Origin: Corallium rubrum
Lineage: Eukaryota; Cnidaria; Anthozoa; Scleralcyonacea; Coralliidae
Length of the DNA stretch: 64,000 nt
Reading direction: 5' to 3'
Assembly (NCBI GenBank): GCA_964035015.1
Contig: OZ036005.1
Location: 3,776,547-3,840,546, forward strand
The notes beneath the pieces are model-generated. The model was not told where the DNA came from and did no database searches. It was given only the letters and a program-made list of their open reading frames with translations. A program made the position numbers and the translations under genes. This document shows positions 1 to 64,000 of this stretch, piece by piece (within the stretch, counting starts at the first letter, position 1; every line of letters begins with the position of its first letter).

Positions 1-642
1 GTGGTTGTTGTTCATCGCTGCTTTTACTAAGAATCTGTCAAATTATCTGATATTTATACCTATCATTACACTTTTCTGCCTTGAAAAAGACAGTGGGTCA
101 AAATGGACTATGTTGGATATGTTGTAGGGTTTTTTGGTTATCTTTTTCCTTAATACTCTGCCTGATCAATTCACTTTCTCCGAGACTCTAACTTGATGTG
201 GTGTTTAACGTGTTTTCACTTTGAACCTTCCTGAACTAAGATCTTTATTACGAGTCGTACCCGCAGCTTTTTTCCGCATCTGTATAATTTCGCGTTATCA
301 GTACCACTGTACCAAGTTATTCGTTTTTATGTATAGGATAAACACGAGAACGAGGGATTTGTGCTATATAAAGACCCGAGGCCGCGCAGCGTCCGAGGGC
401 TTTATATATAGCATAAATCCCGACGTTCGAGGGTTTTATCTGACTTAAATAATTATTGAGGAGGTTTTCCAACAAAGTTTTGTCTCTTTTTTCTACCTTG
501 GACAAAGATTTTCCTAGTTTTTTTCTTCATGTCTTTTCTAATTATAGTATTCAAGGGCTTTATGTAATAGATACAATGTGAGCGGCCGAACTCGGAATCG
601 CATATGACTGTGAATTTGCAACCTTGTATAGCTTTCCATCCA
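1..642. other. Non-coding left edge with a dispersed palindromic repeat
   Basis: I see no convincing gene. Positions ~325-560 belong to a dispersed repeat with short inverted arms (GAGGGATTT ... CGAGGGCTTTATAT) followed by a TGAGGAGGTTTTCCAACAA stretch. Close copies occur at ~8075-8360 and, more diverged, at ~28020-28330. If the minus-strand signal-peptide exon at 1244-1169 is real, this stretch is intronic to that gene. Confidence 0.5.
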
Positions 643-716
643 AGCCTTAGTAGCTGAATGGTTAGAGGGTCTAACCAGTCATTGGAAGGTTGCAGGTTCG
701 GTCTCTGTCTAGGGCT
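643..716 (+). tRNA. tRNA-like sequence (pseudogene or SINE head)
   Basis: A 74-nt cloverleaf-like segment. The acceptor arms AGCCTTA and TAGGGCT pair with one G-U. The A-box-like TAGCTGAATGGTTAGAGG and the B-box-like GGTTGCAGGTTCGGTCTC are both present. The anticodon stem TCTAA/TTGGA closes a 7-nt loop CCAGTCA, which would read AGT (Thr). It may be a functional tRNA, but the A-box departs from consensus and similar tRNA-like heads elsewhere in the window are embedded in repeats, so a tRNA pseudogene or SINE is at least as likely. Confidence 0.45.
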
Positions 717-1168
717 CAGTAGTATTTCTGGGTATTTGAGCGTGACGAACGTCTATTGACCAAACGTCTGTTATCGTGATATACCGCAGTATTCTGGAAT
801 GTCTAAATGCGACTTTATTTTTATATTGAAAGTAACGTATGACAGTATTTAGATAGTGATAACCCAATGGTTCTCAACCCTTGATAGAACTAGTTAGTAG
901 ACTTGACTGTATATGGGAAACTATGGTGTTGATTTTGCGATGGGAGGAGTCATTAACCAGAGAACCCGGTGAAAAACTCTTGAGGCACATGAGAGAACCA
1001 GCAACCATTTGAGTACTAACCCCATTCGAATTGGCTTAACTGCAGCGGTGAAAGGCAGCGCGCTAATATAGCTATATAGTTCCACCGTTTCCCACTTTAT
1101 GAACCTGTAATAAGTTTGTGGTTAACTTAATAACAGAAATAGTATTATACCTGTACCTGTACCTGTAC
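717..1168. other. No recognisable gene; probable intron
   Basis: This 450-bp stretch lies downstream, on the minus strand, of the signal-peptide exon at 1244-1169. I see no coding exon in it. Next to the exon, positions ~1147-1168 consist of tandem copies of the splice-donor hexamer (GTACAG on the minus strand). Confidence 0.4.
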
Positions 1169-1244
1169 CATCTTCAAATGTGAGAGCAAAACTGGTGACT
1201 ATCAACAGCACCAGCATTACACCAAGTGCAGGTCTTGCCATCAT
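1169..1244 (-). CDS. First exon of a secreted-protein gene (signal peptide only), gene continues off the left edge
   Basis: On the minus strand an ATG at 1244 opens a 76-nt exon encoding MMARPALGVMLVLLIVTS followed by FALTFED. This is a typical secretory signal: a short basic start, a hydrophobic core and a polar end. It ends in phase 1 at a GT donor (G|GTACAG). A TATATAA box lies ~70 nt upstream, giving a short 5' leader. The architecture (TATA, short leader, phase-1 signal exon) matches exon 1 of the two tyrosinase-like genes in this window, so it could be a further member of that family. Only the signal peptide is visible, so the product is unknown. The ATG at 1241 is an alternative start one codon in. 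Confidence 0.55.
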
Positions 1245-1311
1245 ATCTCCTCAGTTGATGTGGTTTAAAGGCAGTGTTTAGCCTTTCTGCTCTCGTCTTT
1301 CCTTCCTGGTC

Positions 1312-1320
1312 TTATATATA
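1312..1320 (-). promoter_or_regulatory. TATA box of the signal-peptide gene
   Basis: The minus strand reads TATATATAAG, ~70 nt upstream of the ATG at 1244. Position and sequence resemble the TATA boxes before the two tyrosinase-like genes. No CCAAT box is obvious next to it. Confidence 0.4.
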
Positions 1321-2189
1321 ATTCCAGAAACAAAAGAAATGGTAATTTTCTTCTCCCCGGAGCTTAAAAAAAATATCTTTTATAAAATTGTGTGGGTAGC
1401 CTCGTTATATTCCACGCTAGTTGACAAATATAATTAATTATCGTTACTTGTATAAGATATTCTTTATTAAAACTTCAATGCACTTTTCCAGAGAAAACTC
1501 TGTAAGCAAATACTAGGATGATTAGCCAAATTAGACACTTGAGTTCGCACATAACCAGGAAGTTTAATTTTATTTAATGAGCTAATGACTTTAAAATATA
1601 TTTTCAACTTAATTTTCTTTGTTTTGTACAGGAGTTGATATTGATTGTTTCAGCTTTTCGCATGTTCCTTATTTTGTTTTCTGAAGCTACTGTACATGTG
1701 TTTTTATTTTCTAATTCACTGAGGAATTTAGTGAAGCAATGTACATCCTAATAATGACCGCTTTAGTTTTCTATTGGCCAATTACAGAAACGCTGATCAA
1801 CCGTTATTTACGATACCGTAAAGATTCGAATAAGCGCCCGGGGGCGCTTATTTAATTTTAGGAGGTCGATGAGGGTGGCTTATTCGAGAGGGTACGCTTA
1901 CTCGGGAGGGGGCGCTTATTTAATGTTTTAGCAAACACCGCAATCTGATTCCATAAAAACGCAGAACTTTAATAACAATCTTAACAAGAACAATTACAAG
2001 GATTTAAAAAAAACTGAAACCCTAGTTCTCTGCTTTAGTAGATAGAATATAAGTTATAATGTAGCTAATTTGTTCTCAATCAATCAATGACAAGTTCTAA
2101 TATGCGCAATGCATATATTCGTGACAAATAAAATGTTGAAGGACAGTTGATTTTATAGCGATGTTCATGCGTCTCTCTCAGTGTTTAAT
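1321..2189. other. Intergenic, with a GC-rich repeat fragment
   Basis: No gene is seen. Positions ~1825-1935 contain GGGGCGCTTATTTAA motifs in inverted and direct orientation, consistent with a small degraded DNA-transposon fragment. The rest is AT-rich and unremarkable. Confidence 0.4.
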
Positions 2190-2667
2190 TAAAGTGCCTA
2201 TGAAACGAAAATCAAGTTTGTCTTATTTGAAAGAACACTTAAAATGATAGAGTAACATTTTCTGCAGTTTTTCGTTTCCTTGCTTCGTTCTTGAGATATT
2301 TTAGTTTGTTTCATATGCAAATTAAACATTTGACGTCACACGTGCATAATGAGTTATCGAAAAAGTTATATATCTTTACTAGTATTAAATATAATAATCA
2401 CTTGAAGATCTACATATTTAGTGTTGTGGGCGAAAAGCATCCACATGCTTCGTTCAAATTAATTTGGCTTGATCATAGAAAAAATGTTTAACCTCCGATA
2501 GGTCATTATGCACCTACGACGTCAAAATGTTTAATTTGCATATCAAACAAGCTAAAATATGACAAGAGCAAAGCAAGGAAACGAAAAACTGCAAAAGATG
2601 TTGCTCTATAATTTTAAATGTTCTTTCAAATAAGACAAACTTAATTTTCGTTTCGTAGGCACTTTAA
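2190..2667. mobile_element. Palindromic MITE with ~150-bp terminal inverted repeats
   Basis: The left arm starting AAAGTGCCTATGAAACGAAA is repeated in inverse orientation at the right end (TTTCGTTTCGTAGGCACTTT), with strong similarity over ~150 bp each. The short open frame inside is a by-product of the repeat. A related end occurs at ~29,150 (CATGGGCACTTTAAC). No transposase is present, so it is non-autonomous. Confidence 0.7.
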
Positions 2668-4090
2668 ACTGAGTCAAACGAGAAAGCAAGTCATCGCATG
2701 TTGGCAGTCACGAATTTCTGTGGCGATCGTTCGAACACCAAGATTGACAAAATAAAGGTTTCATGAGTGTTTTAAACAAATCTTAACTTTGTCAAGGTAT
2801 ATGATATTTTCGGGAAATTATTCAGAGCGGCTGGCTGAGATAGCGTGACTGACAACTTGCGATGACTTGTGTTCTCGTTTAATTAGGGCTTTAAAATACC
2901 CAGATAAGCTGCGAAAATGCTGACTATGTTAATCGACAGTGGTTTTGCAATGTTCTGGTCGACGACTCACTGTCTAATCGTATGATAAAGTATAAGAGCC
3001 CAGCTCAAAATCTTAAAATGTAAAGCCATAACGAGAAGAAACAATTTATGATATTCAAAATATATCATCTAACGTTTCGTTACGTTCGTGCAACATCACC
3101 CTGCGAGCAAAGCCTTCATTTCCTTATTTCTTCGCTGATAGAGAGAAGGAGGCTCTGGTTGACACTGCGCATGCATGTCGGTTGCTTGGTTACAATTTCT
3201 AACTCAGTCCAAATCAGAGCAGAAAACAACAAGAACCGTTAGAAGGGTTACTTCGTCCTAAATCTTGGACGAAGCCAAACACGAATATAGCAGAGCCTGG
3301 TTTCCTTTTTCTCTCTCAGCAGGGTAGTACACCATATTCAGAGTGATGACTATTACAAAGTTGACAAAAGATATATTTACATAATAATAATCGTTTTATT
3401 TCCCCATAAAATTAAAAAGTTACAATTGAAGAATATATTACATGAAAAAAAGGAACTGACTACCTGGAATAACTAGAAGTCAACAAAAGCAGGCAGCCAG
3501 ATTTACATATTGAAATTAAATGTTTCGGTCGGACACACAAAAGTCAGACACACACAAGTGAGCATTAACTAAAAGAAATACTATTACAATAGATTATCAA
3601 ATAGGAGAAAGAAAATAGATCAAATAATAATTAAATAATGAATAATTACATTTTGAATATATTAAGCAATAGACCAATGAAAAGCTTGGTGACAAGTTAA
3701 AGAAAAGGCAAAAAAATGTGATAAGGTGATACATAAAACATAATGAAAGTGAGACAGAATATAAAATTGAAGCAAAATAATTAGAAAACAAACCAAAACA
3801 TTAAAACAATGAAAGCGGTATGGAGGAAATATTTTCATTATGAGAGGGTCGAGATTTAGAAATCATGCAATAAGCTCTCACGGAGGAGAAGCTCAAGATC
3901 AGAGCTGGAACGGGAAGAAGATATGGTATAAGGTCGCTAGGCGAGATATCGTGTTCAGTTCGGTGGATCGTGTGCGAGAAAGCCTGAGAGAACAGACTGA
4001 GTAGCTCGTTTCTTTCCAATTTTATCTTATATGATTAAGGTTTCCGGAAAATCACTTGCCACTGTCTAATCCTTAAACACTGTTTAACTA
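2668..4090. other. No gene recognised
   Basis: An AT-rich stretch without splice-supported coding signal. Short open frames (for example 3048-3242 and 4019-3801) have no recognisable domain or codon bias. I see no clear repeat structure. Confidence 0.4.
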
Positions 4091-4267
4091 AGACCCCGTT
4101 TACACGATGCCGGTACAATTTGAAAACGGAACAAAATCATGCCGTTTAGGCCTAGCGTTTACACGATACCGGCACAAAAATAACATGAAATGTTATATGC
4201 TGTATTTGCATACCGGCATGATTTTGTTCCGTTTTCAAATTGTACCGGCATCGTGTAAACGGGGTCT
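4091..4267. mobile_element. Short palindromic MITE (AGACCCCGTTTACACGATGC family)
   Basis: AGACCCCGTTTACACGATGC at the left is matched by its reverse complement at the right end, and the arms pair over ~65 bp. An additional internal inverted copy of the CGTTTACACGATxCCGG motif is present. The element is non-coding. Confidence 0.7.
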
Positions 4268-5572
4268 AAATCACTGTTTCTGCAATTATATGTATTTATC
4301 TATATACTTTGAAGTTTCGCTCAGTGAGCTCTATATGTAACTTGCGAATAGTGAATTCTACTATAATAGACGATTGAGAAGCTATTTCATAAACTCGTGT
4401 ATCTTGTTTTACCAGGGATTATAAACACTCGAGAACAGCAAACTGATCACTCGGCCTATTATCTCGTAATTTTCAATGTTCTCTCGTGCTTGCAAAACAT
4501 TCGAAGACAATAAAAATCACTCGGCCTTCGTCCTCGTGCTTTCATCATGTTTTCTCGTGTTTGGATCCCCTGATAAAACACTCAAACTCGTTGTTGATCT
4601 ATTACATCTCATTTATTATTCACATCAACAAGCCTAGGCATAAAGACAAAGAAGGGAAGGCGTTTAAAGGTTTTTCTTTTCGCATATTAGCGTGGGCGTG
4701 GACCAGAACGAATATGGTGCCAAGCACTTGAAACGGGGATGGAGTTAAAGACGAAATACAACCAAAATTATTTTTTGCTTAAACAGTTATTTGCATAATT
4801 CTATCTATTGGCCGAGAAGCCTCAAAATGTTGTCATCTTTTTTGTTGTAAATTACGTTTTTAAATTCCCCATTGTGGCATTCAGACCAGCGTGAACGCAG
4901 GTTAAAAATAGAAACAGCACTTGAAACATAGAAGTCAAAAGACTTTTGTATTGGGCTTATCCCTTACCTTTTTCGTAGACAAACGTGGGCTAACGTAAAG
5001 GTGGGGGCAGCACTTTGAAACTGAAAGCCATGCACTTGTCATTTGTGTCTTTGAGTTAAATCAATCACGAAGGCAACGGACAGAAAATTAACAACAGATA
5101 AACCTGCCTAGAAAGATAATTTGTGTTAAATTAGATAACACCAAAGCAGTAACTTCTTAAGGGACCGCGGTCATTATTTACGGCCAGGATGTTAGACCAA
5201 AGAGAAAATGGTAGGGAACTGAGAAAAAAACTATTGTGTAGTGGGGGTGCTACGTGGTCGATTTTTTCTCGCTTCTCCTCCTCGACTATTAGTACTCTAT
5301 CACATGCTGAATATCCCAGTGCTGTCGACTCAGTTTCTTTGATCCACAAAAAAATAAAAACTCGCTGCTTGCCAGGGTCTGATGTCCAGGTATTATAAAA
5401 TCCATAACACTTTGACTGTCATGAAGATTTCACCTTGATAAATTAAGTCATCTGGTTTTAGCCAGAGTAAATTACTATGTAAAGGACACCAATGGCAGTG
5501 AAAAGGTTAACGTTGTGACTTTGTGTGACAAAATAGGTGTAGGGATGGGGTAAAAAATATTTTCGGTCTTAA
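4268..5572. other. Intergenic; contains a dispersed repeat shared with ~40980-41220
   Basis: Positions ~4375-4590 (ACTCGTGTATC, ACTCGAGAACA, ATCACTCGGCCT motifs) closely resemble ~40980-41220 in duplication copy B, so this is an interspersed repeat family. The remaining sequence shows no gene. Confidence 0.45.
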
Positions 5573-5900
5573 GGCCCGGTCAAACGAGGAATGAGAGTTG
5601 ATGAGAATCGATGAGAGTTGCAACTCTCGGTCGCGTTTGACCACCAACTCTCATCGACTCTCATGCACTCTTATCAACTCTCATCAACTTTGAGCTGGTT
5701 CAAATTTTAATGGGAGTTGATGAGAGTTTTTGCTCGTTTGACCGGTCATGAGAGTTGGCATATGAGAGTTGATGAGAGTTTAGTACTCTGTTTACCTCGA
5801 AATTCGTTCCTAGTCTCCCTGCTACGCGCGGTAAATCCTACAACTCTCGTCAACTCTCATGGTCAACTCTCATCAACTCTCATCCTCGTTTGACTGGGGC
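5573..5900. mobile_element. MITE built of CAACTCTCAT / ATGAGAGTTG motifs
   Basis: The terminal inverted repeat GCCCGGTCAAACGAGGAATG pairs with an imperfect copy at the right end ending TCCTCGTTTGACTGGGGC. The interior is dominated by the decamer CAACTCTCAT and its complement repeated in both orientations, giving several nested hairpins. The element is non-coding. Confidence 0.65.
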
Positions 5901-6253
5901 ATTACAGTGGTGGGGTTAAAACATTTTGTGATCCAAGATATTTTTTCTTCGCCCTCCACCCCGGCTTTCAATAATGATAGGGTCCCTAACCGCTCGAAAC
6001 GTCAGTATTTCTTTACCAAAACTATATTCTCGGCAGTTTACCGCCTTTCTACTTTGCTTTAATCTAAAACACTGCCTACGCATGCAGCACTCTACTTTTT
6101 TAGAACTTTTTAAAAAGTTAGGTTTAAAATTTTTTTACTCAGAGTAACGTTAGACTATATGTCTGATTCTTTGGTTCTTAGTGCTTTTATACGGACAACT
6201 GTGGGTGCAATGTAGAAAATATAATTTTAGAAATTATTATTCTACAGGGTCTC

Positions 6254-6305
<52 letters not shown>

Positions 6306-6475
6306 AGCTGTCCTCTACGCACGCTCTGATTGGCTGGACCCCGTGCATTTATAAGAGTATGAAGATCATGAATGACGTAAAATGGCGTGGAGTGGCGTAG
6401 GATGGCGTTACCTGGCGGGAAAATTCGGTGAACTTTCAAAACTATCCCACTTTTAGCTTGTTTTTTCTTATTATT
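5901..6475. other. Non-coding, with a (TA)n tract at ~6254-6300
   Basis: No gene. A (TA)n microsatellite is followed by a segment (6300-6430) that recurs at 7205-7310 (ACGCTCTGATTGGCTGG, ATGAATGACGTAAAATGGCG), so it is a dispersed repeat. Confidence 0.5.
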
Positions 6476-6639
6476 ATTTTATAAAACAAATAAAACATAC
6501 CGCTCCTGTGCATATGTACTCTTACAAAGGTTCGTTTGACGTCATTTGAACACGAAAGAAGTTGACTTCTTTCGTGTTCAAATGACGACAAACGAACCTT
6601 TATAACAGTACATATGCACGGAGCTTTATGTTTTATTTG

Positions 6640-6641
<2 letters not shown>
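6476..6641. mobile_element. Near-perfect 166-bp palindrome (MITE)
   Basis: ATAAAACAAATAAAACATAC is mirrored at the right end (ATGTTTTATTTGTTAATA). The arms meet around GAAGTTGACTTC. A second family member with a ~30-nt central loop lies at ~7875-8070. A (TA)n tract follows at ~6643-6694. Confidence 0.7.
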
Positions 6642-6697
<56 letters not shown>

Positions 6698-6737
6698 CTG
6701 AAATACATACATGCACAAAGACTATTCGTGTGGTATG

Positions 6738-6998
6738 AAATGTCATGAAAACAGCTCCCGTATGATTTTCGTGCTAAAGTTGACTTTTTTTTTTGAATTA
6801 TGACTAGATGTCAAACTATCGGAAAATTATGGGCTTCAAATTTTAATTTTCGACCTCTCGACATACAAGGAGGTCGAGGGATCGGAAAATGTGAACGGCA
6901 TTTTTTGATAGTTTGACACCTATAGTCAACTCAAAAAACCCAACGAAAATCAACTTTAGCATGCAAATCCTATGGGAACTGTTTTCATGACAACTCAT
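6738..6998. mobile_element. Imperfect palindrome / inverted-repeat element
   Basis: Left-arm motifs (CATGAAAACAGCTCCCGTA, GATGTCAAACTATC, CGACCTCTCGACATACA) recur inverted in the right arm. A partial copy of one arm lies at ~7065-7180. The element is non-coding. Confidence 0.55.
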
Positions 6999-7317
6999 AT
7001 CACAATATTAGGGCCAGGATCAGGGTGAGGAAACGTCTTCGAGTCACTCCTATTAGCCATGTCTCCGACCCCTCGACCCCCCTGTATATTGAAAGGTTGA
7101 AAATTTGAACCATTTTCTGATAGTTTGACATCTCGTCAACTCAAAAAAGAAAAAAAAGAACTTTAGCACGAAAATCCTACGAGATAACACTTTATACCGC
7201 ACTTTATAAAATAAGGTACCCTCTACGAACGCTCTGATTGGCTGGGCTCCATGCATTTATAAGAGAACAGAGATCATGAATGACGTAAAATGGCGTAGAA
7301 TGTGGCCGGAAAAGCCG

Positions 7318-7412
7318 GCCAAAAAATGCAACTACGCAGGCCTTCCGGCAGGAATTGAACCCACGACCTTGCGATTCGGGGGCAATGCTCTGAGCCACGG
7401 AGGCCGTTGCCG
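7318..7412 (-). repeat. tRNA-derived SINE fragment
   Basis: The minus strand shows GGCCTCCGTGGCTCAGAGC, then GGTCGTGGGTTCAATTCCTG, i.e. A-box-like and B-box-like motifs with a damaged D-arm (the TGGTC segment is missing). It belongs to the same family as 27517-27773 and both arms of 7479-7850. Confidence 0.5.
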
Positions 7413-7478
7413 AGAGCTTGATCGCGAGTTCTGTATACATTAAGGTGGTAATGCCAGGAGAGAATTGGGTTTATTAGA

Positions 7479-7850
7479 AGTAACATTGGGCATTTCACTC
7501 GATTACATACATAGCATGTTCTGGGGATTTTTGGTGAAGGAAAATTCGAGTGTAGAATATATACATTATAAGACCATACCGGGACCAGTTGCGAAAAATG
7601 CAACTACACAGGCCTTCCGGCAGGAATTGAACCCACGACCTTGCGATTCTAGTGCAATGCTCTGACTCAGTGGTCAGAGCATTGCACTAGAATCACAATG
7701 TCGTGTGTTCAATTCCTGCCGGAAGGCCTTGCGTTTTTCGCAACTGGTCCCGGTATGGTCTTATAATGTATATATTCTATACTCGAATTTTCCTTCACCA
7801 AAAATCCCCAGAACATGCTATGTAATCGAGTGAAATGCCCAATGTTACTT
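7479..7850. repeat. 372-bp palindrome made of two inverted tRNA-derived SINE copies
   Basis: The outer ends AAGTAACATT and AATGTTACTT mirror each other. Both arms run through the same sequence (TTTCACTCGATTACATA, TTCGAGTGTAGAATATATAC, GTTGCGAAAAATGCAACTAC, GGAATTGAACCCACGACCTT) and meet at CTCTGACTCAGTGGTCAGAG. Each arm equals one copy of the SINE that is inserted singly at 27517-27773. Confidence 0.7.
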
Positions 7851-7874
7851 TTTTTTAGTTTGATTTTTCCTCTA

Positions 7875-8070
7875 CTTATTTTATAAAACAAATAAAACAT
7901 ATCGCTCCTGTGTATATGTACTCTTATAAAGGTACGTTTGACGTCATTTGAACACGAAAGAAGTGTAAACTCGGCTATCGCCTCGTACCTCTACTCAACT
8001 TCTTTCGTGTTCAAATGACGTCAAACGTGCCTTTATAAGAGTACATATGCACGGAGCTTTATGTTTTATG
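7875..8070. mobile_element. Palindromic MITE with central loop (same family as 6476-6641)
   Basis: The arms from ATAAAACAAATAAAACATAT to ACGGAGCTTTATGTTTTAT pair over ~80 bp each, including CGTTTGACGTCATTTGAACA. A ~30-nt loop (TAAACTCGGCTATCGCCTCG...) separates them. Confidence 0.65.
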
Positions 8071-8540
8071 TAATAGATAAATCCCGAGAACGAGGGATTT
8101 ATGCTATATAAAGACCCGAGGACGCGAAGCGTCCGAGGGCTTTATATCGCATAAATCCCGACGTTCGAGGGATTTATCTGACTTAATTTATGATTGAGGA
8201 GGTTTTCCAACAAAGTTGGGTTTTTTTTTCTACCTTGGACAAAGATTTTCCTAGTTTTTTCCTTCATTTCTTATCTAATTAGTATTCAAGGTCTTTATGC
8301 GATATAAAGCCCTCGAAAGAACAAAGAAAACCGACTCAATCATAAATTAATTGTTGAATATAGTCCTTGGTCATCCTTGTCTAACTCGACTCAATGACCC
8401 TTTTTAGGCGCTGTTCATACGAGGCTGTTCATAACAAAACAAAATTGGCTTCTTTGTTCAGAGTAAGTATAGCACACATGCAGGATATTCTATAATTCCA
8501 GATTTTCGTGACATAAAATCAGCGGCCGGTAACCGAGCTA
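8071..8540. repeat. Dispersed repeat copy, then unique flank of the Tc1/Rep element
   Basis: Positions 8075-8360 are a second copy of the repeat at ~325-560 with inverted arms around CGAGGGCTTTATAT. Positions 8361-8540 show nothing recognisable and end in CGAGCTA, the left target site of the next element. Confidence 0.5.
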
Positions 8541-8791
8541 CAATCGTGGACAAAAGTTGTTGAGAAACATGATTTTCCAACATATTTCAAGTTTGATATA
8601 AATTTGTACAAATCCAGCACCCATCCCCCCCCCCCCCCCCCCTAAACAATGTTGGCAATGTTGGGCAGGCATATTAAGATAATTTTTACAACATTTTCAA
8701 CATTGAATCGGGGGGGAGGGGTGTGAAAACTCATTTATATTGATGAGTTATTGATTATCGTTGATTTTCTCAACAATTTTGTCCACGATTG
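8541..8791. repeat. Terminal palindromic unit 1 of the Tc1-Rep element
   Basis: A 251-bp unit from CAATCGTGG to CCACGATTG. The whole unit folds back on itself: end arms ACAAAAGTTGTTGAGAAA / TTTCTCAACAATTTTGT, then a C-rich arm (CACCC + C-run) facing GGGGGGGAGGGGTG, then CAATGTTGGCAATGTTG facing CAACATTTTCAACATTG. It therefore resembles a long hairpin terminus rather than a plain TIR. Confidence 0.8.
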
Positions 8792-8950
8792 TCTGAATCA
8801 GTAGACAATCAACTTTTAAGAATAAATAGGTGTAGAGGAAATTAGGGCACACGTCATTCTTATAAACTTATGACCTATTTAATTATCCATAAAAATTTAT
8901 GAATTTTTTAAATCAACTATCACACATTCCTAATTAATGACGTCATAAAC

Positions 8951-10049
8951 ATGGCGTTTTCGGGAATGATCAAACCTGAAGTTAGAGCTTATATAAAATA
9001 TTTAAAGAAAATTGGGAAACCAAAAGCAAACGAGGTTGCAAACGAGTGCCATGTATCATTAGCAACTGTTTATCGCATATGGAATGAAAAATTTAATGAA
9101 AACAATGTGAAATGCAACAAAAAACGGAAGAAATCAGGCAGACCTGAAAAGCTGACATCACGAGAAAAGCGTTGTATCCTTCGGGAACTGAAAATGTTAA
9201 GAAAAGAAAATGCAAATTTCACGTCAAAAAAATTACTTATTAGATCTGGAGTAAATCCCAAAAAAGTTTCTTCAAGAACCGTACGACGACTGTTAAATAG
9301 AAACGGATATCGATACTTGCAGGCAAGAAAAAAAGGTCTTTTGAATGATGTGGATATCCGCCGAAGATTTCAATTTGCAAGAAGAATGAGAAAGAGAATA
9401 CGCTGAAGACATTTGGACCAACCAAATCGCTTTTTTCCTCGACGGAGTAAGCTTTATTCACAAGACAAATCCCGCAGATGAAGCCAAAGCTCCTAGGGGA
9501 CGCATTTGGAGGAGAAAAGATGAGGGTCTAGCTAGAGGATGTACGGCAAAGGGTGCCCACGTGGGGACTGGGGGAAGAGTTGTAAAGATGATGGTAGCTG
9601 TTAGTCATGGAGCAGGAGTTGTGTTGTGCGAACAATACCAGAAGCTAGATGGACCGTACTTTCAAAGCCTTATTTACAGAAACTTTAAGCGTATGTTTGC
9701 TGAAGCAAAGAAAGGACGCTCTCGGCTCTGGGTACAAGATGGTGATCCAAGCCAGAATAGTGCTGCTGCTAGAGAAGCGATGAAATCGGTGCGTGCGAAA
9801 TTACTTTCCATCCCCCCACGGAGTCCAGACATCAATCCCATTGAGAACTTTTTCCACCTTGTCAAAAACCAACTCGCTGTTGATGCCCTCGCACAAAATA
9901 TACAGAAGGAAAGTTTTGAGGAGTTCTCCTCCCGAGTGCAGTGTACCATTCTGAACTTCGACAAAGCAGTAATTAATAAAATTGTAGAAAGCATGGATAA
10001 ACGAATGAGGATGATTATTAATTCGAAAGGAAACCGTATTAAATATTAG
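8951..10049 (+). CDS. Tc1/mariner (DD34E) transposase, unit 1, in two overlapping frames
   Basis: The product would cut and paste the element at TA sites. The first frame (8951-9406, 151 aa) encodes two helix-turn-helix regions: residues ~15-45 contain the NEVANECHVSLATVYRIW recognition helix, followed by the basic linker KKRKKSGRPEKLT typical of Tc1. The catalytic domain continues in the +1 frame from ~9390 to 10049. It carries the first Asp in FFLDGVSFIHK, the second in LWVQDGDPSQNS and the Glu in DINPIENFFHLVKNQL. I count 34 residues between the second Asp and the Glu, hence DD34E. The frame change occurs just before the first catalytic Asp and is identical in the second unit. It is either a shared lesion, a tiny intron or a programmed shift. 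A TGACGTCA motif lies ~10 nt upstream of the ATG. The 3' end faces the Rep gene. Confidence 0.85.
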
Positions 10050-10407
10050 AGTTCGTATATATAAACACGCATACAGCGTATCGCATATCACTTCCGTATC
10101 TAATTACACAACACACACACACACACTTCTCGTGTCTGAGATGGATTGAATACAAAAATAAAGCTTATTGTATAAGTAAGGGAAAATCGGAGAAGAAGTC
10201 ACTGTTCTATGTCTTACAAACGAAAGTACATTTAGGAACTAAAAAAAATTTTGGAAGATGTAGTAATCGGAACGATTTAGAACGAGTAACCACGAGTAAC
10301 CACGTTCCACTAAAGATATTATTATTCATAATCTATATTATTTTCCGTTGGTGACTCGTGGTTACTCGTTATATTACTGGTCTATATATAAAATAATGTT
10401 CGAAATG
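10050..10407. other. Convergent intergenic region of unit 1
   Basis: The 358 bp between the transposase and Rep stop codons hold a short (CA)n tract and the iteron-like stem-loop described at 10281-10370. I see nothing else. Confidence 0.5.
10281..10370. promoter_or_regulatory. Iteron-like stem-loop, candidate Rep origin (unit 1)
   Basis: The decamer CGAGTAACCA occurs twice in tandem on the left side (10283-10303). An inverted match lies at the right (GACTCGTGGTTACTCG), forming a stem of ~20 bp around a ~45-nt AT-rich loop. The loop holds TATTATTAT, which matches the circular Rep-encoding ssDNA virus nonanucleotide pattern NANTATTAC except for the last base. Tandem iterons plus a stem-loop are the usual form of a Rep nicking origin. 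Its function here is inference. Confidence 0.4.
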
Positions 10408-10990
10408 TTAGCCCAGTATAAGGTTTGCAAAACATTTGCAGCAGGGAGGAATTTCTTTTTGCTTCTTTTCTTCAATCTGCCAGTTAAACCGAAATATTTT
10501 CCAACGCACAGCCATCATCTCTGTCTCCCTTTCATCAATCGAGCCATTCTTCACATACATAATAGGATTCTTTCCCGTAGCAAATATTGGAGTATCCTTA
10601 GAGAAACATATATCTTTCGCGTAATGTGTTTTCGGTGCCGGCAAATGAACTAACTGGCCCTCAAGAAGAAGCAATAGATCATGCCACGGAATGATTGCTT
10701 GTGACCACCGAAAATCATTTAAAAATAAACACTCGGCTTTCTCTGCGTCGACCCAAGCAAATGTGGTGGACGCTGGATTAGAAAAGGTAACGAATATTTT
10801 CGTCAGGGGGTTTAGCAGGAAGGTTTTACCACAATTCGCAGGACCGACAATCATGATATTGCGGTACTTTCCCCGTCCTTTTGTCAGTAACTCGATAACT
10901 GACTGTTGGAAAGAAGATAAAATTATGCCATTGTTGTGCAGAATTTCTTCGGCGCATCGAAGCCATTCGCCGCCACATCCTTCATTACAA
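10408..10990 (-). CDS. Rep-like protein, SF3 helicase part (unit 1)
   Basis: This minus-strand frame is open from about 10990, overlapping the end of the HUH frame, to 10408. It carries a Walker A motif (IVGPANCGKTFLLNP), a Walker-B-like segment (ECLFLNDFRW) and a motif-C-like segment (DTPIFATGKNP), the order expected for a superfamily 3 helicase of a rolling-circle replication protein. Upstream of the ATG at 10854 the frame is coding-like (CGGEWLRCAEEIL), so this is the C-terminal half of Rep rather than a separate gene. In unit 1 the frame runs on past NWQ for ~23 more residues. Unit 2 has one extra T here and stops earlier. It probably unwinds the nicked element DNA if expressed joined to the HUH part. 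Confidence 0.75.
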
Positions 10991-11914
10991 TTTAGCCGTC
11001 TTTGCTTCCATCAACAATTCCATCCTCGACTTTTGAGCACGACTGTACTTCTCTTTCGCGTTTTCCATTTCCCATGCCGTCTCCAATACTTCAGCCACAA
11101 CCTTCGCGCCGCGATTGACTACGAATTCTGCAATATCTGTCTTTCCTTCGTCCTTCTGCTCTTTTGCCAAAACCAGTAGCTCAGTTCTGCTTTTTATTCC
11201 TTTCTTTACAACAATATCTGACAATTCAAAAGCTGAAATGCGTTTGCGTTTTTTTCCTTTCTCAAATTTTCCTTCACGGCTGTTGCTACTGGAGGAAGCA
11301 GTAAGTTCGTCTTCTGAAGCTGTCTCATTCAGAGAGTCGGCGTTGTTCTGTGTTGCATTATCCATGTCTATGCTCTCTTTGGTTGCCTTCCTTGTGCGTT
11401 GTTTGTTGGCAAGAGAAGCCACCGTCGTTTTCGGTGAATTTGAATTCCACAGATCTGGATGACTTTGGCTTTCGATAACATCTTTGTCTTCCTTCGTGAC
11501 ATATCTCCACGCGCTGTAATAATTGTGATGAACTGCAGAGAAGTGAACTGATATGCCATCATTTTCCTCTAAGTATCGCTTGCTTGAAAGCCAGCGCTGA
11601 TTTCCATCAAATTTTAGCGCCATGTGATAGTGTTTTCCTCCTTCTCGGTGGTTTTCCTGACTACAACACCAGTGAAGAACATTTGCTGAAGCATAACTGG
11701 CGAATGACGCGAGAACAGCATTTGCAAAAGATCGCCGTGTAGGGAAACGATTCAAGTCGGCTTGGCTATAGGTTATCAAGTACACCTTGCGAAGACTTCT
11801 GCGATGCAGTTCGTCGTGTCCAGTGGGGTTTATCTGGCTATCGTTAATGACAATGTCCTCGTTCATATTCCTCAAACTCGCCCCATCACAATCAACTATC
11901 TGCCTTTCATTCAT
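10985..11914 (-). CDS. Rep-like protein, HUH endonuclease part (unit 1)
   Basis: 309 aa from ATG at 11914. Motif I is near residues 44-50 (VYLITYS). Motif II is the HUH pair HYH at residues 95-97 (GGKHYHMALKF). Motif III is YVTKED, with the probable catalytic Tyr at 138 and Lys at 141. These are the nicking/joining residues of rolling-circle Rep proteins such as those of CRESS-DNA viruses. The C-terminal ~110 residues are charged and helical-looking (Ser-rich, then a KGKKRKR nuclear-localisation-like patch). The stop lies where the helicase frame begins in the +1 frame. The same arrangement is in unit 2, so joining by frameshift, by splicing, or as two proteins are all possible. Convergent with the transposase. 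Confidence 0.8.
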   Translation of the reverse strand: MNERQIVDCDGASLRNMNEDIVINDSQINPTGHDELHRRSLRKVYLITYSQADLNRFPTRRSFANAVLASFASYASANVLHWCCSQENHREGGKHYHMALKFDGNQRWLSSKRYLEENDGISVHFSAVHHNYYSAWRYVTKEDKDVIESQSHPDLWNSNSPKTTVASLANKQRTRKATKESIDMDNATQNNADSLNETASEDELTASSSSNSREGKFEKGKKRKRISAFELSDIVVKKGIKSRTELLVLAKEQKDEGKTDIAEFVVNRGAKVVAEVLETAWEMENAKEKYSRAQKSRMELLMEAKTAKL

Positions 11915-12142
11915 GTCCTCAGCGACCTCCCTGCTATTTCACGCACGAATTGAAGTATACCGAAGGTGACAGATAGGGTAATATTAAATTAATACCCACA
12001 ATGCACCAGTGCTTTTTTCTATGATTAATACGTAATTTGCACATTAAAGTAACAGTACATATCCATAATATTTACTCCACCCTCCATATGTATGGCGTTT
12101 AGGGCACTGAAACATATTGTTCTGCCAGTCGCAGCCTACAGA
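11915..12142. other. Presumed Rep promoter region, unit 1
   Basis: The 228 bp between the Rep start and the middle palindromic unit are AT-rich with no further gene. The segment ends CAGCCTACAGA directly before the second terminal unit. The core begins TCTGAATCAG after each terminal unit, giving a small inverted CAGA/TCTG around the middle unit. Confidence 0.4.
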
Positions 12143-12392
12143 CAATCGTGGACAAAAGTTGTTGAGAAACATGATTTTCCAACATATTTCAAGTTTGATA
12201 TAAATTTGTACAAATCCAGCACCCATCCCCCCCCCCCCCCCCCTAAACAATGTTGGCAATGTTGGGCAGGCATATTAAGATAATTTTTACAACATTTTCA
12301 ACATTGAATCGGGGGGGAGGGGTGTGAAAACTCATTTATATTGATGAGTTATTGATTATCGTTGATTTTCTCAACAATTTTGTCCACGATTG
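12143..12392. repeat. Terminal palindromic unit 2 (internal, shared by both units)
   Basis: Nearly identical to 8541-8791 but flanked by CAGA and TCTG instead of TA, so it is a junction inside the element and not an independent insertion at TA. Confidence 0.8.
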
Positions 12393-12551
12393 TCTGAATC
12401 AGTAGACAATCAACTTTTAAGAATAAATAGGTGTAGAGGAAATTAGGGCACACGTCATTCTTATAAACTTATGACCTATTTAATTATCCATAAAAATTTA
12501 TGAATTTTTTAAATCAACTATCACACATTCCTAATTAATGACGTCATAAAC

Positions 12552-13650
12552 ATGGCGTTTTCGGGAATGATCAAACCTGAAGTTAGAGCTTATATAAAAT
12601 ATTTAAAGAAAATTGGGAAACCAAAAGCAAACGAGGTTGCAAACGAGTGCCATGTATCATTAGCAACTGTTTATCGCATATGGAATGAAAAATTTAATGA
12701 AAACAATGTGAAATGCAACAAAAAACGGAAGAAATCAGGCAGACCTGAAAAGCTGACATCACGAGAAAAGCGTTGTATCCTTCGGGAACTGAAAATGTTA
12801 AGAAAAGAAAATGCAAATTTCACGTCAAAAAAATTACTTATTAGATCTGGAGTAAATCCCAAAAAAGTTTCTTCAAGAACCGTACGACGACTGTTAAATA
12901 GAAACGGATATCGATACTTGCAGGCAAGAAAAAAAGGTCTTTTGAATGATGTGGATATCCGCCGAAGATTTCAATTTGCAAGAAGAATGAGAAAGAGAAT
13001 ACGCTGAAGACATTTGGACCAACCAAATCGCTTTTTTCCTCGACGGAGTAAGCTTTATTCACAAGACAAATCCCGCAGATGAAGCCAAAGCTCCTAGGGG
13101 ACGCATTTGGAGGAGAAAAGATGAGGGTCTAGCTAGAGGATGTACGGCAAAGGGTGCCCACGTGGGGACTGGGGGAAGAGTTGTAAAGATGATGGTAGCT
13201 GTTAGTCATGGAGCAGGAGTTGTGTTGTGCGAACAATACCAGAAGCTAGATGGACCGTACTTTCAAAGCCTTATTTACAGAAACTTTAAGCGTATGTTTG
13301 CTGAAGCAAAGAAAGGACGCTCTCGGCTCTGGGTACAAGATGGTGATCCAAGCCAGAATAGTGCTGCTGCTAGAGAAGCGATGAAATCGGTGCGTGCGAA
13401 ATTACTTTCCATCCCCCCACGGAGTCCAGACATCAATCCCATTGAGAACTTTTTCCACCTTGTCAAAAACCAACTCGCTGTTGATGCCCTCGCACAAAAT
13501 ATACAGAAGGAAAGTTTTGAGGAGTTCTCCTCCCGAGTGCAGTGTACCATTCTGAATTTCGACAAAGCAGTAATAAATAAAATTGTAGAAAGCATGGATA
13601 AACGAATGAGGATGATTATTAATTCGAAAGGAAACCGTATTAAATATTAG
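12552..13650 (+). CDS. Tc1/mariner (DD34E) transposase, unit 2, in two overlapping frames
   Basis: The predicted protein is the same as in unit 1: a helix-turn-helix frame at 12552-13007 and a catalytic frame from ~12991 to 13650. The same frame change lies before the first Asp, and the same DDE residues are present. The few nucleotide differences near the 3' end (for example AATTAATAAA versus AATAAATAAA) are silent in the transposase frame. The near-identity shows that the two units separated recently. Confidence 0.85.
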
Positions 13651-14070
13651 AGTTCGTATATATAAACACGCATACAGCGTATCGCATATCACTTCCGTAT
13701 CTAATTACACAACACACACACACACTTCTCGTGTCTGAGATGGATTGAATACAAAAATAAAGCTTATTGTATAAGTAAGGGAAAATCGGAGAAGAAGTCA
13801 CTGTTCTATGTCTTACAAACGAAAGTACATTTAGGAACTAAAAAAAATTTTGGAAGATGTAGTAATCGGAACGATTTAGAACGAGTAACCACGAGTAACC
13901 ACGTTCCACTAAAGATATTATTATTCATAATCTATATTATTTTCCGTTGGTGACTCGTGGTTACTCGTTATATTACTGGTCTATATATAAAATAATGTTC
14001 GAAATGTTAGCCCAGTATAAGGTTTGCAAAACATTTGCAGCAGGGAGGAATTTCTTTTTGCTTCTTTTCT
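13651..14070. other. Convergent intergenic region of unit 2, with candidate Rep origin at 13880-13969
   Basis: Same content as 10050-10407, with a slightly shorter (CA)n tract. The iteron-like stem-loop with the TATTATTAT loop motif is fully conserved at 13880-13969. Confidence 0.4.
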
Positions 14071-14590
14071 TCAATCTTGCCAGTTAAACCGAAATATTTT
14101 CCAACGCACAGCCATCATCTCTGTCTCCCTTTCATCAATCGAGCCATTCTTCACATACATAATAGGATTCTTTCCCGTAGCAAATATTGGAGTATCCTTA
14201 GAGAAACATATATCTTTCGCGTAATGTGTTTTCGGTGCCGGCAAATGAACTAACTGGCCCTCAAGAAGAAGCAATAGATCATGCCACGGAATGATTGCTT
14301 GTGACCACGGAAAATCATTTAAAAATAAACACTCGGCTTTCTCTGCGTCGACCCAAGCAAATGTGGTGGACGCTGGATTAGAAAAGGTAACGAATATTTT
14401 CGTCAGGGGGTTTAGCAGGAAGGTTTTACCACAATTCGCAGGACCGACAATCATGATATTGCGGTACTTTCCCCGTCCTTTTGTCAGTAACTCGATAACT
14501 GACTGTTGGAAAGAAGATAAAATTATGCCATTGTTGTGCAGAATTTCTTCGGCGCATCGAAGCCATTCGCCGCCACATCCTTCATTACAA
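14071..14590 (-). CDS. Rep-like protein, SF3 helicase part (unit 2)
   Basis: Equivalent to the unit 1 helicase frame, with intact Walker A (GPANCGKT) and motif-C-like segments. Two differences matter. The residue after the Walker-B-like LNDF is Pro instead of Arg. One extra T near 14078 shifts the end, so the frame stops at NWQD. Confidence 0.7.
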
Positions 14591-15514
14591 TTTAGCCGTC
14601 TTTGCTTCCATCAACAATTCCATCCTCGACTTTTGAGCACGACTGTACTTCTCTTTCGCGTTTTCCATTTCCCATGCCGTCTCCAATACTTCAGCCACAA
14701 CCTTCGCGCCGCGATTGACTATGAATTCTGCAATATCTGTCTTTCCTTCGTCCTTCTGCTCTTTTGCCAAAACCAGTAGCTCAGTTCTGCTTTTTATTCC
14801 TTTCTTTACAACAATATCTGACAATTCAAAAGCTGAAATGCGTTTGCGTTTTTTTCCTTTCTCAAATTTTCCTTCACGGCTGTTGCTACTGGAGGAAGCA
14901 GTAAGTTCGTCTTCTGAAGCTGTCTCATTCAGAGAGTCGGCGTTGTTCTGTGTTGCATTATCCATGTCTATGCTCTCTTTGGTTGCCTTCCTTGCGCGTT
15001 GTTTGTTGGCAAGAGAAGCCACCGTCGTTTTCGGTGAATTTGAATTCCACAGATCTGGATGACTTTGGCTTTCGATAACATCTTTGTCTTCCTTCGTGAC
15101 ATATCTCCACGCGCTGTAATAATTGTGATGAACTGCAGAGAAGTGAACTGATATGCCATCATTTTCCTCTAAGTATCGCTTGCTTGAAAGCCAGCGCTGA
15201 TTTCCATCAAATTTTAGCGCCATGTGATAGCGTTTTCCTCCTTCTCGGTGGTTTTCCTGACTACAACACCAGTGAAGAACATTTGCTGAAGCATAACTGG
15301 CGAATGACGCGAGAACAGCATTCGCAAAAGATCGCCGTGTAGGGAAACGATTCAAGTCGGCTTGGCTATAGGTTATCAAGTACACCTTGCGAAGACTTCT
15401 GCGATGCAGTTCGTCGTGTCCAGTGGGGTTTATCTGGCTATCGTTAATGACAATGTCCTCGTTCATATTCCTCAAACTCGCCCCATCACAATCAACTATC
15501 TGCCTTTCATTCAT
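14585..15514 (-). CDS. Rep-like protein, HUH endonuclease part (unit 2)
   Basis: 309 aa, differing from unit 1 at about four residues: Arg instead of His just before the HYH motif (GGKRYHMAL), so the first His of HUH is lost here; Ala for Thr in the NKQRARK segment; and Ile for Val in EFIVNRG. The loss of the first HUH histidine predicts that the unit 2 Rep cannot coordinate metal normally, while unit 1 keeps HYH. Motif III is unchanged. Confidence 0.75.
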   Translation of the reverse strand: MNERQIVDCDGASLRNMNEDIVINDSQINPTGHDELHRRSLRKVYLITYSQADLNRFPTRRSFANAVLASFASYASANVLHWCCSQENHREGGKRYHMALKFDGNQRWLSSKRYLEENDGISVHFSAVHHNYYSAWRYVTKEDKDVIESQSHPDLWNSNSPKTTVASLANKQRARKATKESIDMDNATQNNADSLNETASEDELTASSSSNSREGKFEKGKKRKRISAFELSDIVVKKGIKSRTELLVLAKEQKDEGKTDIAEFIVNRGAKVVAEVLETAWEMENAKEKYSRAQKSRMELLMEAKTAKL

Positions 15515-15742
15515 GTCCTCAGCGACCTCCCTGCTATTTCACGCACGAATTGAAGTATACCGAAGGTGACAGATAGGGTAATATTAAATTAATACCCACA
15601 ATGCACCAGTGCTTTTTTCTATGATTAATACGTAATTTGCACATTAAAGTAACAGTACATATCCATAATATTTACTCCACCCTCCATATGTATGACGTTT
15701 AGGGCACTGAAACATATTGTTCTGCCAGTCGCAGCCTACAGA

Positions 15743-15983
15743 CAATCGTGGACAAAAGTTGTTGAGAAACATGATTTTCCAACATATTTCAAGTTTGATA
15801 TAAACTTGTACAAATCCAGCACCCCTCCCCCCCCTAAACAATGTTGGCAATGTTGGGCAGGCATATTAAGATAATTTTTACAACATTTTCAACATTGAAT
15901 CGGGGGGGAGGGGTGTGAAAACTCATTTATATTGATGAGTTATTGATTATCGTTGATTTTCTCAACAATTTTGTCCACGATTG
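15743..15983. repeat. Terminal palindromic unit 3 (right end of the Tc1-Rep element)
   Basis: The third copy of the hairpin unit, shorter by a contracted C-run. It ends CCACGATTG|TA and defines the right boundary of the insertion. Confidence 0.8.
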
Positions 15984-15985
15984 TA

Positions 15986-16220
15986 GCTCGCTTTATGTGA
16001 ACAGCGGAACGGCCCCTATCTATAATTCACACATCTATATAGAATAGAATAGAATAATTTATTTAATCACGTTTCGCCTATGAGCTATTAAAGCTCGTTC
16101 AAAATACGACCGTGAGAATTACATTACATTACCTTACATTACCTTACATTACATTACATTACATTACATTACATTACATTACATTACATTACATTACATT
16201 ACATTACATTACATAAATAT
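15986..16220. repeat. Retroelement-like tail and (ATTAC)n microsatellite
   Basis: AATAGAATAGAATAG is followed by AATTTATTTAATCACGTTTCGC, then a (ATTAC)n tract at ~16110-16213. This looks like the 3' end of a LINE on the minus strand with a simple-repeat tail. The tract also marks the left edge of the 22-kb tandem duplication, since copy B starts in a short version of it at 39039. Confidence 0.5.
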
Positions 16221-16493
16221 TTAAAAAAAATCAAAAATATATATAGTATATATATAGTATAATATAGTATAATATAATAGTATAGTATAGTATAATATAG
16301 TATAATATAGTATATAGTATATATATATAGTATAATTGTTTGGGTTTATCAATAATCTAGGATATATGATGTTGAAACTAAGAAAATCGAACAGAATGTT
16401 TATGCAAATCAGGATGTTATATATAAATACGTTTTGTGGAAACACCACGTAAAATATTTCTTTGCTAAGCTTTTGGCCAGTGACTCAGGCCTT

Positions 16494-16798
16494 TACCCTG
16501 CGAGTCAGAGCCCCTTTCCGACCTACGCAGGCTTCGGGGGAAAGTGGGCTCTGCCAACAAACTCGATATTTCTTTTTGAGCATGCGTGAATGGTTGCCAA
16601 GATACTATTTTGGGCCCAGGCTATAACGCGTTACTTGCTATAATCCTACTAACGCGTGTTCATAAACTAGAACTTGTTTGACCAGTTTAAAACCTGACTG
16701 ACTCGCCCCAAACTTGGGGCGAAGATCGAGTTTGTTGGCAGAGCCCACTTTCCCCCAAAGCCTGCGTAGTTCGGAAAGGGGCTCTGACTCGCAGGGTA
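16494..16798. mobile_element. 305-bp MITE with 9-bp target duplication TCAGGCCTT
   Basis: It begins TACCCTGCGAGTCAGAGCCC and ends in the reverse complement. The inverted arms extend ~80 bp (CCGACCTACGCAGG, AAAGTGGGCTCTGCCAACAA). TCAGGCCTT flanks both ends, and the uninterrupted target (CTCAGGCCTTCATCAGAGC) is visible at ~41302-41318. A 9-bp duplication suggests Mutator-type mobilisation. Copy B has it too (39396-39699), so it inserted before the duplication. Confidence 0.8.
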
Positions 16799-16942
16799 TC
16801 AGGCCTTCATCAGAGCAATGAGAACATTCTTGATTTTGTTTTCTAATTAATAAAATTAACGTGATACGCCATTGTATTCTTACGTGATTTAATTGATCAG
16901 TTGCTTAGTTTATAAACAACGTGAGCCAACAACTTGTTGTCA

Positions 16943-16986
16943 TTGCTCTGATGAAGGCCTGAGTCAACAGGCCGAAAGCTTAGCAA
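16943..16986 (+). ncRNA. Hammerhead ribozyme motif
   Basis: Stem I TTGCT/AGCAA brackets the core CTGATGA, a 6-bp stem II (GGCCTG/CAGGCC) and CGAAA, then a minimal palindromic stem III (AGCT) before the cleavage-site position. All conserved core bases are present. The very short stem III is typical of Penelope-type hammerheads, which may act as dimers. Confidence 0.65.
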
Positions 16987-17175
16987 AGAAATATTTTACG
17001 TGGTGTTTCCACAAAACTTATTTATATTACTTTATCGCCATGAAAACTTTCAAAGGATATTATATTTTTAAAATTTTTTATGAATTATTAATTTTTAGAA
17101 TTAACTCCAATTTGTATACTATAGCTTCTAGACGATGGTCCCTAAGAACGAAAGCTCACTTATTTTACTCGGCTT

Positions 17176-17609
17176 TTATATTGGCGCGTATTTGACCCTT
17201 ACGCCACCTGGCAGATTGTGGTTGCTTAGCAGCTCCATAGCTGTGACGTTTGTTCCAGGCATGGTGGCGTTTTGGGTATTGAAAACGTCATGAAAGCGAT
17301 GTCTGGTGCTCTTAGCTTGCCACTCTTCCCAGATCTTATCAATGAACGAGTGATGGGGTAGAAATTCTGGTGCGGCAGCGTTATTCAGCTCTGATAGCAT
17401 CGTACCCCCAATGGCAATGTAAATCATGTTGTTCAAGTTGAAGCGCATCATGAAAGTAAAGTCGTCGAATTGTGAGAGATTCTTGGCTAAGACTTTATCC
17501 ACTGCGGAATCATCTGGTACGGTTCCTGGATTTTGATTAAAGTCTCTTCGCAGACAGCCTCCCCCAGCGCTTTTTATCAGTGTCCAGTTGTTGGCAATAC
17601 TGAACAGAC
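17176..17609 (-). CDS. Tyrosinase-like copy A, exon 6 (CuB-like region and C-terminus)
   Basis: The acceptor TTTTCGGACAG|GT continues codon phase 1 from exon 5. The exon encodes 143 residues, including [11 protein letters not shown], the altered LNNMIY where tyrosinases normally have a His-x3-His pair, [25 protein letters not shown] and the terminal VRVKYAPI. It is almost identical to 40543-40110 in copy B. Confidence 0.85.
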
Positions 17610-20600
17610 CTGTCCGAAAACAATGTAGAAATTAGTGTAAGCAGAAGTGTTTTTACCGTGTTTGGGTGTCAAAATAGGAAAGGAAAGGACCCACGGGCCA
17701 ATCATCCTTACTTGCAGCCAGTGACTGAAATGCGTAGGACGCAGATCAACGTGGTTGAGTCGAAGGCACATGAAAGGCACTTCAGACAGCCGTCATACGA
17801 CACAACATTCTCGGTGTTGATTATGTAGTATTTCTCAAAGTCATTAATAATTCATGAGCTAATAGATATCCAAACACCGAGACGTTTGTTGAAAACTGAG
17901 GCGAAGTCGAGGTTTTTGACGGAACGTCGAGATGTTTGGATACACTCTCCGAGTGTATGATATAGCTCCTTAAACAAATCAGTATTTTAAGAAAAATCGG
18001 GGTGAAAGTTTGCTTAATTATGTAATTTCTTCCCCCAATATCCAAACCTCCTGCACGTTTCATCATGAATTATTAATGATTTGAGGTGAGCAGGTAAAAC
18101 ATTGCCTTCAACTGAACCCCACATTTCTTTATTTAACGTAATTCCTCAGTAATTCTTCCAGAATGAATAGTTGCTGAAACTCCCCAGTATTGAAGTTTAT
18201 GATATGTTCACAGTAAAATAACCAAAAAAAAATAAATTGGGGTCACCGAACTCGTGCTAGTAAACCATGATGTCTTCCCAATTTGTAGCTACTTTGGCTA
18301 ACTTTTGATTTCGTCTTGTTATCTTGAAAAATCCTTCATAAAAGCACTTAGTTTATACTGACTGGAAAAATATTTGATATATAGATGCACTTATATATGA
18401 ACTATTTAGTAGCAAATAACAATTGACAAACATTTTGCGATAGAATGTCAGTAGTAATACCCCCCCCCCCAAATGGCAACCAAAGGGATGCCGCCTCATT
18501 AAATATTCAACTTATTATTTATTCATTTTATAGCGTCGCGTTACGTCACTAAGTTCTAACCCTAGTCCCGGCACCCCCGTACCCCCGCTTTTAGCCAACC
18601 CCCCCGGGATTTTGACTACGTCATTCATTCTCATGCTCCTTCAGGACCCCCTAGCCCTAACTTTCCCCCAACCCCCTAACCCTAGCTTTCATTCAACCCC
18701 CCGTGCGATTTATTATTTATTCATTCTCATGCTCCTTTGGGACCCCTCTAACCCTAACCTTGGACTCCCTATGAGCCGCTCAGGCAAATGCTAGAGTTGA
18801 TTCTGTTATAAGTACTTTAGAACCTAAATATTCAGACAAAACCAGCACAGAATTATTGCTAAGCCATCGTTTATAAAAACAAGTGAAGAAACCGTAGGAA
18901 GAAGCTTAGTTTGTCAGTTTGGGAAACCATGAGAAAAACGTACAACACGAACTTAGAAAGTTTTGTGAATATTGACCAAATACCCTACTTTGAAACATTG
19001 CAGAGCTTGGTTAAATAATTCGTTGCTATGGTTTGGTATGCTATAAGATTCTCGCACGTGCAGAACACAAAAAGGGAAAAGCTATTAAAACCTCATCACG
19101 GGTCATTAGTGGTACAACTCGCTTGTATTTGCATATACTGTAGAATATGTAATTATTTGTGGGGTTGTGAATCGAAGGGATAATAAGGGATATGAAGGCG
19201 TTTTAATGCGTAGGCATGTTTAGGCCAAAAAGTCATTAGCGCGTACTTTGCATAAGACAGAATTCACAACAATCAGTTTAAAATATTTATTTACACAGAA
19301 AACTCTTGATTATTTAGTGATCTATCGGTAACACTAGCATATGGGCATACAGTACATCTTATAATCCGAAGGCATGGATCATGAGTCTTGAATTCTGTAC
19401 CACAAACATTACATATCAGATTTCGAATAACGCATTTGTTAAAATATTTCCACAAACACTTAGGACACTCAATTACATGTGTAAAATTAACAGGATTCTG
19501 ACAACGTTCGCAATCAACAGGTTTGTCAATTATAGAATTTTCTGATTCTATTTCGGTGTAATCTTTATCGTGTTCGGAATCTTCTTTGGAGGAAGTTTCT
19601 TCGTTTTCGCTCTCTGATTCTGTTTCTTCTTCTTCTGCCTGCGTCAACATTGTCAGCACTCGAACATTTTCGATAAGGTTTTTGTCAATGTTAATGTCGG
19701 CGAGTCCTCTTACAAATACATTTAGACCAGCTGGTTCGGGAATTCCTGAGACGTAAGGTGATACGCAGTATTCTACCAATTCGGCTATTTTTGTGTTTGG
19801 TATAGTTCTTCCTTGATACACAATTTCTCCTTTGGGATTCCATGTTAAGTTGACATAGGATGCGTGTAAACTATTCAGCAAAGAAGACGCTGTCGCTTCA
19901 TCCACTCCGTAGTCAAAGTGTGACAGTATTTCTTTAACACGAAAATCATCATGTAATCTTTCCCCATCGTGTTCAGGGTTCGAATGAGGGTCTTTATAAA
20001 ATATCGTCCTTTTATATTAGTTCTGCGAGTCCTTCTAAAACAGGACCAAGTAAGACATCAAGAAATCCTGCACCTTTTTGAATCAGTATCTCCTTTTTTC
20101 TCATAAAACTACTTCGGGGACTAGCCAAAGTTGATATGTCGTCGCTATAAGGCTTAACGTCTTCAAGCAAAGCAGGTGAAATTGATATTGCATTGACCAA
20201 AAGCTCAACATACAATCACAAATGCATCTAATTTGCTCGGGGCTTGCAGTCTCTAACAGAGCTCGCTGTTGAATAGGTTCACTTGTACATAAAAGTTCAA
20301 GAAACGGTTTGTGCTTTTTGATCAACATCTCTATTTGACAGTCAGTGTCTAAATGAGGAAAACGCTACCAAAACACACATTTTAAGAGGAGGAGGAGAAA
20401 GAGGAGGAGGAGAAAGAGGAGGAGGAGGAGAAAGAGGAAGAGAAAGAGGAGGAGGAGGAGGAGGAGGAGGAGAAAGAGGAGGAGAAGGAGGAGGAGAAAG
20501 AGGAGGAGGAGGAGGAGGAGGAGAAAGAGGAGGAGGAGGAGGAGAAAGAGGAGGAGGAAGAGGAGGAGAAAGAGGAGGAGGAGGAGAAAGGAGGAGAAGG

Positions 20601-23600
20601 AGGAGGAGGAGAAAGAGGAGGAGGAGAAAGAGGAGGAGGAGGAGAAAGAGGAGGAGAAGGAGGAGGAGGAGAAAGAGGAGGAGGAGGAGGAGGAGGAGGA
20701 GGAGGAGGGAAAGAGGATGAGGAGGAGGAGGAGGGGAAAGAGGAGGAGAAGGAGGAGGAGAAAGAGGAGGAGGAGGAGGAGAAAGAGGAGGAGGAGGAGA
20801 AAGAGGAGGAGGAGGAGAAAGAGGAGGAGAAGGAGGAGGAGGAGAAAGAGGAGGAGGAGGAGGGGAAAGAGGAGGAGGAGAAAGGGGAGGAGAAAGAGGA
20901 GGAGAAAGAGGAGGAGAAAGAGGAGAAGAAGGAGAAAGAGGAGGAGGAGGAGAAAGAGGAGGAGGAGGAGAAAGAGGAGGAGGAGAAATAAATAATATGA
21001 CATTTTCTAGAAATGTTTATTCTGCTCATGCTCTTCAACGAGTGAACATGTCTTATGTCTGCAGCACTTGTGGAAAAACGTTTTCTACACTATTCAACAT
21101 GCAACGTCATATAAAAAATTTCCATAAAAACAGTACTTATTCAAGACCAGCACATCTTCTCAATGACGCAACAGTCATGCAGCATCCATTTACTTGCATT
21201 GTCGCTGGATGCACACAGAGTGGTAAAACAGTATGGGTGAAAACGCTTCTTGAAAACGCCAAAACTACGATTAATCCTCCTCCCGAACGTATCATTTGGT
21301 GCTATGGGCAATGGCAGCCCATGTATTTAGAAATGATCAAAACAATACCAGGCATCGAATTCTATGAGGGTATACCTTCCGACATTGACTCTGATAATTT
21401 TCTTGAAGTCTCTCAACGTAACCTGATCGTCCTCGATGATCTCATGGATCAGTCAGGAAGAGATAAACGTATTGCTAATTTATTTACTAAGGGAAGTCAT
21501 CACAGGAATCTCTCCATGTTCTACATTGTTCAGAATATATTTCACCAAGGCAAAGAAACAAGAAACATCAGCCTCAACGCACACTATATCGTACTATTCA
21601 AGTCTCCGAGGGATAAGCAACAAATTTCTGTCTTGGCACGGCAGGTGAACCCAGGTCATGTCCATGAATTTATGAAGAGTTACGAGGAAGCCACAAGTCG
21701 CCCTCATGGTTATTTAATGCTTGATCTAAAGCCGACTACGGACGACGATCACCGCCTCAAGACCAATGTTCTACCTGGCGAAAATAGCTCCAGCCTGCAG
21801 CAACAGCTGGGTAGTTTCATACAAAAGCAATCCTATCAATTACCTCCGATCGTTAATGCCATGTACAATACAGAACAAAAAATGCAAGATATTGTACAAG
21901 CGCCACAGTTAACACCTGACGAAAAGAACATACTTTACTCCAATCAGCTAGGACGTTTTCTGACGTTTCAAAACCAACTGCAAAATCAGGCTCAACCTCT
22001 GACTAATCTTCAAACTCAGCAAAATACAGAAAATTTGACACCAGAGAAAAAGCAAGGAACTGACGATCTTCCATGGAGTTTCCATGCTACACCTAAAACC
22101 TATTTTGTAACACCGCCTCCTACCGTTGAACAACCGACGCTTAAACATAATTTCTTTCATAATTGGGAAAGCTCTTCGGATTGGAAAGAAAGCGACTTGG
22201 CAAAGATGACCCCAGATGATAGAGAAGAGTATGAACATCATCTATTGATGACTAGATCAAAATATTTACCCATGACAAAAGAAGATGTATCATAATTATC
22301 ATCAGAGGACAAGAAAGATTATCATGCTACCTTTAAAATAAAAACACCTAAATATAATCTAAGAACAGACCTTACTAAAACTTTTTTATATGTAACCGTA
22401 ATTTGTTTTGATATGTGTAAGTTTAAACCAAAGCCTAAATAAATCTTTTAAACTGATTGTTGTGAATTCTGTCTTATGCAAAATACACGCTAATGACTTT
22501 CTCGCCTAGACCTGCCTAATGCTCTTAATTGCCCCTAATGAGTTTTTCTTTTGTCTCCTGCACGTGCACTGAGGATAAATATTCAAATATCACTGCAACT
22601 ATGTGTGCACTGATCCATCCTGACGCCAAATAATATTTCGTTTATATACCGTCACTTAAAATGGCTCCTACGGCTTTTCGAATTGATTCCTCGTCTAAAA
22701 TCTTAAGTTCTACTTACGATTTCTTCACTTATAAACAAAGGTATAGTTAGGAATGATTCTAGGGTGATTGAATATTTAGGTTCTAAACCTAATATAATAT
22801 TCATTATATGCTATTAATCTAAGTCTATACGAGCTCTGCCAATTCAGACACTCAGACTGCTCAAAACTCTCTATACTCATCGAGACAAGGTTTCAGATAA
22901 AAAATATAAAGTGCCTCTATCAATTTGTAAAGAACGTCTAGTTTGTTAAAGTTTAGTGTACGCATGCTCTGTACGTCTGCGTGTCCCACAACTGTCGACT
23001 GTCAGTAGGGTAAAGTGTTTAAATGAAAAGGTGATTACTATTACTTATAAGGATATAAGCCGAGTACCTTTTGATAATGGCGTAACTTCGGAAATCAGTC
23101 GGAGAGCTATCGGTTATGACGGGGGGTTGAGTAACAGCTAGGGTTTAGGGGGAAAAGTTAGGGTTAAGACGGCCCCAAAGGAGCCTGAGAACGAATAAAT
23201 AATAAGTCAGTATGACGTAGTAAATACCGGGGTCCTGAAGGAGCATGAGAATGAATGACGTAGTAAAAATCCGGGGGGGTTGGCTAAAAGCGGGGGTACG
23301 GGGGTGCCGGGACTAGGGTTAGAACTTAGTGACGTAACGCGACGCTATAAAATGAATAAATAATAAGTTAAATATTTAATGAGGCGGCATCCTTTTGGTT
23401 GCCAAATGGGGGGGGGGGTGTGTGTATTACTACTGATGTCCGCATTGTTTCTTGTTACGTGTTTTTTGAAACCGCAAGAAGGAAAAACGTACGATATTTC
23501 AAATTCACGAAATGATTTTTTCTCTATTGCATATATGCTGTTGAGCTGGTGAAGGACATAAATAATTGAAAAAAAAGGTCACTGAGTGTCTTCGTGAGCT

Positions 23601-26600
23601 ACACAAGGTTGGAGCCTGAACTGGAGCATTTCCCTATCATTTCATCTATATACGAAAGCACCGTACAACGGATTTTGAACATTAAATACGGCTTGGCTAA
23701 GGGTAGTTATCTTAACAGACGTCCGGTGAACGTTTAAAATAGTAGTAATAGTAGTATACCTGTGCCAACACATCTTGACTCGTTCACGCCATTCCCGCCG
23801 AATCCGTAAGTGTCATTCCAGAAATCACTTTTGAATGGATCCTCGGCTACCAGAGACCAGTCCCAATACGGTACAGTGATCCAACAGTCGATCTCGCGAA
23901 GGAGATTCTCATATTGCAGCACGAACCACCTGTGCCAGGGCAGAAATAACTGATCTTGTTCTATTCCGTCTCTCTGATGTGTTCTGTGTTTGGTCAGGAG
24001 CGCTTCGTACTTCGTCTTGTACGGTTCTTGTGTAGAGACAACTAGCACCGCATTCAAATAGCGTAATCTTTCTTCTTTTGAGATATGCGTGAACTCTCTA
24101 CGAACTCGATAGCAGTCTGTCAGATTTCCATCACGACAAACACACACACGGTGACACTTATCCACCAGTGTGGAATTTTCACGGCAAGCTAAACGAGGGT
24201 CTACAGTGGTTGTGGGTTTCACAGTGGTTGTTGGTTCTGCAGTCGTCGTGGGTTTTATGCTGGAAGTGGGTTCTACAGTGGTCGTGAGTTCTACAGTGGT
24301 CGTGAGTTCTACAGTGGTTGGAGGTTCTACTGTGGTCGTAGGTTTTTCAGTGGTCCAAGGGTCTCCAGTAGTCCAAGGATTTTTGGTTGTCTTCGGTTCT
24401 TTAGTAGTAGATGTTTCTGTGGTAGTCATTGGCCTTATTGTCGTTTTTCTTGTTTGACATGGAAATAGTTTTCTCATGACTGAAACGTTTGAAAACATTA
24501 GCATTTTTATTAATATATTAGTAATAATAATACTAATTATATTGATTAATAGTACAATAATACATTATTACAATTGTTATTATTAAAATGTATTGTCTAG
24601 TTGTGTTGTCTTGTGGTGTTGTGTGGTGTGGCGTTGTGGTTAATTTGGTGTTGTGTGATGTGTTGTGGTGTGTTGTGTTGTGTTGTGTTGTGTTGTGTTG
24701 TGTTGTGTTGTGTTGTGTTGTGTTGTGTTGTGTTGTGTTGTGTTGTGTTGTGTTGTGTTGTGTTGTGTTGTGTTGTGTTGTGTTGTGTTGTGTTGTGTTG
24801 TGTTGTGTTGTGTTTGTGTTTGTGTTGTGTTGTGTTGTGTTGTGTTGTGTTGTGTTGTGTTGTGCTGCGCTGTGTGTGCAGCGCTGCGCTTTGCTGTGCG
24901 GAGTGTTGTGTTGTGTTGTGTTGTGTTGTGTTGTGTTGTGTTGTGTTGTGTTGTGTTGTGTTGTGTTGTGTTGTGTTGTGTTGTGTTGTGTTGTGTTGTG
25001 TTGTGTTGTGTTGTGTTGTGTTGTGGTGTGGTGTGGTGTGGTGTGGTGTGGTGTGGTGTGGTGTGCTTTTGCGGAGTGTTGTATTGTATCGTGTTGTGGT
25101 GTTCGAGTATGAATAATCTTTACATGAGCATGTCTTACCAAAGCGAACGTAGTAGACACCGCAATGTCGGAAACGGGTGGGATAACGAGTACGGAACGGA
25201 CGGCGACGACGGAGGGGACGACGAACATAAGGTGGGCGTGGATATTTTCTGTAGTAAGGATACCCGTTTTTCGATTGGCGATTCTTTGGCGGTCCTGTTG
25301 TCAAGAACATCAAAGACAGATATCATTGATTTATCTATTGTGTTTCTGTGGCCAAGAAGGCAGTACTACCAAAATTAGTAGAGTCCTCGTCGGACGCAAA
25401 ATAACGACATGTCAATAACAAGCTTAACGCAAAGGAATGTAATCACGTGAGTGAAGGAATGCAGTCTTTGGCAACGTTCGACGTTACATCTGAAGGACGC
25501 AAACACCACCGTGGGTTGTCCACGCAATATTTACATTGTGTACATATAAGTCGTTGACTTGCGAGATCTTTTCAACAATCGAAACGTCAAGCTTGTTGTT
25601 GACGCGTCGTTATTTTTGGCCTAATACGCATAAGTGAAGTTAGTGCTTGTCGTGCTAAACTGCAGACATTGAGGGAAGCACAGAAAATAGTGTTCCAAAA
25701 CCGAAAACAATGTTCCAAGCAGATCGGATTCTTGCATTTTTCGGTCCGATTGGACTGTCAATCTACTTCATGTAAACTGGGCCTTGCTAAACGTGCCAAG
25801 TTTGAGTTTTGAAGTCATTCATTGTGATAACCCGAAGATATACAGGGTTTTTATATTAAACATTTCTAAGTAGATATTTCATACCTAAAACTAGAACTCC
25901 ACCAAACACATTGCTGCTGTAAGTCTTGGTAGGTATGGAGGACGTTTGCTGACCTGGTGGTGAAGGATGGTTTGCTTGATATTCTCCTGAAGGAGGCCAG
26001 CCTAATGAAAACAATTAGGTTTAAACAATAGTTGTAGTTGTTGCTGGTGGTGGTGGTGGTGCTGTTGCTGCTGCTGTTGGTGGATAGTGGTGTCCGAGTT
26101 TGTGGTGATGGTGGTGGTGGTGTTGTTGTTGGTGGTTGTGTTGTGGTGGTGGTGGTGGTTGCGGTTTTTGTTTTGTTTTGTTTTGTTTTGTTTTGTTTTG
26201 TTTTGTTTTGTTTTGTTTTGTTTTGTTTTTGCTTTTGGTTGTTATTGCCGCTGTTGCTGCTGGTTGTTGATATTTTCGCTGCTTTTGCTGTTGTTGATGG
26301 TGGTGGTGATGGTGGTGTTGCTGTTGTTGTTGGTGGTAGTGTTGTTGTTGGTGGTGTTGTTGTTGTGGTTGTTGTTGTTGCGGTGGTTGTTGTTATCACA
26401 GGGACCACAACAGTCTTCTTATCTTTCTGTTTTCAAACCCCTTTCATTGGGAAGAGCCATTTTACAATTAGTTCTGTCAATCAAAGTAGTCACACAGCAC
26501 TCACCTTGGTAATGTTGTTCGATTGAACCAGGATTACCATAACTGTTAGGGTTGTTACCATTAGTGTCTGAGTTGGTGCCATCAGCGTCAGGGCTATTAC

Positions 26601-28603
26601 CATTAGATGCACCGTTATAGGCTAAAAATGCTAAAAAAGAGAACACAACAACATGAAGCAACAGCACAAGAGCAACAACTACCACATTGGCACCGGCAAC
26701 GACAGCAAAAACAGCGACGACGATATTAAATCAAAAACTTGATAATTAAACCTAATTAATTTTTCATGCGAGTAGACTTGTATATACCCAAGCAATTGCC
26801 GGTGACAACTGCTTGTTGGATTACATGCATGAAATTTTACACCAGACGAGGCAAGGTGACAGAACTAATGGCGAGAAAGAAAGTGACTAAAAAGAGAAAA
26901 ATATGTTGCATGCACGTCAGCAACGAAACGTTAGTTTATTTCTATTATAATGTTTTGATTTATATTGTCGTTTTTGTTTTACACCTTACAATTCTGAGGT
27001 GAGCTCTTATCTTCATTCTAATACATCCATCTTTATTCATTCTTCAATTTATTGGTTTTAATGTTTTTGTACATTGTCATAAATTATTCATTCCTTACTC
27101 GCTCGTCGCTGTATCCACCCTAGGCTACCAGATATTAGTAAAGTTATTAAGAGAAATATGCACTTATTAGAATCGTCGCCGTTGTTAAGAGATATCTTCC
27201 CGTCTAAGTCTATTATACCTGCCTATAGGAGAACCAAGAATTTGAAGGATATTTTAGCGCCCTCCAAGTTAGGAAGGCTGCCGATAATACTGGAGTTGGC
27301 TCGGTTAGGTTAGGATGTTTTAAATGTAAAAAGAAATGCGACCTATGTAAAAATTATTTGGCAGAAGTTGAGAATTTCACCAGTTATGCCACAGGCCGCT
27401 CTTATAAGATGAAACAAGCACTCTCTTGTACTTCCTCTGGAGTAATATATTTAATTTCTTGCAAAAAATGTACTAATTGCAGTATGTGGGATCAACTAAC
27501 AACCAATTTAAAGTTAATTCGAGTGTAGAATATATACATTTTAAGTCCAAACCGGGACCACTGAGCAACGGCCTCCGTGGCTCAGTGGTCAGAGCATTGC
27601 ACTAGAATCGCAAGGTCGTGGGTTCAATTCCTGCCGGAGGGCCTGTGTAGTTGCATTTTTCGCAACTGCTCCCGGTTTGGACTTAAAATGTATATATTCT
27701 ACACTCGAATTTTCCTTCACCCTAAATCCTTAGAACATGCTATGTAATCGAGTGAAATGCCCAATATCATTTACAATTTAAAGTTAGGTTTCGTAATCAT
27801 AAATCTGCTATGGTTACTAATAAAAATACTTGTGAAGTTGCTATATACCCATTTTAGTAAGATTCCTCATGCCCTAGTGGATTTCGAGTTTGTTGTAATT
27901 GAAGCTATTTTAGGTAAAAATAATATTGAAGAACTTCTGTTAGCCAGAGAAGCATATTGGACAGCAGAATTGCGTACTTTTATCGCTCAAAGAAACGCAT
28001 CAAATATACGTCATGTTAAGTAATTAGTAAATATCCCAAGTTCGAGGTATATAACCGACTTATATCACGATTGAGGAGGTTTTCGAACAAGGTTTCGTCA
28101 ATTTCGAAGAGTTTCGATCAAGATTTTTCGAGTTCTGTCGACAAGTTTTATCCAATTATTTATGCACGGGATATAACCTGTATATACACCGCGGTACATC
28201 AAAGAAAACCGACTCAATCGTGATATAATTGGGATATAAGTCATATATTGACTCTCGGGACCTTCGGCCCCTTGGGTCAATATATGACTTATATCCCGCG
28301 TTCTCGGTATATAACCTATACATATATATATGCAAACGAGCACGTGTGATTTTGTTTACGGAATGTCGGAAAGTGCTCAATACCATAAAGGTAGAGCGAA
28401 TATAGTATAGTTTAAGTGGGCTTACCTCAAAATGTTGAGTGTCGCAACTGTCAGTTTCACGCGGAGCTATTCTCACGTGAAACTGACAGTTGCGGCACTC
28501 AACATTTTGAGGTAATAAACTATACTATATTCGCTCTACCTTTATGGTATTGAGCACTTTCCGACATTCCATGAACAAAATCACACGTGCTGGTTTGATG
28601 ACA

Positions 28604-28679
<76 letters not shown>

Positions 28680-31600
28680 TTATGCATTTGTGGCGTCAAG
28701 TTGTTAAATTTACACATCAAACAAACTACAATATATCAACAGTGAAGCAAACGAACACCTGTAAAAGATGTTACTTTGTTTTTTAAATTCTATTACAGAA
28801 TCATCCTCAGAGAAACATGAGAAAACCAGACACAGTGCTAAAAAGCGGTTGCCCTGTGGCGTTCAAAATATCGCGTTAAAAATATCGCGTCAAAAATATA
28901 CTATTGATTCCCAACGAACGGACGAACTCACACACAGAATATAAAGCGGTTTGAAAGTTAGCTGCGCCCGCAAGCTAACATTCAGGGCACCGCAATTTTT
29001 CATGATTTTCTCAACAGGTAGAGCGGCGAACCGCAATCCCGAAGATACCGAGTTCGAATCTCGCTCGAGTCGGCCGAATTTTTTGGTTGACTTGTAGCAT
29101 TGTAAGAAAATCATGAAAAAATTCCTCTTGTTTTTTTTAAGTGCTCTTTCAAATAAGACAAACTTAATTTTCGTGTCATGGGCACTTTAACAAAGTTCCT
29201 GTTATCAGCTAACGGAAGTCGTTTAAGCCGAAACGTTCTTTTAAATGTTTGAACTTGTAAATACTTTTGCTTCCTTAGATCACCTTAAATAAACGACGAT
29301 TAAAATGCCGTACGAATTTTCATCACTTTTTTCTGTTTAAAGAATCGATGTTTTCGTGAGCGGAAATCATGATGTTAAGAATGTCGAGTGAAAGGCGTGT
29401 GTGGGTGGAAACATCTCTTTGATGTAAGTACACTTTGCTTGTTCTAGATTAGAAATAGACTAACAAATAATGATTAGTTGCTACTCCGAGTGACGAATCA
29501 TACTGGGTGAGATTTGAACCCGCGACCTTCGGTTTACTATTGCGACGCTCGACCACTGATCTCAAATAATAGACTCATTATACTGGATAGAGCATCCGGT
29601 GCTCGCTGTGAAGTCGGAATAAATTAGTGGCGGTCATTTCAAGTGGGACCCACTTGGTTTTCATACAGCCACGTTTAAGTTCTCCCATAGCGACAGATAC
29701 ATGTTACAAAAATTTGGCTGGTTTTCGTTAAAAACCCGATGACTTAAAGCGAAAACCAGAGGCGAAAACTATGATTCAGCAATATTGTGGGTCCCACCGG
29801 ATATGATGGATGCGAGATTTTTAGCCTCACTTCAGACTTCAATTTTTGCCACGCGCGAAACAATAGATGCTCTATCCAGTATAATGAGTATACTATTTGA
29901 GATCAGTGCGCTCGACCGGCTGAGCTACATATTTATTTATTTTTATTTATTTATTTATACAGCTTTTGTTGTGAAGCAAAAAACATTAATATTACAATTA
30001 TTAATTGATAATCATAATTATTATATATTCAAACTTTATTCTCGTTCGCGATTGGCCAAAACGCCCCCGCTAATTCTCCGTATCGGGAAGCTGACGCGTT
30101 ATTTCAGCTGCTGACGTGATCAGCGTGCAATAATACCTTGTTTTGGATCGAACTTCGATCCAAAACAAGGTATTATTGCACGATGTCGAACCCAAGCCCC
30201 CAGCGCGGTCGGCAGTTTGCTAAAAATCCCGCCAAAACTAAATATTTTTGAAGAGTAAACAAAATGGCTTTTAACCGGTTTCCATCGTTAAACGAAGAAG
30301 GAATTTCGACGTTGCTCTCAGAGAAAGATAGTAAAAGCACGAAGAGTATAGTTTTTGAATATACAATAAAACAATTATTGGATTCGGTTTTCGCATGATA
30401 TCCAGAATTATCAAGGCCTCGGTTTGTGTTATCCACCTCAGCCTTCGGCTTCGGTGGATAACACAAACCGAGGCCTTGATAATTCCCGATATCATGCTCA
30501 ACCTCATTCAACAATTGTTTATTATAGCTAACAATAATAATGGTAATGATTTAAATAATAATGACATTAACAAAGCAGTTCACAACGTAGGTCATCAACA
30601 ACAGAGCTTTACTCGAAACAGGATTAATGCCCAAATAATCTTAAGGCAAAAATAATTGAAATAATAAAAGAAACCCAACAATAATTGGTCCGTAATGTCT
30701 TAATAACAGTATTGCCTAAATTTAGTTAAGTTTCTGACCATAGAACATTTAGGCGCACAATTTTCCAGGTGTAAACATTATCTTGGTCGAAAGTTGTTTT
30801 GGTTGTGTAAAGCAGTCTTAAATGAAGATACGGACGTTAAGGTCAACTGAAGTCTATAGTTTCTTCAATATCGAGAGACTTAACTCTTTCATCTCATTGT
30901 TGCGCTTACTATCATTATCACAATAATAATTACAGCTTTGGCCGGCAAATGTCAAAACTAGCGTATTCGTAAACGTTAGTCTGCCACGGTTCATTTTGCC
31001 AGCTCGCCTATAATTATAGGTATGCAAATGAATTTGAACAATTCTATGAAATTTTTTGTACATTTAAGTTAATTGTTCACAATAATATCACTATCAGTAT
31101 TTATATGTATTGATCCCTCCTTACGAATCGTTCTGCAGCGGGATCGATGTGAATTTTAGAATTTTACTGTGACCAGACTATATTTTACTCTGTTTAACAC
31201 CAGACTATTTTACTCTAACATGCACCAGACAATTTTACTCTGTTTAACGCCAGACTATTTTTTTACTTCGTTTAACGCCAGGCTATTTTACTCTGTCTAA
31301 CCGACCAGACTATTTTACTGTCTAACACCAGACTTTTTTACTGTCTAACACCAGACTATTTTTTACTCTAGCTAACACCAAACTATTTTACTTTGTATAC
31401 TCCAAACTGTTTTACTCTGCCTACCACCAGACTATTTTATTCTGTCTAACGCTAGACTATTTTACTCTGTCTAACTCCAGACTATTTTAATCTGTCTAAT
31501 ACAAGACTATTTTAATTTACTTTGTCTAATACCAGACTATTTTACTTTAGCTAACACCGGACTATTTTACTCTGTCTTATACCAGACTATTTTACTCTAT

Positions 31601-34600
31601 CTTATACCAGACTATTTTACTCTGGCTTACTCTGGCTAAACCAGGCTATTTTACTCTATCTAACTCCAGACTATTTTACTTTGTCAAAGGCCAGCCTATT
31701 TTACTCTGGCTAACGTCAGACGATTGTATATTCTGTTGAGTGCTAGACTTCTTCTCGGTCTAACGCCAGATGATTGTACTCTGTCTAACACCAGACTATT
31801 CTACTTTGTGTAAGTGGCTAACGCTATAGATAATTTTACTCGTCAAAGAGAGGCCCTTCAGTGACAAAGGAGGTAAGAAAAAACATATGAGCAGGGGGGT
31901 GGTGGGAGCTTAAACGCCGGATAATGTGTTAGAGAAATAGAATGAGTGTGGATAACCGAGTCGAACCGCTTATTAAAACCATTTAGCGAGGAACTATTTT
32001 AAAGCTCCGGAGATTCTCGATGAAAGGCCGAGAGAAGGCCAAAATGTCCCTCCTCTACCTCAAACTCTCATCTAACGTAATAGTTACTGCTTATAACGGT
32101 CGCTACAAAAATGGTTTCGCATTAAGATCGATCTAACTTGGATCAATCTCGCATCGATCTCCAGGTTTGCTTGGAGAAAATGTTGTACTTGTTTAGATCG
32201 ATCTCACACTCGTTTAGATCAATCTCAGAGTTTTTTAGATTGTATAATCTTAGACCCGTGTAGATCAATCTCGCGCTCGTTTAGACCAATCTTTAGATCA
32301 ACCTTGCACTCGTTTAGATCAATCTCACACTTTTTATAGATCAATCTCACACTCGTTTAGATCAATCTCATACTCGCTTAGATCAATCTCACACTCGGAT
32401 CAAGTTTAGATCAATCTCACACTCATACATACATACACACATACATACATACATACATACATACATACATACATACATACATACATACATACATACATAC
32501 ATACATACATACATACATACATACATACATACATACATACATACATACATACATACATACATACATAATTTATTTATACACGGTAAAATCATCAGTATAA
32601 CTATTTACATCACTAAGGAAGTTAACAAGAATAAAACTAATTAAATATATTACAATTCTATTACACTAAAAAGAAGTAAAGAAGTTAAACAACAATTAAG
32701 ATTGTGTAATTCCGAGTTTATTTCAGGCTCAAGTTCACCTAGGCTTCCAGCAGAGGCTTATATTTGTGTCGTCTGCGAATAAATTAGCTGAGGCCTTACA
32801 GAGGCAGTTCGGCAGATCATTGATGTAAATCAAAAAAAGCAAAGGGCCAATAATGCTCCCTTGAGGTACCCCACAGCTAATTTCACTAGATTAGAGAAAC
32901 AACCATTTACACTGCATTTTTGGCTCCAGTTGCTCAGATAAGAATTAAACCACCTGAGGGCATCTATATCGACTCCATAGTTTGCAAGTTTACGAAGTAG
33001 AATTTCGTGGTCAATAGTATCAAAGGCCTTCTTTAAGTCAATGAAAATAACTCCATTAAGAAGGCCCTTGTCTATATTGACTGACCAGTTATTAGTAGCT
33101 TCAACTAATGCTGTAAGTGTGCTATGGAGTGAGCAAAAACCAGATTGACAGTTAGTTAAAAGTTTGTTTCTGTCAAGGTAATCGTAAAACTGGTTATATA
33201 TTATTTTCTCAAATATTTTCGAGACAATTGGTAGAATCGAAATTTGGCGGTATTTGCTGAGTTAAATTTGGACCTATATTCGTGAAATATTCATTAAAGG
33301 TCTCAGCCATTGCAGTAGGAGAATTAATAATTTCTTCTCCAAGTTTAGTTTGAGAGATATTTTGTGATTTGCTACATTTACGAGAATTCAGCTCATTGAT
33401 GAGTTTCCAAGTTTTGCGAGGATTAGTTTTACTAGCTTCTAGATTTTCTGTAAAATACCGTTGTTTAGCCGCTCTAATTGTATTGTTGGTTTGATTTCTC
33501 GCATATTTGTATTGTTGCCATGACAATGCATCATTCTTGGATATTGGCTGCTTTTTAAGATAATCTCGTTTGTGCATTTTTCGCATTAATTCATTTGTAA
33601 TCCAAGGTGAGTCCTTTTTGCCAACACGTTTGCTCTGATATGGCGCATATTTATCAATAGTTTCCATAATCATTTTTTTCCAGAGGTTCCACATATCGTC
33701 CGGATTTGTTTGAATGTGGACATCATCCCATGATTTCTGTGATAAATCACAAAGGAATCCATCCTTATTAAATTTTTTATAAGTACGTGTTTGAATTATA
33801 CGTGTGGCTCCTTGTTCATAATGGGTTTTACGAGTCGCATAGATCATTGAATGGTCACTAATACCAAGATGTAGAACCCCTGAGTTAATTATTTTTTGAG
33901 GTGAGTTTGTCACACACAAATCAATCAACGTTTGCGAATTAAGAGTAACTCGTGTTGGTTCAGTAATCAATTGACTTAGCCCATAAAGATCAAATAAACT
34001 CTTTAGATTAGAGGCATTGGATGAAATTTCTGTAGTGTAGGTAGCAAATCACAATTAATATCCCCAAGCAGATGACATACTCTATACCCTCAGCGTCAAT
34101 CTTGTCAATTAATTTCTCAAATGCGTTAAAAATATTGACTGGAGAACTCGGAGGTCTATACCAAGTGCTGACCAGAAATGATTTAGAGCGTGGTTTGGTA
34201 ATTTCAATACTCAGATACTCTAATAACGTGTCGTCTAGATCGTGATAAACATACGCCACCGCCATTTCTGCCATTTACATTACGGTCTTTTCTCACGACT
34301 TCAAAACCTGGCAGGTGTATTTCATTATCATGAATAATTAATCTAATTTAGTTTCGTTTATTGCAAGAATGTCGATTTTAGAAGTGTTCATAAATACCCT
34401 AAGCTCATCAATGTGAGCTAATAAACTATTAATATTTAAACATGCCAATGCTAAACCACGACCCGTTATATTAGAGTCTAAAATAATTGACTTACCCTCT
34501 GAACTTGACATGAAAGGAGTTTCCTGGAGCACAGCTGTTTTATCGGATTTCCAGTCGGCAATAACCTAGTCTTCTCAAATAATTTATAAAGTTACGAGCC

Positions 34601-35695
34601 ATTTGTGTTGTCCCTAGTTTGTTCAATTAAACCACTTCGGTTTAAATGTCGATCGGCTGAAATATTACTGTGATCTATGTATCTCCAGTTGTTCTGAGTA
34701 CAGAATTGTTTTAGAATCTTATTAACATCAATAATTTTTCTAGGTAGAGATTCGTTATCTGATCTATTTATTAAACTAGATATAGCAACCTTCGCTGATG
34801 ATTTATCTTCTACCATTCGAGCCAAATCAATTATTTCCTCAGCGCAGGAACATGGTACTTTGATTGTATCTTTACTTGATAACCTTCTACATTTTTTAAG
34901 GATCGAATCTCCAACAATGTAAATTTCCTTTTTCTTGGATTGATGAATCTCACACTCGTTTAGATCAATCTCAAACTCGTTTGAGAACAATCTCTCACTC
35001 GTTTAGATCAATCTCGCACTCGTTTAGATCAATCTATCACTCGTTTAGATCAATCTCACACTCGTTTAGATCAATGTCGTACTCGTTTAGAACAATCTCA
35101 AACTCGTTTGAGAACAATCTCACACTCGTTTAGATCAATCTCTCACTCGATCGTTTAGATCAATCTCAGACTCGTTTTGAACTATCTCAAACTCGTTTGA
35201 GAACAATCTCACACTCGTTTGAGAACAATCTCACACTCGTTTAGATCAATCTCTCACTCGATCGTTTACATCAATCTCACACTCGTTTAGATTGATCGCA
35301 TTTCCGAGTGTTTAGAAGTCGGATCATTTCTTTACTTAGATCGATTTACCTTACTCTAGTATTGAGGGTCTCTAGGATCTAGTCCATGTACCAACTTAGT
35401 TACAAAGGCTGTTCCAAGAGAAAGGTTTTATAGCAGTTTATTAATTTAACTGTTACCAACTCATTTTTTCTTAAGCGTCAACCACTGGTGTTTTACTGTA
35501 TTGGCTCTGCAATAACTTTTAACCGCATCCGCAGTTGGTATATAGCGATATAGATTATTCCACATGAGTCCGGTATAGAAAAGTCAAGAAAAACTCACCT
35601 GCATCTTGCTCTCCGACTGCCCGAGCGTCTACTGTCAATCCCTGAAGGATAAGAACAAGCAAGGCTTGTATAAGAGTTAGTCTCCATCGATTCAT
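17176..35695 (-). CDS. Secreted tyrosinase-like protein, copy A (six exons, ~546 aa)
   Basis: Gene model by splice sites, minus strand: exon 1 35695-35599, exon 2 26621-26505, exon 3 26001-25885, exon 4 25294-25139, exon 5 24479-23760, exon 6 17609-17176 with TAA. Every intron has GT..AG ends and phase 1, and the joined frame stays open. Domains: signal peptide (1-~26), Asn/Gly-rich and Pro-rich linkers (33-110), a basic Arg/Pro-rich segment (111-162), a Thr/Pro mucin-like stretch (~175-257), a Cys-rich stretch (CHRVCVC), the CuA-like region ([26 protein letters not shown]) and the CuB-like region ([20 protein letters not shown]). Tyrosinases oxidise phenols at a two-copper site. Here His327, 345 and ~489 remain, but the positions expected to hold the second CuA His (336) and the first two CuB His (462, 466) are Glu, Asn and Tyr. 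It may therefore be a non-catalytic extracellular protein. Intron 5 contains the 5-kb element. Confidence 0.85.
19291..19998 (-). CDS. Zinc-ribbon protein of the virus-like element (function unknown)
   Basis: The frame is open from ~19998 to the stop at 19291. No ATG precedes the conserved part: the usual start seems lost, and a GTG at 19905 is the first alternative. The N-terminal ~100 residues form an ordered-looking domain ([29 protein letters not shown]). An acidic linker ([13 protein letters not shown]) follows. The C-terminus carries four paired CxxC motifs (CERC, CPKC, CNVC, CTVC), suggesting two zinc ribbons. I associate such proteins with multicopy virus-like elements of marine invertebrates, but I cannot name a function. 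It may be decayed. Confidence 0.5.
   Translation of the reverse strand, partial: YKDPHSNPEHDGERLHDDFRVKEILSHFDYGVDEATASSLLNSLHASYVNLTWNPKGEIVYQGRTIPNTKIAELVEYCVSPYVSGIPEPAGLNVFVRGLADINIDKNLIENVRVLTMLTQAEEEETESESENEETSSKEDSEHDKDYTEIESENSIIDKPVDCERCQNPVNFTHVIECPKCLWKYFNKCVIRNLICNVCGTEFKTHDPCLRIIRCTVCPYASVTDRSLNNQEFSV
20012..20328 (-). pseudogene. Frameshifted small virus-like peptide gene (adintovirus/adenovirus pX-like)
   Basis: An N-terminal piece from ATG at 20328 ([27 protein letters not shown]) and a C-terminal piece ending at 20012 ([20 protein letters not shown]) lie in different frames that meet near 20210. A one-base change breaks the gene. The basic start, the AL..ASPEQ segment and the lysine-rich motif before a hydrophobic Gly-rich tail resemble the small core peptide common in adintovirus/Polinton-like elements. 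This identification is from memory of the pattern and is moderate. Confidence 0.5.
20380..20990. repeat. ~600-bp polypurine (GAG/GGA/GAAA) tract
   Basis: Almost pure purine on the plus strand, built of (GAG)n with AAA interruptions. All three plus frames and two minus frames stay open only because of composition (Glu/Lys, Arg/Lys, Leu or Ser/Phe runs), so I do not call a protein. It separates the two divergent gene blocks of the virus-like element. Such mirror-repeat polypurine DNA can form triplex (H-DNA). Confidence 0.8.
20997..22295 (+). CDS. Packaging-type ATPase with N-terminal C2H2 zinc finger (virus-like element)
   Basis: 432 aa from ATG at 20997. A single C2H2 finger ([20 protein letters not shown]) occupies residues ~20-44. 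The P-loop ATPase follows: Walker A GCTQSGKT at ~70-77, Walker [11 protein letters not shown] at ~145-154, and a sensor-like segment ([20 protein letters not shown]) typical of FtsK/HerA-like A32-type genome-packaging ATPases of Polintons, adintoviruses and large DNA viruses. The last ~150 residues are Gln/Pro-rich. The frame is intact, unlike its neighbours. The upstream frame is Gly-rich repeat, so the ATG after the polypurine tract is the sensible start. A later ATG just before the finger is an alternative. Fusion with a zinc finger is uncommon in viral packaging ATPases. Confidence 0.75.
   Translation: MTFSRNVYSAHALQRVNMSYVCSTCGKTFSTLFNMQRHIKNFHKNSTYSRPAHLLNDATVMQHPFTCIVAGCTQSGKTVWVKTLLENAKTTINPPPERIIWCYGQWQPMYLEMIKTIPGIEFYEGIPSDIDSDNFLEVSQRNLIVLDDLMDQSGRDKRIANLFTKGSHHRNLSMFYIVQNIFHQGKETRNISLNAHYIVLFKSPRDKQQISVLARQVNPGHVHEFMKSYEEATSRPHGYLMLDLKPTTDDDHRLKTNVLPGENSSSLQQQLGSFIQKQSYQLPPIVNAMYNTEQKMQDIVQAPQLTPDEKNILYSNQLGRFLTFQNQLQNQAQPLTNLQTQQNTENLTPEKKQGTDDLPWSFHATPKTYFVTPPPTVEQPTLKHNFFHNWESSSDWKESDLAKMTPDDREEYEHHLLMTRSKYLPMTKEDVS
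23760..24479 (-). CDS. Tyrosinase-like copy A, exon 5 (mucin-like and CuA-like regions)
   Basis: The acceptor AACGTTTCAG|TCATG joins exon 4, and the donor GGCACAG|GTATAC follows CVGT. The exon carries [14 protein letters not shown] units, about eight TTTVEP-like hexads, the Cys-rich segment, and the CuA-like segment with KHRTH and FLPWHR but GIEQ where a His is expected. It is one third the size of its counterpart in copy B. Confidence 0.85.
24601..25090. repeat. (TTGTG)n satellite in intron 4 of copy A
   Basis: A pure TTGTG pentamer tract interrupted by a short degenerate block at ~24860-24905 and ended by (GGTGT)n. The long open frames seen in every frame are artefacts of the period. It lies wholly between exon 5 and exon 4. 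Confidence 0.9.
25139..25294 (-). CDS. Tyrosinase-like copy A, exon 4 (basic Arg/Pro segment)
   Basis: The acceptor TTGACAACAG|GA and the donor CGCTTTG|GTAAGA define 156 nt. The exon encodes [20 protein letters not shown] then an Arg-rich run ending HCGVYYVRF. The basic proline-rich composition suggests a linker or a binding segment to an acidic or carbohydrate partner. Confidence 0.8.
25885..26001 (-). CDS. Tyrosinase-like copy A, exon 3
   Basis: The acceptor TTTTCATTAG|GC and the donor GTTTTAG|GTATGA bound 117 nt encoding [20 protein letters not shown] and more, a low-complexity Pro/Ser linker. Copy B has one codon fewer. Confidence 0.75.
26035..26400. repeat. Low-complexity G/T repeats in intron 2 of copy A
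   Basis: Runs of GTTGTTG/GGTGGTG and a clean (TTTTG)n tract at ~26165-26235. Open frames here reflect composition only. Copy B has a longer, differently arranged version at ~50085-50560 without the TTTTG tract. Confidence 0.8.
26505..26621 (-). CDS. Tyrosinase-like copy A, exon 2 (Asn/Gly-rich)
   Basis: The acceptor CATTTTTAG|CC joins exon 1 in phase 1, and the donor TACCAAG|GTGAGT ends it. It encodes [20 protein letters not shown] and SIEQHYQ. One NPNSYG unit is present, against six N-x-P-N-S/G-Y-G type units in copy B. Confidence 0.75.
26622..27079. other. Intron 1 sequence, no gene
   Basis: Starts with sequence shared with copy B (GCAACAGCACAAGAGCAACA) and then diverges from copy B at ~26760. 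A short open frame at 26766-27002 has no recognisable features. Confidence 0.4.
27080..28023 (+). pseudogene. Penelope-like element fragment: C-terminal GIY-YIG region, interrupted by a SINE
   Basis: The translation shows [30 protein letters not shown], then [22 protein letters not shown] and, after the insertion, [12 protein letters not shown]. This series is typical of the region leading into the GIY-YIG endonuclease at the end of Penelope-like reverse transcriptases. The frame is broken near 27310 and by the SINE at 27517-27773. No reverse transcriptase core remains. It is absent from copy B, so it is probably a copy-A-specific insertion. Confidence 0.6.
27517..27773 (+). mobile_element. 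tRNA-derived SINE with 13-bp target duplication
   Basis: CAATTTAAAGTTA occurs at 27504-27516 and again at 27774-27786. Between them lies an element starting ATTCGAGTGTAGAATATA, with a tRNA-like core (GGCCTCCGTGGCTCAGTGG, GGTCGTGGGTTCAATTCCTG) flanked by inverted arms (AAGTCCAAACCGGGACC / CTCCCGGTTTGGACTT). It interrupts the Penelope GIY-YIG reading frame. A ~13-bp duplication is the mark of LINE-driven retroposition. Confidence 0.75.
28020..28330. repeat. Dispersed repeat (third member of the 325-560 family)
   Basis: Shares the TGAGGAGGTTTTC and AAAACCGACTCAATCGTGAT motifs with 325-560 and 8075-8360, and carries inverted arms around TATATGACTTATATCCC. Confidence 0.45.
28340..28590. mobile_element. 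~250-bp palindromic MITE
   Basis: GCACGTGTGATTTTGTTTAC on the left is mirrored by AAAATCACACGTGC on the right. The arms, including GGTAGAGCGAATATAGTATA and ACTGACAGTT, pair almost throughout and meet at ~28465. It is followed by (TA)n at ~28609-28677. Confidence 0.75.
28795..29200. repeat. tRNA-derived SINE-like repeat (shared with 53978-54360)
   Basis: The central part reads AGGTAGAGCGGCGAACCGC then ACCGAGTTCGAATCTCGCTC, i.e. a truncated A-box side and a good B-box. It ends near CATGGGCACTTTAAC, an end motif shared with the MITE at 2190-2667. Present in both duplication copies. Confidence 0.5.
29201..29554. other. Intron 1 sequence shared with copy B; tRNA-like piece at the end
   Basis: No gene. 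Positions ~29505-29554 begin a minus-strand tRNA-like sequence (GATTTGAACCCGCGACCTTC) that is interrupted by the next element. Confidence 0.4.
29555..29908. mobile_element. MITE with 9-bp target duplication, copy-A-specific
   Basis: It begins ACTGATCTCAAATAATAGAC, and the inverted end is TACTATTTGAGATCAGT. CGCTCGACC is duplicated on both sides (29546-29554 and 29909-29917). Copy B is uninterrupted at this point (~54680), so insertion followed the duplication or was lost. A 9-bp duplication fits a Mutator-type source. Confidence 0.7.
30019..30526. mobile_element. Copy-A-specific insertion rich in palindromes
   Basis: Copy B runs directly ATCATAATTATAGCTAACAA at ~54781, whereas copy A holds ~500 extra bases. 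Inside are a perfect 59-bp palindrome (30124-30182, GATCGAACTTCGATC centre) and a ~150-bp imperfect palindrome (30369-30520, centre CAGCCTTCGGCTTCGG). No coding potential beyond chance frames. Confidence 0.65.
30527..31150. other. Intron 1 sequence shared with copy B
   Basis: Non-repetitive sequence matching ~54790-55390. An ATG at 30994 (minus) opens [16 protein letters not shown], which resembles the start of tyrosinase-like exon 1 ([16 protein letters not shown]) but lacks a clear TATA box and donor. It may be a decayed duplicate signal exon. Confidence 0.4.
31160..31850. repeat. ~24-bp minisatellite (CCAGACTATTTTACTCTGTC-type), copy A
   Basis: About 25-30 imperfect units of CCAGACTATTTTACTCTGTC plus TAAC. 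The counterpart in copy B (55430-56130) has a different unit order, showing internal turnover. It lies in intron 1. Confidence 0.85.
32130..32425. repeat. ~21-bp minisatellite (ACTCGTTTAGATCAATCTCAC)
   Basis: Imperfect units of CTCGTTTAGATCAATCTCAC. The array resumes at ~34945-35300 after the LINE, so the LINE inserted within or beside it. Copy B has a short uninterrupted version at 57860-58105. Confidence 0.8.
32426..32566. repeat. (TACA)n tetranucleotide tract, LINE 3' tail
   Basis: A pure ATAC/TACA tract immediately beyond the TAAATAAATT end of the minus-strand LINE, so it is probably the simple-repeat tail of that retrotransposon, later expanded. Confidence 0.8.
32567..34960 (-). pseudogene. 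Non-LTR retrotransposon (CR1/jockey-like LINE), internally deleted, copy-A-specific
   Basis: In the minus direction I can read four parts in order. First, a [11 protein letters not shown] segment like the SGNH/esterase-type ORF1 remnant (~34990-34592). Second, AP-endonuclease pieces ([39 protein letters not shown]; 34532-~33850). Third, reverse transcriptase motifs ([43 protein letters not shown]; ~33250-32745). Fourth, a 3' UTR ending in the tetranucleotide tail. The part after FADD is missing and several frameshifts are present, so it is dead. Copy B lacks it entirely at the matching minisatellite. Confidence 0.8.
34945..35300. repeat. Continuation of the 21-bp minisatellite beyond the LINE
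   Basis: Further units with variants TTGAGAACAATCTCACACTC and GATCAATCTCTCACTCG. The array then ends before unique promoter-upstream sequence shared with copy B. Confidence 0.8.
35599..35695 (-). CDS. Tyrosinase-like copy A, exon 1 (signal peptide)
   Basis: The ATG at 35695 encodes [20 protein letters not shown] followed by [12 protein letters not shown], a clear secretory signal. The donor GATGCAG|GTGAGT ends it in phase 1, compatible with exon 2 nine kilobases downstream. The ATG follows a TATA box by ~58 nt. An upstream in-frame ATG lies before the TATA box and is unlikely to be used. Confidence 0.8.
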
Positions 35696-35752
35696 GTTTC
35701 TGATCGACTTCAGAACTTTCTCTTTTTGACATTCTCTTTCAATTCGTTTCTT

Positions 35753-35768
35753 CTTATATAGGGCCAAT
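35753..35768 (-). promoter_or_regulatory. Core promoter (TATA and CCAAT) of tyrosinase-like copy A
   Basis: The minus strand reads ATTGGCCCTATATAAG: an inverted CCAAT directly adjoining a TATA box, ~58 nt before the ATG. It is conserved exactly in copy B. The unusual closeness of CCAAT and TATA suggests the CCAAT may be coincidental. Confidence 0.55.
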
Positions 35769-36109
35769 ACCAAACAAAGGCTGCTGTGTTGTCTTTATAC
35801 CTTCATCTCGAATACTTGGATATCAAAGTACTTCTTTTTTAACTTATAGTGACCTTGAATATCTATCATTCTGACTTTGTCAACCTGCATGTACATGTGA
35901 CTATACCGCTGATAAGACAAAGACCCTTTTCAAAAGAGCAGTCGAGAGAACAATCCGAATAATTCGCAGTCGATTATTCCCCATGCACGAACAACGATTC
36001 AAGTACTTCCCAAATGTCTGGCGATCAATGGCGATCTTCTCGACTATAAAGTCATAGTGTCGAATATTTGGCGATATAGCTGTCGACTATAACGTAAATT
36101 CAGTCCAAG

Positions 36110-36341
<232 letters not shown>

Positions 36342-36482
36342 GAAACAGGTTGATATTACGGCTACTACTAACGTGCGAGGTTAACGGTAGTCACAACAAG
36401 TACTATAGAGTGCTGCGTAGGCAGTATTTATATAGGGATAGATCAAACTAAAAAGGATTAGTTTTGATAATGAAATCACGGC

Positions 36483-38031
36483 TGACGTTTTGAGCGGAGC
36501 TCTTCATCAGAGCTCTTCATCAGAGCAAAATGTGAATGATATAGGCTTTATGCTATCATTTGACGTTGTCTCTTTACTACTCAAATCAGTAGAGCGAGAC
36601 ATGGATGATTTTTTTATCGCTTCCGAAGTGTCAGTTTTATTAACCGCAGATCATATTTCAAAGCAATCACGAGGTGTATTCTCATGTACCACGTGATAAA
36701 CATCCAATCGTTAACTCGTAACTTATCACGTGGTACATAAGAATACACCTCGTGATTGCTTTGAAATTGATCCGCGGTTAACAAAACTGACACTTCGGAA
36801 GCGATAAAAAAATCATCCATGTCTCGCTCTACTGATTTGAGTAGTATTTACCTTATACTACTACCAACAACCAAGACAATTACAGTGGAAAGCGAGATCC
36901 AGCCTAGACAAGGAAGATATGCCTCTCCACCGAATTCCACTTTCTAGACTCCTCCCACAAACACGTATCTGGCACACCTATGCATGGGATCACTCTCTCC
37001 ATGCAGTTTCCTGGCAGAAGCTGTAATACAAAACGTGGAACAAAAAACCGTCACCAACAACAACGACGTTATAGTTTATGGAAGAGATACGTCGACGACG
37101 TATTCTCAGTAATAAAGACAAACAAATTTAATAACGTACTACAAACTATCAACAACACCACTGACCACATTACGTTTACGAAAGAAGAAGAACATGACAA
37201 CAAACTTGCTTTCCTAGATGTCCTTCTAACCAAAACCAACGACGGTACTCTTGACACACAAGTATAGCCTACAGAAAGAAAACGCATACGGACCAAATAC
37301 TAAACTACAACAGTAACCACCCCATCCAACACAAGATGGAATCTGAGCCTAACACAAGATCAGCTGCATCAAAACATTATTCAACCGAATTGAAACACTG
37401 CAAACACTCAACAATCTAGCTAAACAAGACGAACAAAGCTACCTCTCGACTACAACACCTTTCTTAAGAACAACTACCCCAAAAACTTTATCAACAAAGT
37501 CACATCACTAAAGAAAAAGAACACTACAACACAACCGAACCAGACTAAACAAGAAAAGATATGGACAGCCTTCCCATATATTCACACCATATCTGAGATA
37601 ACAGCCAGATTACTACGACAACATAATATATATAGAGGTAGCCCACAAACCAGTCCACAATTTTGCAACCAACTTCACTAAACACAAAGATAGGATTACC
37701 AACACAGACCGACGCAACGCCATCTACATTTTTTCCATGCCACGACTGTCCACAACAATACATAGGAGAGACATCAAAGAAAGTAGAAACACGACTGACA
37801 GAACACAAAAACGCTATTAGACGACACGACCCTAGATCTCTTCCGGCAAACCACGCAGACGACTATGGACACACTTTTGACTGGTCACAAACAAAGATAC
37901 CAGGCCAAGCCACTATAAGATTTTCTCGCGAATTCAAAGAAGCCTGGCACAGCATCGACAGATCCACATTCAATCGACGCACAGAAATACCCACAGCCTA
38001 CCGTCAATTTAAACATGATTGTTTGAGTTGA
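36483..38031 (+). pseudogene. Penelope-like retroelement fragment (RT core and GIY-YIG), copy A
   Basis: Preceded by a degenerate minus-strand hammerhead (TTTTGAGCGGAGCTCTTCATCAG). Readable motifs: FMLSFDVVSL of the RT palm, RYVDDVFSVI (catalytic YVDD), LAFLDVLLTK, HPIQHK, and in the last part CHDCPQQYIGETSKKVETRL with TEHKNAIRRHD, the GIY-YIG nuclease characteristic of Penelope-like elements. The N-terminus is deleted, frames shift near 37265 and 37640, and a TA-flanked MITE at 36577-36844 interrupts the palm. It is non-functional, and lies just upstream of the tyrosinase promoter in divergent orientation. Confidence 0.8.
36577..36844. mobile_element. 268-bp palindromic MITE inserted at TA in the Penelope fragment
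   Basis: It starts CTACTCAAATCAGTAGAGCG and ends with the exact inverse, with arms pairing over ~125 bp. TA lies on both sides. Copy B shows the empty site CTCTTTATTTACC at ~59300. TA duplication indicates Tc1/mariner-type mobilisation after the segmental duplication. Confidence 0.85.
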
Positions 38032-38097
38032 TGGAATAAAGCGTGCAGATTATAATCCATCAAACAATATCCACAACACAAGCACATAAGAAGAACC

Positions 38098-38406
38098 AGT
38101 GCCGGATTAACCTTCCCAGGGCTGGGGGGCAAAAATATTTTAGGGCCGGTCATAAAATGAGAGATTGATCGGATCCTCGGAGGTTCGTATTTAGGCTGCC
38201 TCAGGTACCACTCCCCTCCCGCTTTCAAACAGAAGACCGCCCGTGGCTGAGATAGCGTGTGATTTTCTCAGGTTCGGACTTTGAAAGTCAAGTTCGGACT
38301 TTCAAAGAGAAACTGCATCATTATTTTATTCACTCATTTTCTTGGGCCTGTCAGAATCTGGGGCCGGGGGCAAATGGCCCCTTTGCCCCACAGGTAATCT
38401 GCCACT
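38098..38406. mobile_element. 309-bp MITE with 10-bp target duplication, copy-A-specific
   Basis: AAGAAGAACC is present at 38088-38097 and again at 38407-38416. Copy B has a single copy (ATAAGAAGAACCCAATGAC at ~60529). The ends AGTGCCGGATTA and TAATCTGCCACT are imperfect inverted repeats. Internal GGGGGCAAA / TTTGCCCC arms pair too. Confidence 0.8.
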
Positions 38407-38416
38407 AAGAAGAACC

Positions 38417-38848
38417 CAATAACACCGGAGCTTAGCCCGGTTTCTAGCCTTTCGTTTCCGCCATGAGCTTGGCCGCGTAGTCAGTTTGGGTTCTTGGGAA
38501 GACTGGGGAAGGCTAGAAACGATATAATATTGTTCTTGACTTTAACCAAAGCTATCGTTTCCATTCTTTGGGTAAACTTTACAGAGTGGATCTATTGCAA
38601 TTCAAATTTTCATAAATAAATTATACGCTATCTGAATTAATCGAGTTCTTTAATAAACCGGCCAATCCGATTTTATACAATGCCATGGTTGCTGTGCGTG
38701 TTTTCATTGGTTGTTGTCCATGATCTATTAGAGGACAGACACATGGACACGTCAGATCACGTCAGCTGACTTGCTTTTTTCTTTCTTCATGCCCCAAAAT
38801 CCGGCAAGATTTCCGATAAAAACCTTTTTTAATTTTTGTATTGTATAA
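38417..38848. other. Right edge of duplication copy A and unique spacer
   Basis: Similarity to copy B ends near 38512. Positions 38513-38848 are unique, AT-rich and without a recognisable gene. Confidence 0.45.
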
Positions 38849-39034
38849 AACAAATAGATTCCATTTTTTGTTGTCTGTTCAGTTATAGATGCACAGAAGA
38901 CGTAACAACGTGGTAAGAACATCAGTGACCCACTCGACTGCTTCTCGTGGGCCACTTTTTTGTTCTTACCACGTTGTGACGTCATCTATGCATCTATAAC
39001 TGAACAGACAACGGCAAAATGGAATCTATTTGTT
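38849..39034. mobile_element. 186-bp palindromic MITE between the duplication copies
   Basis: AACAAATAGATTCCATTTT and its inverse AAAATGGAATCTATTTGTT form the ends. TTCAGTTATAGATGCA and ACGTGGTAAGAAC are mirrored inside. It sits at the junction between duplicated units. Confidence 0.75.
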
Positions 39035-39177
39035 AAACATTACATTACCTTACATTACATATAATAAATATTAAAAAAACAACAAAAATATATATAGTAT
39101 ATATATAGTATAATATAGTATAATATAATAGTATAGTATAGTATAGTATAGTATAATATAGTATAATATAGTATATA

Positions 39178-39235
<58 letters not shown>

Positions 39236-39395
39236 ATTGTTTGGGTTTATCAATAATCTAGGATATATGATGTTTAACCTAAGAAAATCGAACAGAAAGT
39301 TTATGCAAATCAGGATATTATATATAAATAAGTTTTGTGGAAACACCACGTAAAATATTTCTTTGCTAAGCTTTCGGCCAGTTGACTCAGGCCTT

Positions 39396-39699
39396 TACCC
39401 TGCGAGTCAGAGCCCCTTTCCGACCTACGCAGGCTTCGGGGGAAAGTGGGCTCTGCCAACAAACTCGATATTTCTTTTTGAGCATGCGTGAATGGTTGCC
39501 AAGATACTATTTTGGGCCCAGCTCTAACGCGTTACTTGCTATAATCCTGCTAACGCGTGTTCATAAACTAGAACTTGTTTGACCAGTTTAAAACCTGACT
39601 GACTCGCCCCAAACTTGAGGCGAAGATCGAGTTTGTTGGCAGAGCCCACTTTCCCCCAAAGCCTGCGTAGGTCGGAAAGGGGCTCTGACTCGCAGGGTA
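39396..39699. mobile_element. MITE with TCAGGCCTT duplication (copy B counterpart of 16494-16798)
   Basis: Same ends and same 9-bp duplication as in copy A, so it predates the segmental duplication. Confidence 0.75.
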
Positions 39700-39846
39700 T
39701 CAGGCCTTCATCAGAGCAATGAGAACATTCTTGATTTTGTTTTCTAATTAATAAAATTAACGTGATACGCCATGATTGTATTCGTACGTGATTTAATTGA
39801 TCAGTTGCTTAGTTTATAAATAACGTGAGCCAACAACTTGTTGTCA

Positions 39847-39890
39847 TTGCTCTGATGAAGTCCTGAGTCAACAGACCGAAAGCTTAGCAA
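39847..39890 (+). ncRNA. Degenerate hammerhead ribozyme motif
   Basis: The core bases CTGATGA and CGAAA and stem I (TTGCT/AGCAA) are intact, but stem II (GTCCTG versus CAGACC) carries two mismatches relative to the perfect stem at 16943-16986. Activity is doubtful. Confidence 0.45.
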
Positions 39891-40109
39891 AGAAGTATTT
39901 TACGTGGTGTTTCCACAAAACTTATTTATATTACTTTATCGCCATGAAAACTTTCAAAGGATATTATATTTTTAGAATTTTTTTATGAATTATTAATTTC
40001 GATAATTTAGAGTATGAATTGTCATAAAAATAATAACTAACTCCAATTTGTATACTATAGCTTCTAGGCGATGGTCCCTAAGAACGAAAGCTCACTTATT
40101 TTACTCTTT

Positions 40110-58505
<18,396 letters not shown>

Positions 58506-58562
58506 GTTTCTGTTGGACTTCCGAACTTTCTCTTTTTGCCATTCTCTTTCAATTCGTTTCTT

Positions 58563-58578
58563 CTTATATAGGGCCAAT
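58563..58578 (-). promoter_or_regulatory. Core promoter of tyrosinase-like copy B
   Basis: Identical to copy A: the minus strand reads ATTGGCCCTATATAAG, ~58 nt before the ATG. Confidence 0.55.
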
Positions 58579-58920
58579 ACCAAACAAAGGCTGCTGTGTT
58601 GTCTTTATACCTTTATCTCGAAATATTTGGAAATCAAAGTACTTTCTTTTTTAACTTAGTGACCTTGAATATCTATCATTCTGACTTTGTCAACCTGTAC
58701 ATGTGACTATATACCGCTGATAAGATAAAGACCTTTTTCAAAAGAGCAGTCGAGAGAACAATCCGCATAATTCGCAGTCAATTATTCCCCATGCACGAAC
58801 AACGATTCAAGTACTTCCCAACTGTCTGGCGATCAATGGCGATCTTCTCGACTATACAGTCATAGTGCCGAATATTTGGCGATATAGCTGTCGACTATAA
58901 CGTAAATGCAGTCGAAGACA

Positions 58921-58971
58921 AGCGCTAGCAAGCAAGCAAGCAAGCAAGCAAGTAAGCAAGCAAGCAGGCAC

Positions 58972-59056
<85 letters not shown>

Positions 59057-59085
59057 TAAACAAGCAAGCAAGAAACAGGTTGACA
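58921..59085. repeat. (AAGC)n tetranucleotide tract, copy B
   Basis: Shorter and with different interruptions from copy A (for example GGCACGCAAGC). Confidence 0.9.
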
Positions 59086-59211
59086 TTACGGCTACTATAC
59101 TAACGTGCGGGGTTAACGGTAGTCACAACAAGTAGAGTGCTGCGTAGGCAGTGTTTATATATAGGGATAGATCAAACTAAAAAGGATTAGTTTTGATAAT
59201 GAAATCACGGC

Positions 59212-60454
59212 TGACGTTTTGAGCGGAGCTCTTCATCAGAACTCTTCATCAGAGCAAAATGTGAATGATATAGGCTTTATGCTATCATTTGACGTTGTCT
59301 CTTTATTTACCTTATACTACTACCAACAACTAAGACAATTACAGTGGAAAGCGAGATCCAGCCTAGGCAAGGAAGATATGCCTCTCCACCGAATTCCACT
59401 TCCAAGACTCCTCCCACAAACAAGTATCTGGCACACCTATGCATGGGATCACTCTCTCCAGTTTCCTGACAGAAGCTGTAATACAAGACGTGGAACAAAA
59501 AACCGTCACCACCAACAACGACGTTATAGTTTATGGGAGAGATACGTCGACGACGTATTCTCAGTAATAAAGACAAACAAAATTAATAACGTACTACAAA
59601 CTATCAACAACACCACTGACCACATTACGTTTACGAAAGAAGAAGAACATGACAACAAACTTGCTTTCCTAGATGTCCTTCTAACCAAAACCAACGACGG
59701 TACTCTCGACACACAAGTATACAGAAAGAAAACACATACGGACCAAATACTAAACTACAACAGCAACCACCCCATCCAACACAAGATGGAATCTGAGCTT
59801 AACACAAGATCAGCTGCATCAAAACAATATTCAACCGAATTGAAACACTGCAAACACTCAACAATCTAGCTAAACAAGACGAACAAAGCTACCTCTAGAC
59901 ACAACACCTTTCTTAAGAACAACTACCCCAAAAACTTTATCAACAAAGTCACAACTCTAAAGAAAAACAACACTGCAACACAACCGAACCAGATTAAACA
60001 AGAAAAGATATGGACAGCCTTCCCATATATTCACACCGTATCTGAGATAACAGCCAGATTACTACGACAACATAATATAGAGGTAGCCCACAAACAAATC
60101 CACAATTTTGCAACCAACTTCACTAAACACAAAGATAGGATTACCAACACAGACCGACGCAACGCCATGTACATGTTTCCATGCCATGACTGTCCACAAC
60201 AATACATAGGAGAGACATCAAAGAAAGTAGAAACACGACTGACAGAACACAAAAACGCTATTAGACGACACGACCCTAGATCTCTTCCGGTAAACCACGC
60301 AGACGACTATGGACACACTTTTGACTGGTCACAAACAAAGATACTAGGCCAAGCCACTACAAGATTTTCTCGCGAATTCAAAGAAGCCTGGCATAGCATC
60401 GACAGATCCACATTCAATCGACACACAGAAATACACAGTCTACCGTCAATTTAA
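59212..60454 (+). pseudogene. Penelope-like retroelement fragment (RT core and GIY-YIG), copy B
   Basis: Same fragment as 36483-38031 but without the MITE. FMLSFDVVSLFTLYYYQQL runs on directly, then RYVDDVFSVI, LAFLDVLLTK and HPIQHKMESEL in one 216-codon frame. After a stop and shift, FPCHDCPQQYIGETSKKVET and TEHKNAIRRHD of the GIY-YIG part follow. The 5' end again carries a degenerate minus-strand hammerhead. The N-terminal third of the RT is missing. Confidence 0.8.
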
Positions 60455-61243
60455 ACATGATTGTTTGAGTTGATGGAATAAAGCGTGCAGATTATAATCC
60501 ATCAAACAATATCCGCAACAAAAGCACATAAGAAGAACCCAATGACACTGGAGCTTAGCCTAGTCTCTAGCCTTTCGCTTCCGCCATGAACTTGGCCGCG
60601 TAGTCGTTTTGGGTTCTTGGGAAGACTGGGGAGAGGCAGGAAATGAGAAGGCCTAGCAACATTTGCAAAAAGGTCCTGCCCAGAATCGTTCTGGCCCATC
60701 GAGTGTTCCTGGGATCTAGCGTATCGACTGTATATTATATAAAAAGCATAAGGATGTCTGCGAAGATTTTACCAAAGATCTTGGCGATCGAAAGAAGGAA
60801 ATTATGGAATATATTCCAATTGGAGCTCGAAATGAAAATTTAACTGTTTAACTTTCAACTTTGGGCGGTTGCAGAAGGAAAGCTAGTGATAAGAAGCTAG
60901 ACCAGTGAACCTTCGTCGATCAGAGGCTTGTATTATTTTATGCAGATCGATGGAAATAGTAAGTGTCGGGAAACACTTAGGACGTCATAACATCACAGTT
61001 CTTCCTCAATAAACAACTGAGCTGTAAAGTGAAAGTGTTTACGAATGTTCACTTCCGAAACGTGTCAACCGAGGAAGGCCTAGAAACTAGGCTAACCGGA
61101 GCTATAATTCCCCTGAAGTACGATACGGACAAAACAACCAATCACTACACCACGACAACAAACAATCAACCAATGAGACGCTTACGACGATTACAATCAC
61201 GAAGACACATGGATGATCAACACAATAAAACACTAGACTTATC
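60455..61243. other. Right edge of copy B and unique flank
   Basis: Duplication similarity ends near 60633. The following 600 bp contain no recognisable gene. The frame at 61029-61262 has no domain and runs into a ribozyme motif. Confidence 0.45.
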
Positions 61244-61308
61244 ATCTTTCTCTCACTTCTGATGAAGACTCGAAGCACCGAGTCGAAAGCTCAAGCCTCA
61301 AGAAAAAG
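61244..61308 (+). ncRNA. Well-formed hammerhead ribozyme motif
   Basis: The core CTGATGA (61259-61265) is followed by a 6-bp stem II (GACTCG/CGAGTC) with loop AAGCAC, then GAAA (61285-61288) and GCTC. The cleavage site would follow C61292. CTT/AAG pair at the base of stem I, with further CTTTCT/AGAAAAAG complementarity after an internal loop. All invariant hammerhead bases are present. It probably belongs to a Penelope-like terminal repeat. Confidence 0.7.
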
Positions 61309-61462
61309 TACATTGAATCCGGAGAACTCTAAACAACGAACCGCACACGCACACACACATTTGAGAAGAATGAAAGGAGGAAACTTATGACGTCATAGAC
61401 TCAACAAAAGCAAAAGATCATCGTTGTTGTCAACAAAATAGTCATTGCTGTTATTGAGTATA

Positions 61463-61992
61463 AAGCCCTGTTTACAAGGCCAAAATTTAAGCGGGATCTG
61501 AGCCACATCTTAAGCGGGCTTAAAATGTCCGTGTAAACAGATCGGCGTAAATTAATCGCGATTAGTTTGCACTACCTCAACGAGGTGGATTAAACTGAGC
61601 ACGATCAGTTAATCGCGCTTAACTTGGCCGTGTAAACGCAACGGGATTGAAAAACGCTTGCTATTAATACGGTGTAATTAATACAATAAAATGCATTTTT
61701 TTGCCCTGCTGTATAGAAGCTTCCATCTCGTTATTCTTTGTTCCTTTGTTTCTTTCTTTCTTTTAGCTATTACTCTTTCTCGTGTACCGATGTCTCCCGT
61801 TGCTCTTTGACGCACGCTACCCATACGAAGCTTTCAAAACCAAAAATATAGCTCGTCCGCTATGTTGAATAATGGTGTACGTGTTTTAGTAAGGAATTAT
61901 TAAATGACCGTGTAAACGCACCAAGGTGGCGCATTTTAAGCACGCTTAATTAAGTTAAGCGAGCTTAAATTTTGGCCGAGTACACAGGGCTT
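61463..61992. mobile_element. 530-bp MITE (AAGCCCTGTTTACAAGGCC family)
   Basis: The ends AAGCCCTGTTTACAAGGCCA and its approximate inverse (TGGCCGAGTACACAGGGCTT) are supported by internal inverted motifs (AAATTTAAGCGG / GCGAGCTTAAATTT, GTGTAAACGC). Non-coding. Confidence 0.65.
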
Positions 61993-61994
61993 AA

Positions 61995-62190
61995 GGGTCT
62001 TCGCTCGAAACGTTAGACTCCTACGTTCTCTGTTTCGGCAGTATATCTAACCTTACTATATTTCGATTGTTGTTTCTACACTGCCTACGCAGCACGCTAC
62101 TTTTATTACACTAATCGAAATATAGTAAGGTTAGATATACTGCCGAAACAGAGAACGTAGGAGTCTAACGTTTCGAGCGAAGGCCCTTCG
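61995..62190. mobile_element. Palindrome with hammerhead-like half-motifs
   Basis: The arms TTCGCTCGAAACGTTAGACT ... AGTCTAACGTTTCGAGCGAA are perfect inverted copies through CGTTCTCTGTTTCGGCAG and GATATACTGCCGAAAC. The right-hand minus strand reads GTGACGAAGGGCCTTCGCTC then GAAACGTTAGA, a hammerhead layout with the first core C replaced by G. Confidence 0.6.
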
Positions 62191-62399
62191 TCACAGAGAA
62201 ACTCAAAAACATGCCTCGTGGTTCGCAAAGTGTGATGGGAATATTACGCAATAATTGCACATTCGTAACAAGAAACAGAAAACGGAGCCGAAAGCTAGAC
62301 TCGGCCACAGGTAGCCCGATTAATAACAAACAAATTAAGAATCGAATAAATGTTATTCCAACTATTTTACTCAGAAAAAAATGTTTTACTGAGTTCCCC

Positions 62400-63115
62400 T
62401 TTCTGAGTTCCCAAGCGAAACTCGAACCCACAACCTTCTGATCGCCCGTGAGACGCTCTAACCATTGAGCTACTGGGACTCAGATGATCTGAACGTAGGT
62501 TGAATATGTGTACAACCCACAACCTTCTGATCGCCCGTGAGACGCTCTAACCATTGAGCTACTGAGACTCAGATGATTTGAACGTAGGTTGAATATGTGT
62601 ACAACCCACAACCTTCTGATCGCCCGTGAGACGCTCTAACCATTGAGCTACTGAGACTCAGATGATTTGAACGTAGGTTGAATATGTGTACAACCCACAA
62701 CCTTCTGATCACCAGTGAGACGCTCTAACCATTGAGCTACTGGGACTCAGATGATTTGAACGTAGGTTGAATATGTGCACAACCCACAACCTTCTGATCG
62801 CCCGTGAGACGCTCTAGCCATTGAGCTACTGGGACTCAGACGATTTAAACGTAGGTTGAATATGTGTACAACCCACAACCTCCTGATCGCCCGTGAGAGG
62901 CTCTAACCATTGAGCTACTGGGACTCAGATAATTTGAACGTAGGTTGAATATGTGTACAACCCACAACCTCCTGATCGCCCGTGAGAGGCTCTAACCATT
63001 GAGCTACTGGGACTCAGATAATTTGAACGTAGGTTGAATATGTGTACAACCCACAACCTTCTGATCACCAGTGAGACGCTCTAACCATTGAGCTACTGGG
63101 ACTCAGATGATTTGA
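62400..63115 (-). repeat. ~89-bp tandem array derived from a tRNA-like sequence (about eight units)
   Basis: Each unit on the minus strand contains GAGTCCCAGTAGCTCAATGG, TTAGAGCGTCTCACGGGCGA and TCAGAAGGTTGTGGGTTG, then a spacer ACACATATTCAACCTACGTT. This is a tRNA from acceptor to T-arm with the T-loop end replaced by spacer. The leftmost unit alone keeps the full B-box (GGTTGTGGGTTCGAG). Anticodon-loop variants CGGGCGA and CTGGTGA occur. Most units cannot be functional tRNAs. Confidence 0.7.
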
Positions 63116-63261
63116 ATAGGTAATTGAGTTCGTTGTATGACATCATTATATACTGCTATGTGCAAGTATGATGATATATGTTAATGTCGTAATGCATGTT
63201 GTTAAGAGAAGAAATGAATATGCTCAGCCTCGAGCTATTTTACTCAGAAAATTTTCTGAAT

Positions 63262-63335
63262 TCCCAAGCGGGACTTGAACCCACAACCTTCTGATCGCCA
63301 GTGAGATGCTCTAACCATTGAGCTACAACGAATTA
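63262..63335 (-). tRNA. Complete tRNA-like sequence, probable SINE head
   Basis: The minus strand reads GTAGCTCAATGGTTAGAGCA, CTCACTGGCGATCAGAAGG and GGTTGTGGGTTCAAGTCCCG. D-arm, anticodon arm and T-arm are all recognisable, anticodon loop CTGGCGA. The acceptor 5' strand is poor (TTCGTT...), so it is more likely a SINE or pseudogene than a working tRNA. Confidence 0.4.
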
Positions 63336-63574
63336 AGCATTGTAATATTCAGGGCTTACTTTAGGCTTGCAAAGTGAGTGACAACTGCGGCGTGATAACT
63401 CGGATAGGAGCGTTTATATGAAAGCGGGATAGCTCTGGTCCTAAGATTATCGTTATTCCTCGACCAAAGTGAAAAAGTGGTAAACTGCAGAGAATAGTTT
63501 TGATAACGAAATACTGATGTTTCGAAATTACATGTCGAAAGTATCTGCATGCACAGACTGAATTCATTCACTCC

Positions 63575-63722
63575 ATTCGTTCGTTCGTTCGTTCGTTCGT
63601 TCGTTCGTTCGTTCGTTCGTTCGTTCGTTCGTTCGTTCGTTCGTTCGTTCGTTCGTTCGTTCGTTCGTTCGTTCGTTCGTTCGTTCGTTCGTTCGTTCGT
63701 TCGTTCGTTCGTTCGTTCGTTC
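63575..63722. repeat. (TTCG)n tetranucleotide tract
   Basis: ~37 uninterrupted TTCG units. The Val-Arg-Ser-Phe and Asn-Glu-Arg-Thr frames it produces are artefacts. Confidence 0.95.
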
Positions 63723-64000
63723 ATATTTCTTAGAGACTGCATGCCTTCGCCATCGGGCTATCAGGGGATATGTTTCTAGGGAAACGAGCCATCTTTTACA
63801 CGAAGCATCTTGCTGTGAGATTTTTATAAAATTCTCATCCAGTTCTCAACCAAAATTTAATAGCTTTGTCCTTGGTTTGTGGCCAACCTTTCCACAAAAT
63901 TACATAAAAATCGGTTCAATAAGTTTTGAGATATCTAGTGACAAACAAACAGACCAACAACAGAGATAAAAACCTAACTTCCGGATGGAGATAATAAGTA
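63723..64000. other. Right edge, no gene recognised
   Basis: Non-repetitive sequence with no recognisable coding signal. CAAAATTACATAAAAATCGG resembles interspersed repeats but I cannot place it. Confidence 0.35.

Follow-up and report, generated by a model that had tools for sequence, protein, structure and literature searches.

A defective dimer of a mobile element with Tc1/mariner-type transposase and Rep genes, enclosed by a single TA duplication in Corallium rubrum

The textbook example of cut-and-paste transposition is the Tc1/mariner group, whose elements depend on their host for copying. How could two units of such an element, each also coding for a Rep, have come to lie in tandem within one target site? 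The question is raised by a locus of Corallium rubrum (assembly GCA_964035015.1, contig OZ036005.1, forward strand, 3,776,547-3,840,546; this stretch of 64,000 nt is the window, and all coordinates are positions in it). The locus holds a two-enzyme mobile element in the form of a defective dimer, all of which lies in one duplicated TA (Table 1).

Table 1. Features of the dimer in the window
Feature	Positions	Strand	Remarks
Left TA	8539..8540		Target-site duplication (GAGC-TA)
H1	8541..8791	+	Imperfect palindrome, 251 bp, with Tc1-like inverted repeats in its outer ~27 bp
Core A	8792..12142		3351 bp
Transposase N-terminal piece, unit A	8912..9406	+	HTH_Tnp_Tc3_2; first ATG of the domain at 8951
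Transposase C-terminal piece, unit A	9390..10049	+	Other frame; DDE_3, DD34E
Convergent palindrome, unit A	10278..10373		Between converging gene 3' ends; arms 10278-10302 and 10349-10373; GAGTAACCAC repeated; candidate terminator or origin
Rep C-terminal piece, unit A	10408..11010	-	SF3 helicase part; fold from relative P0001
Rep N-terminal piece, unit A	10985..11938	-	HUH nuclease part, in the other frame; first ATG at 11914; fold from relative P0001
Exact TAATATTAC	11978..11986	-	5' of Rep; weak candidate origin
H2	12143..12392	+	250 bp; one palindrome common to both units at the head-to-tail junction; flanks CAGA/H/TCTG
Core B	12393..15742		3350 bp
Transposase N-terminal piece, unit B	12513..13007	+	
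Transposase C-terminal piece, unit B	12991..13650	+	
Convergent palindrome, unit B	13877..13972		Arms as in unit A
Rep C-terminal piece, unit B	14071..14610	-	Shortened; invariant helicase Arg changed to Pro
Rep N-terminal piece, unit B	14585..15538	-	First HUH His changed to Arg
H3	15743..15983	+	Palindrome, 241 bp; right end
Right TA	15984..15985		Target-site duplication (TA-GCTC)

Positions 8541-15983 have the layout H-core-H-core-H, that is, two ~3.6-kb units head to tail, in which H denotes a palindrome of ~250 bp that has Tc1-like ends and is present three times in one orientation. The boundaries are exact, 8541 being the first base of H1 and 15983 the last base of H3. The outer flanks read GAGC-TA/H1 and H3/TA-GCTC, and the TA adjoins these outermost ends only; the inner H copies have CAGA/H/TCTG flanks and no adjoining TA. 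Each core carries a DD34E transposase gene and a Rep gene that converge, while their 5' ends diverge around H. The preliminary description had recognized two near-identical tandem units, three copies of a terminal hairpin, and a single TA duplication around the whole, and all of these are borne out. In an alignment of 3603 columns, units A and B differ at 12, owing to 8 substitutions and to 3 indels that take up 4 columns; these differences are spread along the unit. H1 and H2 are one C apart, within a C run, and H3 differs from both by 2 bases and by the length of this run. A search of the window for the 27-mer at the H end, with up to 3 mismatches allowed, gave 3 occurrences, all of them exact (shuffle mean 0.00). 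No lone H was found in the window, either at 3 mismatches in 27 or at 2 in 15, nor was an empty site: a region resembling 16186-17863 (39037-40785) starts ~200 bp to the right of the junction, and, for the left flank, the match to 325-564 ends ~240 bp short of it.

Units as similar as these are difficult to assemble, and the tandem might be an assembly error that conceals a monomer or a longer array. However, the 8 base differences and 3 indels are spread along the length of the units, and H3 departs from H1 and H2, which makes this explanation very improbable.

The transposase matches HTH_Tnp_Tc3_2 (36.5 bits; cut-off 31.5) and DDE_3 (41.7 bits; cut-off 28.6) in Pfam. Its nearest solved structure by sequence is Sleeping Beauty (6.7e-13), and its nearest solved structures by fold are those of Mos1 and Sleeping Beauty. 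The three residues of the catalytic triad are present in 164 of 165, 164 of 164, and 161 of 165 relatives. The element has the gene and the ends expected of Tc1/mariner transposons, namely a DD34E DDE transposase, terminal inverted repeats, and, at this one locus, a TA duplication. One relative, P0121, also matches the IS630 equivalog of NCBIfam (1.4e-21) with 77.2 bits, under the cut-off of 100.

The presence in the same unit of an HUH/SF3 Rep, also claimed in the preliminary description, is upheld by the fold of an intact relative; the Rep pieces of the window themselves give weak Pfam scores, under the cut-offs. The predicted model of this relative, P0001 (pTM 0.51; the other four models have pLDDT values of 64.9-70.1), matches the nuclease fold of geminivirus Rep (HUH) and the helicase fold of AAV Rep (SF3). 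The nearest solved folds are AAV Rep68, Rep40, and geminivirus Rep; AAV Rep comes closest to the helicase part and to the whole chain, and geminivirus Rep to the HUH part, the single-domain matches alone being firm and those of the whole chain having an rmsd >20. By sequence, a search of the PDB with the N-terminal piece returned one match, a geminivirus Rep with an E-value of 1.8; the best match of the C-terminal piece (0.04) was an unrelated protein, and the best match of the Rep profile stood at 0.16. Rep had no match in PHROGs, and NCBIfam gave nothing near its cut-off. Among the 120 listed Rep relatives, the two HUH histidines are found in 119 and 117 and the tyrosine in all 120; where the listed relatives have a letter at the site, the lysine of YxxK (119 of 119) and that of Walker A (98 of 98) are invariant. 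By this conservation of catalytic residues, the enzyme has been kept. The HUH nuclease joined to an SF3 helicase that typifies the Rep of CRESS-DNA viruses is therefore present, judging from the fold of P0001 and the conserved HxH and YxxK motifs.

The preliminary description had taken both genes to be present. Both are indeed coded in each unit, but neither is intact: the transposase and Rep each fall into two pieces in different frames, in unit A and again in unit B. Since the same frame breaks of both genes occur in both units, the dimer is derived from one already defective template. Unit B carries additional damage to Rep, the C-terminal piece of which has 179 aa versus 200 aa in unit A.

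The main rival to the circle set out further on, as an explanation for the doubling of this template, is that an H-core-H element was inserted by cut-and-paste at a TA, after which the core was duplicated by unequal sister-chromatid exchange or slippage between the direct ~250-bp H repeats, with Rep playing no part in the dimer. Indeed, the core is flanked by direct H repeats, the closeness of H1 to H2 and of unit A to unit B is as expected of a recent duplication, and the common frame breaks point to one template. Unequal exchange fits the dimer itself as well as does the circle set out below; it leaves unexplained, however, why a catalytically conserved Rep has been kept with a transposase and why the genes are arranged as they are around H. 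We consider this history possible, though doubtful.

A different explanation for the Rep is that it is a passenger, derived from a virus or from elsewhere, that came by accident to lie inside a Tc1 element of this genome. Rep-related sequences are widespread in eukaryotic genomes (Liu et al., 2011, PMC3198968), and the 938 relatives found for the transposase, as against 231 for Rep, leave room for transposases of this family that have no Rep. However, among the listed inverted repeats of at least 14 bp in the unit, no further terminal-repeat pair surrounds Rep alone. Moreover, all four coding pieces find their best match in P0001 or P0121, each of which is on a contig of 13,745 bp, and relatives of the two genes occur on equally long contigs of at least 3 kb in 7 pairs (offset-control mean 0.77, maximum 4), equal size being taken to mean the same contig. 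The contigs behind the paired proteins measure 13,745, 9,211, 14,805, 327,380, 3,485, 3,811, and 4,136 bp. Four such pairs have contigs of at least 9 kb (control 0.008, maximum 1), and, in the comparison with no size floor, 7 matches stand against controls that average 1.87 and reach 6 at most. Pair seven emerged from a search, restricted to 7998 candidates, for which the seeds were six transposases that belonged to pairs beforehand. Read from contig sizes in this way, Rep seems not to have been inserted by chance but to be a recurring partner of the transposase; a passenger Rep is the least probable of the explanations weighed here, and scarcely credible. The case in which a transposase is the sole gene of every other copy, which the preliminary description had named as fatal to its interpretation, is likewise spoken against by these sizes, insofar as they reflect linkage.

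Co-divergence of Rep and transposase was not significant, either for 6 pairs (r 0.50, reached by 119 of 720 permutations) or for 7 (r 0.55, reached by 278 of 5040). Some Rep relatives represent large clusters (e.g., 286, 218, and 166 member sequences). No relative was confirmed for Rep in IMG/VR or in phage records, for the Rep alignment in GTDB genomes, or for the transposase alignment in IMG/VR. The relatives of the two proteins suggest that the pairing recurs elsewhere, and the element may thus belong to a family that is copied as a circle and then pasted in.

The reading that we prefer, while holding it to be about evenly balanced between right and wrong, is that the locus is a defective dimer of an element in which Rep copies an extrachromosomal circle and the transposase pastes the product. 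The circle, of ~3.6 kb, would consist of one H and one core, with H between the 5' ends of two divergent genes. Circoviruses have this layout, and the transposase would here take the position of their capsid gene. Rep would nick an origin and copy the circle head to tail; the transposase would then pair the outward-facing ends of two H on the multimer and paste the DNA between them into a TA. The number of units in the inserted piece would be free to vary: it could be a lone H, H-core-H, or, as found here, H-core-H-core-H. As the enzymes of the dimer are broken, the working ones would have to come from other copies.

Several observations favor the circle: the TA is at the outer ends only, and each end, like the junction, has a complete H; the genes diverge around H and converge at a second palindrome; the Rep has HUH and SF3 folds with conserved catalytic residues; its relatives and those of the transposase lie on equally long contigs, with the best matches of all four pieces at 13,745 bp; some Rep relatives form large clusters; and the three H have one orientation. 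Other observations disfavor it: crossing-over between H repeats would account for this dimer with no need of Rep, each unit has frame breaks in both of its genes, the co-divergence is not significant, and TAATATTAC is within no significant hairpin (z -0.46). In CRESS-DNA replicons, a nonanucleotide marks the stem-loop of the origin; the expectation of TAATATTAC, which was picked after the fact, is 0.028 per core in simulation. The apex of H folded alone has a z of -1.94.

Another possibility is a linear, AAV-like replicon, in which H would be a terminal hairpin telomere, the element would be replicated by Rep through hairpin transfer, and head-to-tail joints would have one H in common, as in the double-D joints of AAV. 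Consistent with such a replicon are the long palindrome at both ends and the finding that AAV Rep is the closest solved structure both to the Rep helicase part and to the whole chain. However, hairpin transfer predicts both orientations of H, whereas all three are alike here (a weak point, with n = 3), and geminivirus Rep is the closest match of the HUH part; a linear replicon seems improbable. The Parvoviridae have an NS1/Rep, a linear single-stranded DNA genome, hairpin ends, and a capsid gene; in the present case, an AAV-like helicase fold (in the model of the relative) and palindromic ends are seen, without a capsid match. None of the 5 ATG ORFs of at least 60 aa in core A, other than those of the Rep and transposase pieces, matches Pfam at 0.1, and the capsid gene expected of a CRESS-DNA virus was not found among them.

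The interpretation put forward in the preliminary description is partly supported: a Tc1/mariner-type transposase and an HUH/SF3 Rep lie in one unit, the tandem dimer lies at one TA, and Rep looks like a recurring partner. The copying of an excised circle by Rep, and any part of Rep in the making of this dimer, would be hypothetical. More broadly, and with more doubt than confidence, the circle could belong to a widespread and so far undescribed animal element, which would use a Tc1/mariner transposase to enter chromosomes and an AAV/geminivirus-like Rep to multiply the excised circle. Its ~250-bp palindrome would serve both as transposon end and as replication hairpin; the same concatemers would be the source of inserted monomers, dimers, and lone palindromes, and Tc1 transposition would be self-replicative. 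If real, a Tc1 lineage that brings its own initiator of replication would explain fast amplification without a host fork and provide a small, testable link between single-stranded DNA replicons and DNA transposons. It would also suggest one way, via concatemers and composite ends, in which tandem arrays and MITE-like lone palindromes could arise.

The element shares with Tc1/mariner transposons such as Sleeping Beauty and Mos1 the DD34E transposase, the HTH, the TA duplication, and the Tc1-like terminal repeats. It differs from them in having a Rep, and in that a complete ~250-bp palindrome, containing both inverted repeats, forms each end; at the junction, one such palindrome serves both tandem units. 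Helitrons and Replitrons are eukaryotic transposons with an HUH nuclease and are moved by this enzyme itself; the Helitron Rep is joined to another type of helicase, and Helitrons insert without target duplication. The present element resembles both in its HUH nuclease but, in contrast to Helitrons, shows the TA signature and Tc1-like ends, together with a helicase part that matches SF3 structures; HUH-driven insertion without target duplication is not what is seen here. With AAV and other parvoviruses and with CRESS-DNA viruses, it has in common an HUH and SF3 initiator and palindromic ends or an ambisense layout; it differs in the lack of a recognized capsid gene and in integration by a transposase at TA.

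The preliminary description knew of no characterized element that works in this way, a statement that needs softening. In the titles and abstract openings searched (Repbase, preprints, and most subscription journals lying outside the search), no Tc1/mariner element with a Rep was found, setting aside a repeat of the truffle Tuber melanosporum (Liu et al., 2011, PMC3198968), in which 37-bp TIRs enclose one ORF for a Rep and two for transposases. As in the truffle, a virus-like Rep and a transposase lie within the same terminal repeats of a eukaryotic repeat, here inside each H-bounded unit. The truffle element is, however, fungal, with a geminivirus-like Rep and no obvious target duplication, and the part of that report compared names no superfamily for its two transposase ORFs and describes no tandem with a shared palindrome. 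The pasting of a transposon-flanked unit out of a rolling-circle concatemer has been proposed for Teratorn (PMC10175614), which joins piggyBac to a herpesvirus over ~180 kb, whereas the unit here has 3.6 kb and combines a Tc1-type transposase with a Rep.

The element, at 8541-15983 of the window, consists of three palindromic terminal units (H1, H2 and H3) and two gene-bearing cores, in the order H1 - core A - H2 - core B - H3, and the three terminal copies claimed in the preliminary description are indeed present (251, 250 and 241 bp, respectively). A single C in a C run separates H1 from H2, and H3 departs from H1 at two bases and in ten gap columns; every copy is an imperfect palindrome across its entire length, the outermost ~27 bp of which resemble Tc1 inverted repeats. 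The outer host flanks read GAGC-TA before H1 and TA-GCTC after H3, so the entire dimer lies in one duplicated TA, at a palindromic target site. The inner H edges adjoin no TA, and the palindrome there extends four bases further (CAGA-H-TCTG). The complete dimer has the form of a transposase-type insertion at TA, within a single duplication, as the preliminary description states.

Each unit (H plus core) contains both enzymes, a Tc1/mariner-type transposase and a convergent HUH/SF3 Rep, with one H at the joint; this agrees with the preliminary description, as does the near-identity of the tandem units, which align over 3603 columns with 8 substitutions and 3 indels. Both genes are broken in both units, and the frame breaks are identical between the units. 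These breaks are most likely damage, since the reading frames of the related database proteins P0001 (Rep, 530 aa) and P0121 (transposase, 363 aa) are continuous. In unit B, Rep has additionally lost its C-terminus, one HUH histidine and an invariant arginine of the helicase part; 4 of the 5 substitutions within Rep are nonsynonymous. The shared breaks indicate that a single, already broken element gave rise to the dimer, and therefore that any enzyme used was supplied from elsewhere.

A hypothetical circle formed by a single core and its H would have H between the 5' ends of both genes, whose 3' ends meet at a second palindrome; this is the circovirus plan with the transposase in the capsid gene's place. 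Core A has five further ATG ORFs of at least 60 aa, none with a Pfam match at 0.1. An exact TAATATTAC occurs 5' of Rep on the Rep strand (0.028 expected per core), within no significant hairpin. This motif and the palindromes of the locus are candidate origins.

The partnership appears to extend to relatives. At E up to 0.001, there were 231 for Rep and 938 for the transposase, the best 120 of each being listed; a third search, seeded with six transposases already paired, brought the listed transposase relatives to 165. All four coding pieces matched P0001 (79% and 91%) or P0121 (78% and 85%) best, each of which is on a contig of 13,745 bp. Seven contig sizes, all at least 3 kb, are common to the 120 Rep and 165 transposase relatives listed (13745, 3485, 9211, 327380, 14805, 4136 and 3811 bp). 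When one list was offset by 1-60 bases in either direction, the control gave a mean of 1.87 (max 6) for all sizes, 0.77 (max 4) against 7 observed at ≥3 kb and 0.008 (max 1) against 4 observed at ≥9 kb. The four long matches in size are therefore firm, and chance may account for some of the three short ones. Equal size is taken to mean the same contig, in which case Rep and transposase relatives would be linked. Of the listed entries, 19 of 120 for Rep and 37 of 165 for the transposase lie on contigs of 3.5-4.5 kb, close to the length of one element. Named sources are Acropora millepora and Porites evermanni (Rep) and Dendronephthya gigantea and Holothuria leucospilota (transposase).

The element most likely works by Rep copying of a circle and transposase pasting. 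Rep would replicate the core-plus-H circle head to tail, and the transposase would insert into TA any stretch delimited by the outer ends of a pair of H copies, or a lone H. This would account for TA being solely outside, for H being whole at both ends and for the tandem arrangement of the units. For Teratorn the same step has been proposed, with a unit between two copies of the transposon being pasted from a rolling-circle concatemer (PMC10175614). The chief rival, plain recombination between a monomer's two direct H repeats, accounts for the dimer locus equally well but leaves the retention of Rep unexplained. A linear, AAV-like form is possible, against which the same orientation of H in all three copies argues weakly.

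The claim that no such element is known needs qualifying. No Rep-bearing Tc1/mariner element was found among titles and starts of abstracts, but the pairing of Rep and transposase has a precedent. This is an element of Tuber melanosporum whose Rep ORF is geminivirus-like and which also carries two ORFs for transposases and 37-bp TIRs, with no obvious target duplication (Liu et al. 2011, PMC3198968); its transposase superfamily is unnamed in the text compared. DDE and Rep/HUH elements are classed as separate subclasses in PMC5718144, and Rep proteins with giant rotifer retroelements are mentioned in PMC6431247 as hinting at circular intermediates. The proposed mechanism, if shown, would be new.

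Features of the element and of the rest of the window
Feature	Position	Strand	Remarks
Convergent palindrome, unit A	10278-10373		25-nt arms, 92% complementary; iteron-like GAGTAACCAC repeats; z -6.65
Convergent palindrome, unit B	13877-13972		iteron-like GAGTAACCAC repeats; arms identical to unit A
DNA folding around H2	12136-12405		-59 kcal/mol vs shuffle mean -26, z -9.5
Zinc finger/ATPase ORF	20991-22292	+	C2H2; Pox_A32-like packaging ATPase match (8.5e-07)
Tyrosinase-domain gene pieces	17179-24564, 40110-46768	-	in duplicated stretches
18-bp repeat	43225-46469		~181 copies, within 40110-46768
LINE-like	32833-34048	-	reverse transcriptase (RVT_1 3.9e-16), weak endonuclease match
Candidate GIY-YIG ORFs	59171-60451	+	weak match (0.0042, below cut-off)
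Similar stretches	59304-60539, 36845-38097		96% identity
tRNA-Ala call	62407-63116		at edge of tandem array (89-bp, 7.8 copies, 96% matches)

Elsewhere in the window, the zinc finger/ATPase ORF is perhaps a Polinton- or adintovirus-like remnant.
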